Positions 1 to 64,000 of a stretch of DNA of 64,000 nt are shown here, one piece after another. The notes under the pieces were generated by a model. It was not told where the DNA came from and searched no databases. It saw only the letters and a program-made list of their open reading frames with translations. A program made the position numbers and the translations under genes. This DNA comes from Dactylosporangium siamense (GTDB lineage: Bacteria > Actinomycetota > Actinomycetes > Mycobacteriales > Micromonosporaceae), in contig NZ_BONQ01000014.1 of NCBI RefSeq assembly GCF_016862795.1, positions 186,001-250,000 of the forward strand, in the 5' to 3' direction. How positions within the stretch are numbered: the stretch's first letter is position 1; each line of letters opens with the position of its first letter.

Positions 1-2467
1 TGTCGTCGCCGAGGACCACCAGCCCGGCGGCGGTGAGCCCGGCGACGACGGAGGCGGGCGCGCCGGGTGCCAGCCACACCTCGGTGCGACCGCCGCCGCC
101 GGTGCCGAGCCGCTGGGCGGCGTCGAGGTCGAGCAGGATCCCCGAGGTCCCGACGCTGGGCAGCACAGCCGTGGTGCCGGCGATCCGGACCGGGACGGCG
201 CCGCTGCCGAACACGTCCACGGACGGGTCGCCGAGGCGCCACCCGTCGGGCACGGCACCGGCGACGACGACGGGCAGCGGCAGGCCGGCCGCCATCGGGA
301 ACGCGCTGCTGTCGCCGCGGTACGGCGGCGGCGCCTGCGCGAGCGTGAGCGTGCCCTGCCGGGCGACCACCGACATCGCCGGTCCCTTCGCCGAACCCCG
401 CCACAGCCTGGGATCGCCGAGCGCGGCGCTGTCGAACACGGCCCGGTCCGCCTGCCGCAGCGCCTGCACGGTGAGCGAGTCACCGGCGCCGGCGCGGACC
501 AGATCGAGCCGGGTGACCCGGCAGCCGCCGGCGCAGCCCTCGACCGCCGCGGTGACCTCGTGCTCACCGGCGGGGACCGGCCCGAACGCGACCGTCAGCA
601 GCGACCCGTCCGCGATGTCCTGGAGGTGCACGGCCAGCGCCATCGGTCGCTCACCGGCATTGCGGGCCCGCAGGACGAGCTGCCCCGCGGAGACCGTGGC
701 CGGCGGGGCATCCCCAGCGGTCAGCGACGGCAGCGGCCCGTACGCGGGCAGCCAGCGGCCGACGGCACCGAGCCGGGCCGCGTCCACGGCCAGGATCGCC
801 GGGCGGGCGGTGTCGTCGACGACGGCGGCCATCGCGTAGCGGCCGCCGGGGTCGGCCTCGCGGACCGCGCGCAGCAGCGCCGTCGGGTTGGCGACCTGCA
901 CGCTGAGCACCCGGGCCGCGCCGAGCTCCTGGCCGCTGCGGTCGGCGCGGGCGGTGTCGCCGGCGGCCTGGGCGGCGGTGGCGGCGGTGAGCCCGGCGAC
1001 CGCGACGGCGACGACGGCGAAGACCCGGTCGGCGCCCGGCCGGCGGGAGACCTGCACCGCGGTGAGCCCGAGCCGCAGCCGCCCGGCCCGGAGCGCGCCC
1101 GCGCCGGCCCGGTCCGCGGCGGCCCCGAGGAGCCGGGCGAGCGGGACGGCGAGGACGACCGCGACCAGGACCGGGACGGCGGCGGCGAAGCCGTTGCGGC
1201 CGAGCTGGAACGCGCCGACGGCGGCGAGGACCACGAGCACCGCGTCGACGGCGCCGCGCCGCCAGCCGCGCCGGCGGCCCGGCACCTCGCGCAGCAGCAG
1301 CGCGACCGGCGCCCGCAGCACCGGCAGCTCGGCGCCGATCAGGGCGGCGGCACCGCCGGCGAGTGCCACGGCGGCGGCGACGAGGCACGAGCGCCAGACG
1401 GCACCCGACTCCTCGGCCGGCACCACTCCGGCCAGGGTACGGGCGAGGAGGGGGCCTATTCCGTACCCAACCGGCAGCGCGAGGAACAACGGGACCAGAT
1501 GCTGTCCGGCGGCCAGGCGAAGCACCCGCCGCCTGGTGCTGCCGCGCAGTTTCAACAGGGCGATGTCACCGCGCCGGTCCCCGGCGGTGTGCCGGCCGGC
1601 GAGCCCGAGCGCGAACCAGCACAGGATCACCGCCTGCAGGGCACCGGTGAGCACGCCGCGGCGGATCGCGGCCCGGTCGGCGGCGATGCGGTCGAGCAGG
1701 TCCTGGGTCGGCGCGATGAGGTAGTACCCGGCGCCGCGCAGCGTGTAGTCGGCCCGGCGCAGCTGGTCGGCGAGGTCCGCTCCGGCGAGGGCCGCCGGGG
1801 GCACCGTCGTGGTGTAGTCGAACGTCGGGTCGACGAACCGCCCGCTGGAGAACGCGTCGGCGGCGAGGAAGAACGGGTCGATGTTGCCCGCCACCTCCCG
1901 GCGGAAGATCGGGTTGGCCCAGTAGGCGCCCGCCGGGTCGGCGAGCTCGTAGCGCCCGACGACCCGGGCCTGCTCCTGCGGGGCGCCCGGCTGCGAGCTG
2001 AACACGACGGTGTCGCCGATGTGCAGGCCGTACACCTCGGCGGTGGCGCCGCTGACGATCGTCTCGCCGGCCGCCCGCGGGCAGTCGCCCTCGATCCGCA
2101 GGTGCCCACACACGCCGTCGCGGTACGCGGCGGTGACGCTGGACTCGCCGCCCTTGCCGAACGACATGGACACGGCCATGCCGAGCACCGGCGCGCCGTC
2201 GCGGACGGTCAGCAGCCGGTCCACGGTGGCGCGGAAGGTGGTGAGCGCGACGGGCGCGTCGCCGTCCGGGTCGAGCTGGCGCCGCACGGACAGCATGCGC
2301 TGCTCGACCGGCGCGACGGCGACGTCGGCGGCCGCGGCCCGGCGTTCGGCGGCGGCCGCGTACCACGGACCGGCGGTCGCCGCGGTGACGAGCAGGACGG
2401 CGAGCGCGAACACGGTCCACGCCTGCGCGGTGCGCGCCCGCAGCGCGCCCAGCACCAACCGGAGCAC
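1..2467 (-). CDS. FtsX-like ABC transporter permease, C-terminus cut by window edge
   Basis: At least 822 codons are open on the minus strand from a GTG at 2467 to the window edge without a stop. A GAGGAGG Shine-Dalgarno lies just upstream. The product begins with a short basic stretch and one hydrophobic segment (about residues 16-32), followed by a large extracytoplasmic region, then several hydrophobic segments around residues 290-460 and a second extracellular-like domain. A patch reading GDIALLKLRGSTRRR at about residue 310 is typical of the FtsX/MacB permease loop. These permeases act with a MacB/LolD-type ATPase in export or mechanotransmission; no ATPase gene is visible here, so it may lie beyond position 1. 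Confidence in the fold is good, in the substrate nil. Confidence 0.8.
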   Translation of the reverse strand, partial: MLRLVLGALRARTAQAWTVFALAVLLVTAATAGPWYAAAAERRAAAADVAVAPVEQRMLSVRRQLDPDGDAPVALTTFRATVDRLLTVRDGAPVLGMAVSMSFGKGGESSVTAAYRDGVCGHLRIEGDCPRAAGETIVSGATAEVYGLHIGDTVVFSSQPGAPQEQARVVGRYELADPAGAYWANPIFRREVAGNIDPFFLAADAFSSGRFVDPTFDYTTTVPPAALAGADLADQLRRADYTLRGAGYYLIAPTQDLLDRIAADRAAIRRGVLTGALQAVILCWFALGLAGRHTAGDRRGDIALLKLRGSTRRRVLRLAAGQHLVPLFLALPVGYGIGPLLARTLAGVVPAEESGAVWRSCLVAAAVALAGGAAALIGAELPVLRAPVALLLREVPGRRRGWRRGAVDAVLVVLAAVGAFQLGRNGFAAAVPVLVAVVLAVPLARLLGAAADRAGAGALRAGRLRLGLTAVQVSRRPGADRVFAVVAVAVAGLTAATAAQAAGDTARADRSGQELGAARVLSVQVANPTALLRAVREADPGGRYAMAAVVDDTARPAILAVDAARLGAVGRWLPAYGPLPSLTAGDAPPATVSAGQLVLRARNAGERPMALAVHLQDIADGSLLTVAFGPVPAGEHEVTAAVEGCAGGCRVTRLDLVRAGAGDSLTVQALRQADRAVFDSAALGDPRLWRGSAKGPAMSVVARQGTLTLAQAPPPYRGDSSAFPMAAGLPLPVVVAGAVPDGWRLGDPSVDVFGSGAVPVRIAGTTAVLPSVGTSGILLDLDAAQRLGTGGGGRTEVWLAPGAPASVVAGLTAAGLVVLGDD

Positions 2468-2666
2468 GGCACCTCCTCGATCACGGGTGTAGGCAATCTA
2501 CGCCGCCGGGAGGAGCCGGGATGCGCGACGACGGCGGGCCAGGCTTCGTGTGCCGGGACCCGCCGTCGGTGTCGCCGCTCGCCTCCGCAGTCGATAGGGC
2601 AGTACGGGGGCGGAGGGCTCTACCTCCTGTCGTTGCCGCGCCGATCAATGTCCAAACATCGCCCGC

Positions 2667-3164
2667 TCAGATTTCCGTGGCGGCCAGGAGGTCCCGGAGG
2701 AGGGCGCCGAGCTGGCGGCGGCGCGGCTCGGGCAGCCGCTCGAGGACCTCCCGCTGCGCGGCCAGCCCGACCGTGACGGCCTCGTCGATGAGGGTCCGGC
2801 CGGCGGAGGTCAGCGTGATGACGAGACCGCGGCGGTCGGCGGGGTCCGGCGAGCGGGCGACCAGGCCGGCCCGCTCGAGCCGGTCGAGCCGCCCGGTCAT
2901 GCCGCCGGAGGTGAGCATCAGCGACGCGGTCAGCGCCTTCGGCGACAGCTGGAACGGCTCGCCCGCACGGCGCAGGGTGGCCAGCACGTCGAACTCGCCG
3001 CGGTTGATGCCGAGCGCGCCGTAGACGCGCTCCTGCCGGTCGCCGACGATGCGGGCCAGCCGGTAGATGCGGCCGAACACCGCCATCGCGTCGGTCTCGA
3101 GGTCCGGTCGCTCGCGCCCCCACTGCTCGACGATCCGGTCGACGTCGTCTGTCACGGACACCAT
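2667..3164 (-). CDS. MarR-family transcriptional regulator
   Basis: 165 aa with the MarR winged-helix layout: N-terminal dimerisation helix, recognition helix region LTASLMLTSGGMTGRLDRLE (about residues 78-97), and wing motif DPADRRGLVITLT (about 106-118). MarR dimers bind palindromes and usually repress a neighbouring transporter or enzyme, with ligand release. The gene is divergent from an EamA exporter and the 48-bp gap holds a perfect 28-bp palindrome, so it very probably controls both. The ATG at 3164 has GAGG directly abutting it; the in-frame GTG at 3155 has better spacing to the same SD, so the true N-terminus may be three residues shorter. Confidence 0.9.
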   Translation of the reverse strand: MVSVTDDVDRIVEQWGRERPDLETDAMAVFGRIYRLARIVGDRQERVYGALGINRGEFDVLATLRRAGEPFQLSPKALTASLMLTSGGMTGRLDRLERAGLVARSPDPADRRGLVITLTSAGRTLIDEAVTVGLAAQREVLERLPEPRRRQLGALLRDLLAATEI

Positions 3165-3175
3165 CCTCGCACATC

Positions 3176-3209
3176 TTGTTTCTAAGTAGCTTAGTGCTAA
3201 GCTACTTAG
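3176..3209 (+). promoter_or_regulatory. MarR operator (28-bp perfect palindrome) over a leaderless promoter
   Basis: Positions 3182-3194 (CTAAGTAGCTTAG) and 3197-3209 are exact inverted repeats separated by TG. A -35-like TTGTTT (3176-3181) and a -10-like TAAGCT (3198-3203) are 16 bp apart, and the -10 ends 8 nt before the ATG at 3212, so the exporter mRNA is predicted to be leaderless and fully occluded when the palindrome is bound. The symmetry is seen directly; binding by the neighbouring MarR protein is inference. Confidence 0.8.
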
Positions 3210-3211
3210 TC

Positions 3212-4153
3212 ATGAGGAACCTTGCCGTGACCACCGCCGTCGCTCCCGCGCTGTGGGGCACCACCTACCTCGTCACCACCGAGCTGCTGCCGGACGGCCG
3301 CCCGCTGCTCGCCGGGACGCTGCGGGCCCTGCCCGCCGGCCTGCTGCTGATCGCCGTCGTCGCGACCCTCGCCGGCCGCCGCGCCCTGCCCACCGGCGCC
3401 TGGTGGTGGCGCGCCGCGGTGCTCGGCTTCCTGAACATCGGCCTGTTCTTCGCGCTGCTGTTCGTCGCGGCGTACCGGCTGCCGGGCGGGATCGCGGCGG
3501 TCCTCGGCGCCCTCGGCCCGTTCGTCGTCGCCGCCATCGCCTTCGCCCTGCTCGACCAGCGCCCCGCCGTCCGCGTGCTGCTCGCCGGCGCGGCCGGTCT
3601 GGCCGGCGTCGCCCTGCTGGTGCTGCGCTCCGACGCGGCCCTCGACCCGCTCGGCCTCGCCGCGGCCGCCGCCGGGATGGTGTCCATGTCGTTCGGCACC
3701 GTGCTCGGCCGCCGCTGGGGCACCCCGACCGGCCTGCCGGACCGCCGCACGGCGCTGCTGGCACTGACCGGCTGGCAGCTGACCGTCGGCGGGCTGCTGC
3801 TCGCACCCGTGATGCTGCTCGTGGAGGGCCCGCCACCCGCGCTGACGTGGACGAACCTCGGCGGCTTCGGGTACCTGTCGCTGGTCGGCACCGCGGGCGC
3901 CTACTTCCTGTGGTTCCGCGGGGTGACGGCGCTCGCACCGGCCCGGGTCACGCTGCTCGGCCTGCTCAGCCCCGTGGTGGCGGCGCTGCTCGGGTGGCTG
4001 GTGCTGGACCAGTCCCTGTCGCCGGGCCAGCTGCTGGGCGCGACCGCGGTCCTCGCCGCCGTCGTCCTGGGCACGCGCACCCCCACGCCCGCCCCGGCGG
4101 CGTCGGCCGCCTCAGCCGCAGCTGTGCGGGTGCCCGCGACGATCGGGCGATGA
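3212..4153 (+). CDS. EamA/DMT-family membrane exporter
   Basis: 313 aa, ten hydrophobic segments in two tandem EamA halves (about residues 5-140 and 150-290), a DMT-superfamily hallmark. The N-terminus WGTTYLVTTELLPDGRPL and the motif VLGALGPFVVAAIAFALL are typical of YdcZ/RhaT-like small-molecule exporters; substrate unknown. A longer reading from TTG 3176 would translate the operator itself and has no ribosome site, so ATG 3212 was chosen. Divergent from the MarR gene and predicted to be repressed by it. The stop overlaps the next start (ATGA at 4150-4153), so the small downstream gene is in the same transcript. Confidence 0.9.
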   Translation: MRNLAVTTAVAPALWGTTYLVTTELLPDGRPLLAGTLRALPAGLLLIAVVATLAGRRALPTGAWWWRAAVLGFLNIGLFFALLFVAAYRLPGGIAAVLGALGPFVVAAIAFALLDQRPAVRVLLAGAAGLAGVALLVLRSDAALDPLGLAAAAAGMVSMSFGTVLGRRWGTPTGLPDRRTALLALTGWQLTVGGLLLAPVMLLVEGPPPALTWTNLGGFGYLSLVGTAGAYFLWFRGVTALAPARVTLLGLLSPVVAALLGWLVLDQSLSPGQLLGATAVLAAVVLGTRTPTPAPAASAASAAAVRVPATIGR

Positions 4154-4579
4154 GCGACCGCACCGTTCATCACCATCCCGCGCTCGGCACCGTGACCTAC
4201 GCCCCGATTGCCGTATGGAAGGCGTCCTCGTCGGCGCCGCTGGGCGACACCGACGAGGACGGGGTCGTCCTGACGGTCCTCGACGACTCGGAGCTGCCCG
4301 CCGGACGTCTGGACGAGGTGGCCGCAACCCCCGCCCGGCTGGACCCGCAGGTCCTGCACGACATCGTCGCTGAGGACTCCCTGGAGCTGTACAACAGCAC
4401 CTGGCGCCAGGACGACGACGAGCGCTTGGACCGCGACGGCTTCTGCGCCAAGATCCGGCCGACCCTTCGTCGACGTCGACGAAGACCGCCTCACCCTGTA
4501 CTTCGATGACGGCGGCCTGTTCGGCGAGCACTCGATCCTGCTGAACCTCGAGGTCCTCGACGTCAAGCATGTGCTCTGA
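4150..4579 (+). pseudogene. Small acidic protein gene of unknown family, split by a frameshift
   Basis: Starts at ATG 4150, overlapping the exporter stop. The frame encodes an acidic protein (begins MSDRTVHHHPALGTVTYAP) up to about 4464, then turns into an implausible run of arginines. From 4466 the +1 frame continues with convincing sequence FVDVDEDRLTLYFDDGGLFG and ends at TGA 4577-4579. A corrected product would be about 142 aa. The +1 shift lies within about 4456-4466 beside a CC/CCC run and may be a real mutation or a sequencing error. I do not recognise the family; the acidic composition with an HPxLG start resembles small immunity-like or DUF proteins. Confidence 0.6.
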
Positions 4580-4925
4580 TTCCCTATCGGGGATCTGGTG
4601 TCAAGGCCCGGCTTGACCGGGCTAGCTTCTGGTCGGAGGATCGCTGGTGGGGCAGGTTGCCTCGTTTGTCTGCGCCGCGTGCGCGCGACCTGTCATGCCC
4701 CGTGTGGGCTTGCTGAGGGGCCAGACCAGCGGTGGCAATCAGGGCCACGAGGCTCTCCCTCAGACCCCATTTCAACGCCACCCACCGGACCAACCGGGAT
4801 CCTCATGCAAACCTGGAACCCGGACCGATCAAGTACCGGAGCTCCTTGCATGACCATAAACGTTCACGGCGTTGGATGACATGCGGTTCAGCCTCCAGGC
4901 CGGGCGGTGTATCTGCGCTCAGGCT
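4580..4925. other. Non-coding, lower-GC stretch preceding an IS remnant
   Basis: About 345 bases with visibly lower GC than the surroundings and no frame with convincing coding bias in either strand. Short frames here give compositionally random peptides. It sits between a frameshifted gene and a transposase fragment and is probably decayed mobile DNA. No promoter or terminator could be assigned. Confidence 0.4.
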
Positions 4926-5279
4926 GTGGCGGTGGCAGAACCCGCGCGTGTGCGGCGGCTGTCTGACCAGGAAGGTCGGCAACTGCTTCGAACAACCCGG
5001 CGTGGGACCGGTTCAGCGAATCGGCTGCGGCGGGCCGTGATAGTCCTCGCCTCCGCCGGCGGGAACGGTGTGCCGGTCATTGCGAGGCTGGTTCAGGCTG
5101 ATGAGGACTCGATCCGGCGACCGGTCGAGGTGCAACCGACTCATCCTGCGGGCACCGGGCCATGTCAACGACTCCCAGGACATCGCGCACGACCAGCACC
5201 CGTCTGCGCCCACGGCGACGACGGCACCAGCCCAACGACGCTGGATATCACTTTTGGTGTTCGCCCGATTACGATATAG
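4926..5279 (+). pseudogene. IS630-family transposase, N-terminal remnant
   Basis: From GTG 4926 the frame encodes MAVAEPARVRRLSDQEG and continues with RRGTGSANRLRRAVIVLASA and IARLVQADEDSIR, the helix-turn-helix N-terminus usual for actinobacterial IS630-type transposases. The similarity stops at about 5118; the rest of the frame to 5279 is unrelated and the catalytic DDE domain (normally another ~250 residues) is absent. The fragment cannot be active. It marks past transposition and may explain the broken gene just upstream. Confidence 0.7.
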
Positions 5280-5395
5280 GCTTCCGTGACGCTGAATCAC
5301 TGGCCGCGATGTCGAGGCGCCCAGGCGCCGGACGGCGCTGCGGATCGCGTGACAGTTGAACAGGTTCCAATATCGACGGAGGCACCACACCGCTC

Positions 5396-5869
5396 ATGAG
5401 CACCAACAATTACGAGGACCAGATCAAGGTTATCGCCGACGGCATCGAACGCACGAATCCCGCACCGTTGTCGAACGCGCCGCCCGACGTGACGTACTTG
5501 GCCGCGACGCTCACGACCGGACGGGCGATCCGCTGGGTGACGGCGGACCTCAGCGGGACGTCGCACCCCGAGGGCAAGGTCATGATCTTCACCGATGGTA
5601 AGATCATCTCGATCAAGCGCAGCGACCAGGGCGACCTTGACGTGGCGGTGACGCCGCGCCGGGACCTGCACAGTTTCGAGTTCTCGGCGAACGCCACGCA
5701 CCACTGGGGCAAGCGGGACAAGCCGTTCTGGCCGACTGATGCTCGGATCACTGCCACGTTCGCCGACGGCTCGACCGTGAGCCTGCCGTTGGGCGATGGC
5801 ATCCTGGGGACCGATGCCTGCGCGGAGTTCGCCGCGTTCTTGCCCGACCTATTGCGCGACGTCACCTGA
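5396..5869 (+). CDS. Hypothetical protein
   Basis: 157 aa, soluble, no signal peptide or membrane segment. The middle (about residues 40-130) alternates short hydrophobic and polar stretches as in a beta-rich fold (VMIFTDGKIISIKRSD, ARITATFADGSTVSLPLG). GGAGG lies 13 nt before the ATG, a rather long spacing. GC and third-position bias are lower than in neighbouring genes, and it stands alone between an IS630 remnant and an inverted-repeat element, so it may be acquired DNA. I do not recognise the family. Confidence 0.65.
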   Translation: MSTNNYEDQIKVIADGIERTNPAPLSNAPPDVTYLAATLTTGRAIRWVTADLSGTSHPEGKVMIFTDGKIISIKRSDQGDLDVAVTPRRDLHSFEFSANATHHWGKRDKPFWPTDARITATFADGSTVSLPLGDGILGTDACAEFAAFLPDLLRDVT

Positions 5870-5884
5870 CAGCAGCGTCATCGG

Positions 5885-5959
5885 CGCTAGTGCGTTGACC
5901 ACCACGGTAGCGGCGTGAGCAGGCCAATACCGGCAACCTATGTGGTCAACGCACTAGCG
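5885..5959. repeat. 18-bp perfect inverted repeat, MITE-like element or terminator
   Basis: Arms 5885-5902 and 5942-5959 (core GTGCGTTGACCAC and complement) are perfect over 18 bp and enclose 39 bp. Both arms contain TA next to GTGCG, so the element can be read as TA-13 bp arm-45 bp-13 bp arm-TA, the TA-flanked layout of IS630/Tc1-type elements, and an IS630 remnant lies 0.6 kb upstream. No T-run follows, which argues against a simple intrinsic terminator, although its place 15 bp after a stop codon is compatible with one. Confidence 0.6.
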
Positions 5960-6070
5960 GGCTGACGACCGAGCCGACGGCCAGGTACCACCGACCCGGC
6001 CGACGTAACGAACGGCACGCTGCGCGGACCGTGGGCAGCGGCCCGCGCCGGGCTTTGCGATCATGCTCGC

Positions 6071-9000
6071 GTGCGTGTCGAGCTGCTGGGTCCGGTCGTG
6101 GCCACCGAGGACGACGGGACGCCGGTGACCGTGCCCGGCGCCCGGGTCCGGATGCTGCTGGCGAGGCTGGCGCTGGAGGAGGGCCGGCCGGTGCACCCCG
6201 ACACCCTGGTCGACGACCTGTGGGGGGAGCAGCCGCCCGCCGGGGCCGCCGCGGCCCTGCAGGGCCTCGCGTCCCGGCTGCGCAGGGTGCTGGGCGGGGC
6301 CGGCGCGGTCCAGTTCGCCGCCGGTGGCTACCGGCTGCCGGTGCGCGGCGAGGACGTGGATGTGCACCGGTTCGAGCAGCTGGCCGCGCAGGGCCGCCGC
6401 GAGCTGGCGGCCGGTCGGGCCAGGGAGGCCGCGTCGACGCTCGCCGCCGCCAGGCGCCTGTGGCGCGGGGCGGCCCTCGCCGACGTGCTGGAGGCGCCGT
6501 TCGCCCGCACCGCGGCGACCCGGCTCGACGAGATGCGGGCCGACGCCGTCGAGGACCTCTTCGAGGCGGAGCTGCAACTGGGCCGTCACGCCGAGGCGCT
6601 GACCGGTCTCGCGGCGGCCGCCGCGGAACGGCCCCTCAGCGAGCGGCTCGCCACGCTCCGCATGCGGGCGCTGTCGGCGGCCGGGCGGCAGTCGGACGCG
6701 CTCGCCGTCTACGAGGAGGTGCGGGCCAGGCTCGGCGACGAGCTCGGCGTCGATCCGACGGTGGAGCTGCGGGAGGTGCACCTGGCGTTGCTCCGCGGGG
6801 AGCTGGACCGGCCCGCGACGCAGGCGGTGGAGGTCGCGCCGAGCCGGTTGCCGGCCAGCGTCACCAGTTTCATCGGCCGGGAGGACGAGCTCGGCCGGGT
6901 CGCCCGGCTGATGGGCGCCGCGCGGCTGGTCACCATCGTCGGGCCCGGCGGCGCCGGCAAGACCAGGCTGTCGCTGGAGGCGGCGCGGCGCGACCCGGCA
7001 TACGAGCGCGGCCGGGTGTGGTTCGTGCCGCTGGCCGGGCTCAGCGAGGACGACCCGGAGCGGCTGGCCGACACCGTCCTCAGCGTGGTCGGCTCGGCGC
7101 ACGGGCGCCTCTACGACGGCGCGAAGCCGATGGCGGCGGCCGTCGACCGGCTCACCGAGATGCTCGACGTCGGCGACGCCGTGCTGATGCTGGACAACTG
7201 CGAGCATCTCGTCGGGGCGGCCGCGCAGCTCGCCGACGAGCTGCTCGGCGGGCTGGCGCAGCTGCGGATCCTCGCCACCAGCCGGGAGCCCCTGGCGATC
7301 ACCGGGGAGGCGTTGTGCCACCTCGGACCCCTCGCACTGCCCGCCGGGGAACCGGACCTCGCCACGGCGGCCGAGGCGGCAGCGGTGCGGTTGTTCGTCG
7401 ACCGGGCCGGAGGTGTACGACCAGGCTTCGCGCTGGACGAGTCCACAGTGGACGCGGTGGTGGAGATCTGCCGGCGGCTGGACGGGATGCCGCTCGCGCT
7501 GGAGCTGGCGGCGGTGAAGCTGCGCTCGATGACGGTCGACCAGGTCGCCCGCCGGCTCGACGACCGGTTCCGGCTGCTGACGTCGGGCAGCCGGGCCGCG
7601 TTGCCGCGGCAGCGGACCCTGCTGGCGATGGTCGAGTGGAGCTGGGACCTGCTCGACGAGGCGGAGCGGACCCTGGCGCGCCGGCTGTCGGCGTTCCCCG
7701 GCGGGGCCGTCCTGACCGCGCTGGAAGCGGTCTGCGCCGACGCGTCCCTGCCGTCGCGGGACGTGCTCTACGTGCTGGACTCGCTGGTGGAGAAGTCCAT
7801 CGTGCAGCAGACCGGCGGCCGGTACCGGATGCTGGAGACGGTTCGTGCGTACGGGGCGGAGCAGCTGGCCGCCTCGGGTGACGACGTGTCGACCCGCTTC
7901 GCCGACTACTACCTGACCCTGGCCGAGCAGCACGAGCCGCTGCTGCGCGGGCGGGAGCAGCTGCGGGCCTTCGCGGTCTTCGACGCCGAGCACGACAACA
8001 TGACGGCGGCGCTGCGTTCCGCCCTGGACGCCGGTGACGTCGCCAGGACGGCGCGCTTCATCAAGGCGCTGTTCTGGTACTGGGGAAACCGCGGCCTGAA
8101 CAACCAGCTCGAGACGTTCATGGGCGCGCTGTCCGACCTCGGTGCCGCCGTGCCGGACGAGGCCCGGCGTGCCGTCGACCTGGTGCGGTCGACGTCCGGC
8201 ACGCAGGAGATCCACCCCGCCCGGCTGCTGTGGATCTCGCAACGGGCGTTCACCCCCGACGCCGCCTCCGACGACGGGCAGTTCCAGCAGTCGCTGACGT
8301 CGCCGGATCCGTGGGTACGGGCCACCGCGCACTGGGCGCACAACTTCACCCTCGTCGAACAGGGCGACCTGGAGGGCGGCGCCGCGGCGCGCGAGGAGGC
8401 GGTGCGCGGCTTCGAGGAGGTCGGTGACCGCTGGGGGCTGGTCATGAGCCTGCTCGCCATCGGGCGGGTGCCGTCGCTGCGCGGCGACTTCGCGACCTCG
8501 ATCGCCGCGTTCGAACGCGCGGTCGCGATCAGCGCCGAGCTCGGCACCGAGGACTACCTGTACTGGACCAGGAACCGGCTGGCCCGGGAACGGATGCGCG
8601 CCGGTGACCTGGACGGCGCCCGGCGCGACCTGCGGGCGATGCAGGACCGGGCCGAGCAGCTGGGCCAGCGACGGCGGGAGGCGGCGATCCTGTTCAGCGT
8701 CGCCGGCTGGCAGCGTCGCGCGGGCGAGCTCGACGCGTCGGAGCGCACGCTCGACACCATGCTGACCCTGGTGGACCGGTTGCCGTATCCGGAGCAGATG
8801 GCCCGGGACCTCATCGACGGCACCCGGCTGATGAACCGGCTCGCGGCGCGCGATGCCGCCGGAGCCCGGGACCTGCTGCCGAGGGCGGTGCGGCCCAACA
8901 TCACCCGCAACCAGAGCAACGGGCTCGCCTGGGCCGCCGAGCAGGTCGGCGAGCTGCTCGCCCTGGAGGACCGGCCGGTCGACGCGGCCACGGTGCTGGG

Positions 9001-9178
9001 CTGGAGCGAGGCGATCCGCGGTGCCTTCGACCACGGCGAGCCGGCGTTGCGCGTCCTGGTCGCCGGGCTCGTCGGACGCCTCGGCGAGGACGGCTACCGC
9101 GACGCGTACGAGCGGGGTGCCCGGCTGTCCCGGCAGGACGCGCTGGACCGGCTGACCGGGACGATCGGCACGCACTGA
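6071..9178 (+). CDS. SARP/AfsR-like transcriptional regulator with NB-ARC ATPase and TPR-like C-terminus
   Basis: 1035 aa. Residues about 1-90 form an OmpR-like winged helix (RVELLGPVVATEDDG, VRMLLARLALEEGRPV), residues 95-245 the bacterial transcriptional activation domain (BTAD), and from about 260 an NB-ARC-type ATPase with Walker A GPGGAGKTR and the sensor AVLMLDNCEHL. The C-terminal half is helical and TPR-like. SARPs bind heptameric direct repeats with 11-bp period near -35 and activate secondary-metabolite or export genes; large AfsR-type forms integrate nucleotide and phosphorylation signals. GTG 6071 is the first plausible start. Exactly such repeats occur at 11770-11832 upstream of the nearby ABC operon, a likely target. 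Confidence 0.9.
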   Translation: MRVELLGPVVATEDDGTPVTVPGARVRMLLARLALEEGRPVHPDTLVDDLWGEQPPAGAAAALQGLASRLRRVLGGAGAVQFAAGGYRLPVRGEDVDVHRFEQLAAQGRRELAAGRAREAASTLAAARRLWRGAALADVLEAPFARTAATRLDEMRADAVEDLFEAELQLGRHAEALTGLAAAAAERPLSERLATLRMRALSAAGRQSDALAVYEEVRARLGDELGVDPTVELREVHLALLRGELDRPATQAVEVAPSRLPASVTSFIGREDELGRVARLMGAARLVTIVGPGGAGKTRLSLEAARRDPAYERGRVWFVPLAGLSEDDPERLADTVLSVVGSAHGRLYDGAKPMAAAVDRLTEMLDVGDAVLMLDNCEHLVGAAAQLADELLGGLAQLRILATSREPLAITGEALCHLGPLALPAGEPDLATAAEAAAVRLFVDRAGGVRPGFALDESTVDAVVEICRRLDGMPLALELAAVKLRSMTVDQVARRLDDRFRLLTSGSRAALPRQRTLLAMVEWSWDLLDEAERTLARRLSAFPGGAVLTALEAVCADASLPSRDVLYVLDSLVEKSIVQQTGGRYRMLETVRAYGAEQLAASGDDVSTRFADYYLTLAEQHEPLLRGREQLRAFAVFDAEHDNMTAALRSALDAGDVARTARFIKALFWYWGNRGLNNQLETFMGALSDLGAAVPDEARRAVDLVRSTSGTQEIHPARLLWISQRAFTPDAASDDGQFQQSLTSPDPWVRATAHWAHNFTLVEQGDLEGGAAAREEAVRGFEEVGDRWGLVMSLLAIGRVPSLRGDFATSIAAFERAVAISAELGTEDYLYWTRNRLARERMRAGDLDGARRDLRAMQDRAEQLGQRRREAAILFSVAGWQRRAGELDASERTLDTMLTLVDRLPYPEQMARDLIDGTRLMNRLAARDAAGARDLLPRAVRPNITRNQSNGLAWAAEQVGELLALEDRPVDAATVLGWSEAIRGAFDHGEPALRVLVAGLVGRLGEDGYRDAYERGARLSRQDALDRLTGTIGTH

Positions 9179-9180
9179 AG

Positions 9181-9213
9181 CGGCGCACACCGGCGTGTTG
9201 CCGATGTGCGCCG
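9181..9213. terminator. Bidirectional hairpin between convergent genes
   Basis: CGGCGCACA (9181-9189) pairs with TGTGCGCCG (9205-9213), with an inner CGGC/GCCG pairing, giving a strong stem in the 46-bp gap between the SARP gene and the ABC permease gene. No T-run is present, as is common in high-GC actinobacteria. Confidence 0.6.
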
Positions 9214-9224
9214 TCTTCCAGCGG

Positions 9225-10007
9225 TCACTTCGATTCGCTGTTGAACTTCGAGGTGGACCAGGAGTAGCCGAGGACGGAGAGCCCGACGCACCAGGCCACC
9301 GCGAGCCAGCCGTTGTGGCCGATCTCGCTGCCGAGCAGCAGCCCGCGGAGGGTCTCGATGGCCGGCGTGAACGGCTGGTACTCGGCGATCGGCTGGAACC
9401 AGCCCGGCATCGCGTGGATCGGGACGAAGGCGCTGGACAGCAGCGGCAGCAGGATGAGCGGCGTGGCGTTGTTGCTGGCCGCCTCGGCGTTCGGGCTGAC
9501 CAGGCCCATCCCCACGGCGATCCAGGTGAGCGCGGTGGCGAAGAGGACGAGCAGGCCGAATGCCGCCAGCCACTCCAGCACGCCGGCGCCGGAGGACCGG
9601 AACCCGATGGCGACGCCGACCGCGCCGACCACGGTCACGCTCATGACGGACTGCAGGACGCTGCCGATGACGTGCCCGACGAGGACCGATCCGCGGTGGA
9701 TGGCCATGGTGCGGAAGCGGGCGATGATGCCCTCGGTCATGTCGTTGGAGACGGACACCGCGGTGCCGACGACCGTGCTGCCGATGGTCATGAGGAGCAG
9801 CCCGGGGACGATGTACCCGATGTACTCCGTCCGCCCGCCGCCGATCCCGGAGCCCATCGCGTCGCCGAAGATGTAGACGAAGAGCAGCAGCAACATGATC
9901 GGCGTCAGCAGCAGGTTCAGCGTGAGCGACGGGTAGCGCCGGGCGTGCAGGAGGTTGCGGCGCAGCATCGTGGACGAGTCGCGGACGGTGAGGGCGAGAG
10001 TGCTCAT
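9225..10007 (-). CDS. ABC-2 type exporter permease (DrrB-like)
   Basis: 260 aa with six hydrophobic segments and the ABC-2 family motif VSNDMTEGIIARFRTMAIHR (about residues 88-107), which in DrrB-type permeases contacts the ATPase. Other typical features are LTPIMLLLLFVYIFG near the N-terminus and the late loop SSAFVPIHAMPGWFQPIAEY. Start ATG 10007 overlaps the stop of the ATPase gene (ATGA), so the two are translationally coupled. The pair should form a 2+2 drug or lipid exporter of the daunorubicin-resistance type; substrate unknown. Confidence 0.92.
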   Translation of the reverse strand: MSTLALTVRDSSTMLRRNLLHARRYPSLTLNLLLTPIMLLLLFVYIFGDAMGSGIGGGRTEYIGYIVPGLLLMTIGSTVVGTAVSVSNDMTEGIIARFRTMAIHRGSVLVGHVIGSVLQSVMSVTVVGAVGVAIGFRSSGAGVLEWLAAFGLLVLFATALTWIAVGMGLVSPNAEAASNNATPLILLPLLSSAFVPIHAMPGWFQPIAEYQPFTPAIETLRGLLLGSEIGHNGWLAVAWCVGLSVLGYSWSTSKFNSESK

Positions 10008-11017
10008 CGGACGGCCTCCTTGGCCTGGGCGGGGACGGTGGCGTGGGCGTTGGTGGCGTGGGCGTTGGTGGTGCGGGCGTCGGTGGCGTGGGCGTCGCCG
10101 GTGAGGGCGAAGAACACGTCGTCGAGGTCGGGGGTGTGCACGGTCAGCTCGTCCGCCTCGATGCCGGCGGAGTCCAGCCGGTCCAGGACGGAGCGCAGCT
10201 CGCGCTGGCTGCCACCGCTGGGGATCTGCAGGGCGAGGGCGTCGTCGTCGCCGGTGGCGTCGCGCAGCGCGAGACCCGCGGACCGGTACGCGATGGGATC
10301 GGTGAAGCGGAGCCGGATGTGCCCGCCGGGAATGAGCCGCTTGAGCTCGCCGGCGGTGCCCTCGGCGGCGATCCTGCCGTGGTTGAGCACCGCGATGCGG
10401 TCGGCGAGCTGGTCGGCCTCCTCGAGGTACTGGGTGGTGAGGAAGACGGTGGCGCCGTCGGTGACCAGCTCGCGGATGATCTGCCACATGTTGTGGCGGC
10501 TGCGGGGGTCGAGGCCGGTGGTGGGTTCGTCGAGGAAGATGATGCTCGGGTTGCCGACCAGCGTCATGGCCAGGTCGAGGCGGCGTTTCATGCCACCGGA
10601 GTAGGTCGACGCGGGCTTCTTCGCCGCGTCGGTGAGGTCGAAGCGGGCCAGGAGGTTCGCGGCGGTGCGGCGGCCCTCCCGCTTGGTCAGGTGGTGCAGG
10701 TCGGCCATGAGGAGCATGTTCTCCTCGCCGGTGATCAGGTTGTCGACGGCGGAGAACTGGCCGGTGACCCCGATCGACGCGCGCACCTTCTGCGGGTCCG
10801 TGGCGAGGTCGTGGCCGCCGATCCGGACGGCGCCGGTGCCCGTGCCCGGGGAGGTGAGCGTGGACAGGATCTTGACGGCGGTGGTCTTGCCGGCGCCGTT
10901 CGGGCCGAGCAGGGAGAAGATGGTGCCTTCCGGGACGGTCAGGTCGACACCGTCGAGCACGACCTTGTCGCCGTAGGACTTGTGGAGGTTGTTCGCTGCG
11001 ATGGCCAGGCTGGACAT
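10004..11017 (-). CDS. ABC exporter ATP-binding protein (DrrA-like)
   Basis: 337 aa ATPase: Walker A LGPNGAGKTT (about residues 38-47), ABC signature YSGGMKRRLD (about 139-148), Walker B SIIFLDEPTTGLDPRS (about 158-173), followed by the DrrA-type C-terminal extension. The tail is odd: TDARTTNAHATNAHAT, encoded by imperfect short repeats around 10043-10100, looks like a recent expansion. Energises the permease encoded by the overlapping downstream gene. GAGGAG precedes the ATG. Second gene of the DUF4097-ATPase-permease operon. Confidence 0.95.
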   Translation of the reverse strand: MSSLAIAANNLHKSYGDKVVLDGVDLTVPEGTIFSLLGPNGAGKTTAVKILSTLTSPGTGTGAVRIGGHDLATDPQKVRASIGVTGQFSAVDNLITGEENMLLMADLHHLTKREGRRTAANLLARFDLTDAAKKPASTYSGGMKRRLDLAMTLVGNPSIIFLDEPTTGLDPRSRHNMWQIIRELVTDGATVFLTTQYLEEADQLADRIAVLNHGRIAAEGTAGELKRLIPGGHIRLRFTDPIAYRSAGLALRDATGDDDALALQIPSGGSQRELRSVLDRLDSAGIEADELTVHTPDLDDVFFALTGDAHATDARTTNAHATNAHATVPAQAKEAVR

Positions 11018-11045
11018 GGTGGGGGGCTCCTCGGTGATGGTGGTG

Positions 11046-11711
11046 TCAGAGGCTGCGGGCGAGGATGTCGCCGTATGCGGTGCTCGCGTGGATGGTCAGG
11101 TCCGGGGTGCCGTCGGTGTTCCTCAGCGCGTTGTGGATGCGACCGTGACCGGTGCCGGCGTCCAGCGAGGCGGAGACACCGTTGGCGGCGCTGATCGACA
11201 CGTCGCCGGCCTGGGTCCGCAGCGTGACGGTGCCGCGCACGGCCTCGGCGACGCGGATGTCGCCCTTCGCGGTGCTGATCTCCGCGGAACCGTTGACCCG
11301 CCCGACGGACACGTCACCGACGAGGGTGGTGAGGCGGACGCTCGCCGCCTCGTCGACCTTGACCGCCCCGTGCGCGGCGTCGAACACGACGTCGCCGTAT
11401 CGCCCGACCGCCCGGAACTCCGCGCTGGCCGCCTTCACCTCGACCTGCGATCCGGCCGGCAGCTCGACCGTCACCTCGACGTATCCCGAACTGCCGAGGA
11501 TCTGATGTTTCGCCGGCGCCACCACCCGCAGGACGCCGTCGCCGTATTCGACCGTGGTCTCCTGCGCCACCTTCACGTCGCGGCTCTTCGACGCGTCCAC
11601 CGGCAGCACCTCAACGGTCGTGTCCGCCCGGTCACCGGCGACGAACCGCACCCGCCCCGCGGGGATGTCCAGCACGGCCGAGATCGGGTTGGGGGTTTCG
11701 AACTGCTGCAT
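11046..11711 (-). CDS. DUF4097-family beta-repeat protein
   Basis: 221 aa made of short repeating beta units such as GDVSVGRVNGSAEISTAKGD and GDVSISAANGVSASLDAGTG, the right-handed beta-solenoid pattern of DUF4097 (putative adhesin-like) proteins. No signal peptide or membrane helix. Genes of this family often sit beside ABC exporters or phage-shock/LiaF-type envelope-stress regulators. It is first in the operon, 28 bp before the ATPase gene, and therefore probably the gene directly under the 11-bp repeats upstream. Molecular role unknown. Confidence 0.85.
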   Translation of the reverse strand: MQQFETPNPISAVLDIPAGRVRFVAGDRADTTVEVLPVDASKSRDVKVAQETTVEYGDGVLRVVAPAKHQILGSSGYVEVTVELPAGSQVEVKAASAEFRAVGRYGDVVFDAAHGAVKVDEAASVRLTTLVGDVSVGRVNGSAEISTAKGDIRVAEAVRGTVTLRTQAGDVSISAANGVSASLDAGTGHGRIHNALRNTDGTPDLTIHASTAYGDILARSL

Positions 11712-11769
11712 CGCCTGCTCCTCTGGCTGTGCGGACCGGTCGTCCGCTGTGCACAGAGATTGGCCGGGC

Positions 11770-11832
11770 CCGCTGACAGCGCCCTAACAGCCCGCTGACA
11801 GCCCCGATCAGCGCGCGTTCACCGCTGACAGC
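11770..11832 (-). promoter_or_regulatory. SARP-type direct repeats, 11-bp period, upstream of the ABC exporter operon
   Basis: On the plus strand CCGCTGACAGC occurs at 11770-11780, 11792-11802 and 11822-11832, with a degenerate copy GCCCTAACAGC at 11781-11791. The first three units are in exact 11-bp register (heptamer GCTGTCA in the operon's orientation). A CAATCT (about 11754-11759), usable as a -10, lies 10-11 bp downstream of the last heptamer. This is the standard architecture for SARP binding near -35. Recognition by the regulator encoded at 6071 is inferred. Confidence 0.7.
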
Positions 11833-12167
11833 GGGCGCGCCCGCCGCACGCCGCCGAGCGCGGGGCTCCAAGGAATCCCCCGCAACGTCACCTCGGGCGC
11901 CCGCCGACGCGACTTCCGGTGGTGAGAAACAGGACCCTTGTCCGCAACGTCTGGCCGTTCGCGCCTCGACGACTGCGCCCGGCTCATGCCGGTCGGGTCA
12001 GGCCGGCGGCCCCCGGATGTCGGCGCCTTTGGGACGGTGCCCCCCATCGTCTGGACCCGACCGCTGGTTGTGATAATCGCAACGAGACGTTGCCAATGCG
12101 GTCCACTCGGAGCACGCATGCCGTGGGAGGATGGGACCGCCACACCACGCGAAGGGGCATCCCTAGG
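11833..12167. other. Intergenic region, leader and promoter area of the peptide gene
   Basis: No supported gene. It contains GATAAT (12072-12077), a plausible -10, and directly after it a perfect inverted repeat GCAACG-AGA-CGTTGC (12079-12093), which could be an operator for the peptide/HExxH operon. The leader to the ATG at 12168 would be about 85 nt. Confidence 0.4.
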
Positions 12168-12386
12168 ATGGATGGAGCGCCGACCGATATCGAGTCCGAG
12201 CTGCTGGACTTGTCGTCGGTCACCATCGCGACGCTACGAAAAGCAGACCTGGCGGGTCTGGACGCGGCGACCACCCGGGTCGTCGCGCGCATTGCCGACA
12301 CCGAAGGCAGCATCAGCGGCTACAGCGGTTCGTTCTCCGGACGGATGAGGCCGGATTCTGAGGCGCCGGCGGACCGTGTCGACTGA
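12168..12386 (+). CDS. FxSxx-COOH-like small peptide, putative RiPP precursor
   Basis: 72 aa starting at ATG 12168 with AGGGG about 10 nt upstream. The N-terminal half (ESELLDLSSVTIATLRK, then a helical stretch to about residue 45) matches the leader pattern of FxsA/FxSxx-COOH peptides: an acidic start, LxDLSxVxxxxLR and a helical arginine-containing segment. The C-terminal part GSISGYSGSFSGRM has two aromatics, Tyr52 and Phe56, in Ser/Gly-rich sequence, a reasonable modification core, but the strict FxSxx terminus is missing and 12 further residues follow. The stop overlaps the start of the HExxH gene by 11 bp, so both are co-translated. Precursor role is inferred from context and leader similarity. 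Confidence 0.65.
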   Translation: MDGAPTDIESELLDLSSVTIATLRKADLAGLDAATTRVVARIADTEGSISGYSGSFSGRMRPDSEAPADRVD

Positions 12387-14232
12387 CGTCGGTTCTCTTG
12401 GCTCATTCCATTCCGTATCAGTCCGCGATTTCCAGTCGCTCGCCCATGGCGCCGGGGACGAAGCGCTCATTGCCGCCCTGTTGCAGTCGGAGCGAAGCTG
12501 GCGGCTGACACTGGTGTTCAGCCTTCTCGGCTCCGTCTCCGACGGCACCATGGTTGACAGCCCGCTGGCCGGTCTGGACACCGCTTGGGCGCTTCTCGCC
12601 CGGGCGTCCGATGTCGATCGCGATGTCACCGAGGACCTGATGGGCCGTCCGGAGGTGGGCGTCTGGGCGTCGCACACGTTGCGACGGCTGCGGCGCAACC
12701 CGCCGTCGGACATCCCGCTGTGGGCCGAGCTCGGATACCTGCACGCGTTGGCTGCGGCGGCCGCGATCCGGACCGGCCTGACAGCCGAACTCGACATCCC
12801 GGTCCGGCACGGGACCGCGGTCATTCCCACCGTCGGGTCGGCGATGCTGCCGCTGGACAGCCCGTTCGGCACGGCGCACGTCCGGACGGGCCCTGGCGGC
12901 ACCGAGATCTCCGCTTCGGGTGCGGTGGTGCGGATCGCCACCGATTGCCCCGCCTGGCACGAGCCGATCCGCGTGCGGGTGGGCCACGACGAGACCGATC
13001 TCCGGGTGGAGCTCGCGGACCGCGACGCGTACCGGGACCTCCGCGGGCCCTCCGCGCCACGGCCGTTGCATCCGGCTGAGACGGCCCGTTGGCGAAGCAT
13101 GCTCAGCGAGGCATGGGCGATCCTCATCCGGGACCATCAGCCGGCCGCCAGGGCGATCGCCGCCGGCATCCGGGTCCTGTCGCCGGTGCCCGCCAAGGAG
13201 CCGTTCCGGCAGCTCTCCGCCTCCGGTGGTGAGGCCTTCGGCGGCATGCTGCTGTCGTTTCCGGACGACTCCACCCAGCTCGCCGTCACGCTGGTGCACG
13301 AGTTTCAGCATCAGAAGCTCGGAGCGCTGCTCCACCTGTTGACCCTGACCACCGACGAGCCGTCAGTCCGGTACTACGCCGGATGGCGCGATGATCCCCG
13401 GCCCGCGGGTGGTCTCCTGCAGGGCGCCTACGCGTTCGCCGGGGTGACGGAGTTCTGGCGGACACACCGGTTCCGTTGCCGACCGGCCGCAGCGGCCCTG
13501 GCCCATTTCGAGTTCGCCTTGTGGCGCCGGCAGACGCTGCGGGTGCTCCGCACGCTGGCAGGATCGGGTCGCCTGACCGGCCACGGCAGCCGGTTCGTCG
13601 GCGACCTCCTGCAGCAGGTCGAGGAGCACGAGCGCGAGCCGGTGCCGAGGGTCGAGGCCACGTTGGCCGCCGACCTGGCGCTCGACCACGAGGCGCTGTG
13701 GCGGGCACACAACATCGTCGTCCCGGACCTCGTTGTCGCGGATCTGGTCGCCGCTTGGGCACGCGGAGCCTCGGCACCGATCCCGGCCGAGGCATCGTCG
13801 GCCGTTCGGGCGACCCCTGACGTGGGACTGCTGGACAGTCGTGCGGTGCTCGCCAGGTATCGCTTGACGCGAGCATCGGCCTTCGAACAGTTCCAGAATG
13901 ACCCGGAGACGGTGAGCGCGAGCGTCCTGGGCGCGTCCGCGGCCGATGTCGCCCTCATCGCCGGGGATCGGGAAGCAGCTGGTCGCGCATACCGGGTTCG
14001 GGTCGAAACCGCGTCGGACGACGTTCACGGCCTGGTGGGGCTGGGCCTGTCACGGCCGGACCGGACCGCCGACCCGGTGGCCCGGGCGCTGCTCCGGCGG
14101 CCCGAGCTGGTGCGCGCGATGGCCGCCCGGTTGTCCGTTTCCGGCGCCGTGGACGTCGTCAGGCTCGCTGCCTGGATCGGCGCTGCGCTCCCGCCGGACC
14201 GGCCCGACCCGATCGGATGGCGGGCGGTCTGA
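12376..14232 (+). CDS. HExxH-motif domain protein, putative peptide-modifying enzyme
   Basis: 618 aa from GTG 12376. The motif LVHEFQHQKLGALLHL places H308-E309-x-x-H312, followed by WRDDPRPAGGLLQGAYAFAG, the conserved block of the HEXXH domain usually fused to or next to the radical SAM protein FxsB in FxSxx-COOH clusters. Related HExxH proteins act as 2-oxoglutarate/iron-dependent peptide beta-hydroxylases rather than proteases. Here the domain is free-standing, with about 200 N-terminal residues of unknown function and a helical C-terminus. Coupled to the upstream peptide gene; convergent to the SAV_2336/NB-ARC/TPR gene with a 9-bp gap. Substrate is presumably the 72-aa peptide. Confidence 0.75.
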   Translation: MSTDVGSLGSFHSVSVRDFQSLAHGAGDEALIAALLQSERSWRLTLVFSLLGSVSDGTMVDSPLAGLDTAWALLARASDVDRDVTEDLMGRPEVGVWASHTLRRLRRNPPSDIPLWAELGYLHALAAAAAIRTGLTAELDIPVRHGTAVIPTVGSAMLPLDSPFGTAHVRTGPGGTEISASGAVVRIATDCPAWHEPIRVRVGHDETDLRVELADRDAYRDLRGPSAPRPLHPAETARWRSMLSEAWAILIRDHQPAARAIAAGIRVLSPVPAKEPFRQLSASGGEAFGGMLLSFPDDSTQLAVTLVHEFQHQKLGALLHLLTLTTDEPSVRYYAGWRDDPRPAGGLLQGAYAFAGVTEFWRTHRFRCRPAAAALAHFEFALWRRQTLRVLRTLAGSGRLTGHGSRFVGDLLQQVEEHEREPVPRVEATLAADLALDHEALWRAHNIVVPDLVVADLVAAWARGASAPIPAEASSAVRATPDVGLLDSRAVLARYRLTRASAFEQFQNDPETVSASVLGASAADVALIAGDREAAGRAYRVRVETASDDVHGLVGLGLSRPDRTADPVARALLRRPELVRAMAARLSVSGAVDVVRLAAWIGAALPPDRPDPIGWRAV

Positions 14233-14241
14233 CGGCCCCGC

Positions 14242-17200
14242 TCAGAGCGGCATCAGGTCGATGTCGCAGTTCGCGCGGATGCCCTCCACCGCCGCGACGG
14301 TCGCCGGATGGTCCGGGCCGAGCACTGCCCGGAACCTTGCCATCGTGTCCTCCAGAAGGGCGACGGCGTCCGACTCCCGGCTGAGCCCACGCAGGTCGAG
14401 GCCGAGGTTGTGAGCGCAGCACAGCGTGGTGGGATGGTTGACGCCAAGCTGGCTGCGGCACCGGCGCAGCATGTCGAAGTCGAGGTCGTGGGCCGCCTGG
14501 AGCGCTCCGAGCGCGTAGTAGGCACTGGCGAGGTTGATCCCGCTCGCCAGCACCAGGGCATGCTGCTCGTCGAGCCGATCGGCCAGCACCCGATGGGCGC
14601 GCTCGCCCCAGATGCGAGCGTCCTCGGTCCCCCCGGACAGTCGCAGGATGATGGCGTGGTCCACTTCGGCGCCGGCGGTGTGCGGGTGCGTGGGTCCGTA
14701 CAGCTCCCGCAGGCGGTCCACGGCGAACGCTCCGGCCACGAGCGCGGCTGAGAGGTCACCGGTGACCCGCAGGTCGATCGAGGACGTCAGCGTTGCCAGC
14801 ACGGTGTCCGGATGCCTGTCCCCGTACCGGTACCTGTAGCGCTTGAGCACGTCGGTCGAGCTCTGCAACGCACCGGCCTGGTCACCGGCCTTGCGCCGGA
14901 AGATGGCCAGGCTGTGGGACTGCCGGAGCAGGTCCGGATGGTCCTCGTCACCGACCAGCCGGCGAACGGCGTCGACGACGTTCTCCTGCTGGTTGCGTGC
15001 TGTGATCCAGTCTCCGAGCTCGCGACTGTCGAGGTTGACGCCGCCGTAGGTGTCCAGGGTGATGAGGTGGTTCGTTCCGTACATCAGGATGAGACGGTTG
15101 TGTGTCTGCCTGCCCACCTGGAGGGCCTGGTCGTACCTGCCCGACAGACGCATGCTGACCGCCAGGTTGTGTGCCGCCCTCAGGGTCTCCGGAACCTCGT
15201 CGCCGAAGTTGCGTTGCGCTCGTTCGTACACCGTGCTCGACTGATCGAGGGCGCTGGCGAAGTCGCCGGCGATGCGGTAGTCGGCTGCCACCGCACCGAT
15301 CGCACTGAGCGTCTCCTGGCTGTTCTCCCCGAAGGTCTCACGGTTCAGCTCGACGGTGCGCGCGTTGATACGGGCGGCGGCGGGGTAGTCACCGACGACG
15401 AAGTACATGAACCCGAGCCAGTACGCCATGTTCAACGTGTCGGGATGGTCCTCACCCAGTGCCTCGGTCCACGCGTCGTGGGCGCGAAGGGCAAAGTCGC
15501 GGGCGCCGGTCAGGTCTCCCCACCGCCACAGGTACTTCGCCTCGTCCAGGATCAGGGTGTGCACTCGTTCGTCAACCGAGCGCTCCGCCGCCGACGCGAT
15601 GATGTGAGGGTAGAGCTCGGCGAACAGCGGCCATTTCTGTGCCTCGTCCGGGAATCCCGGGTTGGCGCCGGCCAGCAACAGGTGCGCGGTCTGTCGCATG
15701 GCCTCCCGATCCTCGGCGCTCAACTGTGCGATCAGCACCCGCTGGGCGAGCCTGTGCAACTGAAACGAGTTCGTCCGGTAGTCCATCCGTGCCAGGGAGA
15801 ATCGGCTGATCGACCGGATCGCCTGCGTCAGCCGATTCTTGTTGCGGAGCACGCGGTCGAGGTCGGGATGCACATTCGCGGTTCCGGAGCGCTGCAGCAG
15901 TGCCTCGCTGATGGGCTCCGGCGCCAGGAACGCGACGACCTGCAGCAGGCGCAGTGCCTCCCGGTCGCGTTTCTCCACCGCGTCGAGGGCGATGTTCCAG
16001 GCGGCGGCCACAAAGTCCGGGAAGTCCTGCCCACCCACGTCGTCCTGGAAGTAGGCAAGGCTTCCGTTGAGCTTTTCGAGGTACTCGTCGGCAGGCATTT
16101 CGGTCGCCGCGCGATACGCCGCCGCCAGCTCGATGGCCAGCGGCAGGTCACCCAGGGCGGCGGACAACCGGTCGGCCTCGTCGAACAGCAGCGCCGGGCT
16201 CCGCTTGCGGAGCAGCTCGATGCTCTCGTGCCGATCGAACACGTCGACCCGCAGGCCATCGGCCACATCTGTCCACTGTGGATTTCGGGACGTCACGACG
16301 ATGCTGCCGGTTCCTTCCAGGGGGAAGAACCGCTGGACCTCCTCCGGCGACTCGGCATTGTCGAAGATCAACAGCCAGTTGGAGTGCGGCCGGCCGAGCC
16401 GCAACGCGTCAAGGACGAGGGGCACCGCGGTGGTAGCCGTCGCGGTGGCGGAGATGCCGAGCTTCTGGGCCAGCTCCACCAGGGCCGACGTGATCTGTGC
16501 CGGGCGTTCGGCCGGGATCCACCAGATCAGGTCGTAGTCCTTGAGCCGCTGATGGACGTACTCGATCACGAGCTGGGACTTGCCCACGCCGCCCGATCCG
16601 TGCACGGCCTCCGGTAGCACCGCTGTCGTGCCCGACCGCAGGCGCCGGTGCAGCGCGTCGAGCAGGTCGCGCCGGCCGGTGAAGTTGAGATTCCGGGGCG
16701 GGAGGTTGTTGGTGATGGCGTCGGGCCGGCCGTCGGACGCCGGGTCGGTCCGGGGGTTGGCGACGCCGGCCGACCCGGCGCCTGCTTCCGGCAGTGAATC
16801 AGCGCCCGAGGTAGGCAAGTACGATGATTCAGACATGATCCGCTCCGTAGATGCGCCCGGGTTGAGGTGAACTGGGTCGACATTTCGGCCGAGCATGGGC
16901 AACGGTCCCCCGATCACCTGTTTGAGGTGTCGGTGGGCCACGAGATGAGGACCGCTCAGGGCCTGGTAGACCTTCAGCTCGACCCGCGCGTGCGGACGGC
17001 TTGCCGGGTCCACCTGATGGGCGGCCACACTGTGCGGATGTCGCACCCGGCTGCCGAGCCCGCGCACGCCGGGAACATCGCCGGCCAGTATCTCCTCGAC
17101 CAGATCCTGCACCGCGATCGTGCGGTCGCGCTGTCCCAGTGACAACAGGCGTTCCCGGACACCGTCGGCGAATTCATAGGCGATGGCGCCCCGGTCCCGG

Positions 17201-18516
17201 CGGGCGCCCGGCAGGCCGGTCGGCTGGATCAGATCGCTCGACAGCACCTCGACCAGGTGGCTCGGGCCGGCCCTCGGCGTGAACCGCTGGATGGCCCAGA
17301 TCATCTCGTCGGTCAGCGGAGCGGCCGCGAGCAGGGTCGCCAACACCCGTGCGGTCGGCGACCGCGAGGCCCGGAACTCGATGACGAGGTCCGACGCCGA
17401 GGCGCCGCCACTGGCCGGTGGTGGCTGGTAATGCGGCGAGGTGATCACCGCCGGCATGGTGACCGGACCCGTTCCGGTGCCGGCCACCAGCCGGGACCAC
17501 CGCCTCAGCCACCCCTCGCCGAGTTCGAGCACGGGAATGGCCACCGTGCCGGGCTCCGGGAAGTCGGACGCTCCCCGCCTGCCGAGGCCGCTCTCCGTCC
17601 AGGACATGCTTCCGGTGCACCTGGCCGGCCCGTCCGGATGCCACGTGACCGCGGTGGTGGCGAGCGTCTGCCGCCAGAGCTCCTGCGGCATCAGGTGCAC
17701 GGTGGTGACGACCATGCTCGCCGCCCACCTCGCCGCGACCCGTTGCACGGCACCGCGGCGCCACAGCCCGGACCAGCTCTGGGTCAGCACGAAGACCATC
17801 CGCCGGCCCGTGAGGTCGACCACGCTCGCGGCCGTCTCAGGCGCGCCGCCCGGACCCGACCGGAGCATGACGCCGCCGTGCTCGCCCTCGACCAGCCATC
17901 GCACCTGGATGGTGCGGAACACCGCCTGGCGGCGCAGGCCGGCCACGAAGTCGGCGATGGCGTCGTGCCAGGCGTCGATCAGCGGACTCTCGTCGATGAC
18001 GACGACCGCGTCCCAGCGGCGTTCGGCGGTCGGTCGCAGGACCGGCGTCCATCGCCGGGTGACGACACCCAGCTCGGCCGTCGACTCCTCGTCGAGTTCG
18101 CGGGTCACGGGCGACGCCACAACCAGGCGCAGCGCGCCCAGCGTGTCGGCCCGGCTCGGCACGCGGTGCGACCCGACCACGGATCTGGCTGCGAGCCGGC
18201 CCTCCCAGACCGCGGATCCGGTCTCGCCGGAGCCGTCCGGCGGGACCGGAACGAAGTAGGGACCGTCGTCCGCCGGCGGCCGGGCGGTGGGCAGGCCCGG
18301 ACCCCCGGTGGGCGGATCCGCGACGTCGACGACGTCGTCCGGTGACTTCCGCGGCGCCTCGGTCGCGGCGCCGTCGTCCACAGCGGCCCGGCCGAACCCC
18401 GGACGGCTGGCCAGCCACAGCGCGTCGGCGATCTCGAACCCGGCGAGCCCGGCCACCGTGGGCCACTGGCGGGGAACCCCCGGCGACGGACGCGCGGACG
18501 GCGTGGAATCGACCAC
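14242..18516 (-). CDS. SAV_2336/vWA-like + NB-ARC + TPR protein (FxsT-like STAND NTPase)
   Basis: 1424 aa. The N-terminus contains FEIADALWLA and, at about residue 170, WDAVVVIDESPLIDAWHDA, the SAV_2336 N-terminal domain, which looks vWA-like with a DxS start but a degenerate MIDAS. From about 600 comes an NB-ARC STAND ATPase: NFTGRRDLLDALH, Walker A VHGSGGVGKSQL (about 635-648), Walker B-like NWLLIFDNAES, and GSIVVTSRNPQW. Residues about 960-1424 are tandem TPRs with the recurrent GxxHPxTL block. Such proteins are labelled FxSxx-COOH system TPR proteins. GTG 18516 overlaps the ATPase stop by one base (TAGTG), giving coupling; ATG 18546 is the alternative. Probably the nucleotide-switched scaffold of the system. 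Confidence 0.85.
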   Translation of the reverse strand: MVDSTPSARPSPGVPRQWPTVAGLAGFEIADALWLASRPGFGRAAVDDGAATEAPRKSPDDVVDVADPPTGGPGLPTARPPADDGPYFVPVPPDGSGETGSAVWEGRLAARSVVGSHRVPSRADTLGALRLVVASPVTRELDEESTAELGVVTRRWTPVLRPTAERRWDAVVVIDESPLIDAWHDAIADFVAGLRRQAVFRTIQVRWLVEGEHGGVMLRSGPGGAPETAASVVDLTGRRMVFVLTQSWSGLWRRGAVQRVAARWAASMVVTTVHLMPQELWRQTLATTAVTWHPDGPARCTGSMSWTESGLGRRGASDFPEPGTVAIPVLELGEGWLRRWSRLVAGTGTGPVTMPAVITSPHYQPPPASGGASASDLVIEFRASRSPTARVLATLLAAAPLTDEMIWAIQRFTPRAGPSHLVEVLSSDLIQPTGLPGARRDRGAIAYEFADGVRERLLSLGQRDRTIAVQDLVEEILAGDVPGVRGLGSRVRHPHSVAAHQVDPASRPHARVELKVYQALSGPHLVAHRHLKQVIGGPLPMLGRNVDPVHLNPGASTERIMSESSYLPTSGADSLPEAGAGSAGVANPRTDPASDGRPDAITNNLPPRNLNFTGRRDLLDALHRRLRSGTTAVLPEAVHGSGGVGKSQLVIEYVHQRLKDYDLIWWIPAERPAQITSALVELAQKLGISATATATTAVPLVLDALRLGRPHSNWLLIFDNAESPEEVQRFFPLEGTGSIVVTSRNPQWTDVADGLRVDVFDRHESIELLRKRSPALLFDEADRLSAALGDLPLAIELAAAYRAATEMPADEYLEKLNGSLAYFQDDVGGQDFPDFVAAAWNIALDAVEKRDREALRLLQVVAFLAPEPISEALLQRSGTANVHPDLDRVLRNKNRLTQAIRSISRFSLARMDYRTNSFQLHRLAQRVLIAQLSAEDREAMRQTAHLLLAGANPGFPDEAQKWPLFAELYPHIIASAAERSVDERVHTLILDEAKYLWRWGDLTGARDFALRAHDAWTEALGEDHPDTLNMAYWLGFMYFVVGDYPAAARINARTVELNRETFGENSQETLSAIGAVAADYRIAGDFASALDQSSTVYERAQRNFGDEVPETLRAAHNLAVSMRLSGRYDQALQVGRQTHNRLILMYGTNHLITLDTYGGVNLDSRELGDWITARNQQENVVDAVRRLVGDEDHPDLLRQSHSLAIFRRKAGDQAGALQSSTDVLKRYRYRYGDRHPDTVLATLTSSIDLRVTGDLSAALVAGAFAVDRLRELYGPTHPHTAGAEVDHAIILRLSGGTEDARIWGERAHRVLADRLDEQHALVLASGINLASAYYALGALQAAHDLDFDMLRRCRSQLGVNHPTTLCCAHNLGLDLRGLSRESDAVALLEDTMARFRAVLGPDHPATVAAVEGIRANCDIDLMPL

Positions 18517-19553
18517 TACAGCCTGCCTGGGGCGAGCCTGCGCCATACCGCGTCGAAGAGCCTGTCCCACTCGCTCGCCGAGGCCAGCGAGTCGACGCCC
18601 GACAGGGCGAGGAACACCGCATTGAGCAGTTGGTCGGCAGCGACGGTCCCGTGCTCCCCGCGCCGCTCGACGAACGTCCTGATGAGTTCCCGGACGTGCT
18701 CGTCGGACACCGACAGATGCGCCGCGACCAGGTCAGCCAGGGCGGACTCGTCGAGGTCCGGCAGGTCGAGCCGCAGACAGCGACGCAGGAACGGCGCGGG
18801 GAAGTCGCGCTCCCCGTTGGAGGTGATGACGATGACCGGGAACGCGTGGCAGGTCACCACGCCGTCCCGGATCGTGGCCCGGCGGCCCGGGTCGGCGATG
18901 TGCACCTCGACCGCTTCCTGCCGGCTCCGCAGCCGGATCAGCTCCGGCACGGTGTAGGTGCCGTCCTCGAAGACGTTGAGCAGGTCGTTCGGCAGGTCGA
19001 CGTCGCACTTGTCGAGCTCGTCGATGAGCAGCACACGTGGACGGGCGTGCGGAAGCAACGCCGTGCCGAGTGGTCCGAGGTGGATGAAGTCCCCGACAAG
19101 CGATGCGCCGGTGGTGGCGTCACCGGCGTCGGCCGCCGCCTGCGCCCGACCGATCGCGTCGTAGTCGTAGAGTCCGGAGCGCATCGTCGACCTCGACGTG
19201 ATCGACCAGTGCAGGACCCGGCCGAGCCCGAGGTCGCGGGCGATCTGATAGGCGAGACCGGACTTCCCCACGCCCGGATTGCCGGTCACCAGGAGAGGAC
19301 GGCGCAGCATCAGTGCGGCGTTGATGATGTCGAGCTGGTCGCGCTTCGGGCGCATTGCCGCAGTCCGGCCGAGCCTGCGTGCGGCCTCGTCGGGATCATC
19401 GGGGGGCGGGAGGAGATCGGGACCACCGCGAAAGTCACGCCACGGCGGCGGGGCCGGCCAATCGGTCTCGGCGGCGATCCCGACCGACCGGTCGGATCCG
19501 CCATAGATCCACCAGCCGGATCCCGCCGCACCGTGGTTTCCGTTGCCGCTCAT
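18516..19553 (-). CDS. MoxR-like AAA+ ATPase
   Basis: 345 aa. Walker A TGNPGVGKSGL (residues 90-100), Walker B VLLIDELDKCD (174-184), a sensor-1-like VIVITSNGERDFP, and an arginine-finger context PFLRRCLRLDLP, as in MoxR ATPases. The N-terminal about 60 residues are proline- and glycine-rich and probably flexible. MoxR ATPases pair with vWA proteins as chaperone or switch complexes. ATG 19553 overlaps the upstream VMAP stop (ATGA) and its own stop overlaps the next start, so the three genes form one tightly coupled operon. Confidence 0.92.
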   Translation of the reverse strand: MSGNGNHGAAGSGWWIYGGSDRSVGIAAETDWPAPPPWRDFRGGPDLLPPPDDPDEAARRLGRTAAMRPKRDQLDIINAALMLRRPLLVTGNPGVGKSGLAYQIARDLGLGRVLHWSITSRSTMRSGLYDYDAIGRAQAAADAGDATTGASLVGDFIHLGPLGTALLPHARPRVLLIDELDKCDVDLPNDLLNVFEDGTYTVPELIRLRSRQEAVEVHIADPGRRATIRDGVVTCHAFPVIVITSNGERDFPAPFLRRCLRLDLPDLDESALADLVAAHLSVSDEHVRELIRTFVERRGEHGTVAADQLLNAVFLALSGVDSLASASEWDRLFDAVWRRLAPGRL

Positions 19554-21037
19554 CCGCGGGCCTCTCCGGTAATCGGGCCGGCCGCGGCACGGTCTGGCAG
19601 ACGATCGGGGTCGTCCCACAGAATCACGATTCCATTGCCGACGTGGTAATGCCGCTGCGCCGGGTCCTCTCCCCAGGCCCGTTTTCTCAACTCTGCAACA
19701 TGAATCGGAAGTTCCGCCAGCCCTGAGCCCAAAAGGGCATCACGGATCATCGATGTGACCGTTTCGCATCGTTGCGGGCGTGGATACGTCCGGCGATGCC
19801 AGAGGACCGCGGGAAGTCCGGCCCGGAGTCCGGCCAGGAGTTGCCGTTCGCCCGCGCTTCCGAGTTGCGGCGGTTCGCTGAGCATCATGACCACGGCTCC
19901 GCCACCGAGGCTTGCCTCGACCTGAACGGCCCCGCTTCCGTCCGCGGCGCAATGCACCACATGGTCGGCGACCCGGGCAGTCGCCCGTCGCTGCCACCGG
20001 TTTCGCCAGACCCGGTGCCACTCCGTTGACCGCAGGCGATTCAAGCTCCGGACGTAGACCGGATATTTGATGGCCAGTGGGGTCGCCTCGACCGATTGGA
20101 GCTCCCGTCGAAATTCCTCGACCGGCAGGTCGAGAAGCGGATCCGGGAGAATGAACTCGATCGTCACCGGCCCCATGTGCTCCGCCCATCTGCGCTCCGC
20201 TTCGGCGACGATCTCCACCACGGTGGCCTCGAGGTCCGATTCGAGCACCCGGCGGTCCTCTCCCCGCACCGGCTGCCACACGGTCGCCCATTGGCGCCAG
20301 TGCGAGACCAGGTACGAGTCGCCGTCACCCCCGTACTTGTCGAACTGGATGATCAGGTATGCCATGTCGGCGGGCGCCGCCGGCACGGCCGACTCGGCCG
20401 GGTGCTCGGCGCGGTAGTCGGCCAGTTCCCACCGGTTCGAGAGGGTGGCCAGCAGTTCCCGCAGCCGTGCGCCGGCCGCCGCGGAGAGCAGCGGGGGGAT
20501 TCTCTCCAGAAAGCGGAGGCAGGGCAGCACCCCCTCGCTGGCGTTCTCGCCGGCCAGACTGGCGAACAACTGCCATGCGGTGGTGCAGTAGCCGGGCTGT
20601 TCGGTCATCCGGATCTCGATCGCCCACCGGTGCAGGTCACCGGTCGTCGCACGGAGCACCTGCAGTTCTTCCCGGAGCCAGAGGACATCGACGTCGGCGA
20701 ACAGGTCGACAACGTGCCATTCGTCCACGCAGCGAAGGATGGCGGCCGTATCCGTGCTCTCGGGATCGAGCAGGTTGACACTCTCGGCGATTGATCGCAT
20801 CCCATCGGCCCGCCGGGAGCAATGGTTGACCACCTTGATCACGCGGACGTGAAACGAACTGTGGCCGACCGCAGGAACGCCGGACCCCAGCGTCAGGCTC
20901 AACTCCTGCAGAAACAGCGACCAGCCGTCCGCGTCCTGAAGCACCGACGCCGCCGCCAGCGCCTGGATCAGCTCCTTGCGGATGCGGCGCCGGTGGGCGA
21001 TCGCCTCGGCGTTGGGCTGCTGATCCGTTTCAGGCAC
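19550..21037 (-). CDS. VMAP-C domain protein with N-terminal effector-associated domain
   Basis: 495 aa from GTG 21037. Residues about 18-115 (RKELIQALAAASVLQDADGW, FHVRVIKVVNHCSRRADGM) fit an effector-associated domain of the EAD2 type, a small helical adaptor that recruits effectors by like-like contact. The second half (from about 220: AYLIIQFDKYGG, VTIEFILPDPLLDLPVEEFR, W-rich strands, and the end YHVGNGIVILWDDPDRLP) fits the C-terminal domain of vWA-MoxR-associated proteins. In ternary vWA-MoxR-VMAP systems this protein links the ATPase switch to effectors. No protease, TIR or other effector is fused here; an EAD2-bearing effector could be elsewhere in the genome. First gene of the operon. 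Confidence 0.75.
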   Translation of the reverse strand: MPETDQQPNAEAIAHRRRIRKELIQALAAASVLQDADGWSLFLQELSLTLGSGVPAVGHSSFHVRVIKVVNHCSRRADGMRSIAESVNLLDPESTDTAAILRCVDEWHVVDLFADVDVLWLREELQVLRATTGDLHRWAIEIRMTEQPGYCTTAWQLFASLAGENASEGVLPCLRFLERIPPLLSAAAGARLRELLATLSNRWELADYRAEHPAESAVPAAPADMAYLIIQFDKYGGDGDSYLVSHWRQWATVWQPVRGEDRRVLESDLEATVVEIVAEAERRWAEHMGPVTIEFILPDPLLDLPVEEFRRELQSVEATPLAIKYPVYVRSLNRLRSTEWHRVWRNRWQRRATARVADHVVHCAADGSGAVQVEASLGGGAVVMMLSEPPQLGSAGERQLLAGLRAGLPAVLWHRRTYPRPQRCETVTSMIRDALLGSGLAELPIHVAELRKRAWGEDPAQRHYHVGNGIVILWDDPDRLPDRAAAGPITGEARG

Positions 21038-21215
21038 GGGCCGCCCCGGTGCCTCGCGTCACCCGTTGGAGCGCAATGGAAGCGTCGGGGTGACAATTGC
21101 GATCATCAATGTTGCCGACCGTGTCGACACCCCGTACCTCTGGTGACATAGAGGCATGTTATTCGGCGGTCGGTCGATCTGGAACCAGTCCCTCGCAGGA
21201 GACGCCCGCGCGCGG

Positions 21216-22454
21216 TCAGCCGAGGGTGAGTGCCGGTTCGTGGGTGGCGGTGCGGCGGGTGGTGCGGTCCTCGACGGCGAAGCTCACCGCGGCCAGAACC
21301 AGGCCCACGACGCCGAGGGCGACGCCGACCCAGGCCGGCGCGACGTAGCCCCAGCCGCGGGCGATCACCAGACCGCCGAGGGCGGCGCCGAGGCTGTTGG
21401 CGATGTTCATCGCGGACTGGTTGACCGCGGCGCCCATGAGCTGGGCGGTCGGGGCGACGCTGATCAGGCGGGACTGCATGGCGGGGCCAAGGAAGAGGCC
21501 GCTGGCGCCGATCAGGAACGCGCCGACGAACAGGCCGGTGGCGGAGCCGGCGACGAGGGCGAAGACGACCATGGCGGCGATGAACACGACGAAGCCACCG
21601 AGGATGCTGCGGCGCAGGTCGCGGTCGGAGAAGTAGCCGCCGGCGGCGTTGCCGACGGTCATGCCGAGGCCGACGGCGACGAGGACCCAGGGGACGGCGC
21701 CGGTGGACAGGCCGGCGACATGGGTGGTGACGGGGGCGATGTAGCTGTCGATGGCGAAGAAGCCGGCGAAGCCCAGGGCGGCGATGGCGGCGACGAGCCA
21801 CACCTGCGGGGCGCGGAAGGCGGCGAGCTCGGCGCGGGGTGAGCCGTCGACGGCCGCGGCGACGGCGGGGACGGTGGCGGCCACGGCGAAGAGCGTCAGG
21901 AGGAACATGAGGGCGATCACCATGTACGCGGTGCGCCAGCTGGCGGCCTGGCCGAGCCTGGTGATGGCGGGGACACCGACGAGGTTGGCGGCGGTGAGGC
22001 CGCCGAGGACGATCGCGAAGCCCTTGGCCCGGTTGCCGGGGCCCATGATCGCCGCGGCGAGGAGGCCGGCGGCGCCGAAGTAGGCGCCGTGGGGCAGCGC
22101 GGCGACGAAGCGGGCGACCAGGACCAGCTCGAACGTCGGGGCGAGCGCGGACGCGACGGTGCCCAGGGTGAACAGGGCGAGGAGCCCGACGACCAGCAGC
22201 TTGCGGGGCACGCGGGCGGTCAGCGCGGCGATGGTCGGGGCGCCGACCACGACACCGAGGGCGTAGACGGTGATCATCCAGCCGCCGTGGGCGACGGCTC
22301 TGGCGCTGGAGCGTTCGTACAGCGACGGCAGGAGGTTGCGGGCGATGTCGGGGAGCAGCCCCATCGCGACGAACTCGGTCAGCCCGATGGCGAAGCCGCC
22401 CAGGGCGAGGGCGAGCAGCGCGGTCCAGCGCCGGGACGCGGTGAGGTGGTCCAT
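21216..22454 (-). CDS. MFS transporter (DHA1/AraJ-type efflux)
   Basis: 412 aa with twelve hydrophobic segments; N-terminal GLTEFVAMGLLPDIA and the loop RFVAALPHGAYFGAAG are characteristic of the arabinose-efflux/chloramphenicol-resistance DHA1 branch. Likely a proton-driven exporter of unknown small molecules. Divergent from a ROK regulator with only 41 bp between the starts. A TAAACT -10 ending 6 nt before the ATG suggests a leaderless transcript, with an inverted repeat next to it. Confidence 0.9.
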   Translation of the reverse strand: MDHLTASRRWTALLALALGGFAIGLTEFVAMGLLPDIARNLLPSLYERSSARAVAHGGWMITVYALGVVVGAPTIAALTARVPRKLLVVGLLALFTLGTVASALAPTFELVLVARFVAALPHGAYFGAAGLLAAAIMGPGNRAKGFAIVLGGLTAANLVGVPAITRLGQAASWRTAYMVIALMFLLTLFAVAATVPAVAAAVDGSPRAELAAFRAPQVWLVAAIAALGFAGFFAIDSYIAPVTTHVAGLSTGAVPWVLVAVGLGMTVGNAAGGYFSDRDLRRSILGGFVVFIAAMVVFALVAGSATGLFVGAFLIGASGLFLGPAMQSRLISVAPTAQLMGAAVNQSAMNIANSLGAALGGLVIARGWGYVAPAWVGVALGVVGLVLAAVSFAVEDRTTRRTATHEPALTLG

Positions 22455-22460
22455 GAGGGG

Positions 22461-22489
22461 AGTTTAGCAACGCTGTTGCGTTATACGAT
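22461..22489. promoter_or_regulatory. Divergent leaderless promoters sharing a GCAAC-GCT-GTTGC operator
   Basis: The inverted repeat GCAAC (22467-22471) / GTTGC (22475-22479) lies between a minus-strand -10 TAAACT (22461-22466) serving the MFS gene and a plus-strand -10 TACGAT (22484-22489) serving the ROK gene. Each -10 ends 6 nt from its start codon. One bound dimer would block both. Confidence 0.65.
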
Positions 22490-22495
22490 GTGGTG

Positions 22496-23581
22496 ATGGA
22501 CACGCCCGGCGCGCACCTGGAGCACCTGCGCGACTACAACGAGTCGCTCGTCGTCGCGCTCGCCCGGAGCCGGGCCGAGTTCGACCGGGCCGGCGTCGCC
22601 GAGGCGACCGGGCTGACACCGCAGGCCGTGTCGAAGGTGCTCGGCCGTCTCGTCGAGCACGGCCTGGTCGAGGTCTGCGGGGTCCGCCGGCAAGGCGTCG
22701 GCAAGCCGGCCAGCATCTACCGGCTCGTGCCGGGCAGCCGGCACGCGGTCGGCTTCCACGTGGCCCGCCGCACGCTGCGCACGGTCCTGACCGACCTCGC
22801 CGGCACCGTGCTCACCTCGACCGTCACGCCGCTGCCGCCCGACTTCACGCCCGGCCAGCTGCTGGACGCCATGCGCGAAGCGGTGCGGAAGGCCGGCGTC
22901 AACCCGGTCGGCGCCGGCATCGGCATGGTCGGCCCGCTCGACCACGCCGCCGGCATCGTCCGCGACGCCCACCGGCTGCGGCACTGGCACGACGTGCCGC
23001 TGCGCGAGCTGGCCCAGGAGTGCCTGGCGCTGCCCGTGCACCTGGACAAGGACGTCACGGCCGGCGTCACCGCGGAGGCCTGGCGGCGTGGGCCCGCCTT
23101 CCGCGACGGCGCGCTCATCATGGTGGAGTCGGGCATCGGCGCGGGCCTGTGGCTCGGCGGCGCGGCCTACCGGGGCGCGCACACCAACGCGGGCGAGTTC
23201 GGCCACACGGTCCTGCAGCTCGACGGCCCTCGATGCGTCTGCGGCCGGTCCGGCTGCCTGGAGATCCTGCACGACACCGCGGTGGCGGACGGGCAGCTGG
23301 GCACGGCCGCCCGGGTGCTGGCGACCGGCATCGTCAACCTGTTGCAGACCACGGACGTCAACCACGTGGTCCTCGCCGGCGCGGATCTGCTCCGTTCTTC
23401 CGAGGTGTACGAGACGACGACGCGCGACGCCATCCCCCGCTCGCACTGGCTGGACGTCTCGGTGACCCTGGCCGACCTGGGCGCCGACGTGATCGCGGCG
23501 GGCGCGGCGATGCAGGTGCTCGACGCGGCGTACGGCATCCCTTCAAAAATGGGTGTTCGTTCATTATTCTCGACGGTGTGA
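22496..23581 (+). CDS. ROK-family transcriptional regulator
   Basis: 361 aa. An N-terminal winged helix (GVAEATGLTPQAVSKVLGRL, about residues 34-53) precedes a ROK actin-like domain with the ESGIGAGLWLGGAAYRGAH loop and the zinc motif CVCGRSGCLE (about 242-251). ROK proteins are sugar- or effector-responsive repressors. The partner is probably the divergent MFS exporter. ATG 22496 was preferred to the two GTG codons just upstream because of the -10 spacing. The 3' end is lower in GC because it contains the promoter of the next gene; the stop overlaps the next start (GTGA). Confidence 0.9.
   Translation: MDTPGAHLEHLRDYNESLVVALARSRAEFDRAGVAEATGLTPQAVSKVLGRLVEHGLVEVCGVRRQGVGKPASIYRLVPGSRHAVGFHVARRTLRTVLTDLAGTVLTSTVTPLPPDFTPGQLLDAMREAVRKAGVNPVGAGIGMVGPLDHAAGIVRDAHRLRHWHDVPLRELAQECLALPVHLDKDVTAGVTAEAWRRGPAFRDGALIMVESGIGAGLWLGGAAYRGAHTNAGEFGHTVLQLDGPRCVCGRSGCLEILHDTAVADGQLGTAARVLATGIVNLLQTTDVNHVVLAGADLLRSSEVYETTTRDAIPRSHWLDVSVTLADLGADVIAAGAAMQVLDAAYGIPSKMGVRSLFSTV
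23542..23570 (+). promoter_or_regulatory. Promoter inside the 3' end of the ROK gene
   Basis: TTCAAA (23542-23547) and TATTCT (23565-23570) are 17 bp apart in a conspicuously AT-rich patch; the -10 ends 7 nt before GTG 23578. It probably drives the methyltransferase/TetR pair, perhaps autoregulated by the TetR protein. Confidence 0.6.
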
Positions 23582-24495
23582 TCGACCGCAGCAGCCGCAC
23601 CGCCGAGCACGTCGCCCTGTTCCGCGCCCTGGAGACGGTCCGCCCCGGCGGCGGCCTGTTCCGCGACCCGCCCGCGCGGCGGTTGCTGCCCCGGCGGCAC
23701 CGCACGGTGATCGACCTGTGCCGGGTGCCGGGAGTGCACGGCGCCCTGGTGCGCTACATCGACCGGCGCTGGTCCGGCGGCCCGCGCGCCTCCGCCGTCG
23801 TGCGGACCCGGCTGATCGACGAGTGGCTGGCGGCCGCCCTGGCCGGCGGTGCCCGGCAGGTGGTGCTGCTCGGCGCCGGGTTCGACAGCCGCGCCACCCG
23901 CTTCGACGGCGCGACGTTCTTCGAGGTCGACCACCCCGCGACCCAGGCGACCAAGCTGCGGCGGCTCGGGCGCGACGCCCGCCCGGGGGTGGTGTTCGCG
24001 CCGGCCGACCTGGGCGTCGACGACCTCGGCAGGGTGCTGCGGGACGCGGGGTTCGCGCCGTCGGTGCGCACCGTGGCCATCTGGGAAGGCGTCACCAACT
24101 ACCTGACCGCGGCGGCCGTCGACGCGACGCTGCGGGACCTCACCGCGCTGTGCCCACCGGGCAGCACCGTCATCTTCACCTACGTCGACCGCGGCGTCCT
24201 GGACGGCACCGCGACGTTCCCCGGCGCCGCCGAGTGGCACGACGCGGTCCGGCGCGAGGGCGAGCCGTGGACGTTCGGCCTCGACCCGGCCGAGGTCCCC
24301 GGCTACCTGCGGCAGCGTGGGCTGGACCTGGTCGAGGACCTGTCGACGCGGGACGCGGCGCGGCGGCTCCTGCCCGCGTCCCGCCAGGCCGAGCCGACGG
24401 CCGAGTTCTACCGGGTCGCCCTGGCTCACGTCGGCGTTTCCGGGGACGGCGCTGCTTCCGGAGGCGGCGCTGCTTCCGGGATCGGTGGTCGCTGA
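23578..24495 (+). CDS. Class I SAM-dependent methyltransferase (leucine carboxyl methyltransferase-like, TIGR00027 type)
   Basis: 305 aa. Motif I is VVLLGAGFDSRATRF (about residues 97-111), followed by FFEVDHPATQATKLRRL, the arrangement of the PPM/LCM-like family of putative O-methyltransferases abundant in actinobacteria. Later TVAIWEGVTNYLTAAAV is equally typical. Substrate unknown. GTG 23578 overlaps the ROK stop, and the TGA overlaps the TetR start (TGATG). The C-terminal tail ends in a short Gly/Ala/Ser repeat. Confidence 0.9.
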   Translation: MIDRSSRTAEHVALFRALETVRPGGGLFRDPPARRLLPRRHRTVIDLCRVPGVHGALVRYIDRRWSGGPRASAVVRTRLIDEWLAAALAGGARQVVLLGAGFDSRATRFDGATFFEVDHPATQATKLRRLGRDARPGVVFAPADLGVDDLGRVLRDAGFAPSVRTVAIWEGVTNYLTAAAVDATLRDLTALCPPGSTVIFTYVDRGVLDGTATFPGAAEWHDAVRREGEPWTFGLDPAEVPGYLRQRGLDLVEDLSTRDAARRLLPASRQAEPTAEFYRVALAHVGVSGDGAASGGGAASGIGGR

Positions 24496-25079
24496 TGCCG
24501 AAGGTCGACGACGCCCACTTCGCCGCGCGGCGCCGGCAGATCCTCGACGCCGCCGCCGCGTGCTTCGCCCGGGAAGGGTTCCACCGCACGTCGGTGCAGG
24601 ACATCGTCCGCGAGTCGGGGGTCAGCGCCGGCCTCGTCTACCGATACTTCACCAGCAAGGACGACATGATCGCCGCCATCGTCGCCGAGCGCCACGAGCA
24701 GCGCGAACGCCGCCTGCGGGAGGATCCGTTCGCCGCGTACGCCGACCTGCTGCGCGGCCTCGCCGACCCGGCCGGGCGCGACGCCCTGCGGCTGTCGTTG
24801 CAGGTGTGGGCGGAGACGGTCCGCTCGGAGCCGATCCGCGCCCTGGTCCGTTCGGGTGTCGACCGTCCCGCCTCGCACGCCGCGGACCTGCTCGCCGGCA
24901 ACCCCTTGCCGCCGGGCGTCGACGTGGACGCGGTGGTCAGGATCTTCATCGCCGTGTATCAGGGCCTGCTGCTGCAGACCGTCCTCGACGACACCCTGGA
25001 CCACGAGCGGCTCGCCGCCGCCGCCGAACACCTGCTGCGGGCCGCGCTCAGTCCCCCGCCGCCCAGTCCTCCGCAGTGA
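24495..25079 (+). CDS. TetR/AcrR-family transcriptional regulator
   Basis: 194 aa. The helix-turn-helix RREQ-like start is followed by FAREGFHRTSVQDIVRESGV and SAGLVYRYFTSKDDMIAAIV (about residues 24-62), canonical for TetR. The C-terminal ligand domain is unremarkable; the end is proline-rich (SPPPPSPPQ). Coupled to the methyltransferase gene by TGATG. The stop codon lies inside the first unit of a 17-bp tandem repeat. Confidence 0.92.
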   Translation: MPKVDDAHFAARRRQILDAAAACFAREGFHRTSVQDIVRESGVSAGLVYRYFTSKDDMIAAIVAERHEQRERRLREDPFAAYADLLRGLADPAGRDALRLSLQVWAETVRSEPIRALVRSGVDRPASHAADLLAGNPLPPGVDVDAVVRIFIAVYQGLLLQTVLDDTLDHERLAAAAEHLLRAALSPPPPSPPQ

Positions 25080-25151
25080 ACGGGCCTCCGCAGTGAACGG
25101 GCCTCCGCAGTGAACGGGCCGGCCGCGCTCAGCCCTCCGCGATGAACGGGC
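25069..25151. repeat. 17-bp tandem repeat spanning the 3' ends of convergent genes
   Basis: CTCCGCAGTGAACGGGC occurs at 25069-25085, 25086-25102 and 25103-25119, with a degenerate copy CTCCGCGATGAACGGGC at 25135-25151. The TetR stop is in the first unit and the stop of the PH-domain gene falls just before the degenerate unit. Probably slippage-generated; could affect 3' ends of both mRNAs. Confidence 0.8.
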
Positions 25152-25668
25152 CGGCCGCGGCCGGCGGCGCGAACCGCGGACCGGCGAGCGCGGCGAGGGC
25201 CTGGTGCACTTCGGCCGCGCTCTCGAGGGTCTCGTCGAGGGCGAGCAGGACGATCGACGGCCGCCCGTCCGCCTGGTTGCGGTGGTCCGCCGCCGTGCCG
25301 AGGTCGACGCCGGCCGCCGGCACGATGACCAGACGGTGGGTGCCGGAGTCGTCGCCGGGGTTGACGTAAGGCTCAAGGAACACGGCGTCGATCGCGCTCC
25401 ACGGCACCTCCCGGTTGATCCCGGCCACGCGCAGCCGGAGGCCGGCCGGCTCGATGGTCACCGGGTCGGGCCGGAACGCCTGCCGCACGCTCCACAACGC
25501 GAACAGCACGACGACGGCGCCGAGCACCAGCAGCGCGGTCGATCCCAGCGGGATGATGAACAGCAGGCTCACACTCCAGCCGTTCTGCGACCCGTAGATG
25601 ATCCCGAGGCCGGCCGCGAAGTAGAGCGCGAGCAGGAAGAAGTTCGGGCGGCGGTAGTGCAGCGTCAT
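25129..25668 (-). CDS. PH-domain-like membrane protein
   Basis: 179 aa from ATG 25668, preceded by GGAG at 5 nt. Two hydrophobic segments (about residues 10-27 and 33-57) are followed by VTIEPAGLRLRVAGINREVPWSAIDAVFL in pieces, the beta-strand/W-S-x-I pattern of bacterial PH-like (bPH2/YdbS-type) domains. Likely inner-membrane with a cytoplasmic PH-like domain. Role unknown. Upstream GTG codons would add 18 residues without a better ribosome site. Confidence 0.7.
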   Translation of the reverse strand: MTLHYRRPNFFLLALYFAAGLGIIYGSQNGWSVSLLFIIPLGSTALLVLGAVVVLFALWSVRQAFRPDPVTIEPAGLRLRVAGINREVPWSAIDAVFLEPYVNPGDDSGTHRLVIVPAAGVDLGTAADHRNQADGRPSIVLLALDETLESAAEVHQALAALAGPRFAPPAAAGPFIAEG

Positions 25669-25775
25669 CAGGTCTCCGGGCGCGACGTGGATCTCGAAAG
25701 CGGCGACAGTCTCGCACACCACACGCGCCCCATGTGTCCCGCCGGAAACCGCTCAGATCCGGGTGCGCGCCGCCG

Positions 25776-26945
25776 ATGGCACATGCCGTGACCACGCCCC
25801 GCCGCTCCCACTGGATGGCCCTGCTCGCGGTGACCGGTGCCGTCGCCGGCGGCGCGTACGCCGCCGCTCGCAAGGTCCGGACCAGGCAGTTCGTCCCGCC
25901 CGCAGCAGCGCCGACCGACCCGCCGCTCCACGTCCGGTCGCCGTCCGCCGACCCTCCGACGGCCATGACGCCTTCCGCCGCCGGACCTTTCGCCGATGAG
26001 CCGCCCACCGTCGGACCGCTCACCGCAGAGCCATCCACTGTGGACAGACAGGCCCGGCGGTCGCTGGTGCCGATGGCGGTCGGTGGCGCGGTGGCCGTCG
26101 TCCTGGCGCTCGCCGTCGCCGTCGCGGCCCGCCCCTCGGATCCCGGCCGGACGGCGACCCCAAAGCACCCGGCGACCCCACAGCACCCGCCGGCCCCGCG
26201 ACAGCCGGCGGCAACACCACAACCGGGCGCCGGGCTGCCGCGGGCCGCCACCGCCGCGCAGCCGGTCGGCCTGTCCACGGCGGGCGGGGGCTGCGTGACC
26301 GGCCCGGACCGCCCGGTCCTGGACACCGTCCACCCGACCCTGTCCGCGTCGTTCACCGGGGTGCCGGCCGAGCAGTACGTCCAGCCCACGTTCCAGCTCC
26401 GCCGCGACACCGACGCCGTCGACCCGGCCGGGACGTTGCCCGGCGAACCCGTCGCCGCCGGGCGGACCTCGACCCTGGACCTGCGCCGGCACACGACCCT
26501 CGCGCATGGGGTGACCTACCGCTGGCGGGTCCGCGGCACCCCGGACCTGAACCCCGGCGACGACGCCGGCTGGTCGTCGTGGTGCGAGTTCACCGTCGCC
26601 GCGACCGCACCCGACGCCCTGGACCTGGACGACGGCCGCACGTACACGGTCACGCTGCCCACCGCGAGGTGGCAGGCGATCCTGCGGGTCCTCGGACCGG
26701 TGCCGCCCTCCCCCGGCGGCGACCGGCCGGAGCAGGCCCCGATCGAGGACGCCGTGCGGCGCGCCGCACCCGGCACGGCCCAGGCCCCGGTCACCATGAC
26801 CGGGTCACGCTGGAAGCTGATCGCGAACGATCTGGCCAGCCTGACCTCGAGCGGAGACGGGTCCACATGGGACCTCGTCGACATCCTTTCCACGGCCCTG
26901 GGCGGCCCGCCGCGCCTGACCATGGGCTTCCCCCGCCAGACCTGA
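25776..26945 (+). CDS. Membrane-anchored hypothetical protein with Pro-rich linkers
   Basis: 389 aa. A basic N-terminus with a weak hydrophobic stretch (HWMALLAVTGAVAGGAYAAA), a Pro/Thr-rich cytoplasmic region, one strong transmembrane helix (about residues 104-122, VPMAVGGAVAVVLALAVAVA), a Pro/His/Thr repeat linker, then an extracellular region. A segment around 240-270 (YRWRVRGTPDLNPGDDAGWS) recalls fibronectin-like domains in YD/RHS or secreted proteins. I do not recognise the family. Divergent from the PH-domain gene. Confidence 0.65.
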   Translation: MAHAVTTPRRSHWMALLAVTGAVAGGAYAAARKVRTRQFVPPAAAPTDPPLHVRSPSADPPTAMTPSAAGPFADEPPTVGPLTAEPSTVDRQARRSLVPMAVGGAVAVVLALAVAVAARPSDPGRTATPKHPATPQHPPAPRQPAATPQPGAGLPRAATAAQPVGLSTAGGGCVTGPDRPVLDTVHPTLSASFTGVPAEQYVQPTFQLRRDTDAVDPAGTLPGEPVAAGRTSTLDLRRHTTLAHGVTYRWRVRGTPDLNPGDDAGWSSWCEFTVAATAPDALDLDDGRTYTVTLPTARWQAILRVLGPVPPSPGGDRPEQAPIEDAVRRAAPGTAQAPVTMTGSRWKLIANDLASLTSSGDGSTWDLVDILSTALGGPPRLTMGFPRQT

Positions 26946-27001
26946 GGGCAAGGTCTGCCGCCCCGCGGTCGGTTCGCGTCCGTCGATGGCAGGATCGGTC
27001 G

Positions 27002-28228
27002 ATGCGGGTTCTCTTCGACGGCACGGCACCGGTCGCGTACGGCCAGATCTACGTCACCAGCCGCGAGCTGCCGGACATGAGCAGGGCGTTCGCCGGACAG
27101 GTGAACGGGTTGTGCGGGGCCGGCGACGCAGGCGCGTTGTTCCTCATGACCGGGACGCACACCGGGCGGGTCCGGTTCAGGGTCGAGCTGCACGACGCCG
27201 CGCCGCCCACCGCCGGGGCGTGGGAGGACGTGGTGGAGGTGTCGTTCGTGCCGAGGGCCGCGACCGTCGACCTGGTCCCGTGGGGCGACGGGTCGCTGGC
27301 GCACCTGCCGCTGATCCCCGACGGCACCGGCCCGCTGCCCGCCTTCCGGGTGCGGTACTGCGCCGCCGGCATGGACGAAGGGCGGGACCCGTTCGGCGGG
27401 CTCGACCCCGACGAGATCGACGAGATCGGTTACCCGGACCAACGGCCGGACCGCTACCTGCTGTGCTTCTGGCCGACAGGGCCGACAGGGCCGACAGGGC
27501 CGACAGGGCCGGACGCGGGGCGCGCCGACGCGGTCCTGCGGCAGGGCAGCGACGTCGCCGCGTACTGGCACCGCTGGGCGGCCGAGCTGCCGCCCCCGCC
27601 GAGCCTGTGGCAGCGGGTCGAGGAGGAGTTGCGGCAGCGGTTGGAACGGCAGCGACGCGACGAGGAGTACCGACGGCTCGACGACCTGCGGCAGTGGGGC
27701 GGCCGGGCGCCCAGCGAGCGGCTCCGGCAGGTCCGCGGCAACGTCCACGGCATCGTCCTGGTGGACCGGGACCTGGTCGACGGACTGGCGCAAGCCGACC
27801 CGGCCACGCAGCGGCGGGTGGCGATCTGGGCGGCGCGGCGGGCGTTCACCGTTGCCCGCATCGCCGATCTCGACTGGATGGCTCCGGCGTGGGCGGCGCT
27901 GGACCGCGGCGACCCGCTGCCGGCCGAGTTCACCGACATGGCGGCGCTGCTGACCCGGATCCTGAGTGCGCGGACCTTCACGTACTCCATCAGCTCGCTG
28001 CGCCCGGCGGGCCGCCGCAGGGGCGAGGACCTGGTCCACAGCGCGCTGAAGGGACCGGTGGAGCCGCGGGCGATGGCGCTGCCCGCCCTGCTGGCCGCGG
28101 CGGCGCCGGACCCGCTGCAGGCGGCCCTCGAGGCGGTCTGGGCGGCGGTCACCACGTACGCCGACCGGCACCCGGTGTTCCTCGCCGAGCTCCGGCGGTC
28201 CTTCCCCGAGGTTGCCGGCCGCGGTTGA
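27002..28228 (+). CDS. Hypothetical protein with a Gly-Pro-Thr repeat
   Basis: 408 aa, soluble, starting at ATG 27002. The N-terminal about 150 residues appear beta-rich (MRVLFDGTAPVAYGQIYVTS). At about 158-169 a (TGP)4 insert, encoded by a perfect 9-bp repeat, separates this part from a charged helical C-terminal half (RVEEELRQRLERQRRDEEYR). No catalytic motif seen and no family recognised. Codon bias is strong, so it is a real gene. 56 bp downstream of the membrane protein gene and probably in the same unit. Confidence 0.65.
   Translation: MRVLFDGTAPVAYGQIYVTSRELPDMSRAFAGQVNGLCGAGDAGALFLMTGTHTGRVRFRVELHDAAPPTAGAWEDVVEVSFVPRAATVDLVPWGDGSLAHLPLIPDGTGPLPAFRVRYCAAGMDEGRDPFGGLDPDEIDEIGYPDQRPDRYLLCFWPTGPTGPTGPTGPDAGRADAVLRQGSDVAAYWHRWAAELPPPPSLWQRVEEELRQRLERQRRDEEYRRLDDLRQWGGRAPSERLRQVRGNVHGIVLVDRDLVDGLAQADPATQRRVAIWAARRAFTVARIADLDWMAPAWAALDRGDPLPAEFTDMAALLTRILSARTFTYSISSLRPAGRRRGEDLVHSALKGPVEPRAMALPALLAAAAPDPLQAALEAVWAAVTTYADRHPVFLAELRRSFPEVAGRG
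27473..27508 (+). repeat. Four perfect 9-bp tandem repeats inside a gene
   Basis: CCGACAGGG repeated at 27473, 27482, 27491 and 27500, encoding a Thr-Gly-Pro linker. Being in multiples of three, copy-number change would not break the frame. Confidence 0.85.
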
Positions 28229-28255
28229 CCTGGAGCGCGCTCCAGGTGCCAGGGT
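28225..28255 (+). promoter_or_regulatory. MerR-type promoter with 20-bp perfect palindrome in a 19-bp spacer
   Basis: TTGACC (28225-28230) and CAGGGT (28250-28255) are 19 bp apart. The perfect palindrome ACCTGGAGCGCGCTCCAGGT (28228-28247) fills the spacer. An over-long spacer with a dyad between -35 and -10 is the signature of MerR-regulated promoters. The -10 ends 7 nt before the ATG. No MerR gene is present nearby. Confidence 0.75.
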
Positions 28256-28262
28256 CGGTGCC

Positions 28263-29228
28263 ATGACGGAAACGGCGCGGTCCCCGCTGGTGCTCGGGGC
28301 GATGATGTTCGGCACCACCATCGACGAGGACACCTCGTTCGCCCTGCTGGACCGGTTCGTCGAGCGTGGCGGCGAGTGGATCGACACCGCGAACTGCTAT
28401 GCGTTCTGGGCGAGCGACACCGGCCTCGGCGGCGACAGCGAGCGGGTCATCGGCCGCTGGCTGGCCGCCCGGCCCGGCGTCCGCGGCCTCCGGATCGCCA
28501 CCAAGCTCGGCGCCGAGCCCCTGGAGGCCGGTTCCTGGCCGGAGCGCCGGGAGGGGCTCTCCCCCGCCGCCGTGCGGGACGCGTTCGCCGGCAGCCTCGA
28601 CCGGCTCGGGATCGACCGGGTCGACCTGCTGTGGCTGCACCAGGAGGACCGCTCGACGCCGATCGAGGAGACCGTCGAGGCCCTGGCCGGGCTGCCCGCG
28701 GACCGGGTCGGTGTCTCCAACCACCCGGCCTGGCTGGTCGAGCGCGGCCGGGCGCACGCCCGCACGATCGGCGCGCCGCCGTTCGACGCGCTGCAGCTCA
28801 ACGCGACCTACCTGCGGCCGCGGCCCGGCACCCTCCCGCCCGGCGTCGCGCACCGGTTCGGCGTGCTCAGCGACGAGCAGGCCGATTACGCCGCGGTGCA
28901 CGGGCTGGAGGTGTGGGCGTACACGCCGCTGCTGTCCGGCGCCTACGACAACCCGGCCAAGGACATCCCCGACGTGTACGACCACCCCGGCAACACGGCC
29001 CGCCTGGCGGCCCTGGACGCGGTGACCGCCGAGACCGGGGCGGCCCGCGGCCAGGTGGTGCTGGCCTGGCTGCTGAGCCGGGGTATCCGGCCGATGCTCG
29101 GCGGCAGCAAGCTCGACCAGCTCGACGCCGCGCTGGACGGGGTCGAGCTCAAGCTCACCCCGGACCAGGTGGAGCGCCTCGACGCCGCCGACCGGCACGA
29201 GTGGGCCGCGCCCTACGCGCGGCGCTGA
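28263..29228 (+). CDS. Aldo/keto reductase
   Basis: 321 aa TIM-barrel oxidoreductase. Catalytic tetrad candidates: Asp and Tyr in WIDTANCYAFWASDTG (about residues 39-54), Lys in RIATKLGAEP (about 80), His in DLLWLHQEDRS (about 125). NADPH-binding end: WLLSRGIRPMLGGSKLDQLD. Reduces aldehydes or ketones; substrate unknown. Transcribed from a MerR-type promoter, suggesting induction by an electrophile, aldehyde or redox stress. Convergent with the quinone oxidoreductase gene, 3 bp between stops. Confidence 0.93.
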   Translation: MTETARSPLVLGAMMFGTTIDEDTSFALLDRFVERGGEWIDTANCYAFWASDTGLGGDSERVIGRWLAARPGVRGLRIATKLGAEPLEAGSWPERREGLSPAAVRDAFAGSLDRLGIDRVDLLWLHQEDRSTPIEETVEALAGLPADRVGVSNHPAWLVERGRAHARTIGAPPFDALQLNATYLRPRPGTLPPGVAHRFGVLSDEQADYAAVHGLEVWAYTPLLSGAYDNPAKDIPDVYDHPGNTARLAALDAVTAETGAARGQVVLAWLLSRGIRPMLGGSKLDQLDAALDGVELKLTPDQVERLDAADRHEWAAPYARR

Positions 29229-29231
29229 CGA

Positions 29232-30221
29232 TCACGGACGCAGGGCCAGCTTGCCGGTGGTGGACCCGGCGGCGAGCTGCGCCAGCACCTTCGGACCGTC
29301 CGCCAGGTCGTGGACGGCCGGCGCCCCGGGTGGGTAGACCCCGGCGGCGATGAGCGCGCGCAGTTCCCCGGTCAGCCAGGCGAAGACGTGCGGCGCCGAC
29401 TGTGCCAGGACGCCGATGTGCAGGCCGATGAGCTGGATGGGGTACCGGAACACGAGGTCCGCGTTGGTGACCGCGGCCTCGCCGGACGCCAGGCCGTAGA
29501 CGACGACCCGGCCGGTGACACGCCGGGTGGCCGCCAGGCCGGCGGCGAACGCGCTGCCGCCGGCCGACTCCAGGACCAGGTCGGCGCCCGCGCCGGCGGT
29601 CAGCTCGAGCACCCCGGCGGCGATGTCCGCACGGTCGAGCACATGGTCTGCGCCGAGGGCGCGCACCACGCCGTGCTTCTCCCTCGCTGCGGCGCCGATG
29701 ACGGTGGCGCCGTAGTGCTTGGCCAGGCGGACCGCGGCCTGCCCGACCCCGCCGGCCGCGGCGTGGATCACGACGGTCTCGCCGGCGCCGACGCGGCCCA
29801 GCGGCTTGAGGGCGGCCAGGGCGGTGGCCCAGTTCAGGACCAGGCCGAGCGCCTGTTCGTCGGCCCAGCCGGGCGGGACGCGTACCGCCGAAACCGCCGG
29901 CATCGCCACGTATTCGGCGAACGCGCCCGGCCCGGCACCCACCACGCGCGCACCGACCGGCGGCCCGGCCACGCCGTCGCCCAGCGCGACGACCTCGCCG
30001 GCCGCTTCGAAACCGGCGAGGTACGGCGCCCGCGGTCCCCCGCCGTACGTCCCGTGGCCCTGCATCACGTCGGCGAAGTTGACGCCGGCGGCGGTGACCC
30101 GGACGAGGATCTCCCCGGGGCCCGGTGCCGGCACGGGCACGTCGGTGACCAGGTGCAGGTCGTCGGGGCCGGCAAGCGTGGCCTGCCGCAGGGCTCGCAT
30201 GGTGGCGTTCCTGGTGGTCAT
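29232..30221 (-). CDS. Zinc-type alcohol dehydrogenase-like quinone oxidoreductase
   Basis: 329 aa MDR-superfamily enzyme. The GroES-like N-terminal part contains AAGVNFADVMQGHGTYGG, typical of zinc-free quinone reductases (QOR/CAA43-like), and NADPH is bound at VIHAAAGGVGQAAVRLAKHY (about residues 146-165). Likely NADPH-dependent reduction of quinones or enones. Its own promoter also has MerR-type geometry, so both converging reductases look stress-inducible. ATG 30221 lies 6 nt after the -10. Confidence 0.92.
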   Translation of the reverse strand: MTTRNATMRALRQATLAGPDDLHLVTDVPVPAPGPGEILVRVTAAGVNFADVMQGHGTYGGGPRAPYLAGFEAAGEVVALGDGVAGPPVGARVVGAGPGAFAEYVAMPAVSAVRVPPGWADEQALGLVLNWATALAALKPLGRVGAGETVVIHAAAGGVGQAAVRLAKHYGATVIGAAAREKHGVVRALGADHVLDRADIAAGVLELTAGAGADLVLESAGGSAFAAGLAATRRVTGRVVVYGLASGEAAVTNADLVFRYPIQLIGLHIGVLAQSAPHVFAWLTGELRALIAAGVYPPGAPAVHDLADGPKVLAQLAAGSTTGKLALRP

Positions 30222-30227
30222 GCGGCG

Positions 30228-30259
30228 ACGCTAAACCTTCACATCGATTGGAAGGTCAA
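30228..30259 (-). promoter_or_regulatory. MerR/SoxR-type promoter of the quinone oxidoreductase gene
   Basis: In minus-strand sense TTGACC (30254-30259) and TAGCGT (30228-30233) are 20 bp apart and enclose the dyad ACCTTCCAAT/ATGTGAAGGT, with ACCTTC/GAAGGT perfect. The 20-bp spacing plus dyad is diagnostic of MerR-family activation. The palindrome differs from the one at 28228, implying a different regulator. Confidence 0.7.
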
Positions 30260-30275
30260 GGCGCCGTGAGGGCGG

Positions 30276-31457
30276 TCACGCCGTGGACATGATGCGGGCG
30301 ATGTTGTCCGGGGCGAAGTACTCCGGGATCGGGGTGCTGCCCTGCATCGCGCCGAGGAAGCGGGTGCTCTCCGCCGGCGACGCGGCGATCGTGGCGAACA
30401 GCGCGGCCATCTCCGGGGCCGGCGGTTCCATCGAGGCGAGGTCGCGGGTCAGGTGCAGCGCCGGCAGGAAGCGTTCGTCGCGGCGGCGTTGGTACTCGGC
30501 GAGCGCGGCGTCGAGGTCCGACGGCAGGCCGGCGTCGATCGCGTCGGCGAGCAGGGTGGCGCCGACGAAGGCGTCGGTGATGCCGGACGCGGTGCACGGG
30601 TCCTTGTGGTAGCCGGCGTCGCCGACGAGCGCCCAGCCGGGGCCGTGTGAGGTGCGGAAGAAGTTCGGCACGTCGGCGGTGCCGCGGAAGCGTTCGGCCC
30701 GCGTACCCGCCGCGACGCGAGCGGCGAGACCGGGCACGCGGGCGACGGCGGCGAGGAAGTTGCCCTCGATGTCGGTGCGGAAGTCGTGGAACTGGGCGGT
30801 GGGGCAGGCGACGAAGACGCAGGCGAGGTCGTCGTTGGTCGGGAACACCACCACGGCACGGTCGCCGAGCTGGTAGATCTCCGCGACGGTCGAAGCAGGC
30901 AGGCGGTAGTACGTGTAGTAGCAGGCGGTCGCGGAGGGCGTCGCGTCGTACAGCGTGGCGCCGGCCTCGCGGGCCACCAGCGAGTGCAGCCCGTCGGCGC
31001 CGACGACGACCGGCGCCCGGGCCTCGAAGTCGGCACCGTGCACGCCGACGACCCGGCCGGTGCCGTCGCGCAGCAGGCCGTGCACCGTGGTGGACTCGCG
31101 GACGGTGGCGCCGGCCGCGGCCGCGGCGTCGAGCAGGATCTTGTCCAGGACGGTGCGGCGGACACAGTACGGGTGGGCGGCGCCGTCGACCGCCGGTGGC
31201 GGGCCGCTGATGGCGAACGGGCCGAAGTCCATGCGGAAGCCGGCGAGGGGCGGCGCGCCCGAGGCGGCGACCCGCTCGTGCAGACCCCACTGCCGCAGCA
31301 GTGCCATCGCCGGCACGTGCAGCAGGTGCGTGGACAGCACGTCGCTGGGGAAGGCGGCCCGGTCCAGCAGCAGCACGCGGTGGCCACGGCGGGCCAGGAG
31401 CATGGCGGTGGGTGCGCCGGCGACGCGTGCCCCGACCACGATCGCATCGAAGTCCAT
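30276..31457 (-). CDS. FAD-dependent monooxygenase (PF01494-type)
   Basis: 393 aa. N-terminal Rossmann DAIVVGARVAGAPTAMLLAR (about residues 4-23; GxGxxG variant GARVAG), middle motif VVVGADGLHSLVA (about 147-159) and C-terminal FAD motif GWALVGDAGYHKDP (about 277-290) define the aromatic-hydroxylase/geranylgeranyl-reductase-like flavoprotein class. Could hydroxylate an aromatic or polyketide. A -10 TACGGT ends 7 nt before ATG 31457, indicating a leaderless message; a GTG nine bases earlier is less likely. Downstream of, and in the same direction as, the histidine kinase gene. Confidence 0.9.
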   Translation of the reverse strand: MDFDAIVVGARVAGAPTAMLLARRGHRVLLLDRAAFPSDVLSTHLLHVPAMALLRQWGLHERVAASGAPPLAGFRMDFGPFAISGPPPAVDGAAHPYCVRRTVLDKILLDAAAAAGATVRESTTVHGLLRDGTGRVVGVHGADFEARAPVVVGADGLHSLVAREAGATLYDATPSATACYYTYYRLPASTVAEIYQLGDRAVVVFPTNDDLACVFVACPTAQFHDFRTDIEGNFLAAVARVPGLAARVAAGTRAERFRGTADVPNFFRTSHGPGWALVGDAGYHKDPCTASGITDAFVGATLLADAIDAGLPSDLDAALAEYQRRRDERFLPALHLTRDLASMEPPAPEMAALFATIAASPAESTRFLGAMQGSTPIPEYFAPDNIARIMSTA

Positions 31458-31479
31458 GCGCAGCACCGTACCGGGCGCG

Positions 31480-33696
31480 CTACGCGGTGAGTTGCTCCGC
31501 CACGGCGGCGAGGAGGTCGGCGCCGGTGAAGGGCTTCTCCACCAGGTGGACGCCGGGGTCGAGGATGCCGTTGCTGGTCAGGACCGGCTGGGCGTAGCCG
31601 GACATGAACAGCACCCTGGTGTCGGGCCGGGCCAGGCGGAGCCGTTCGGCGAGGACCCGGCCCAGCATGCCGGGCATGACGACGTCGCTGAGCAGCAGGT
31701 CGATCGGGCCTTCGTGGGCGGCCGCGACCTCCAGGGCGTCGGCGCCGTCGGAGGCGGCGAGGACGGTGTATCCGCCGCGGCCGAGGATGCGGGTGGTGAC
31801 CTCGCGCAGCGCCTCCTCGTCCTCGGCGACGAGGACCGTCTGGCCGGTGCCGCCGGGCAGGTCGGCGCACGGGCTGTCGCCGGCGGTGAGCGGTGCGGCG
31901 TCGGTGGCCGGCAGCAGGATCGTGATGGTGGTGCCGAGACCCGGCTCCGAGTAGAGGCGCACGGTGCCGCCGGCCTGCACGACGATGCCGTAGACGGTGG
32001 CCAGGCCGAGGCCGGTGCCGGCGCCGCTGGGCTTGGTGGTGAAGAACGGCTCGAATGCCTTGTCCTGCACGTCGCGGGGCATGCCGGTGCCGGTGTCGGA
32101 GACGCGGAGCCGCACGTACAGGCCGGGTTTGAAGCCGTCGCGGGTCATGGAGTGCTCGTCGTCGACGGCGACGGTGCCGGTGTCGACGGTGAGCCGGCCG
32201 CCTTCGGGCATCGCGTCGCGGGCGTTGACGGCGAGGTTGACGAGGACCTGTTCGAGCTGGCCGGGGTCGGCGACGACGGACGGGAGCCCGTCCGCGAGGG
32301 TGGTGCTGAGCTCGATGTGCTCGCCGATGGAACGGGTCAGCATCTGCTCGACCTCGGCGATGACCCGGTTGACGTCCAGCGGCACGGGCCGGATCACCTC
32401 CCGCCGGGCGAACGCGAGCAGCTGGTGGGTGAGGTCGCTGCCGCGCTGCCCGGCCCGCAGGATCTGTTTGGCGTCCTCGGCGAACGGGGTGCCGGCGCCG
32501 TCCTCGACGATGAACTCGGCGTAGTTGAGGATGACGGCGAGCAGGTTGTTGAAGTCGTGCGCGACGCCGCCGGCGAGCTGGCCGAGGCTCTCCAGGCGCT
32601 GGGTGCGCTGCTGGCGGACCTCGTCCATCTGCCGCTCCGCCTCGGCGCGCAGCCGCTCCTGCTCGGCCCGGGCGGCGATGCGGTCGGTGACGTCACGGAT
32701 GCCGGCCAGCTCGATCATGCCCTCGTCGGTGCGCAGGACGCTGCGGGTGATGTCGACCGGGACGAGCGTGCCGTCGCGGTGCCGGGCGGCCGGGCCGGAC
32801 CAGCCGTCGGCCACGGCGCCGTCGGGCAGCAGCTGCCGCACCGGCAGGTCCAGCAGGTCGTAGCGGGGGTAGCCGAAGAGCCGCTCCGCCTGGCTGTTGA
32901 CCAGCGCGACCCGGTTGCTCTCGTCGACGCCGATGAGCGCGTCCGGTCCGGCGTCGATGACGGCCTGCATCTGCGCCTCGGCGCGCTCCCGCTCGCTGAT
33001 GTCACGGGTGGTCGTCGTGACGCCGATCGTGCGGCCGTCGGGCGCGGTGAGGGGCGAGACCAGCATCGAGACGGTGAAGACGGTGCCGTCCGCGCGTTGG
33101 CGCAGCGTCCGGTACGGGTCGACGCGACCTCCCGCCGCGACGATCGTGCGGATCTCCGCCTCGTCGGCCCGGCGCGACGGCGGGATGATGAGGTCCTTCG
33201 ACCGGCCGAGCACCTCCCCCGCGGTGTAGCCGTAGAGCCGCTCGGCACCCGGGTTCCAGGACAGGACGAGCCCGTCGAGGTCGGTGGAGACGATCGCGTC
33301 GTGCGAGGACTGCACGATCGAGGCGAGCAGCGACCGGGCCCGGTCGGCGCCGCTCTGGCCGCCGAGGTCGTGCAGGACCGCGAAGATGTGCCCCTCCACG
33401 ACCGACAGCGTGATCTCCGCGGAGAACAGCGTCCCGTCGCGGCGGACCGCCCGCAGCGGCTGTCCCACGCGCTTGTCGGGCTGGGCGACCCCCAGGTACG
33501 CGCGGACCCGCTCGGCCATCGGCGGGTTCGCCGGGGGCACGAGCACGTTGACGGACTGGCCGACGAGGTCGTCGGCGCCGAACATGTCCCGCGCGGCCGC
33601 GTTGGCGAACGCGATCTCGCCGTATCCGTCGCTCACCACGATCGCGTCCGGCGCCACCTCTAACAGGCCGCTCGCGAGCGTCTCCGTCCACCGCAC
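31480..33696 (-). CDS. Hybrid sensor histidine kinase with three PAS domains and a receiver
   Basis: 738 aa, no transmembrane segment, hence cytosolic. Three PAS domains (about residues 8-115, 130-245, 255-370), the HisKA box [20 protein letters not shown] with the phospho-acceptor His at about 377, HATPase with N box [15 protein letters not shown] and G boxes SDTGTGMP and [13 protein letters not shown], then a receiver domain with phospho-acceptor Asp in [11 protein letters not shown] (about 670). GTG 33696 is chosen because PAS1 begins shortly after; upstream codons lack a ribosome site. Divergent from the PF04672 methyltransferase gene. The PAS ligands and output partner are unknown. Confidence 0.92.
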
Positions 33697-33782
33697 CTGA
33701 CCGCCCCCGCACGTATGCGCCAAACACTCAGCGTAAGGTGACAAAAACGGACAGTAGTCGAGTTTCGGAAAGAGGTGGTGGC

Positions 33783-34565
33783 GTGAGCGTTGATCCCAAC
33801 CGCCCCAGCGCCGCCCGCATCTACGACTACTTCCTCGGTGGCACGCACAACTTCGCGGTCGACCGGGAGGTCGCCGAACGGGCGTTCACCCTGGTCCCGG
33901 ACCTGCCGCAGATGGCCAGGGACAACCGGGCGTTCCTGCGCCGCGCGGTGCGGCTCGCCGCGTCCCGCGGCATCCGCCAGTTCATCGACATCGGCTCCGG
34001 CATCCCGACCGAGGGCAACGTCCACGAGGCCGCCCACGCCGCCGACCCCGACGCCAGGGTCGTCTACGTCGACGTCGACCCGATCGCGGTGATCCACTCA
34101 CGGCAGATCCTCGGTGACGACCCGCGCACCGTGGTCCTGCAGGCGGACCTGCACCACGTGGACCAGATCCTCGACGACCCGGCGGTGCGCGCGCTGGTCG
34201 ACTTCGACCGGCCGGTCTGCCTATTGTTGGTGGCAATGCTGCACTTCATCCCGGACTCGCCGGAGCTGCACACGGCCCTGCGCCGTTACCGGGACGCGCT
34301 CGCCCCGGGCAGCGTCCTCGCCGTGTCGCACGGCACCGCCGGCTCGCACCCCGACCGGCTGGAGGACCTCGCGAACCTGTACGTGCGCACCGGCACACCG
34401 CTGGTGCTGCGCGACCGGGCCGCGATCCTCGGCCTGCTCGACGGCTGGGAGCTGCTCGACCCGGGACTGGTCCACCTGCCGCTGTGGCACGCCGACCCGG
34501 GCGACCCGCCGGTCGAGGACCCGGACGCCTACGCCGTCCTGGCCGCGGTCGGTGTCCGGACGTGA
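33783..34565 (+). CDS. SAM-dependent methyltransferase family protein (PF04672, former DUF574)
   Basis: 260 aa. Opening PNRPSAARIYDYFLGGTHNF, then FIDIGSGIPTEGNVHEAAHA (motif I) and RVVYVDVDPIAVIHSRQIL are strictly typical of this family, which is very abundant in actinomycetes. Function unproven, though the SAM-binding fold is clear. GTG 33783 is preceded by AGAGGTGGTGG. The stop overlaps the ECF sigma start (GTGA at 34562-34565), so the two are coupled. Confidence 0.92.
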   Translation: MSVDPNRPSAARIYDYFLGGTHNFAVDREVAERAFTLVPDLPQMARDNRAFLRRAVRLAASRGIRQFIDIGSGIPTEGNVHEAAHAADPDARVVYVDVDPIAVIHSRQILGDDPRTVVLQADLHHVDQILDDPAVRALVDFDRPVCLLLVAMLHFIPDSPELHTALRRYRDALAPGSVLAVSHGTAGSHPDRLEDLANLYVRTGTPLVLRDRAAILGLLDGWELLDPGLVHLPLWHADPGDPPVEDPDAYAVLAAVGVRT

Positions 34566-35497
34566 TCTCCGGGCCGGACCTCGACACGCACCGGGTGGCG
34601 CTCACCGGGTACTGCTACCGCATGCTGGGCTCCGCGTTCGACGCCGAGGACGCGGTGCAGGAGACGATGCTGCGGGCCTGGCGCGCCGCCGGCCGGTATG
34701 ACGAGCGCCGGGCCAGCCTGCGGACCTGGCTGTTCGCGATCGCCACCAACGTGTGCACGGACGTGCTGCGCGCCGCCGGCCGCCGCGCCCTCGCCGTCGA
34801 CCTGGCGCCGGCCGGGGCGCCCGGCGGGGACTTCGGGGCGCCGCTGCCGGAGTCCGCGTTCGTCGGCCCCGTCCCGGACGCCAGGGTGCTGCCGGACGGC
34901 GGTGACCCCGCGGACCTGGCCGTGCAGCGGGACACGATCCGGCTCGCGTTCGTCGCGGCGCTGCAGGTGCTGCCGCCGAAGCAGCGGGCGGTGCTGATCC
35001 TGCGCGAGGTCCTGTCGTGGTCGGCGGCGGAGGTCGCCACGCTGCTGGAGACGTCCGTGCCGTCGGTCAACAGCGCCCTGCAACGGGCCAGGGCCGCACT
35101 GCCCTCCGTCCCCGCGCCGCGACGGACCACCGACGGGGAGATCGACCAGGCGCTGCTGGACCGCTACGTCGACGCGTTCACCAACCACGACGTCGACACG
35201 CTCGTGACGCTGCTGCACGAGGACGCGACGATGTCGATGCCGCCGTTCTCGTGGTGGCTGTCCGGCCGGGACGCGATCGGCGCCACGATGCGCGCCTCCG
35301 ACGCCTGCCGGGGCGACGTCCTGCTGCAGGTGCGGGCCAACGGCGGGCCGGCGTTCGGGCAGTACCGCGACGGCCGGCCGTTCGCGCTGCTGCTGCTCAC
35401 CGGCGGGCCGCTGATCACGTCGTCGGTCGCCTACCTGGGCCGATCCGACCTGTTCCCGCTGTTCGACCTGCCGGCGAGCCTGGTTCACAGCACCTGA
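34562..35497 (+). CDS. ECF sigma factor with C-terminal SnoaL-like domain
   Basis: 311 aa. Sigma2 region: YCYRMLGSAFDAEDAVQETM and RAWRAAGRYDERRASLRTWL; sigma4 region: LPPKQRAVLILREVLSWSAA followed by TSVPSVNSALQRARA (about residues 135-180). From about 195 a SnoaL/NTF2-like domain (LLDRYVDAFTNHDVDTLVTL, SMPPFSWWLSGRDAI) follows, as in ECF41/ECF56-type and SigX5-type factors where it modulates activity in cis. No anti-sigma gene is adjacent, as expected for these groups. Start GTG overlaps the upstream stop. Confidence 0.92.
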   Translation: MISGPDLDTHRVALTGYCYRMLGSAFDAEDAVQETMLRAWRAAGRYDERRASLRTWLFAIATNVCTDVLRAAGRRALAVDLAPAGAPGGDFGAPLPESAFVGPVPDARVLPDGGDPADLAVQRDTIRLAFVAALQVLPPKQRAVLILREVLSWSAAEVATLLETSVPSVNSALQRARAALPSVPAPRRTTDGEIDQALLDRYVDAFTNHDVDTLVTLLHEDATMSMPPFSWWLSGRDAIGATMRASDACRGDVLLQVRANGGPAFGQYRDGRPFALLLLTGGPLITSSVAYLGRSDLFPLFDLPASLVHST

Positions 35498-36063
35498 TCG
35501 AGCGCGGCGTAGGCGGTCTCCGCCTCGTCCCGCACGGCGGCGCGCACGGCCGCCGGGTCGTCACCGGCGCGCATCCGGTCGCGGATGACAGCGTGCAACG
35601 CCCGGTCGACGGCGGCCAGCACGGCGGCCCGCCAGGTCGCACCGCCGAGCACCTCGGCCAGGGCCTCCTCCGCGCGCTGGGAGAGCAGCCTGGCCCTGGC
35701 CTGCAGCGCCGGCGAGTCGTCGATGACCTGCCAGAACACGGCCACGTCCGGGGACAGGCCGAGGGTCGGCTCGCCACGGTCGAGCTCCTCCAGGAACAGC
35801 CGTCGCACCGCGGCGACCGGTGACTCCCCCGGCCGGCGGGCGCGCACCGCGCCGGCGAGGCGCTGGACGACCTCGTCCTGCCGGTCGAAGAACAGGTCCT
35901 CCTTCGTCGGGAAGTAGTTGAACGCGGTGTTCACCGAGACCCGGGCCGCGTCGGCCACCTCCGCGACCGTGACCCGGTCGAACCCCTTCGCCAGGAACAG
36001 GCCGAGCGCCGCGTCCGCGATCGCCGTCCTGGTCGCCGCCTTCTTCTCCGCCCGCAGTGCCAC
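35485..36063 (-). CDS. TetR-family transcriptional regulator
   Basis: 192 aa. HTH FLAKGFDRVTVAEVADAARV and SVNTAFNYFPTKEDLFFDRQ (about residues 24-64). GTG 36063 is preferred over ATG 36075 because a -10 TATGAT (36071-36076) ends 7 nt before it and would overlap the longer start. The 3' end overlaps the convergent sigma gene by 13 bp. Divergent from the glycosidase-like gene; a perfect 15-bp dyad between them is its probable operator. Confidence 0.9.
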   Translation of the reverse strand: MALRAEKKAATRTAIADAALGLFLAKGFDRVTVAEVADAARVSVNTAFNYFPTKEDLFFDRQDEVVQRLAGAVRARRPGESPVAAVRRLFLEELDRGEPTLGLSPDVAVFWQVIDDSPALQARARLLSQRAEEALAEVLGGATWRAAVLAAVDRALHAVIRDRMRAGDDPAAVRAAVRDEAETAYAALDQVL

Positions 36064-36070
36064 GCCCACA

Positions 36071-36120
36071 ATCATAGCGTCACCACAAATTTGGTGTCAC
36101 ACCAAGATTAGTCGTACCGT
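36071..36120. promoter_or_regulatory. TetR operator with divergent leaderless promoters
   Basis: TTGGTGT-C-ACACCAA (36091-36105) is a perfect dyad. Rightward -10 TACCGT (36115-36120) ends 6 nt before ATG 36127, with TTGGTG (36091-36096) as -35; leftward -10 TATGAT (36071-36076) with GTGACA (36095-36100) as -35. The dyad covers both -35 boxes. Confidence 0.75.
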
Positions 36121-36126
36121 GGCCGC

Positions 36127-37065
36127 ATGTTGCACTTCGGGATCTATCCGGGCGGCCTCGGCGCCGACCTGAACGGCGTCATCACCCCTGGACCGCCGGA
36201 GGACGCGGCCCGCATCGACGAGCGGCTCGATGAGCTGCGACCACAGCTCGTGCGCGGCTACGTGCACTACAGCGACGCCCTCGGCGGGCACCAGGAGGCG
36301 CCGCCCCGCCCGGCCCGGCACGCCACCAACGGCCGGCGGCTCGACCTCGTCGCCTGCTTCCACGAGCCGGGCGACGACCTCTCCGGCTGGCTGGCATACC
36401 TGCGCGGGCTCATCCGCGACCACGGCGACGTCCTGGCGACGCTGCAGGTCGGCGAGGAGGCCAACCACGCCGGCCCCGGTGGCGACGGCGGGTTCCCGCA
36501 GGTCCGGCGGGCGATCGTGGAAGGCGTCCTGGCCGCCCGGGACGAGGTGGACCGGCTCGGGCTGGACGTGCTGATCGGCTGCAACTCCACCCCGGTCTTC
36601 GACCCCGGGCAGGACTTCTGGACCGCGCTGGGCCGCCTCGGCGGCGCCGAGTTCACCGGCGCGCTCGGCTACGTCGGCCTGGACTTCTTTCCCGACGTGT
36701 TCCGTCCGATACCGGTGGAGGCGTTCGCCGGCGCCGTCGGCGCGGTGCTGGACGGGTTTCGCTCCGCCAGCCTCGCCGCGGCGGGCATCCCCGCGTCGGT
36801 GCCGATCCACGTGACCGAGCACGGCTGGGCGACCGGCCCGGACCGCTCGTTCCAGCGGCAGGCCGACGTCCTGGAAACGGTGGTGCGGACCGTCGACGAG
36901 CTGTCCGGGCCGCTGCACATCACCGCGTACGAGCACTTCTCACTGCGCGACGCCGATTCGGACCACGCGGACCTCATGTTCCAGTTCGGGCTGGTCCGCT
37001 CGGACTACACGCCGAAACCCGCGTTCGCGCGGTTCCGCTCGCTGATCGGTGAACTGGGGCCGTGA
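36127..37065 (+). CDS. Glycoside hydrolase-like TIM-barrel protein of unknown specificity
   Basis: 312 aa, no signal peptide. LATLQVGEEANHAG (about residues 110-123) and, near the end of the barrel, SVPIHVTEHGWATG (about 224-237) occupy the acid/base and nucleophile positions of clan GH-A glycosidases (an N/E pair after strand 4 and a Glu after strand 7). DFFPDVFRPIP between them resembles substrate loops. Family not recognised, and a glycosidase-like fold without activity is possible. Controlled by the divergent TetR gene. Confidence 0.65.
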   Translation: MLHFGIYPGGLGADLNGVITPGPPEDAARIDERLDELRPQLVRGYVHYSDALGGHQEAPPRPARHATNGRRLDLVACFHEPGDDLSGWLAYLRGLIRDHGDVLATLQVGEEANHAGPGGDGGFPQVRRAIVEGVLAARDEVDRLGLDVLIGCNSTPVFDPGQDFWTALGRLGGAEFTGALGYVGLDFFPDVFRPIPVEAFAGAVGAVLDGFRSASLAAAGIPASVPIHVTEHGWATGPDRSFQRQADVLETVVRTVDELSGPLHITAYEHFSLRDADSDHADLMFQFGLVRSDYTPKPAFARFRSLIGELGP

Positions 37066-37070
37066 CACAC

Positions 37071-37102
37071 AACGGCCCGCGCTGTGGCGAGCGCGGGCCG
37101 TT
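37071..37102. terminator. Strong bidirectional hairpin
   Basis: AACGGCCCGCGCT (37071-37083) pairs perfectly with 37090-37102 around a 6-nt loop: a 13-bp stem between the convergent glycosidase-like and HtrA genes. Confidence 0.85.
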
Positions 37103-37124
37103 GCTGCGAAAGGGAGTTGCTGTC

Positions 37125-38816
37125 TCAGGGCGACTCGCCGAGCGTGACGGTGACCTGCTGCTCGGCGTTGTTGCGCTTGATGGTCATCGTGACCTGGTCG
37201 CCGACCTTCGCGGCCTGGACGGCGTTGATGAGGTCGGTCGCGCCGTTGATCGTCGTGGTGCCGATCTTCGTCACCAGGTCGCCGGTCTTGATGCCGGCCT
37301 TGTCCGCCGGCCCGCTGGCCACGACCCCGCCGATCAGGGCGCCGTTGTCGCCGTCGCCGAGCTGCACCCCGAGGTACGGGTGGCTGACCTTCCCGCCCTT
37401 CGCCAGCTGGTCGGCGGCGGAGCGGGCCCGGTTCGCGGAGATCGCGAAGCCGACGCCGATGTTGCCGTTGCTGTCCTGGCCGGCGGTGAGGATCGCGGTG
37501 TTGATGCCGACGACCTCGCCGGCCAGGTTCACCAGCGCGCCACCGGAGTTGCCGGGGTTGATCGCCGCGTCGGTCTGGATCGCGTCGGCGATCGACTTCG
37601 CGCCCTGCTCCCCCGAGCTGATCGTGCGGTGCAGCGCGCTGACGATGCCCGCCGTGACGGAACCCTGCAGGCCGAGCGGGCTGCCGACGGCCAGGACGGT
37701 GTCGCCGACCCGCAGCGCGTCGCTGTCGCCGAACTTCGCCGCGGTCAGCCCCGACACGTTCTGCGCCTTGATCACCGCGATGTCCCCGGCCGGGTCCGTG
37801 CCGACGACCGTGGCGCTGGCGGTCTTGCCGCTGCTGAACGTGACGGTCAGCTTCGTCGCGCCGGCCACCACGTGGTTGTTGGTGATGATGGTGCCGTCGG
37901 TGCTCATGATGACGCCGGAGCCCTCGCCCTCCTGCGTCGTGATGTCCACGACGCTCGGCAGGACCGCCTCGGCGACGGCGCCGACCGAGCCACGCTCGAG
38001 GTTCGGCGCGGCGTTGCGGGTGACGACGGTCGTCGGACCGGCCTGGTCGTCGGCGAAGTTGGTCGCCACGAGCCCGCCGCCGAACGCCGACACGACCGCG
38101 ATCACGACCCCGGCCACGATGAGCCCGGCGACCCGCCCGCCCCGGATGGGCTGCTGCGGCTGGTGCCCGTAGCCGGGCTGGCCGGACACCGGCGGGTAGC
38201 CCAGCGGGCCACCGGACGCGGGTTGCTGGCCGTTGTAGCCGTACTGGCCGGGGTACGCCGGACCGCTCACGGGGTGCTGACCGGGCGTCTGCCCGGGCAC
38301 GTGTCCGGGTGCTTGTCCGGGCATGTGTCCGGGCACGTGTCCAGGTGCCTGTCCCAGCGCGCCGACCGCCGGGAACGCGGCAGTGGTGGAGCCGTTGCCC
38401 GGCGCGCCGGTCGTCGGGAACGCGCCGGTGTGCTGCGTCATCGGGGTCGTCGGCCAGGTCTGCGTGCCCGGCGCGGCCCGCCCCGGCATCCCCGGGACGA
38501 CCTGGGCGGCGGGCAGCCCGGGCGTCTGGGCACCGGTGACGTGCTGCGGATGTCCCGGCAGCGGCGTGGTCGAGGCGCCGGACAACGCCGGCGGGAACGG
38601 TCCCGCCGGGACCGGCCCGGTGCTGTCCCCGGCGCCCTGCGCACCGGCCGGCGCACCGGCCGGCGCACCAGCCGGCCTGGCCCAGATCGGCGCCGGCCCG
38701 GAGGTCTGCGGGAGGTCAGAGGTCTCCGGCGAGCTGTGCGCACCCGGCGGCTGACCCGGCGTCGCGGGATGTGCTGCGGCGGGCGGTGCGCTCCACTGGC
38801 GGTCCTCGTCACTCAT
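37125..38816 (-). CDS. HtrA/DegP-like membrane-anchored serine protease with PDZ domain
   Basis: 563 aa from ATG 38816. A long Pro/Gly/Gln-rich cytoplasmic N-terminus (with GHVPGHMPGQAPGHVPGQ repeats), one transmembrane helix (about residues 227-250), then a trypsin-like domain with triad His in TIITNNHVVAGA (about 316), Asp in DPAGDIAVIKA (about 342) and Ser in INPGNSGGALVNLAG (about 422), and a C-terminal PDZ domain (about 470-560, YLGVQLGDGD to VTVTLGESP). Degrades or refolds misfolded envelope proteins. Same layout as mycobacterial PepD/HtrA. Confidence 0.93.
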   Translation of the reverse strand: MSDEDRQWSAPPAAAHPATPGQPPGAHSSPETSDLPQTSGPAPIWARPAGAPAGAPAGAQGAGDSTGPVPAGPFPPALSGASTTPLPGHPQHVTGAQTPGLPAAQVVPGMPGRAAPGTQTWPTTPMTQHTGAFPTTGAPGNGSTTAAFPAVGALGQAPGHVPGHMPGQAPGHVPGQTPGQHPVSGPAYPGQYGYNGQQPASGGPLGYPPVSGQPGYGHQPQQPIRGGRVAGLIVAGVVIAVVSAFGGGLVATNFADDQAGPTTVVTRNAAPNLERGSVGAVAEAVLPSVVDITTQEGEGSGVIMSTDGTIITNNHVVAGATKLTVTFSSGKTASATVVGTDPAGDIAVIKAQNVSGLTAAKFGDSDALRVGDTVLAVGSPLGLQGSVTAGIVSALHRTISSGEQGAKSIADAIQTDAAINPGNSGGALVNLAGEVVGINTAILTAGQDSNGNIGVGFAISANRARSAADQLAKGGKVSHPYLGVQLGDGDNGALIGGVVASGPADKAGIKTGDLVTKIGTTTINGATDLINAVQAAKVGDQVTMTIKRNNAEQQVTVTLGESP

Positions 38817-38894
38817 GATGTCCACCTTGCACAACGCACCTCCGCCCAAACTGGACTTATCCTGGGAACTCGCCGTGAGCCTCGCGCACGGTGC

Positions 38895-39785
38895 TCAGCG
38901 TGCCACCACCGGGTCACGGTCGACCAGCGCCGGCACGCCGTCGGGGCGACGGCGGGACACCAGGAGCAGGCCCGCCGCGCCGAGCAGCACCGTCACCACG
39001 ACCGAACTGGCGACCGGGGAGAACAGCGCGTCGGCGTGACCGCTGAAGCCGAGGTGACCGTCGACGACCAGCGGCGTCGCGATCGCGTTGGTCACGCTGT
39101 GCAGGACGACACCCGGCCAGATCGAGCCGGTGCGGACCCGCATCTCACCGTAGAGCACGGCGGCCACGGTGAGGCCGGCGAACATCAGCACCAGGAAGAG
39201 CGGCCACGACAGTGACGTCACGAGGCGCAGGTCGGCGGCGGAGGTCCACATCAGGTAGAGCGGCAGATGCCACGCCGACCAGACGACCCCGACCAGCAGG
39301 TGCGGTGCCAGGCGGCCGGGCAGGCCGAGCGCCATCGCCGTGCGCGTGCCGTACCCGCGGAAGATGAACTCCTCGAGCGGATTCTTGATCACCTGGACCG
39401 CGAAGACGGTGAGGAAGGCGGCGATCAGCGGTGCGTCGCCCGTCCAGGAGAACGTCACCGCGCCCACGGCGACGCCGGCGCCGACGCTGACGGCGGTGAT
39501 CACCGGATACAGCAGCGCGGCGGCGGCGAACCAGCGGGTGCGGTGCGGGAACCGGAGGGTGAGGCCCAGTGGGCCGGCGCCGTCGCGGGAGGCGAAGTGG
39601 AGCACGACCGCGGCGATCACCGGGCCGAGGATGAACAGCAGCATGCCGGGGGTGCCGCCGCTGTCGCTGAAGGCGGCGTCGTTGGCGAGGTCGGTGCCGG
39701 CGGCCAGGTCGGCGGCGACGCCGAGCCAACCGGCGCCGACGACCGCGACGGTGAAGAGGACGAAGTTGCGCCGGGCGCGGGTCAT
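38895..39785 (-). CDS. CPBP-family intramembrane metalloprotease
   Basis: 296 aa, about eight transmembrane segments. Motif 1 EEFIFRGYGTR (about residues 143-153; EExxxR), motif 2 WSAWHLPLYL (FxxxH equivalent, His about 176) and motif 3 GVVLHSVTNAIATPL (His about 234, HxxxN) supply the conserved residues of CAAX/bacteriocin-processing (Abi) proteases. Coupled to the PadR gene by ATGA overlap, so it is presumably under PadR control. Substrate unknown. Confidence 0.92.
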   Translation of the reverse strand: MTRARRNFVLFTVAVVGAGWLGVAADLAAGTDLANDAAFSDSGGTPGMLLFILGPVIAAVVLHFASRDGAGPLGLTLRFPHRTRWFAAAALLYPVITAVSVGAGVAVGAVTFSWTGDAPLIAAFLTVFAVQVIKNPLEEFIFRGYGTRTAMALGLPGRLAPHLLVGVVWSAWHLPLYLMWTSAADLRLVTSLSWPLFLVLMFAGLTVAAVLYGEMRVRTGSIWPGVVLHSVTNAIATPLVVDGHLGFSGHADALFSPVASSVVVTVLLGAAGLLLVSRRRPDGVPALVDRDPVVAR

Positions 39786-40321
39786 TGCTCCCCCTGCAGG
39801 GTGTCGAGGCATTCGTCGGCCCAGGCGACCGATGCCCGGGCATGGTGGATCCCGGCGAGGACGGTCATGCGGATGAACGGCCAGTCGGGCGTGTCGCCCT
39901 CCGCGGCCTGCAGCCCCGCGAGGAGCCGCTCGTATTCGGCGAGCTGCGACGAGGCCGCGTCCCGGGCCGACCGCAGCAGCTCCCGGCACCGGTCCCGGCC
40001 GAGCACCCGGCCGAAGAAGAGCCGCAGCAGCAGCCCGTTTCGCGGCGGGCTCTCCTGCACGGGCTCGTTCAGCAGCTCGATCAGCCTGGCCGTGCCGGAC
40101 TCGGTGATGGCGAAGACCGACGAGCGGGCCCTGGCGCCGCCCCGGCGCTCGACGTGGCCCGCGTCCTCGAGGGCCTGCAGCGTGGGGTAGATCTGGCCGA
40201 AGCTCTCGCTCCAGAAGTGCCCGAGCACGTCCCGGATCGCCTCGCGCAACGCGTAGGCCGTCATCGGCTCGACGCTCAGCCCGCCCAGGACCGCGACCTG
40301 TGTCTGACTGGATCTGCTCAT
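39782..40321 (-). CDS. PadR-family transcriptional regulator
   Basis: 179 aa. Winged helix: VAVLGGLSVEPMTAYALREA, then SFGQIYPTLQALEDAGHVER (about residues 40-60), followed by a Vir_C-type helical dimerisation domain. GAGGTGG precedes ATG 40321. Immediately upstream lies an AT-rich double palindrome typical of PadR operators, indicating autoregulation together with the CPBP gene. Confidence 0.93.
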   Translation of the reverse strand: MSRSSQTQVAVLGGLSVEPMTAYALREAIRDVLGHFWSESFGQIYPTLQALEDAGHVERRGGARARSSVFAITESGTARLIELLNEPVQESPPRNGLLLRLFFGRVLGRDRCRELLRSARDAASSQLAEYERLLAGLQAAEGDTPDWPFIRMTVLAGIHHARASVAWADECLDTLQGEQ

Positions 40322-40330
40322 GACCACCTC

Positions 40331-40362
40331 ATATATCTGTCAGATATTTCTAACAGATATAT
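40331..40362 (-). promoter_or_regulatory. PadR operator: two nested AT-rich palindromes
   Basis: ATATATCTGT (40331-40340) and ACAGATATAT (40353-40362) are perfect 10-bp inverted repeats; within them ATATCTG-T-CAGATAT (40333-40347) is a second perfect dyad. This AT-rich island in a high-GC genome sits directly upstream of the PadR start. Consistent with the ATGT/ACAT-type sites of PadR proteins. Confidence 0.8.
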
Positions 40363-40373
40363 GGGCCCGAAAA

Positions 40374-40395
40374 CAAGGCGCCCGAAGGCGCCCTG
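40374..40395 (-). terminator. Intrinsic terminator of the tms operon
   Basis: In minus-strand sense CAGGGCGCC-TTCG-GGCGCCTTG forms a stem with a UUCG tetraloop followed by TTTTC, one of the few classical T-tailed terminators in the window, 14 bp after the methyltransferase stop. Confidence 0.85.
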
Positions 40396-40409
40396 TCTTG
40401 CAGAGGAGG

Positions 40410-41726
40410 TCAGGCGGTCCAGTCGGGCCGCAACGGGTAGGAGGAGTCGCCCAGGCGGGTGGTCTTCGTGCCCAGGATCTGGTGGAGCTGGATCTGGTTG
40501 CGTTCGAAGGCGAACCGGGAGCCGGCCATGTACAGCCCCCACACCCGCGCCGTGCCGACGCCGACCTCGTCGACGCAGGCGTCCCAGTGCTCGACGAGGT
40601 TGCGGTTCCACCCGGCGAGGGTGTGCGAGTAGTGCATCCGCAGGTTCTCCTCGTGCTGCACCTCGAACGCCGCGTCGTGCACCGCGCTGACGAGCTTGCC
40701 GGGGCTGGCGAGCTCGCCGTCCGGGAAGACGTACCGGTCGATGAACGCGCCGGTGCGGTGCGAGGTGCGGTTGTCGGCGCGGGTGATGCAGTGGTTGAGC
40801 AGCCGGCCGCCGGGTTTGAGCCGGTCCCGCAGCGTCTTGAAGTACCGCGGGTAGTTGCGCAGCCCGATGTGCTCGGTGAGGCCGATGGAGCTGATCGCGT
40901 CGAAGTGCTCCAGCGGCGCGTCGCGGTAGTCCAGGTGGCGGACCTCGGCGAGGTGACCCAGCCCCTCGCGTTCGATCGCGGCCTGTGCCCACGCGGCCTG
41001 CTCGCGCGACAGCGTCACGCCGAGGGCCTTGACGCCGTACTCGCGGGCCGCGTGCCGGACCATGCCGCCCCAGCCGCACCCGACGTCGAGCAGCCGCATG
41101 CCGGGCTTGAGCGCGAGCTTGCCGGCCACCAGGTCGTACTTGTTGGACTGGGCCTGCTCGAGGGTGTCGCTCGGCGAGCGGTACACCGCGCAGGTGTAGG
41201 TCATCGACGGGCCGAGGACCTTCTCGTAGAAGGCGTTGGAGACGTCGTAGTGGTGGTGGATGGCCTCGGCGTCGCGGCCTCGGCCGTGGCGCAGGCCCTG
41301 CAGGGTCCGCTTCCAGTTGGGCAGGTGCTCCTGCGGCGGGGGCGGCGGCGGGCGCAGCCGCTCCCAGCCGAGGCCGCGCACCAGCCGGAGGGCGTCGGCG
41401 GGTGACGGCATGCGCAGCTCGAGACCCTCGAGGGCCTTGAGTGCCTCATACGGGTCGCCGGGGTGCACGCCGCGCAGTTCGAGGTCGCCCGTCACATACG
41501 CGCGGGCCATGCCGAGGTCACCGGGGGCGGTGAGCAGGTAGGTCAGGCCACGTTCGGAGGCGACGTGCAGGCCGATCGCCGCCGTGGCGGGGCCGACCGC
41601 GCTGCCGTCGTACGCGGTGATGCGCACGGCCGGCTCGCTCGTCGTGACGGCGCGGACGATGTCCGCGACGGTGGGCATCGGCGGCCGCTGCCGCGGCGCC
41701 GAGGAACGTTTGTTGGTGATGGTCAT
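40410..41726 (-). CDS. tmsB: SAM-dependent fatty-acid methyltransferase (cyclopropane synthase family), 10-methylene step
   Basis: 438 aa. After an N-terminal SCP2-like region, IHHHYDVSNAFYEKVLGPSM (about residues 161-180) and LLDVGCGWGGMVRHAA (about 222-237) mark the CFA-synthase family; the end FAFERNQIQLHQILGTKTT is also typical. The gene is coupled by ATGA overlap to a FAD-binding oxidoreductase. This pair is the known arrangement for 10-methylstearic (tuberculostearic-type) acid: the methyltransferase converts an oleoyl chain to a 10-methylene chain and the partner reduces it. A plain cyclopropane synthase is the alternative. bfaB is a synonym used elsewhere. Confidence 0.85.
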   Translation of the reverse strand: MTITNKRSSAPRQRPPMPTVADIVRAVTTSEPAVRITAYDGSAVGPATAAIGLHVASERGLTYLLTAPGDLGMARAYVTGDLELRGVHPGDPYEALKALEGLELRMPSPADALRLVRGLGWERLRPPPPPPQEHLPNWKRTLQGLRHGRGRDAEAIHHHYDVSNAFYEKVLGPSMTYTCAVYRSPSDTLEQAQSNKYDLVAGKLALKPGMRLLDVGCGWGGMVRHAAREYGVKALGVTLSREQAAWAQAAIEREGLGHLAEVRHLDYRDAPLEHFDAISSIGLTEHIGLRNYPRYFKTLRDRLKPGGRLLNHCITRADNRTSHRTGAFIDRYVFPDGELASPGKLVSAVHDAAFEVQHEENLRMHYSHTLAGWNRNLVEHWDACVDEVGVGTARVWGLYMAGSRFAFERNQIQLHQILGTKTTRLGDSSYPLRPDWTA

Positions 41727-43099
41727 CGTCGCCCCACTACCTTGTCGTAGAGGTCGGTCAATCTGTGGTCGGGGTCGTAGCGGTCCTTCGCGGCGCGGTA
41801 CGCGGCGGCACCGTAGAGCCGGTCGAAGGTTTCCCTGTCGTAGTACGCGTCGGAGTACAGCGACTTGTGGCCGCCGAACTCGGACACCTTTGCCTCGATG
41901 GCCCGGTTGACGTCGCCGTCGGCGGCGCCGGGCACGATCGGCACGGTGCCCCAGAATCCGACGTTCACGTAGGGCTCGCCCGCGTGCATCGGGTAGAGGG
42001 GCCAGGCGGTGCCGGAGCGCAGGCGCAGCGGGCACAGCCAGATCGGTGCCATCGGCACGTTGTCGGTGAACCAGTGCAGGAACTTCCCGGTCAGGGCCAG
42101 TGGCAGCTCGACGTCCTGCACCACCCGCTCCCGGTCGGGGTTGCCCCGCCAGCGGTCGACCTTCGCGGCGACGCCGTAGCGGTTCTCCAGCCGCACGATG
42201 CGGTGGTAGACGTCGCTGCGGCGCAGCCTGGTCGGCCACAACCGCCGCAGGAGCGGCTGTTGCGCGCCGAACGCGGCCGAGCACCAGAACCAGTCGGTGT
42301 CCCACCGCCACAGGTAGTCGTAGGCGGTGAGGTGGTCGGTCGCCTTGGACCGCAGCGACTGGTAGTAGACCGACTGCCCGGTGTAGTCGCTCGTCGTGCC
42401 GGTGCCGCCGAAGCTGCCCAGCACCAGGTAGGACTCCTCCGGGCGGAACACGACGCCGTCCATGACGTCGACGTCCACGCCGTCCCAGCGCCCGGTGCGC
42501 ATCACCTCGCCGACGGCTTCGAGGAGGTCCTCGACGTCGTCGAAACGGATGTTGCGCAGCGCCACCTGCGGGCTGATGGGCTGCAGCTCGATGCGCAGCC
42601 GGGTGGCATACCCGAGACTGCCCAGCGAGTTGGGGAACGCGGCGAACAACGAAGCGTGCTCGTTGTCGGGCCGGGCCGTGACGACCTCACCGGCACCGGT
42701 GAGGATGTCGAGCTCGATCACCGACTCGTGCGGCAGTCCGTGCCGCCACGAGGTGGCCTCGATGCCGAGGCCGGTGACGGCGCCGCCGAGCGTGATGGTG
42801 CGCAGCTGCGGCACGACCAGCGGCATCAGCCCGTGCGGCAGGGTCGCGTCGACGAGGTCCTCATACGTGCACATGCCCTGCACGTCGGCGGTCCGGCCCA
42901 GGGGGTCGATCTCGATGACGCCGTCGAGGCCGCTGACGTCGAGGCCGGCAGGTCCGGCCGCGGATCTCGGGCGGAACAGGTTGGATGTCTTCTTGGCCAA
43001 GCGGACCGGGCTGCCGTCCGGCACCGCCGCATACGAGGCTCGCAGCACGGCCACCGCGCGCTCGTGCTCGGGTCTCCCTTTCGGGTTGATCCGTCTCAC
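41723..43099 (-). CDS. tmsA: FAD-binding oxidoreductase, 10-methylene fatty acid reductase
   Basis: 458 aa. FAD-binding type 4 (PCMH) domain: KTSNLFRPRSAAG near the N-terminus, PLGRTADVQGMCTYEDLVDA, then LRTITLGGAVTGLGIEATSW (about residues 110-129). The second half is rich in Trp and Tyr as in DHCR24-like reductases. In tms/bfa operons this enzyme reduces the 10-methylene-stearoyl lipid with NADPH to the 10-methyl form, a membrane-fluidity lipid of many actinomycetes. GTG 43099 was chosen because of an exceptionally complete Shine-Dalgarno. First gene of the operon. Confidence 0.85.
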   Translation of the reverse strand: MRRINPKGRPEHERAVAVLRASYAAVPDGSPVRLAKKTSNLFRPRSAAGPAGLDVSGLDGVIEIDPLGRTADVQGMCTYEDLVDATLPHGLMPLVVPQLRTITLGGAVTGLGIEATSWRHGLPHESVIELDILTGAGEVVTARPDNEHASLFAAFPNSLGSLGYATRLRIELQPISPQVALRNIRFDDVEDLLEAVGEVMRTGRWDGVDVDVMDGVVFRPEESYLVLGSFGGTGTTSDYTGQSVYYQSLRSKATDHLTAYDYLWRWDTDWFWCSAAFGAQQPLLRRLWPTRLRRSDVYHRIVRLENRYGVAAKVDRWRGNPDRERVVQDVELPLALTGKFLHWFTDNVPMAPIWLCPLRLRSGTAWPLYPMHAGEPYVNVGFWGTVPIVPGAADGDVNRAIEAKVSEFGGHKSLYSDAYYDRETFDRLYGAAAYRAAKDRYDPDHRLTDLYDKVVGRR

Positions 43100-43101
43100 T
43101 C

Positions 43102-43114
43102 GATCACCTCCTTT
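43102..43114 (-). promoter_or_regulatory. Unusually long, perfect Shine-Dalgarno of tmsA
   Basis: AAAGGAGGTGATC, complementary to nearly the whole anti-SD end of 16S rRNA, ends two bases before GTG 43099. It fixes the start codon and predicts strong translation. Confidence 0.85.
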
Positions 43115-43134
43115 CCTGTGAAGGTCCCCGTGAC

Positions 43135-43175
43135 CTTGCACATTCCAGGTGTTCAAGAGTTGAAACTTGCACATT
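43135..43175 (-). promoter_or_regulatory. Direct repeat CTTGCACATT upstream of tmsA
   Basis: CTTGCACATT at 43135-43144 and 43166-43175, 31 bp (about three helical turns) apart, in the otherwise low-GC leader of the operon. The regular spacing suggests a regulator site or duplicated promoter element. The exact -10/-35 could not be assigned. Confidence 0.5.
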
Positions 43176-43231
43176 AGGCAAGATCAACCAATGGCTGGTG
43201 ATCAACCTCACGGCACGCGCCGGTAACTTGA

Positions 43232-44455
43232 CTAAGCGAGTTCCCCGAGTCTCCTGGCGAGGTACCGCCGCTCCGCGTCCGTGCCGACGATCGACAGCGC
43301 CTCACGGTATGCCACCACCGCCTCCTCCCGCCGCCCGAGCCGGCGCAGCAGATCCGCCCGGGTCGCCGGCAGCAGGTGATATCCGGTGAGGTGACCGTCG
43401 TCACGCAGCGCGTCGACGAGCGCCAGCCCGGCCGCGGGCCCGTCGGCCATCGCCACCGCGACCGCCCGGTTCAGCTCCACGACCGGCCCCGGGGCGAGGC
43501 GGGTGAGCTGCCCGTACAGCAGGCTGATCTGCGGCCAGTCGGTCTCCTCGGCGCGGCGCGCGGACGCGTGGCACGCCGCGATCGCCGCCTGCACCTGGTA
43601 GCGGCCGGCCCGGCGGCGGCGCAGCACCCGGTCGAGGATCGCCAGGCCCTCCTCGATCCGCGGGTGATCCCAGGCCGTGCGGTCCTGCTCCTCGAGCGGC
43701 ACCAGGTCCCCGCCGGCGTCCAGGCGGGCGGGGCGGCGGGCCTCGTGCAGCAGCATCAGCGCGAGCAGGCCGTGCACCTCGGGCTCGTCGGGCATCAGCG
43801 CGGCCAGGACCCGGCCGAGCCGGATCGCCTCGGCGCTGAGGCCACCCCTGATGAGCACCTCGCCGGCGGTCGCCGCGTAGCCCTCGTTGAACAGCAGGTA
43901 GACCACGGCGAGGACCGCCTCGAGCCGCTCCGGCAGCAGGTGCGCGGGCGGCACCCGGAACGGGATCGCGGACCGGCGGATCTTGTTCTTGGCGCGCACC
44001 AGGCGCTGGGCCATGGTGCGCTCCGGCACCAGGAACGCCCGCGCGATCTCCGCCGTGCTGAGCCCGGCGAGGCTGCGCAGGGTCAGCGCCACCCGGGCGT
44101 CCAGCGACAGCGCCGGATGGCAGCAGGTGAAGATCAGCTGCAGCCGGTCGTCGGGCACGGCGTCGGGTTCCTCGTCCCAGGGGTCGGGTTCCGGCGTCGA
44201 CATCGCAACCTCCCGCAGCTTCCCGGCCTCGACGGCGTCGCGGCGCAGCCGGTCGAGGGCCCGGTTCCGGGCGGTGGTGGTGAGCCAGGCCCCCGGCCGC
44301 CGCGGCACGCCGTCGACGGGCCAGCGCACGAGTGCCTGGGCGAACGCGTCCTGGGCGCACTCCTCGGCGAGGTCCCAGTCGCCGGTGGACCGGATCAGTG
44401 TCGCCACGATCCGGCCCCATTCCTCGGCGTAGACGGCGGCGAGGAGCTCCCTCAC
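43232..44455 (-). CDS. ECF42-type RNA polymerase sigma factor with TPR-like C-terminus
   Basis: 407 aa. Sigma2 is RIVATLIRSTGDWDLAEECA and AFAQALVRWPVDGVPRRPGA; sigma4 is LAGLSTAEIARAFLVPERTM plus AQRLVRAKNKIR (about residues 130-165). The remaining 230 residues are a helical TPR-like extension (EGYAATAGEVLIRGGLSAEA, LLYGQLTRLAPGPVVELNRA) that is required for activity in ECF42 factors. It follows a DGPF/YCII gene with GTGA overlap, the defining partner of this group. No anti-sigma factor is expected. Confidence 0.94.
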   Translation of the reverse strand: MRELLAAVYAEEWGRIVATLIRSTGDWDLAEECAQDAFAQALVRWPVDGVPRRPGAWLTTTARNRALDRLRRDAVEAGKLREVAMSTPEPDPWDEEPDAVPDDRLQLIFTCCHPALSLDARVALTLRSLAGLSTAEIARAFLVPERTMAQRLVRAKNKIRRSAIPFRVPPAHLLPERLEAVLAVVYLLFNEGYAATAGEVLIRGGLSAEAIRLGRVLAALMPDEPEVHGLLALMLLHEARRPARLDAGGDLVPLEEQDRTAWDHPRIEEGLAILDRVLRRRRAGRYQVQAAIAACHASARRAEETDWPQISLLYGQLTRLAPGPVVELNRAVAVAMADGPAAGLALVDALRDDGHLTGYHLLPATRADLLRRLGRREEAVVAYREALSIVGTDAERRYLARRLGELA

Positions 44456-44778
44456 TCCCGCCAGAACGGCCGCACCTCGATCCGCCCGTGGCGGGCCATC
44501 GGGTGCCGCGCCGCGACCTCGATCGCCTGGTCGAGGTCGCCGCACTCGATGATGTCGAAGCCCGCCATCTGTTCCCTGGTCTCGGCGTACGGGCCGTCGG
44601 TGAGCAGCACCTCACCGTCGCGGACCTGCACGGTCGTCGCCTCGTCCGGAGACACCACCCGGTTGCCGAACAGCCGGATGCCCCTGTTGTCCATCTCCGT
44701 CACCCACGCGACGATGTCGTCGCCGGTCGGGTCCTCGCTCGGCTTGCCGTCGGCGACGACCAGCATCAGGTACTTCAC
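44452..44778 (-). CDS. YCII-related DGPF-domain protein (ECF42 partner)
   Basis: 108 aa with the conserved VLLTDGPYAETREQMAGFDI (DGPF motif) and an HPMARHGRIEVRPFW end, a ferredoxin-like alpha/beta fold. Found next to ECF42 sigma genes and usually part of their regulon; biochemical role unknown. GTG 44778 has GAAGGGG at suitable spacing. Confidence 0.92.
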   Translation of the reverse strand: MKYLMLVVADGKPSEDPTGDDIVAWVTEMDNRGIRLFGNRVVSPDEATTVQVRDGEVLLTDGPYAETREQMAGFDIIECGDLDQAIEVAARHPMARHGRIEVRPFWRE

Positions 44779-44832
44779 GACCACACCCCTTCCGTCCGTG
44801 TCGCTGTCGTGCTCACGACGAACGGTGGGACC

Positions 44833-46206
44833 TCAGATCGACAGGGTCCCGCTCGGAACTTTCGCAGCCTCGTTGATCACGAGCGCCTCGATGCCCCGCA
44901 GGTGCGCCTCGACCGCGGCGGCCGGCAGCACCGTCGTGTCCGCGAACAGCGTCAGGTCCATGCTGCCGGGCACCGCGTTGACGTGCAGGAAGTAGCGGGC
45001 ACCGTAGTGCTCGACCCGCTCCCAGCGCAGGGTCGTCGCCGGCAGCAGCGCCTCGATCGCGGCGGGCGACACGTCCCCGCCGGCGGCGACCGGGGTCTGC
45101 GCGTCGAACCGGCGGTCGTTGAACGACACCGACAGGTCGACCTCGCCACCGCGCGCGGTGCCGACGCCGGCGACGAGCTCGTCGAGGTCGGCCGGGTCGT
45201 ACTGGGCATGCAGGTACGCCTGCAGCGACGCCCGCATCGCGTCCTGGATGACCGCCGGCAGGTCCCCCGCGCCGGCGTCCACCACGCACAGGCCGTCCTG
45301 CGACGCGGGGCCGACCGAGCCGGCGAGCCCGGGCCGGAACCGGTTGCTGACGATCACCTGCAGCACCGCCAGCCGCGTGTCGGTCTGCCGGGCCAGCTGC
45401 ACGGCGGCGGCGGCGAGGATGACGGCCGAGGTGCTGACCTGCTCCCGGCCGGCGAGCGCGGCGACGGCGAGGTCACCGGCGGGCGAGCTCAGCGTCGCGG
45501 ACCAGAACGGCGGCTCGCCCGCCGCCGGCGCCACAGGATCCGGGAACCGTTGCAACGGCACGGTTTCCAGGTGCCGCCGCCAGTACCGCAGCGCCTTGGC
45601 GCTCTGCCGCCGGCCGGCCGGGGACTGCTGGTGCTGGGCCTGGTCGTAGGGCTGCCGGTCCGACGACTCCGCGAGGGGCTCGCCGCGCAGGCCCAGCACG
45701 ACGTCGCGGACGAGGGCGGTCAGCCCGCCGCGGTCGGTGACCAGGTGGCAGATGCCGAACACGGCGTGGGTGACGACGTCGCCGACCCGCACCGCGCCGA
45801 CCCGCAGCGGCCACTCGTGCGGGTAGTCGTACGCGGGTTCCGTCAGCCGCGCCTGCAGCGCCTTCGCCGCCGCCGTGGCGGTTTCGGCGGTCGCGTCGAC
45901 GACCTGGACCTCGATCGTGCCGGCCGCGGCGAGGACCTGCCGCGGCGCGCCGTCGGCGTCGACGCGGACCCTGGTGCGCAACGACTCGTGCCGTTCCACC
46001 ACCGCCCGGACGGTGCCGGTGATCCGCGCCAGCGGTGTCCCGGACGAGATGCCCTCGCCCTCCAGATCGGTGACCCAGCTCATGTTGAGCACCGCGTCGT
46101 CGGGGACCATCCGCTGGATCGCCCGCCAGATCGCGACCTGACCCCAGCTCAGCGCGCAGTCCCCGCCCCGGCTGCCACTGAACTCCACCACGACCGCTGC
46201 CGTCAT
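44833..46206 (-). CDS. Free-standing condensation-domain protein (NRPS/PapA-like acyltransferase)
   Basis: 457 aa, one condensation domain: an N-terminal LSWGQVAIWRAIQR (C1-like), ERHESLRTRVR (C2-like, about residues 72-82) and the active-site motif ICHLVTDRGG (HxxxDxG, His about 150), then a C-terminal half with AVQLARQTDTRLAV. No adenylation or carrier domain is attached and none is encoded in the window. It may acylate or condense a metabolite in trans, or be a wax-ester/PapA-like acyltransferase. TTGACA (46238-46243) and TTGAAT are 18 bp apart and end 7 nt before the ATG, so the transcript is probably leaderless. Confidence 0.85.
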   Translation of the reverse strand: MTAAVVVEFSGSRGGDCALSWGQVAIWRAIQRMVPDDAVLNMSWVTDLEGEGISSGTPLARITGTVRAVVERHESLRTRVRVDADGAPRQVLAAAGTIEVQVVDATAETATAAAKALQARLTEPAYDYPHEWPLRVGAVRVGDVVTHAVFGICHLVTDRGGLTALVRDVVLGLRGEPLAESSDRQPYDQAQHQQSPAGRRQSAKALRYWRRHLETVPLQRFPDPVAPAAGEPPFWSATLSSPAGDLAVAALAGREQVSTSAVILAAAAVQLARQTDTRLAVLQVIVSNRFRPGLAGSVGPASQDGLCVVDAGAGDLPAVIQDAMRASLQAYLHAQYDPADLDELVAGVGTARGGEVDLSVSFNDRRFDAQTPVAAGGDVSPAAIEALLPATTLRWERVEHYGARYFLHVNAVPGSMDLTLFADTTVLPAAAVEAHLRGIEALVINEAAKVPSGTLSI

Positions 46207-46286
46207 CGTTGGAATTCAAGCCACACGCTTCAACAGCTGTCAATATGTGGCCATCCACACCATGACTGTCCTGGTTGAATGGCGCG

Positions 46287-46922
46287 GTGAGCAGAGACTG
46301 GGTCCACTGGCATCAGGAGTACGACACGCCGGGCTCCTCACTCGACCGCCGGCTCGAGGTCGTGCGGCGCGAGCTCCGCAAGGCGCTGGGCACCTCCCCC
46401 GCCGAGCCCGACGGCACGCGGCGGGTCATCAGCATCTGCGCCGGCGAGGGCCGCGACGTGCTGCCGGTGATCGCCGAACACGACCGCCGGGTGCACGCGC
46501 TGCTCATCGAGCTCGACCCGGTGTTGGCGCGGCGGGCCGGCGAGACGGCCGATGACCTGGGCCTGTCCCGGGTCGAGGTCCGCACCGCCGACGCCGGCGA
46601 GGCCGACGCCTATCTCGACGTGCCGCCCGCGCACGTCCTGCTGGCCTGCGGGGTCTTCGGCAACATCAGCGCCGCCGACGTCCGGCGCACCATCGCCGCG
46701 CTGCCCACCCTGCTCGTCCCGGGCGGCATCGTGATCTGGACCCGCGCCCGCGGCGACAACGGAACCGAGCCGGCGCAGGAGATCCGGGCACTGTTCGCCG
46801 AGCACGGCTTCACCGAGCTGTCCTTCACCGCCCCCGACGACGCCCGCTTCCGGGTCGGCATGCACCGGCTCGCCGGCGCGGCACGACACGGCGCGCTCAG
46901 CGGACGTCTGTTCACCTTTTGA
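46287..46922 (+). CDS. Class I SAM-dependent methyltransferase
   Basis: 211 aa from GTG 46287. VISICAGEGRDVLPVIAEHD (motif I, about residues 47-66), LLIELDPVLARRAGETADDL (motif II) and HVLLACGVFGNISAADVRRT form a compact Rossmann methyltransferase. Opening WVHWHQEYDTPGSSLDRRLE recalls actinobacterial SAM methyltransferases of unknown substrate. Divergent from the condensation-domain gene with 80 bp between; possibly the same pathway. Confidence 0.88.
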   Translation: MSRDWVHWHQEYDTPGSSLDRRLEVVRRELRKALGTSPAEPDGTRRVISICAGEGRDVLPVIAEHDRRVHALLIELDPVLARRAGETADDLGLSRVEVRTADAGEADAYLDVPPAHVLLACGVFGNISAADVRRTIAALPTLLVPGGIVIWTRARGDNGTEPAQEIRALFAEHGFTELSFTAPDDARFRVGMHRLAGAARHGALSGRLFTF

Positions 46923-46980
46923 CCCGTTTTCATGTGGTACGGGTGAGCCGCCGCCCGGTGAAACGAGCGACCGTGGTCGC

Positions 46981-48069
46981 ATGACGGTGAAGGACCTGGC
47001 CACCCTGACGCCGAGCGGCTACCCGGCGGTGTCCCTGCTGATGCCGACGCACAGGACCCCGCCCGACAACCAGCAGGATCCGATCCGGCTGCGGAACCTC
47101 CTCACGGAGACCCGCCGCCGCCTCGAGGCGGACGAGAGCGTGCCCGCCGACGTCGCCGCCGCGGTGTACGACGAGATCGCCGAGGCCGCCGCGCACGTCG
47201 ACCTGCGGCAGGTGGGTGAGGGGCTGGCGCTGTTCGCCTCGCCCGGGCAGGTGCACGTCCGCCTGCTGGAGACCCCGGTCCACGAACGGGTCGTCGTGGC
47301 CGACACGTACGAGATCCGCGACGTCGTCGCCGACGCGGCCCGCCGCCACCGGTACTGGGCGCTGGTGCTGTCCGAACAGCCGACCCGGCTGTGGAGCGGC
47401 GACGGCAGCACCCTCGTCGAGGTGACCACGCACGGCTTCCCCTTCACCCACGAGGGTCCGGGCGGCACCCAGGGGCTGCCCCGCGACTACGGCCAGAACC
47501 CCAGCGCCCACCGCGACGAACGGCACCGCCAGTTCTTCCGCGACATCGTCACCGGCCTCACCCAGGTCGACGCCCTCGACACCCGGCCGGTCTTCGTGCT
47601 CGGCGTCGAGCGCTACCTGGCCTTCTTCAGCGCCGAATGGACCGCGGCGATCGCCGGCACGGTCCCCGGCAACTACGACCACTCCGGCCCGCACGACCTG
47701 CACCGCATCCTGGCCCCGCACCTCGCCGCGTATCAGGCGTTCGAGCAGATCGCCGCCCTGGAACACCTCGACGTGGCCCGCGGCGCGAACCGTTACGCCG
47801 CCGGCCTGCCCGAGGTGTGGCAACTGGCCCGCCAGGGCCGCGGCGCGCACCTGCTGGTCGAGGAGGACTACCACAGCGCCGCCTGGATCCACGACGACCA
47901 CCTGCACCCCGCCGAGCAGCAGCCGACCAGCGCCCCGGCCGGCACCCTCGTCGACGACGCCGTCGACGACGTGGTCGAGCTGGTCGCCCGCCAGGGCGGC
48001 GACGTCACCTTCGTCGGCGACGGCAGCCTCGCCACGGACGGCAGGGTCGCCCTGATCCTGCGCTACTGA
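46981..48069 (+). CDS. baeRF family 3-like protein (bacterial archaeo-eukaryotic release factor domain)
   Basis: 362 aa, soluble. The N-terminal YPAVSLLMPTHRTPPDNQQD, the region ALVLSEQPTRLWSGDG, the central DTRPVFVLGVERYLAFFSAE and the end DDAVDDVVELVARQGGDVTF match the bacterial eRF1-like domain family, a Rossmann-like/RNase H-like fold related to release factors, proposed to act on ribosomes under stress. Biochemical function unproven. Not obviously in an operon. Confidence 0.8.
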   Translation: MTVKDLATLTPSGYPAVSLLMPTHRTPPDNQQDPIRLRNLLTETRRRLEADESVPADVAAAVYDEIAEAAAHVDLRQVGEGLALFASPGQVHVRLLETPVHERVVVADTYEIRDVVADAARRHRYWALVLSEQPTRLWSGDGSTLVEVTTHGFPFTHEGPGGTQGLPRDYGQNPSAHRDERHRQFFRDIVTGLTQVDALDTRPVFVLGVERYLAFFSAEWTAAIAGTVPGNYDHSGPHDLHRILAPHLAAYQAFEQIAALEHLDVARGANRYAAGLPEVWQLARQGRGAHLLVEEDYHSAAWIHDDHLHPAEQQPTSAPAGTLVDDAVDDVVELVARQGGDVTFVGDGSLATDGRVALILRY

Positions 48070-48076
48070 CCGCCCT

Positions 48077-48104
48077 CCGCGCCGACCGACCCGCGGCGGC
48101 GCGG
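48077..48104. terminator. Possible terminator hairpin between convergent genes
   Basis: CCGCGCCG (48077-48084) and CGGCGCGG (48097-48104) form an 8-bp stem with a 12-nt loop in the 37-bp gap between the baeRF and TetR genes. Confidence 0.45.
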
Positions 48105-48106
48105 CA

Positions 48107-48673
48107 CTACAGGCGGAGCTGGGCGACGAAGGCGGCGGCGGACTCGAGGTCGGCGCGGCGGTCGGCGAAGTGGCCGATGAAGGCGAGCTGGAAGCACGCG
48201 CCGAGGAGCAGGCCGGCGATCGCCTCCAGGTCGGCGTCCTGGGCGATGCGGCCGAGGCGCTGCTCGGCGCGCAGGTAGTCGACCAGGCCGTCGTTGGCGC
48301 GGTGGGGGCCGAGGTTCTGGGCGCGGAGCCGGTCGCGGTGGGCGTTGAGGATCGCCGGGTCGGAGAAGATCGAGGCGAACATCGGGAAGCCGTCGCGGTA
48401 GAAGCCGATCGCGACGGTGGCGAGCTCGGTGAGGGTGTCCCGGACGGTGCCGGTGCCGGCCCGGTCGGACAGGGTCAGCAGCATCGGGATGAACTGCGGG
48501 CCGCGCTCGTGCAGGACCGCCACCATCAGCTCGACCTTGTCGCGGAAGTGCTTGTAGAGCGTGGCCTCCGAGTAGCCGGCGGCGCGGGCGATCTCCTTGG
48601 TGGTGGAGTTGGCCAACCCCTTGGTCCGCAGCACCAGAGCGGCGGCGTCCAGGATCACCTCACGCGTGGCCAA
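48107..48673 (-). CDS. TetR-family transcriptional regulator
   Basis: 188 aa from TTG 48673, which has GGGAG five nt upstream. HTH: LRTKGLANSTTKEIARAAGY followed by SEATLYKHFRDKVELMVAVL. The ligand domain resembles efflux and stress regulators. Divergent from a NAD(P)-binding protein gene with two near-identical palindromic sites in between. Confidence 0.92.
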   Translation of the reverse strand: MATREVILDAAALVLRTKGLANSTTKEIARAAGYSEATLYKHFRDKVELMVAVLHERGPQFIPMLLTLSDRAGTGTVRDTLTELATVAIGFYRDGFPMFASIFSDPAILNAHRDRLRAQNLGPHRANDGLVDYLRAEQRLGRIAQDADLEAIAGLLLGACFQLAFIGHFADRRADLESAAAFVAQLRL

Positions 48674-48693
48674 GCCGGCTCCCTTGACAAGTT

Positions 48694-48737
48694 AGTGAAC
48701 ACTCACCCACCATCATAGTGGTTAGTAAGTGCTCACT
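48694..48737. promoter_or_regulatory. Two AGTG-NN-CACT operator sites between divergent TetR and oxidoreductase genes
   Basis: AGTGAACACT (48694-48703) and AGTGCTCACT (48728-48737), embedded in GTTAGTGAACACTCAC and GTAAGTGCTCACTCAC, 34 bp apart. TTGACA at 48684-48689 may be a -35. Probably the TetR binding sites. Confidence 0.65.
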
Positions 48738-48756
48738 CACCATCAGGGGGGACGTC

Positions 48757-49374
48757 ATGAAACTCACCGTGTTCGGGGCGACGGGCGGGATCGGGCGGCA
48801 GCTGGTCGAGCAGGGGCTGCGGCTGGGGCACGAGATGACCGCGGTGGTCCGGCGCGACCACGACGTGCCGGGTGCGACGGTGGTCCGCGCGACGCTGGAC
48901 GACACGGCGGCCCTCGAAGGCGCGGTCGCCGGCAGGGACGCCGTCCTCAGCGCGCTCGGCCAGCGCAAGGGCGGCCCCGCCACCGTGCAGGCGGAGGGCG
49001 CCCGGGCCGCGGTCGCCGCGATGCGGGCAACGGGCGTGCGGCGCATCGTGTCGGTCGACGCGGCGGGGCGGGTCGCCGACCACGGCGACAGCCTGCTCAT
49101 GCGCGCGGTGGCGAAGCCGCTGCTGCAGCGACTCCTGAAGGAAGGCTTCGACGATCTCGCCGAGGCGGAGCGGGTCCTGCGGGCCAGCGGCCTGGACTGG
49201 ACGCTGATCAGCCCGCCCCGGCTCACCGACGGCGGCCACCGTCCATACCGGACGGTCGTCGATCGCAACGTCCACGGTGGACGGACGCTGTCCCGGGCCG
49301 ACGTCGCCGACGCGATGCTGAAGTCCGTCCCCGACGCCACCCACATCCACCGCCGCGTCAACATCGCCTACTGA
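48757..49374 (+). CDS. NAD(P)-binding atypical SDR (NmrA/BVR-B-like)
   Basis: 205 aa starting MKLTVFGATGGIGRQLVEQG, the Rossmann NAD(P) motif GxxGxxG, then DAVLSALGQRKGGPA and RRIVSVDAAGRVADHG, the layout of flavin-reductase/NmrA-like atypical SDRs. ATG 48757 follows AGGGGGG. Likely a reductase or redox sensor under the divergent TetR repressor. Confidence 0.88.
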   Translation: MKLTVFGATGGIGRQLVEQGLRLGHEMTAVVRRDHDVPGATVVRATLDDTAALEGAVAGRDAVLSALGQRKGGPATVQAEGARAAVAAMRATGVRRIVSVDAAGRVADHGDSLLMRAVAKPLLQRLLKEGFDDLAEAERVLRASGLDWTLISPPRLTDGGHRPYRTVVDRNVHGGRTLSRADVADAMLKSVPDATHIHRRVNIAY

Positions 49375-49531
49375 AACACCGTGATCCCGAAGACTTCGAG
49401 CACCGCGGCCCGGATCCGACGGGCACGGATCCGGGCCGGACGACTCGCGGCCACCCCAAGGAGGCAAGGCGGCCTCGAGCGTCACCGCATGCCCGGGAAG
49501 TCCCTCGTCAACCCGGGCATTCCCGGTGCGG

Positions 49532-51301
49532 TCAGCTCACCCCGAGGCTGCCGAAGTCCACCATGCCGTAGTACTGGCTGATGAAGACGTTGGTGAGCCG
49601 CGGGTTGCGGTAGTTGAGCGCCTTGTCGACGGTGAACGGCACCAGCACCGACTCGTCCATGACGATCTTGTTGACCTGGCCCCAGATCTCGGCGGACTTC
49701 TTCGGGTCCGACTCGGCCCTGGCCTGGTCGATGAGCTTGTTGACCTCGGGGTTGTCGAGCTCCTCGAAGTTCTGGTTGCCGCTGGGCAGGATCAGGCGGC
49801 CGTCGACCAGCACCTGGAGGAAGCCCGCCGGGGTCGGGAAGTCGGCGCCCCAGCCGGCCATCATCAGGCCGTAACCCTTGCTGTGGGTGTTGGACGGCGC
49901 GCCGATGATGGACCGGAAGTACAGCGAGGCGTCACTCGGGTCGAGGCGGGCGTTGATGCCGATGCTCTTCAGCGCGGCCTGCAGCGCCTCGGCCGTCTTC
50001 GGCTCCTTGCCGGAGTTCCGGGTGGCGAGGACCGTGTCGAAGCCGTCCTTCTTGCCGCACAGGGCCAGCTCCTCCTTGGCCTTGTCGATCTGCGGCTTGC
50101 CCGACTTGGTGTTCAGCGGGTCGAGGTTCGGGTCGTGGCCGGCGATGGTCGGCGGGATCATGTTGGTGGCGATCTCGCCGCCGGCATCGGGGCCGCCGCG
50201 GGCCGTCTGCAGCGTGATCTTGTCGGTGGCGTACACCACGGCCTTGCGGCAGTGGATGTTGTCGAACGGCGCGACCTTCGTGTTGATGGCGAAGTAGCGC
50301 AGGAAGCCGGTGGTCGGCGCGTCCGCGTACTTCTTCACCTCGGGGTTGAGCAGGATCTTCGGCTGCGCACCCTGCTGGACACCGGTCTGCGCGAGGTTGA
50401 GGTCGACGTCGCCGGCGATCAGCTGGTTGTCGATCTCCTCGACGGCGGTGCCGAAGACGACCTCGATGCGGTCCGGCAGCGCCTTGCGGATCGGGTCGGT
50501 CTTCGGGTCCCACTGGTCGTTGCGGACCAGGACGGCCTTCTTGCCCTCGTCGTAGGTCTCGAACTTGTACGGCCCGGAGGAGACCGGGTGGTTCGCGTAC
50601 TGCTCGCCGGTGTCCTTCGCCTTCGGCACGGGGCCGGCGCCCGGCATCGCGAGCAGGTAGGTGAAGTCGCTCAGCGGCTCCTTGAGCGTGAACACGATGG
50701 TCTTGTCGTCGGGCGTCTGCACCGACTTGAGGCCCAGCTTCTCGGGGTCGGCGTCCTTGTACGGCCCCGGGTACTTCTGGCCCTGGTCGAGCACGTCGAT
50801 GAGGTAGCTCGGGCCGCCGGACAGCACGTCGGAGGCGAAGACCCGCTCGATGCCATACTTGACGTCCTTGGACGTGATGGGCGAGCCGTCCTCGAACTTC
50901 AGCCCGTTGCGCAGGGTGAAGGTGTACTTCTTGCCACCGTCCTCGATCTTCGGCAGGTCCGTGGCCATGTCGGGCGTGAGGACCAGACCGTCGGCGCCGG
51001 GCTTGGCCTGGTTGGTCACCAGCGTGCGGACGTAGTAGCCCTTCATGAAGTTCCAGATGTTCGCGTAGTACGCGCGCACCGGGTCGTAGGAGTCGGGGTT
51101 GTCGTGGTTGGTGAGCTTGAGCGTGCCGCCCTTCTTGTCCGAAGGGTTGACCACACCGGTGATTGCCGCGTTGAACCCGCTGACACCTTTCTGCGTGTTG
51201 TCCTTGCTGCTATTGTTGCTGCTTGAGCCGCTGCCACAGGCGGACAGCACAAGCGTCGCGGTGACCGCTCCGGCCACCAGCGCACCTGTTCTGATATTCA
51301 C
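49532..51301 (-). CDS. Family 5 ABC transporter substrate-binding lipoprotein (oligopeptide/dipeptide type)
   Basis: 589 aa from GTG 51301. Signal peptide with lipobox VLSACGSG (Cys about 21) followed by a Ser/Asn/Lys spacer. The mature part has the DppA/OppA fold: SYDPVRAYYANIW, DGSPITSKDVKYGIERVFAS, VSSGPYKFETYDEGKKAVLV and FAINTKVAPFDNIHCRKAVV. Captures peptides or other solutes outside the membrane for an ABC importer. No permease or ATPase gene is adjacent, so it is an orphan or shares a distant importer. Confidence 0.93.
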   Translation of the reverse strand: MNIRTGALVAGAVTATLVLSACGSGSSSNNSSKDNTQKGVSGFNAAITGVVNPSDKKGGTLKLTNHDNPDSYDPVRAYYANIWNFMKGYYVRTLVTNQAKPGADGLVLTPDMATDLPKIEDGGKKYTFTLRNGLKFEDGSPITSKDVKYGIERVFASDVLSGGPSYLIDVLDQGQKYPGPYKDADPEKLGLKSVQTPDDKTIVFTLKEPLSDFTYLLAMPGAGPVPKAKDTGEQYANHPVSSGPYKFETYDEGKKAVLVRNDQWDPKTDPIRKALPDRIEVVFGTAVEEIDNQLIAGDVDLNLAQTGVQQGAQPKILLNPEVKKYADAPTTGFLRYFAINTKVAPFDNIHCRKAVVYATDKITLQTARGGPDAGGEIATNMIPPTIAGHDPNLDPLNTKSGKPQIDKAKEELALCGKKDGFDTVLATRNSGKEPKTAEALQAALKSIGINARLDPSDASLYFRSIIGAPSNTHSKGYGLMMAGWGADFPTPAGFLQVLVDGRLILPSGNQNFEELDNPEVNKLIDQARAESDPKKSAEIWGQVNKIVMDESVLVPFTVDKALNYRNPRLTNVFISQYYGMVDFGSLGVS

Positions 51302-51582
51302 GTGTGTTGAACCTTCCCGGATGCCACGACTGTGCGGTCGTGGAGGGTGTTTCGGCACACGGGCAGCACGCATCGCCAGGCGTCCACGATGGACCCTCTA
51401 CTGTGGACAGGCGCGGGCATGCACCGCGCCCACCGTGTGGGTCGTCGAGTCGTCTGTACGGGGCTACGAAGCTGCTCGCATGACGGCGATGTGCGTCGCC
51501 GTTCATTGAGCAAAGACCTCGGGCACCGCGATGCGGTTGCGACGGTTCAGGTCACGCTTCGATTAAGGGCCGGATCGGTCAC

Positions 51583-51993
51583 TCAATCGAGCGACGCGAT
51601 GTTGTCCGACTCCGCGGGGTCCGGGTCCTCGACGGCGAGAAACGCGGCGAGGACCTCGACCGCGACGTCGGGCGCGAGCCGTTTGAGGCTCATCGCCAGG
51701 ACGTTGGCGTCGTTCCAGAGCCGGGCGCCACGGGCGATCCACGGGTCCCAGGCGAGCGCGGCACGCACGCCCGGCACCTTGTTCGCGGCGATCGCCGTGC
51801 CGGTGCCCGTCCAGCACATCACGACGCCGAGGTCGGCCCGGCCGTCGACGACGGCACGGCCGACGGCGGTGCCGAGGTCCGGCCAGGGCGTGCCGGGCGC
51901 GCCGACGTCCAGCACCTCATGTTGCTCGGTGAGGTGCCGGACGACGGCTGCGGTGGTCTCGTTGGAGTCGTCTGCCGCGAACGCGATACGCAC
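51583..51993 (-). CDS. RpiB/LacAB-family sugar-phosphate isomerase-like protein
   Basis: 136 aa. MRIAFAADDSNETTAAVVRH and VVMCWTGTGTAIAANKVPGV (about residues 57-76) with WNDANVLAMS near the end follow the RpiB fold. The active-site Cys is retained but the usual CGTGIG loop reads CWTGTG. Could interconvert ribose-5-P/ribulose-5-P or a related pentose phosphate; the shortened sequence and altered loop leave specificity open. Confidence 0.85.
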   Translation of the reverse strand: MRIAFAADDSNETTAAVVRHLTEQHEVLDVGAPGTPWPDLGTAVGRAVVDGRADLGVVMCWTGTGTAIAANKVPGVRAALAWDPWIARGARLWNDANVLAMSLKRLAPDVAVEVLAAFLAVEDPDPAESDNIASLD

Positions 51994-52034
51994 GCATTCA
52001 CCGTAACGCGTTCGCGTGCAACCAAACTACGGCC

Positions 52035-52628
52035 TCAGTCGTCCCAGTCGCTCCCGGACGACGACGAAGCCTTCAGGGTCTTCATCAGCCCCTTGGCGAT
52101 GAAGGTGAAGTCCGTGCGGACCTTGTCCGCGGTGAGCGTGGTGCCGGTCGGGGTGGTGAGGTTGAGGCTGATGTAGAGGTTGTCGTCGTAGAAGTCGAGC
52201 TCGTACATGAGGGCGTTGTTCTGGTTGGTGCTCATTGAGAACGCCGCGGCACCGATGCCGCCGATCGTCGCCACGGTCGCACCGGCGCTCGTGGCGTTGT
52301 CGGCGATCTTCTTCACCGCGTCGTAGTGCTCGCGTGCGTCCGACTTCGAGGACGTCACATCGATCGCGACGGTCAGCGTGCCGTCCGAGGGAAGGGTGAC
52401 GACGCAGGAACTGTAGGTCCGGCCGAACGCGTTGGTGTCCTTGGTCTTCGTGCCGGTGGGGATGCCCCACGCGCCCGAGCCGTCCGCTTCGTTCACGGTG
52501 GCGCAGACGTCGGCGGGCTTGGCATAGGTGTTGGTGTCAGCAAAGAAGTACAGGGCCACGCCGCCGCCGCAACACAGCAGCAGCAGCGAGCCCGCGATGA
52601 TTCCGAGGATGAGAAAGACTTTCTTCAC
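52035..52628 (-). CDS. Single-pass membrane protein, function unknown
   Basis: 197 aa: N-terminal transmembrane helix (residues 4-29, FLILGIIAGSLLLLCCGGGV) then an extracellular domain with two cysteines (DVCATVNEADGSG, SSCVVTLPSDG) probably forming a disulfide, similar in outline to DUF3558-type lipoproteins. The C-terminus is Ser/Asp-rich. Lower GC than neighbours. No partner identified. Confidence 0.7.
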   Translation of the reverse strand: MKKVFLILGIIAGSLLLLCCGGGVALYFFADTNTYAKPADVCATVNEADGSGAWGIPTGTKTKDTNAFGRTYSSCVVTLPSDGTLTVAIDVTSSKSDAREHYDAVKKIADNATSAGATVATIGGIGAAAFSMSTNQNNALMYELDFYDDNLYISLNLTTPTGTTLTADKVRTDFTFIAKGLMKTLKASSSSGSDWDD

Positions 52629-52649
52629 GCGGTGATGCTGGTGCCCGGT

Positions 52650-53597
52650 TCACCGAAGATCAGTCGCATACCGGCCAATGTCATCAATCGGGCGCGCGAC
52701 GGTAGCGGCGCGCAGCCGCTGGGTGAGCGCGACGCACACCAGGACCGCGACCGCGGCGGCGATCGCGACCGGCGGGACTGACTCGTGCAGCAGCAGCGCC
52801 GACCAGGCGAGGGTCAGGACCGGCTGGGAGAGCTGGAGCTGCCCGATCTTCGCGACACCACCCCGGGCGAGGCCCCCGTACCAGGCGAAGAAGCCGAGGA
52901 ACATCGAGATCAAGGTCACGTAGGTGAAGCCGGTCCAGGCCGCCGCGGACGCGTGCGGCGGCCGGTGCGCGACGGAGACCACCGTCACCGCGACCGTCAC
53001 GGGCAGGGACAGGACCAGGGCCCAGCAGATGGTGCGGGCGCCGCCGAGGTCGCGGGCGAGCGCGCCGCCTTCGGCGTAGCCGAGGCCGCACAGGGCGACG
53101 GCGGCGAGCAGGAACAGGTCGGCGGGCCCGACGGACCCGTGCACCGCGCCGCTGGCGACGAGGAACACCAGGACCGCGGTGAGCCCGGCGCCACCGGCGA
53201 TCCAGAACGCCGGCGACGGTCGCTCGCCGCTGCGCAGGACGGCGAATCCGGCGGTGATGGCGGGCAGCAGCGCGATGACCACGGCACCGTGCGACGCGGT
53301 GCTCGTGACGAGGGCGAGGGACGTGAAGAGCGGGAAGCCGACGACCACGCCGAGCGCGACGACCGCGAGCCGCCGCCACTGCGCCGGCGTGGGGCGGGGC
53401 GCGCGGGTCACGGCGAGGTACGCCAGCGCGAGCAGACCGGCGCCGACGGCGCGGCCGAACGCGACGAACCAGGGGTCGAGGTCGCCGACGGCGACCCGGG
53501 TGGCCGGCAGCGACATGCTGAACGACAGGACCCCCAGCAGGCCCAGGACCACGCCTGTTATCGCCTTCGGCGCAGTAACGCTATTCTTCTCTCTCAT
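52650..53597 (-). CDS. EamA/DMT-family exporter
   Basis: 315 aa, ten transmembrane segments in two EamA halves; SMSLPATRVAVGDLDPWFVA and the loop TSTASHGAVVIALLPAITAG are typical. The ATG at 53597 shares bases with the start codon of the divergent MocR gene, and its -10 TATCGT lies within that gene. Probably a metabolite exporter regulated by MocR. Confidence 0.92.
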   Translation of the reverse strand: MREKNSVTAPKAITGVVLGLLGVLSFSMSLPATRVAVGDLDPWFVAFGRAVGAGLLALAYLAVTRAPRPTPAQWRRLAVVALGVVVGFPLFTSLALVTSTASHGAVVIALLPAITAGFAVLRSGERPSPAFWIAGGAGLTAVLVFLVASGAVHGSVGPADLFLLAAVALCGLGYAEGGALARDLGGARTICWALVLSLPVTVAVTVVSVAHRPPHASAAAWTGFTYVTLISMFLGFFAWYGGLARGGVAKIGQLQLSQPVLTLAWSALLLHESVPPVAIAAAVAVLVCVALTQRLRAATVARPIDDIGRYATDLR

Positions 53598-53628
53598 GAA
53601 TGACGATAACGCAGCGGCCCGCGTTATC
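53556..53628. promoter_or_regulatory. Interlocked divergent promoters inside opposing coding sequences
   Basis: Plus-strand -10 TATTCT (53582-53587) lies in the EamA gene, 8 nt before MocR ATG 53596. Minus-strand TTGGAT and TATCGT, 17 bp apart (about 53603-53630), lie in the MocR gene, 5 nt before EamA ATG 53597. ATAACGC-type half-sites occur four times (GTTATCGC 53557, GTAACGC 53575, GATAACGC 53605-53612, GCGTTATC 53621-53628); the last two are a perfect dyad. Confidence 0.7.
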
Positions 53629-54984
53629 CAAGATCTCCGGGCGGCGGCCAGCGTGGCGGCACCGGGATCGCGGCTGCCGACGGTCCGCGAGCTCAGCGCC
53701 CGCCATCAGGCCTCGCCGGTGACCGTGACCCGGGCGATCCGCACGCTGACCGCCGAGGGGGTCCTGGACGCGCAGCCCGGCCGCGGCACGTTCGTCCAGC
53801 GCCGGGCGCCCGCCGCCGGGCCGCAGGATCTCAGCTGGCAGTCGATCGCGCTCGGCGCCCGGCCGGCCGGCGAGGACGCGATGCAGGCGCTGCTCGCCGT
53901 CCCCCGGCCCGGCATGATCCCGCTGTCCAGCGGCTACCTCGAGCCGGACCTGCAGCCGGTCGCGGTGCTCGGCGCGGCGCTCGCCCGCGCCGCCCGCCAG
54001 CCCGCCTCGTGGGGGCGCGGGCCGGTCGAGGGGCGCGAGGACCTGCGGGCCTGGTTCGCCCGCACGGCCGGCGGTGCGCTGCGGGCCGAGGACATGACCG
54101 TCTGCCCCGGCGGGCAGTCGGCGCTGTCGACCGCGTTCCGGGCACTGTGCGCGCCCGGCGACCCGATCCTGGTGGAGGCACCGACCTATCTCGGCGCGCT
54201 CGCCGCCGCCCGCGCCGCCGGGCTCCGGGTCGTGCCGGTGCCCACCGACGCCGAGGGCGTGCGCCCGGACCTGCTGCGGGCCGCGTTCCAGCGCACCGGC
54301 GCCCGGCTGTTCTACTGCCAGCCACTGTATGCGAACCCGCACGGCGCGACCCTGTCCGCGGCCCGCCGGCCGGAGGTGATGGCGGCGGTCCGGGCCGCGG
54401 GCGCGTTCCTGCTGGAGGACGACTACGCCAGGGACCTGGCGATCGACGGCGATCCCCCGCGCCCCCTCGTCGCCGACGACCCGCACGGGCACGTGGTGTA
54501 TCTGCGCTCGCTCACGAAGTCCGCCGCGCCGGGGCTGCGGGTCGCGGCGATCGGGGCCCGTGGGGCGGCCGGGGCCCGGTTGCGCGCGGCGCGGGTCCTC
54601 GACGACTTCTTCGTCTCCGGCCCGTTGCAGCAGGCGGCCCTGGATCTGGTGACGTCGCCGGCCTGGCCCCGGCACCTGAAGTCGTTGCGGACCGCGTTGC
54701 GGGCCCGCCGCGAAGCGCTGGTGAAAGCGCTGGCGGTGGACGTACCGACGCTGCGGTTGGCTCTGGTTCCTGCGGGAGGGCTGCACGTGTGGGGTCGGCT
54801 GCCCGAGGGCGTCGACGACGTCGCCGTGACCAACGCGGCGGCGGCACTGCAGGTGGTGGTGTTTCCCGGCCGGCCGTGGTTCGCGGCGGAGCCCGACGGC
54901 GCGTATCTGCGGCTGACGTTCGCCGCCGCGGCGCCGGAGCAGTTGCGGGAGGGGGTCCGCAGATTGAAGGGGGCCGCCGGATGA
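53596..54984 (+). CDS. MocR-type GntR/aminotransferase-like transcriptional regulator
   Basis: 462 aa. N-terminal GntR winged helix (SRLPTVRELSARHQASPVTV, VLDAQPGRGTFVQRR, about residues 25-70), then a fold-type I aminotransferase domain with TVCPGGQSALSTAFRALCAP, DYARDLAI and the PLP lysine in YLRSLTKSAAPGLRVAAIG (about residue 309). MocR proteins sense amino-acid-derived or PLP-linked ligands. Likely controls the overlapping divergent exporter and itself. The stop lies inside a terminator stem. Confidence 0.93.
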   Translation: MNDDNAAARVIQDLRAAASVAAPGSRLPTVRELSARHQASPVTVTRAIRTLTAEGVLDAQPGRGTFVQRRAPAAGPQDLSWQSIALGARPAGEDAMQALLAVPRPGMIPLSSGYLEPDLQPVAVLGAALARAARQPASWGRGPVEGREDLRAWFARTAGGALRAEDMTVCPGGQSALSTAFRALCAPGDPILVEAPTYLGALAAARAAGLRVVPVPTDAEGVRPDLLRAAFQRTGARLFYCQPLYANPHGATLSAARRPEVMAAVRAAGAFLLEDDYARDLAIDGDPPRPLVADDPHGHVVYLRSLTKSAAPGLRVAAIGARGAAGARLRAARVLDDFFVSGPLQQAALDLVTSPAWPRHLKSLRTALRARREALVKALAVDVPTLRLALVPAGGLHVWGRLPEGVDDVAVTNAAAALQVVVFPGRPWFAAEPDGAYLRLTFAAAAPEQLREGVRRLKGAAG

Positions 54985-54997
54985 ACCGACGGCCCCC
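54969..54997. terminator. Bidirectional terminator overlapping the MocR stop codon
   Basis: GGGGGCCG-C-CGG (54969-54980) pairs with CCG-A-CGGCCCCC (54986-54997), loop ATGAA. The TGA is in the loop region. Serves the convergent MocR and glucanase genes. Confidence 0.8.
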
Positions 54998-55011
54998 CTC
55001 GTTGCACGGTG

Positions 55012-58000
55012 TTACGGGTTGATCGTGATGACGAGCAGGGTCGGGTTCAGGTTCCTGACGTCGATGAAGTTGTTCGACAGCGTCAGGTGGTTGAACGTGA
55101 CCGCGCCTCGCGCCGGGCCCTGGCCCGCCTCGGGGAGCTCGTTGGCCCAGATCGCGTAGCCGGACTTCGCGTCGTATGCGTCACCGGAGCGCTGGGCGCC
55201 GGAGATGCTCACGTTCGTGAAGATGGTGTCCGTGATCGGGTTCTGCGGGGAGCTGCCGACATAGTTCGTCTGGAACATGATGCCGGAGTAGGTCGGGTCG
55301 ATGATGTCCACGTCGTTGACCCGGATGCCCTGGAACACCTTGGATGCCGAGAACACCCAGATCGCGCCGAACACCTGGTTGCCCCAGAAGTGGCCACCGG
55401 AACGGACGACCGAGATGTTCGAGAACTGGGTGGGCGGGCTGGCCCCGAAACCGTTCATCGGGTAACCGAAGTCGAGCGAGCTGATGGTGATGCCGCTGTA
55501 GACCAGGGTGTCGGCGATGTAGATGTTCCGGAACGTGTTCGCGTAGCCGCCGTAGACCGCGAGCCCGGCGGCACGCCAGGTCAGGGTCGTGGACAGGTTC
55601 TCGTAGACGTTGTCCTTCTCGTCGGAGCCGCCGGCGTCGATCGCCGAGAACAGCGCGAAGCTGTCGTCACCGGTCGAGCGCGCGTCGTTGTTGGTCACCA
55701 GGTTGTTGGTGCTGCCGTTGGTCATGTTGATGCCGTCGGCGAAGGTGTCCCGGATCCGCGAGTTCTTGATCGTCATGAAGTCCGTGTTGGCACCCCAGTA
55801 CATGCAGACCATGTGCTCGGTCCAGATGTTGTCGATCGTGATGTTGGCGACGTTGGCGAAGTCGAAGACCTTGCCGGGTCCGTCGTTGCGGATGATGTAG
55901 TTACCGAAGTAGGCGAAGCCGGAGAACGTGGAGCCGCCGGCGGCCGCCTCGGCCCGGAAGCCGACGTCGGTGTTGTCCTGCGTGGACGGTGCGTAGAACC
56001 GGGTGAACCACGGGCCGGCGCCGATGACCTTGATCGCCTTGCCGTAGACCTGGAACTTGCTGGCCGTCTGGTAGTCACCGGTCGGCAGGTAGACACCGAG
56101 GGCGGTGCTGCTCTGCCGGGCCTGGTCCAGGGCGTTCTGCACGTCCTGGTGGGTGAAGCCGGCCGGGACGATGTACTTCGTCGGGTCCGGGTTCGGGATG
56201 ACCGTGGCCTGCTCGAGGTTGATGAAGTCGACCGCGATCGGACCGGTGTTGGCGGCGTCCTTCTGCAGCTTGATCGTGGCGCCCGCCGCGACCGTGGTGC
56301 CGAGGAGCACGTTGGCCTCGTCGTAGATGTGGCGCGGGCCGGTGCCGGAGTTCTGCGGCGCCGTCTCGTTGCCGTACAGCCACGCGTACTTCGACGTCAG
56401 CGGGATGTTCTTGAGCAGCGTGCCGTTGACGTAGATGTTGAGCGTGGTGGTGGTGTTGTCCGGGATCGAGAACCGCACGACGAGCGTGTTGGTCTGCGCC
56501 TTGGTGGTCCACTGGACGTAGTTGCCGGTGCTGTTCAGGTTGACGGCCTTGCGGCCGGAGGCCTCACCGGCGATGTCGCCGACGGTGCGGTTCGGGCCGA
56601 CGACCTGCGCGCCGCCGCCGACAGTGCCGTCCTCGGCCTCGTACATGTCGTAGGGCATGTTCGCGCCGCGGCCGACGAAGAACGACGTCGTGCTCGTGTT
56701 GTTCGCCTGCTTGACCGACAGCTCGTTGGTGTCCGCGGCGATCACCGTGGTCACCGTGTACTTGCCGTTGGCCGCCGTCCAGGTGCCCAGGTTGACCGGG
56801 GCGCTGGTGGCGCCGGCGTTGATCACGCCGGTGTAGGAGCCGGTCAGCGTCTTGACGGTCGCGCCGCTGGTGGCGTCCTTCAGGGTCACCGTGATGCCGT
56901 GCGCGCCGCCGGCCGAGGCCTGCGTGCCCTGGTTCTTGATGGCGACGGTGAAGGTGACGGTGTTGCCGGCCGACGGGTTGCTCGGCGACCAGCCCGACGG
57001 CGAGGCGATCAGGTCGGACGTCTGCACCGGCGCGACGGTGAACGCGGAGCCGGTGAAGGTGTTGTTCGCGTCGTCCTGCTCGACGACCGTGTTGCTCTCG
57101 TCGACCTTCGCGATCGGCGTGTAGGAGCCCGCGTCGCGGGCGCCGATGCTGGCGGTCACGTTGGCGGTCGCGCCGGCGGCGAGCGCGCCGACGTTGGCCG
57201 TGCCGACGAGCGTGGTGCCGAAGTAGAACTTGACGTTCGTCGCCGCCGAACCCGCGGTGCCCTGGTTCTTCACCACGGCGGTGAGGCTGAGCGCGTCGGT
57301 CTCGATCGGGTTGGCCGGCGAGCTGGAGATGCCGGTGACGACGAGGTCCGGGTTCGGCGCCGCGACGCCGAAGACCTGGAACTCGGCGATCTGGCCGGAC
57401 GGTGCGCCGGTGTTGGAGTTGATCTTCAGCTGGACGTCCGCGACGCGGGCGGTCAGCGTGATGTCCACGCTGTTGCCGGTGGCCGGGTCGAAGCGGTAGT
57501 CCCGGGCCGGCACCAGGCTGGTGAGGCCGGACGCGCTCTGCTCACGGCCGAGGACCTCGATGTTCTGGGTCCGGGCCCCCCACGCGGTGCTGGGGTCGAG
57601 CTTCAGCGTGATCTTGCTGATGTCGGCGTTCGCACCCAGGTTGGAGGTCAGGGTGGCCGGGAAGCCGCCCGCACCCTCCCAGTAGGTGGTGACGCTGTTG
57701 TCCACGGCGTTGGCCGGGATGAACGTGAAGATCGAGCCGTTGGCCGTGACCGGCTTGTTCACCGAGAGGTTGGTGCCGGCCGGCGGGTTGCCGGTGCCGG
57801 TGCGGGTGACGGTGTTGCTCGCCGCAGAGTTGTTGCCGGCCGCGTCGACCGCCTTCACCTGGTAGGCCACCGTCGCCGTGTCGGGCTGGTTGTCGGTGTA
57901 CGTCAGCAGCGTGCCGGCCACGTTCGCCCGGTAGGAGCCGTTGGCGTAGATGTCGTAGCGGGCGATGCTGCCGCTGTTGTCGGTCGACGCGGACCAGGTC

Positions 58001-59292
58001 AGCTTGATCTGGCCGCTGGCCGGCTGGGTGTAGGCCAGGTTCGACGGGGCGGTCGGCGCCTGCGTGTCCGGCGTGGTGCCGGTGCGGGTGACCGTGTTGC
58101 TGCTCGGCGACTGGTTGCCGGCCGCGTCGCGGGCCTTCACGAAGTACTGCACCGTGGCCGTGTCCGGCTGCGCGTCGGTGTAGGTCAGGATGTTGCCCGC
58201 GACGCTGGTGCGCAGCACGCCGTTGGCGTAGACGTCGTAGCCCGCGATCGAGCCGCTGTTGTCCGTGGAGGCGTTCCAGGTCAGCTTGATCTGGCCGCTG
58301 GCCGGCTGGGTCAGCGCGAGGCTCCCGGGCGCGGTCGGCGCCTGGGTGTCACCGGTCGACGGGCCGTAGACCTCGAGCTCGGACAGCTGCGCGGCGGTCC
58401 AGCCCGTGTTGGCCGAGATGCTCACCCGGATGTAGCGGGTGGTCAGCTGGGTGAACGGGATGGTCACCGTGTTGCCGGTGCCCTGGTTGAACTCGTACTG
58501 CGCGGAGCCCAGGATGTTGGTGAACGAGCTGCCGGTGGTGCTGCCCTGCAGGGTCAGCGTCTGGCTGCGGGTGCCCCAGTTGGTGGGCAGCTTCAGCACG
58601 ACGGAGCTGACCGGCACGGCCGAGCCGAGGTCGACCTGCACCCACTGCGGCAGCGCGCCGCTGCTCTCCCAGTAGGAGGCCTGGTTGCCGTCGCCGGCGT
58701 TCGCGGCCGTGTAGGCGGCGTTGGTGCTGCTGGAGGAGAACGTCTTGCCGGCGGCCAGGTTGGTGCTCGACGACGCGACGCCGTAGATCTCGAACTCGGA
58801 GATCTGCGCGGCGGGCCAGCCGGTGTTGGCGGTGAAGTTCAGCCGCACGTACCGGGTGTTGGCCGCGGTGAAGTTGATGGTGACGGTGTTCTGCTGGGCC
58901 GGGTTGAAGCTGTACCCGAGCGACCCGGCGATCGTGCTGAACGAGCTGCCGTCCGTGCTCCCCGTCACCGACAGGGTCTGCTGCCGCGTCGCCCAGGCGG
59001 TGTCGTTGGGCAGCTTCAGCTTGACCTGGTCGATGTTCTTGGCGCTGCCCAGGTCGATCTGTGCCCACTGCGGGAAGGCGTTGTTGGCGCTCTCCCAGTA
59101 GGTGGCCTGGTTGCCGTCGTTGATGTTGCCGATGCCGTTGGCGCCGTTGGTGCTGCTCGACGTGGCGGGTCGGCCGCTGGCGAGGTTGGGTCCACCGGCG
59201 GCTTCCGCCGGCAGAATCTGAGCCGTAACCGCGACCAGGGCTGCCACGGCGAACGCCGAGAGCACCCTTCGCGTCACGTGCCTCTTACTCAT
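55012..59292 (-). CDS. Secreted GH87-type alpha-1,3-glucanase/mycodextranase candidate with multiple carbohydrate-binding domains
   Basis: 1426 aa from ATG 59292 (AAAGGA upstream). Signal peptide to about 32 (LPAEAA). Domains: discoidin-type CBMs (about 34-175, 176-310), two FN3 modules (about 315-405, 410-500), a third discoidin domain (505-650), two CARDB modules (about 655-855), a CBM6/35/malectin-like domain beginning YDMYEAEDGTVGGG (about 880-1040) and a right-handed beta-helix catalytic region (about 1045-1426). DGIN (Asp1186) and STGDDSF (Asp1209, Asp1210) match the three-Asp arrangement of GH87. Such enzymes cut alpha-1,3-glucan of fungal walls or dental biofilm. Probably regulated by the divergent ROK gene. 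Confidence 0.85.
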   Translation of the reverse strand: MSKRHVTRRVLSAFAVAALVAVTAQILPAEAAGGPNLASGRPATSSSTNGANGIGNINDGNQATYWESANNAFPQWAQIDLGSAKNIDQVKLKLPNDTAWATRQQTLSVTGSTDGSSFSTIAGSLGYSFNPAQQNTVTINFTAANTRYVRLNFTANTGWPAAQISEFEIYGVASSSTNLAAGKTFSSSSTNAAYTAANAGDGNQASYWESSGALPQWVQVDLGSAVPVSSVVLKLPTNWGTRSQTLTLQGSTTGSSFTNILGSAQYEFNQGTGNTVTIPFTQLTTRYIRVSISANTGWTAAQLSELEVYGPSTGDTQAPTAPGSLALTQPASGQIKLTWNASTDNSGSIAGYDVYANGVLRTSVAGNILTYTDAQPDTATVQYFVKARDAAGNQSPSSNTVTRTGTTPDTQAPTAPSNLAYTQPASGQIKLTWSASTDNSGSIARYDIYANGSYRANVAGTLLTYTDNQPDTATVAYQVKAVDAAGNNSAASNTVTRTGTGNPPAGTNLSVNKPVTANGSIFTFIPANAVDNSVTTYWEGAGGFPATLTSNLGANADISKITLKLDPSTAWGARTQNIEVLGREQSASGLTSLVPARDYRFDPATGNSVDITLTARVADVQLKINSNTGAPSGQIAEFQVFGVAAPNPDLVVTGISSSPANPIETDALSLTAVVKNQGTAGSAATNVKFYFGTTLVGTANVGALAAGATANVTASIGARDAGSYTPIAKVDESNTVVEQDDANNTFTGSAFTVAPVQTSDLIASPSGWSPSNPSAGNTVTFTVAIKNQGTQASAGGAHGITVTLKDATSGATVKTLTGSYTGVINAGATSAPVNLGTWTAANGKYTVTTVIAADTNELSVKQANNTSTTSFFVGRGANMPYDMYEAEDGTVGGGAQVVGPNRTVGDIAGEASGRKAVNLNSTGNYVQWTTKAQTNTLVVRFSIPDNTTTTLNIYVNGTLLKNIPLTSKYAWLYGNETAPQNSGTGPRHIYDEANVLLGTTVAAGATIKLQKDAANTGPIAVDFINLEQATVIPNPDPTKYIVPAGFTHQDVQNALDQARQSSTALGVYLPTGDYQTASKFQVYGKAIKVIGAGPWFTRFYAPSTQDNTDVGFRAEAAAGGSTFSGFAYFGNYIIRNDGPGKVFDFANVANITIDNIWTEHMVCMYWGANTDFMTIKNSRIRDTFADGINMTNGSTNNLVTNNDARSTGDDSFALFSAIDAGGSDEKDNVYENLSTTLTWRAAGLAVYGGYANTFRNIYIADTLVYSGITISSLDFGYPMNGFGASPPTQFSNISVVRSGGHFWGNQVFGAIWVFSASKVFQGIRVNDVDIIDPTYSGIMFQTNYVGSSPQNPITDTIFTNVSISGAQRSGDAYDAKSGYAIWANELPEAGQGPARGAVTFNHLTLSNNFIDVRNLNPTLLVITINP

Positions 59293-59633
59293 GGCGATCC
59301 TTTTGTTCAGTGACGTTCCAGGGACGGGGTGTGCGGTGCGGGAGTTGGCGGCTCCGCGAGGGACCGCGGGGTTGGCGGTCGGGATCCCTCGTGCAGTGGT
59401 GGTGCGGTGTGGCACGCGTGACCCGTTGGCGGTGAGGTCACGGCGTGAGTTGCGGAGAGTGGCGAGAGTCTGCCGTCAGCTTGTTGGAATCTTGCATAGC
59501 GTTGGCCCAAATGTTGCAGACTTGCTACCGAGAAGTCAACGGTTGTCACTGGAATCGGCAGCGAGGGGTTCTGTGGCATCGCGTGGGGTTCTTGCGTTGG
59601 ATCGTGGGCACCTCGACACGGGTGTTGAAATGA

Positions 59634-59648
59634 GTTTCGAAACGTTCT
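59634..59648. promoter_or_regulatory. GTTTCGAAAC palindrome overlapping a GAAACGTT half-operator
   Basis: GTTTCGAAAC (59634-59643) is a perfect palindrome; GAAACGTTCT (59639-59648) overlaps it and resembles the GAAACGTTTC operators of actinobacterial sugar regulators (8 of 10 bases). A plausible control site for the glucanase or the ROK gene. Confidence 0.45.
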
Positions 59649-59744
59649 GGATTCGTTGCCCGGGGGGCTGGTGTTGCTGGGATGTTTCGTGGTTGATTCG
59701 TCGGACTGACAGACGAATGGGCTGCGTCGATAGTGCCCGGCCCG

Positions 59745-59816
59745 CGCGGGCCACCCGGCCTTCGCGGGCCACCCGGCCTTCGCGGGCCACTCGACCTTCG
59801 CAGGCCACTCGATTGG
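59745..59816 (+). repeat. Four 18-bp tandem repeats just upstream of the ROK gene
   Basis: CGCGGGCCACCCGGCCTT at 59745-59762 and 59763-59780 exactly, 59781-59798 with two changes, and 59799-59816 diverged. The array ends 8 bp before ATG 59825, so it lies in the 5' leader and could form structure that limits translation. Confidence 0.8.
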
Positions 59817-59824
59817 AGTCTCCG

Positions 59825-61102
59825 ATGGTGAGCAAGGAGAGGGCCGGCGCCGGTTCCGTCGACGAGCCCACGGACCAGCTCGCCCTGCGCCGGGCCAACC
59901 TGAGCCGGACCCTGCGGCACATCCGCACCAACGGGCCCCGCTCCCGGGCCGCGATCGCCGCCGCGACCGGCCTGCACAAGGCGACGGTGTCGAGCCTCGT
60001 CGACGAGCTGCTCAGCCGGCGCCTGGTCCGCGAGATCGGCACCGAGCACTCCGGCGCGGCCGGGCGTCCCGGCCGCGGCATCGCGCTGTCGCCCGACGTC
60101 GGCGCGGTCGGCATCGAGATCAACGTCGACTACCTCGCCGTGCACGGCAGCGACCTCACCGGCCGCACGGTCATCGAGAAGCGGGTCAGCTTCGACGCCA
60201 AGGGCCGCGACGTCGAGCGCTGCCTCGACGACCTCACCCAGGCCGCCCAGCGGACCCTCGCCGAGCTGGTCCGCCGCGGCGTGACCCCGGTCGGGCTGAC
60301 CGTCGCCGTGCCGGGCCTCGTCGACGTGGCCCGCGGCGTGGTCGTGCTCGCCCCCAACCTCGGCTGGCGCGACGTGCCCGTCGCCACCCGGCTCGCCCAC
60401 GGCCTCGACCCCGACCTGTGGATCGGCGTGGACAACGACGCCAACCTGGCCGCCCTGGCCGAGTACACCTGGGGCGTCGCCGCCGGCACCGACGACCTCG
60501 TCTACCTGACCGGCGAGGTCGGCGTGGGCGGCGGGGTGATCGTCAACGGCCGCCTCCTGCGCGGCGCCGACGGCTTCTCCGGCGAGGTCGGGCACCTGCC
60601 GCTCGACCCGGGCGGCGACCTCTGCGGCTGCGGCCGGATCGGCTGCTGGGAGACCAAGGTCGGCCTCGCGGAGCTGGTCCGCCGGGCCACCCCGGACGCC
60701 GCCTACGGCCTGGAGCAGGGCCCGATCCCGGACCCCGAGGAGCGGGTCGCGGAGGTGCTGCGCCGGCTCGGCCGCGGTGACAAGGCGGTGGCCGCGGCGG
60801 TCGCCGAGGTCGGCCGCTGGCTCGGCCACGGCGGCGCGATCCTGGTCAACCTGTTCAACCCGCGGGTGATCGTGCTCGGCGGCTACTTCGCCGAGCTCGC
60901 CGACCACCTGATCCCCTCGGCGCAGGCCAACCTGGCCCGCCTGGCGGTCGCCAGCACCGCCGCCCGCTGCCACTTCGTCGCGTCGCACCTCGGCTTCACC
61001 GCTGCCGCCCGCGGCGGCGCCGGCGTCGTGGTCGAGCGCATGATCGAGGATCCGACCGCGGTGTCCCTCGCGCCCGCGCCTACGCTGGCGGCCGCACGCT
61101 GA
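59825..61102 (+). CDS. ROK-family transcriptional regulator/sugar kinase-like
   Basis: 425 aa. Winged helix: GPRSRAAIAAATGLHKATVS (about residues 38-57); ROK domain with WIGVDNDANLAALAEYTWGV and the sugar-pocket/zinc region GEVGHLPLDPGGDLCGCGRI then GCWETKV (CxCGxxGCWE, about 260-280). Typical of XylR/NagC-like repressors responding to sugars. Divergent from the glucanase gene, so it may sense a released glucan oligomer. ATG 59825 was preferred over upstream codons that read through the 18-bp repeats. The 3' end overlaps the convergent P450 gene by 23 bp. Confidence 0.92.
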   Translation: MVSKERAGAGSVDEPTDQLALRRANLSRTLRHIRTNGPRSRAAIAAATGLHKATVSSLVDELLSRRLVREIGTEHSGAAGRPGRGIALSPDVGAVGIEINVDYLAVHGSDLTGRTVIEKRVSFDAKGRDVERCLDDLTQAAQRTLAELVRRGVTPVGLTVAVPGLVDVARGVVVLAPNLGWRDVPVATRLAHGLDPDLWIGVDNDANLAALAEYTWGVAAGTDDLVYLTGEVGVGGGVIVNGRLLRGADGFSGEVGHLPLDPGGDLCGCGRIGCWETKVGLAELVRRATPDAAYGLEQGPIPDPEERVAEVLRRLGRGDKAVAAAVAEVGRWLGHGGAILVNLFNPRVIVLGGYFAELADHLIPSAQANLARLAVASTAARCHFVASHLGFTAAARGGAGVVVERMIEDPTAVSLAPAPTLAAAR

Positions 61103-62162
61103 TGGTGAAGTCCCGCAGCTCGTAGCTGGAAATATCCGGTTTCATCGCGACCCGCGGCGGTTTGACCATCCGCAGGCCGTCGATCGCGAACAGCTTGCTG
61201 AGGAAGATGTCGGCCTCCTGGATCGCCACGTAGGCGCCCGGGCACTTGTGCGGCCCGTCGCCGAACGCCAGCCCCGGCCCTTCCACGCCGGTCTCCAGGT
61301 TGGCCGTGCTGACGTCGACGTCGACCAACCGGCCCGACGGAATCCCGTCGCCGAGCGCCTCCGTCGTGCGCCGCTTGAGGTTGCCGACCACGGGCTCCAG
61401 CCGGAGCAACTCGTGCAGGAGCAGCACTCTCGTGGTCTCATCGCCGCCGGTGTACCGCTGGCGAAGCGCGTCATCGGTGAACAGATGCCACGCGACGACG
61501 TTGACGAACTCCCGGGTCGTCACCATGCCGGCCGCGGCGAACGTCAGGCACTCCCCCAGGATCTCCCCGTCGCGGCAACCCTCGTCGATCAGGTGCGAGA
61601 TGAGGTCGTCGCGTCGCTGCCTGCGCCTGGCCTTGACCGCGGGACGCACGTCGGCGAGGTAGATGCCGAGGAACTGGAAGTTCTGCTTGAGCACCCAGAA
61701 GATGCCGTGGAGGCTCGTGAACCCCGGCTTGCCGAACTTCTCCGGGAAGAACCTGTCCAGGCGCTTGTCCAGGCCCGGGCGGCTCTCCGTCAGGCCGATC
61801 ACCGCCGACACGACCTCGATCGCCATCCGGAAGCTGAGCTTGGCGAGGTCCACCGTCGGCTCGGACCGCAGGTGCGCGAGCTGCTCGTCGGCGACCCGCT
61901 CCATCAGCTCGCGGTAGTGCTCGTCGACCCGTCTCGGCGTGAAGTACCTGGCCGTCTGCCGGCGGTGCTCCCGGTGCTCCTCGCCGTCGCGATACAGCAC
62001 CGGGCGGCGGATGCTCGGCGGCAGCTTCTCCACCGTCTCCACGCCGAGGCCCGCCTGCACCGTGCCGGTGCTGCGCAGCACCTCCCTGGCCTGCGCATAT
62101 CCGGTGACCCGCACCGCCATGCCGTCGGGCTCGTAGCTGCGATCGATCTTCCTGCTACTCAT
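61080..62162 (-). CDS. Cytochrome P450, short form
   Basis: 360 aa, about 40 shorter than most bacterial P450s, mainly at the N-terminus. I-helix FAAAGMVTTREF (about residues 220-231), ExxR in HELLRLEP (about 257-264), heme loop AFGDGPHKCPGAY with the Cys ligand near 307. Start ATG 62162; TATCGT lies 10 nt upstream. No ferredoxin or reductase is encoded nearby. Substrate unknown. Divergent from the AlkB-like gene. Confidence 0.92.
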   Translation of the reverse strand: MSSRKIDRSYEPDGMAVRVTGYAQAREVLRSTGTVQAGLGVETVEKLPPSIRRPVLYRDGEEHREHRRQTARYFTPRRVDEHYRELMERVADEQLAHLRSEPTVDLAKLSFRMAIEVVSAVIGLTESRPGLDKRLDRFFPEKFGKPGFTSLHGIFWVLKQNFQFLGIYLADVRPAVKARRRQRRDDLISHLIDEGCRDGEILGECLTFAAAGMVTTREFVNVVAWHLFTDDALRQRYTGGDETTRVLLLHELLRLEPVVGNLKRRTTEALGDGIPSGRLVDVDVSTANLETGVEGPGLAFGDGPHKCPGAYVAIQEADIFLSKLFAIDGLRMVKPPRVAMKPDISSYELRDFTISVRPPA

Positions 62163-62204
62163 GGTGACCCATACGATACGGGTTTGCCGGTTCGGCGTGT
62201 TGCT

Positions 62205-62218
62205 CGTACGTGTGTTCG
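62205..62218 (+). promoter_or_regulatory. LexA (SOS) box-like site upstream of the AlkB-type gene
   Basis: CGTACGTGTGTTCG matches the actinobacterial LexA consensus CGAACRNRYGTTYG at 13 of 14 positions. It overlaps the -35 region of a promoter whose -10 TAGGCT (62229-62234) ends 7 nt before ATG 62242. Confidence 0.7.
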
Positions 62219-62241
62219 AAATGCGGTGTAGGCTTGATCGC

Positions 62242-62871
62242 ATGATGGAGCTCGCGTATCAGCCCTCGATGCTGGACACGGTCATGCCCGCCGTGGGGCC
62301 GCTCGCCGGCGGAATGGTGCGCCACGAGCTCAGCCGCGGCGCCTGGGTCGACCACCTCCCCGGCTGGGTCCTCGGCTCCGACGCGATCCTTTCCGTGTTG
62401 CTGGAAGAGGTCGACTGGCGCGCCGAGCGCCGCAAGATGTATGACGGCGTCGTCGACGTCCCCCGCCTCCTCCGCTGGTATGGCGAACGCGACGAGCTGC
62501 CACACCCGCTGCTCACCGAGGCCCGCCGCGACCTGACCCGGCACTACGTCGAGGAGCTCGGTGAGCCCTTCGTCACCGCGGGCATGTGCCTCTACCGCGA
62601 CGGCCGCGACAGCGTCGCCTGGCACGGTGACACCATCGGCCGCGGCGCCCGCTTCGACACGATGGTCGCGATCGTCTCGTTCGGCTCCCCACGATCCCTG
62701 CTGCTGCGCCCCCGCGGTGGTGGCGACAGCATCCGCTTCCCGCTCGGCCACGGCGACCTCGTCGTCATGGGCGGCTCCTGCCAGCGCACCTGGGAGCACT
62801 CCATCCCGAAGACCGCCCGCCCTGTGGGCCCTCGCGTCAGCGTGCAGTTCCGCCCCACCGGCGTCGCCTGA
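62242..62871 (+). CDS. AlkB-like 2-oxoglutarate/Fe(II) dioxygenase, DNA alkylation repair
   Basis: 209 aa. Metal ligands His and Asp in DSVAWHGDTIGRGA (HxD) and His in CQRTWEHSIPKTA; 2-oxoglutarate arginine in PRVSVQFRPTG. The substrate region LYRDGRDSVAWHGD is the AlkB hallmark (NxYxDGxDxxxxHxD variant). Removes alkyl groups from DNA or RNA bases oxidatively. Two ATG codons (62242, 62245) are possible. A LexA-like box indicates DNA-damage induction. Confidence 0.93.
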   Translation: MMELAYQPSMLDTVMPAVGPLAGGMVRHELSRGAWVDHLPGWVLGSDAILSVLLEEVDWRAERRKMYDGVVDVPRLLRWYGERDELPHPLLTEARRDLTRHYVEELGEPFVTAGMCLYRDGRDSVAWHGDTIGRGARFDTMVAIVSFGSPRSLLLRPRGGGDSIRFPLGHGDLVVMGGSCQRTWEHSIPKTARPVGPRVSVQFRPTGVA

Positions 62872-62954
62872 TCGGGTTCGATCCCTCGACGGATGCGGGA
62901 CGGCCGCGCAACCCGTATCGTGAGACCGGCTCGGATATTGAGAAGGTGAGCCAC

Positions 62955-63320
62955 ATGAACCAGGGCGATCGTTTCGCGGTGTTCCCGGAGTTGCACATCA
63001 CGGTCGACCCCCTCCCGAACCAGGCCATCAAGGTCAGGGTGGCCGGCGAGGTCACCCTGGAGAACGTGGCCCAACTGCGCACCGTCCTGCACCGGGCCAT
63101 TGACGACGTCCGCGCCACCGCGGTCGAGGTCGACCTGAGCCTGGTGGCGTTCATCGACTCGACGGGCATCGGCAAGCTGGTCAGCGCCCGGGCCCACGCC
63201 CGGTCCAACAACAGCGACCTGTGGATCGTGAACCCCAGCCCGGGGGTGCGACGGGTGCTGAACCTGCTCGGGCTGATGGAGGTGCTCGGCGCCCCGGACG
63301 CCACGGGCACGGCCGCCTGA
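62955..63320 (+). CDS. STAS-domain anti-anti-sigma factor
   Basis: 121 aa. Core VEVDLSLVAFIDSTGIGKLV (about residues 58-77) contains the phosphorylatable Ser of the DSTG motif of SpoIIAA/RsbV/BldG-type antagonists. When dephosphorylated these bind an RsbW-type kinase and free a sigma factor. No kinase gene is adjacent. GAAGGTGA sits at good distance for ATG 62955; GTG 62946 is an alternative. TATCGT at 62916-62921 may be the -10. Confidence 0.92.
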   Translation: MNQGDRFAVFPELHITVDPLPNQAIKVRVAGEVTLENVAQLRTVLHRAIDDVRATAVEVDLSLVAFIDSTGIGKLVSARAHARSNNSDLWIVNPSPGVRRVLNLLGLMEVLGAPDATGTAA

Positions 63321-63704
63321 CCGCTGACTGCGGGTTGGCGCAGGGATTCCGCCGACGCATCGTCCGGCGCCTTACGACGTTCGTCGCTCTTGCCGGGTGG
63401 TCGCGCGGGCCGGCGCTCCTTCGATCGCGCATGGGCGTGGAAGGTCGCTGGTTGGGGTTCGCGTAGGGATTCCGACCAGACCTTCAAATATATGCACGTT
63501 CGCGCAAGGGGACTTCGGGGTTCCCGCCCGGCCGCTGGCGCGTCCGTGCGACAGGGTGGCGTGGTCCCGGTCCTGATCCCAAGCCAGGCCCGCACTCACA
63601 CGATCCAGCACCGTCGAGGTCATCATTCGGTGGTGCCACACCGCCGTTGGGACCAAGACCCTCGCGAGATCACCGTCATCATGAAGACCGGACGGTCGCG
63701 GCGG
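63321..63704. other. Intergenic region without a supported gene
   Basis: 384 bases. It holds a 19-bp imperfect direct repeat (63333-63351 and 63456-63474, 17 of 19 identical, core AGGGATTCCG). Frames on both strands lack coding bias. One lower-GC patch around 63475-63500. Confidence 0.5.
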
Positions 63705-64000
63705 TTACATCCAGCGGGAGCCCAGCCACATCCTGGACAGCCATTCAGCGTTGGTGATGTCCACAGCGGCGTAGATCGGATAGAAGTAGGCGAAGCACAC
63801 CGCGACCAGCGTCACGTACGTCCCGGCGACGATCGCACCGATCAGGCGGCGGTCGCTGGTCGGGTTCACGTGGCGGGGCGGGCCGATGATGGCGCCGAGG
63901 ACGTACACGACGGCGAGGATCAGGAACGGCTCGGCGGGCAGCGCGTAGAAGGCGAACATCGTGCGGTGCGACGGCATGGACTGGAACCACGGGAGGATGC
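63705..64000 (-). CDS. Protein O-mannosyltransferase (Pmt), C-terminal part
   Basis: The last 98 residues of a multi-pass membrane protein; the frame stays open at the window end. ILPWFQSMPSHRTMFAFYAL followed by hydrophobic segments PAEPFLILAVVYVLGAIIGP and LIGAIVAGTYVTLVAVCFAY and an EWLSRMWLGSRW tail match the four-TM C-terminal region of actinobacterial Pmt enzymes (Rv1002c type), which transfer mannose from polyprenyl-phosphate-mannose to secreted proteins. The N-terminus and catalytic Asp-Glu lie beyond the window. Confidence 0.85.
   Translation of the reverse strand, partial: ILPWFQSMPSHRTMFAFYALPAEPFLILAVVYVLGAIIGPPRHVNPTSDRRLIGAIVAGTYVTLVAVCFAYFYPIYAAVDITNAEWLSRMWLGSRWM

What the first reader, a model, noticed from the sequence alone, without database searches (positions are those of the whole stretch)
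12168..12386. FxSxx-like leader with a non-canonical core and C-terminal extension
The leader half fits FxsA peptides, but the expected FxSxx terminus is absent; instead a Y52-S-G-S-F56-S-G core precedes 12 charged residues. This could be a new precursor class whose tail is removed or whose core is hydroxylated rather than cross-linked.
Basis: partly seen in the sequence, partly recalled or inferred. Interest (0 to 1): 0.75.

Follow-up and report, generated by a model that had tools for sequence, protein, structure and literature searches.

The report
Hydroxylase-coupled peptide with a new tail
A small bacterial gene that overlaps the gene of a probable oxygen-using enzyme encodes a peptide whose usual end has been replaced by a new conserved core and tail; it sits beside what looks like a bacterial immunity or cell-death gene set, and its chemistry can be tested directly.

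Summary
The peptide is real. The 72-codon gene at 12168-12386 has relatives in Micromonosporaceae; among 12 tailed peptides found through their enzymes (window included), Tyr52 and Ser55 are kept in 12 and Phe56 in 11 (21 distinct peptides after a peptide search: 20, 21 and 20). Leader and core are under purifying selection, the tail more weakly. The gene overlaps by 11 bases a standalone HExxH gene whose predicted structure matches the solved alpha-ketoglutarate-dependent oxygenases SjiH and ChlB. It is not a damaged FxSxx precursor: on a tree of 74 HExxH enzymes the tailed peptides belong to one clade whose neighbours carry RxD-type precursors (...SGYNPQRLD-COOH), the kind Kaur et al. (2020) tied to VMAP-MoxR-STAND conflict systems. 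The RxD end was apparently replaced by an SF-containing core and a mostly acidic tail. No FxsB radical SAM gene was found near the 74 loci, and 7 of 20 genomes with tailed peptides have none over the model's cut-off, so hydroxylation rather than FxsB cross-linking is favoured. The modified residue, and whether the tail is cut off (as PflC and PosC do at ARMD), are unknown. Verdict: new, clade-restricted variant of a known kind.

The parts
12168..12386 (+). Gene of the 72-residue precursor peptide (stop 12384-12386)
   Evidence: Open frame; relatives; start position supported by alignment
12189..12308 (+). Leader, residues 8-47 (IESELLDLS...), shared with RxD-type precursors
   Evidence: Profile comparison with RxD-type peptides aligns residues 5-55 (98.5%, E 2.3e-15); dN/dS 0.24 in seven Micromonospora peptides, 0.31 in 12
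12309..12353 (+). Core, residues 48-62 (SISGYSGSFSGRMRP), with Tyr52 (12321-12323) and Phe56 (12333-12335)
   Evidence: Tyr52 20 of 21, Ser55 21 of 21, Phe56 20 of 21 distinct tailed peptides (L120 included); dN/dS 0.20 and 0.28
12354..12383 (+). Tail, residues 63-72, mostly acidic in relatives; replaces the RxD-COOH end
   Evidence: Net acidic in 18 of 20 distinct tails, net zero in 2; dN/dS 0.39 and 0.53 for residues 63-69, 0.90 and 1.37 for the last three codons
12376..12386 (+). 11-base overlap of peptide stop and HExxH gene start
   Evidence: Sequence; same geometry in 10 of 12 tailed loci, TTGA overlap in the other two
12376..14232 (+). Standalone HExxH enzyme, 618 aa; HEFQH at 13297-13311, WRDDPRP at 13384-13404
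   Evidence: TIGR04267 E 2.9e-49; model pLDDT 92.9; matches SjiH Z 30.6 and ChlB HExxH domain Z 21.6
14242..18570 (-). FxsT: SAV_2336 N-terminal domain, NB-ARC-like NTPase and TPRs, convergent to the pair
   Evidence: NF040586 E 1.8e-241 and NF041121 E 2.7e-78; TPR and DUF7779 in Pfam, NB-ARC just below its cut-off
18516..19619 (-). MoxR-like AAA+ ATPase
   Evidence: AAA_5 E 1.3e-6
19550..21037 (-). VMAP protein with EAD2, VMAP-M0 and VMAP-C domains
   Evidence: Pfam E 7.8e-11, 4.1e-11 and 2e-42

Best explanation
12168-12386 encodes the substrate of the HExxH enzyme encoded directly after it. The leader (about residues 8-47) is bound by the enzyme, which uses Fe(II), O2 and alpha-ketoglutarate to hydroxylate one or more residues of the conserved Y52-x-x-S55-F56 core, most likely a beta-carbon of Tyr52 or Phe56. 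No FxsB cross-link is made. The modified peptide works inside the cell as a signal or cofactor of the convergent vWA/STAND (FxsT)-MoxR-VMAP-EAD2 conflict system rather than being exported. It is a derived, clade-restricted form of the RxD-type precursor whose RxD-COOH end was replaced by the SF core and tail. Shown by computation: the gene and its conservation, the enzyme family and fold, the clade, the lack of a detected FxsB, the neighbourhood. Inferred: that the enzyme acts on the peptide, the site and chemistry, the intracellular role.
For: Related peptides before 72 of 73 HExxH genes. Enzyme: TIGR04267, model close to SjiH and to the HExxH domain of ChlB, the latter titled an alpha-ketoglutarate-dependent oxygenase; HExxH and WRxDxRP shared with both, and H308, E309, H312, W337, R338, D340, R342 invariant in 50 sequences. 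Core conserved and constrained. No FxsB hit in 74 loci; 7 of 20 host genomes have none over the cut-off, five of these with a single HExxH enzyme. Characterised members hydroxylate His, Asp, Phe, Gln and Pro (passage, PMC13060819). Conflict-system neighbours. No exporter family shared in place across tailed loci.
Against: No experiment. Published substrates do not include Tyr (passages seen). Phe56 is Ser in L042 and Tyr52 is Phe in L117. All 20 host genomes hold some radical SAM protein matching FxsB below the cut-off, as do 11 of 14 control genomes, so another radical SAM enzyme is not excluded, and 13 of 20, including the window's genome, do have a true FxsB elsewhere. The window peptide itself ends in RVD-COOH, an RxD end that its tailed relatives lack; this may be chance from the overlap with the enzyme start, or a working end.
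Confidence: 0.6

Rival explanations
1. The enzyme's main job here is oxidative cutting: it oxidises a small residue in or after the core, splits the backbone and removes the tail, leaving an amide end, as PflC and PosC do at ARMD tails. This can go together with hydroxylation.
For: PflC/PosC are HExxH enzymes that remove ARMD by alpha-carbon oxidation of Ala (Gly works partly), also when the motif is not at the very end (PMC12636437, parts 1-4 of 6 read). Gly51 (19 of 20) and Gly54 (16 of 20) are mostly kept. Many relatives end in RxD-COOH (32 of 73), as ARMD does.
Against: Tailed peptides have no ARMD; Gly54 is Pro in 4 of 20 and Gly51 Asp in 1. The tail is less conserved than the core. In PosA, Arg, Met and Asp of ARMD were individually dispensable, so the RxD likeness may mean little.
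Confidence: 0.25
2. The tail has no role as peptide: it is the result of lengthening the frame into the enzyme start for translational coupling and a ribosome-binding site.
For: 11-base overlap in 10 of 12 and TTGA overlap in 2 of 12 tailed loci, absent from the RxD-type loci looked at; last three codons near neutral; GGAGG just before the enzyme ATG in several Micromonospora loci.
Against: Residues 63-69 have dN/dS 0.39-0.53; 18 of 20 tails are net acidic. The window and L023 have no good ribosome-binding site at the usual distance.
Confidence: 0.4
3. The HExxH protein is a metallopeptidase that cuts the precursor hydrolytically, as proposed by Kaur et al. 2020.
For: Published proposal (section 24); PflC hydrolyses leader-less peptide.
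Against: The two best structural matches are HExxH proteins of the oxygenase family (Z 30.6 and 21.6), while peptidases listed score below Z 5; WRxDxRP is shared with them.
Confidence: 0.06

Closest known systems
RxD-motif peptides of VMAP-linked peptide-processing systems (Kaur et al. 2020, eLife 9:e52696, PMC7159879; section 24 read whole, passages elsewhere)
   Same: Small leader-bearing peptide before a zincin-like HExxH gene, with vWA/AP-ATPase/TPR protein, MoxR ATPase and VMAP
   Different: RxD end replaced by SF core and tail; gene overlaps the enzyme gene; enzyme read here as a hydroxylase, not a peptidase
FxsA / FxSxx-COOH precursors (TIGR04268) with FxsB radical SAM enzyme
   Same: Weakly similar leader: 4 of 12 tailed members match TIGR04268, best E 0.0008
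   Different: No FxSxx end, no FxsB nearby, window peptide itself has no match
PflA/PosA with PflC/PosC (PMC12636437, preprint)
   Same: Standalone HExxH enzyme with a leader-bearing precursor, C-terminal tail beyond the modified stretch
   Different: NHLP-type leader, Gln core, ARMD tail and MNIO-nitroreductase partner; leader kinship not found (2 of 12 members match the Os17 NHLP family at best E 0.041)
SjiH (22ob, 22nu) and the HExxH domain of ChlB (8s5f)
   Same: Fold and HExxH/WRxDxRP motifs
   Different: [quoted passage not shown] here the enzyme is standalone with a C-terminal extension beyond residue 436 not covered by SjiH

Membership tests
RxD-type precursor of peptide-processing systems | RxD at the C-terminus | tested here: inconclusive
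   Window peptide ends RVD, but none of the other 20 tailed peptides ends in RxD; the class as a whole lacks it
RxD-type precursor of peptide-processing systems | Leader homologous to RxD-type precursors, upstream of HExxH gene | tested here: met
   98.5%, E 2.3e-15; position
RxD-type precursor of peptide-processing systems | vWA protein fused to AP-ATPase and TPRs, with VMAP | tested here: met
   FxsT with SAV_2336 domain, NB-ARC-like region and TPRs, VMAP; the equation of SAV_2336 with the vWA of Kaur et al. is inferred
FxSxx-COOH precursor (TIGR04268) | Match to the model over its cut-off | tested here: not met
   No match at E <= 1 for the window peptide; 4 of 12 tailed members match, best E 0.0008 (scores not shown)
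FxSxx-COOH precursor (TIGR04268) | FxSxx at the C-terminus | tested here: not met
   Sequence
FxSxx-COOH precursor (TIGR04268) | FxsB radical SAM gene nearby | tested here: not met
   No tblastn hit at E <= 1e-8 in the window or 73 loci
Alpha-ketoglutarate HExxH hydroxylase (TIGR04267) | Model match and fold | tested here: met
   E 2.9e-49, 167 bits over cut-off 40; Z 30.6 and 21.6
Alpha-ketoglutarate HExxH hydroxylase (TIGR04267) | Fe(II)/alpha-ketoglutarate-dependent hydroxylation of a peptide | not testable with these tools
   Needs expression and mass spectrometry
PflC/PosC-type oxidative cleavage | ARMD-like Ala-containing element after the modified stretch | tested here: not met
   No ARMD in the window peptide or the other tailed peptides; cleavage at another small residue remains possible

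The most novel reading that the evidence does not exclude
The pair is an O2- and alpha-ketoglutarate-dependent switch of a bacterial STAND/caspase death system: hydroxylation of the Y-x-x-S-F core, perhaps with oxidative removal of the tail, sets whether the peptide is bound by the vWA/TPR protein FxsT and so whether the effectors fire; like hydroxylase-controlled signalling in animals in logic, not in homology.
Probability: 0.12. Interest if true: 0.85.

Novelty: new variant of a known kind. Interest (0 to 1): 0.5.

Why it matters
In the section I read, Kaur et al. (2020) describe the peptides of these conflict systems from sequence and take the partner for a peptidase. This clade offers a compact test pair: two overlapping genes, a conserved aromatic core, and five genomes among the 20 examined with exactly one HExxH enzyme and no FxsB over the cut-off. 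It could show whether such systems use peptide hydroxylation, oxidative cleavage or both. The many RxD-COOH ends (32 of 73), beside the ARMD ends of PflA/PosA, also raise the question whether RxD is a substrate end shared by standalone HExxH enzymes, which this clade has lost.

Tried and rejected
FxSxx origin: rejected, because the enzyme tree and the profile comparison place the class with RxD types, while the tailed alignment against the own-genome FxSxx-like precursor is not significant (1.1% probability, E 0.046). Acidic type of Kaur et al. [quoted passage not shown] Neighbouring ABC transporter as exporter: not conserved; ABC-type genes occur in 4 of 12 tailed loci at scattered places (frames under 90 aa or of unusual base make-up were filtered out, so absence is soft). 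PADLOC: no match for peptide, HExxH, FxsT or VMAP; the MoxR-like ATPase matches IetA at E 0.00047 and the caspase of L023 a caspase model at 9.1e-9. Promoter scan of 11712-12400: no promoter-like site on the + strand.

Tail-specific enzyme residues: 15 positions separate tailed from other enzymes (position 164 rests on two tailed rows); four (284, 293, 322, 333) lie near the HExxH helix in sequence. I did not test this against chance and draw nothing from it. The weak match of 2 of 12 members to the Os17 NHLP family is treated as chance.

Papers: the listings showed no title that describes this tailed class; Kaur et al.'s source data could not be opened (supplement cap zero), so they may have seen it. 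The paper on fused radical SAM/HExxH proteins by Morinaka, Zhang, Nicolet and co-workers is known to me from recall and as cited in PMC12636437; I did not read it. PMC12257519 and PMC12707348 were seen in passages only, PMC8195603 in one passage.

Full report
Observation. The frame at 12168-12386 is as described and ends 11 bases inside the next gene. 14 residues follow the YSGSFSG core, 7 of them charged, not "12 charged residues". The peptide does not match the FxSxx-COOH model at E <= 1.

The gene is real. A search of 151 genomes gave strong relatives in two other genomes, one with two copies (seven further matches at E 3e-4 to 0.007 are weak, and two of them, L007 and L010, are RxD-type precursors; for L021, the same place as L007). 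A scan of named genomes with six HExxH enzymes confirmed 332 places, kept the best 80 and returned 73 loci, so this sample leans towards the query. In 72 of 73, all but L081, a related peptide frame lies on the same strand within 700 bases upstream; the profile used had been built from 12 sequences, 11 of them from these loci. A search of 354 family genomes with the tailed alignment matched 36 (these include RxD-type precursors). The 12 tailed peptides found through their enzymes (window and 11 loci) keep Tyr52 and Ser55 in 12 of 12 and Phe56 in 11 of 12. With those found by the peptide search there are 20 distinct sequences plus L120, 21 in all: Ser55 21, Tyr52 20 (Phe in L117), Phe56 20 (Ser in L042); that search used the peptides themselves, so it favours conserved ones. 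The matches at G185:C1:1549773 and G403:C9:2551035 were not fetched and are not counted. Pooled pairwise dN/dS: leader 0.24, core 0.20, residues 63-69 0.39, last three codons 0.90 in seven Micromonospora peptides; 0.31, 0.28, 0.53 and 1.37 in all 12. The pairs are not independent, and the figures are descriptive.

The enzyme. The overlapping gene encodes a TIGR04267 protein (E 2.9e-49). Its model, from 50 aligned sequences, has mean pLDDT 92.9. The best solved matches are SjiH (22ob, Z 30.6, 401 residues, 2.7 A) and the HExxH domain of ChlB, titled a novel alpha-ketoglutarate dependent oxygenase (8s5f, Z 21.6, 307 residues, 3.1 A); the next row has Z 7.7. HExxH and WRxDxRP are shared by all three, and H308, E309, H312, W337, R338, D340 and R342 are invariant in the 50 rows. 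A hydroxylase is therefore the default reading. Published members hydroxylate His, Asp, Phe, Gln and Pro (passage), and PflC/PosC also remove an ARMD tail oxidatively.

Where it comes from. On a tree of 74 enzymes (quick search, midpoint root) the 12 tailed rows are one side of a branch with SH-aLRT 100. The nearest outside rows are Micromonosporaceae enzymes with SISGYNPQRLD(G) peptides (support 91 for that grouping), then SITSGYNPQR[IL]D (93) (peptides). Tailed against RxD-type peptides, profile comparison gives 98.5% and E 2.3e-15 over residues 5-55. Of the 73 loci, 32 peptides end exactly in RxD, 3 have RxD near the end, 13 end PQR[DE]-like, 11 are tailed, 13 are other and 1 has none (the classes are my own patterns). 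The simplest history is an RxD ancestor whose end was replaced. Four tailed peptides (L038, L116, L117, L118) keep GYNP or GFNP before SF, as an intermediate would. The 11-base overlap with the enzyme gene is present in 10 of 12 tailed loci, a TTGA overlap in the other two, where the TTG start is inferred; the nine further peptides were not checked for this. The window tail happens to end in RVD-COOH; the other 20 tailed peptides do not end in RxD.

Not an FxsB system. With the window genome's own FxsB as query, none was found at E <= 1e-8 in the window or in the held flanks (10 kb or less) of the 73 loci. Among 20 genomes with tailed peptides, 13 have an FxsB over the model's cut-off somewhere and 7 do not; all 20, and 11 of 14 controls, have weaker radical SAM matches. 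Five of the 7 have exactly one HExxH match. In the window's genome a separate contig carries FxsB, a second HExxH enzyme and an FxSxx-like precursor ending FGSFAE, below the model's cut-off.

Surroundings. Convergent to the pair lie FxsT (SAV_2336 domain, NB-ARC-like region, TPRs), a MoxR-like ATPase and a VMAP with EAD2, the arrangement that Kaur et al. give for RxD-type or acidic-type peptides (section 24). An FxsT match lies somewhere in 70 of 73 loci (not L062, L080, L084; the first two records are short) and in the window; only best hits were listed, so in loci with two systems it may belong to the other one, and in L030 it lies at the far end. A caspase-EAD2 gene stands upstream in 9 of 12 tailed loci, not in the window, L027 or L030; six RxD-type Micromonosporaceae loci have an alpha/beta hydrolase-EAD2 gene upstream instead (domains: EAD2 in each caspase-like protein scanned, the Pfam caspase domain only in that of L016/L023). 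The window's genome has caspase-EAD2 genes on two other contigs, one directly beside an FxsT-like gene with no peptide or HExxH match in the 18 kb read. No exporter family is shared in place across the tailed loci, which favours an intracellular role; that is inference.

Mechanism. Committed reading: leader-guided hydroxylation of the Y-x-x-S-F core, the product serving as an internal signal of the conflict system (0.6). Tail removal by the same enzyme is the main rival or addition (0.25). A tail kept only for translational coupling is compatible with either (0.4). A classical peptidase is unlikely (0.06).

Novelty and interest. The kind is known (peptide-processing module of VMAP systems, HExxH hydroxylases); the variant is new as far as the searches under Tried and rejected show. 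Interest 0.5: well defined and directly testable, chemistry and function unknown.

Noticed in passing
L132 (own genome, C29) 5867-9505: An FxsT-like gene (59% identity to the AP-ATPase/TPR part of the window's FxsT) directly convergent with a caspase-EAD2 gene, with no peptide or HExxH gene between and only a VMAP fragment: the peptide module seems dispensable or lost there.
   Followed up: partly
L019 (own genome, C15) 2168-10210: A second system with FxsB radical SAM, standalone HExxH enzyme, FxsT-like and MoxR-like genes and an FxSxx-like precursor ending FGSFAE that misses the TIGR04268 cut-off.
   Followed up: partly
L024:17453-17887 (-) and six other tailed loci: A 144-residue protein family without Pfam match, beside VMAP in 7 of 12 tailed loci.
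   Followed up: no
L037, L043, L046-L048, L053, L054, L058, L062, L066, L069, L082, L085 and others: Streptomyces loci with two divergent precursor peptides of different end types (one PQR[DE]-like, one RFD-like) close together, apparently paired systems.
   Followed up: no
window 9225-11711 (-): DUF4097 protein with ABC transporter ATPase and permease genes, divergent from the peptide operon; not conserved at that place in the tailed loci.
   Followed up: partly
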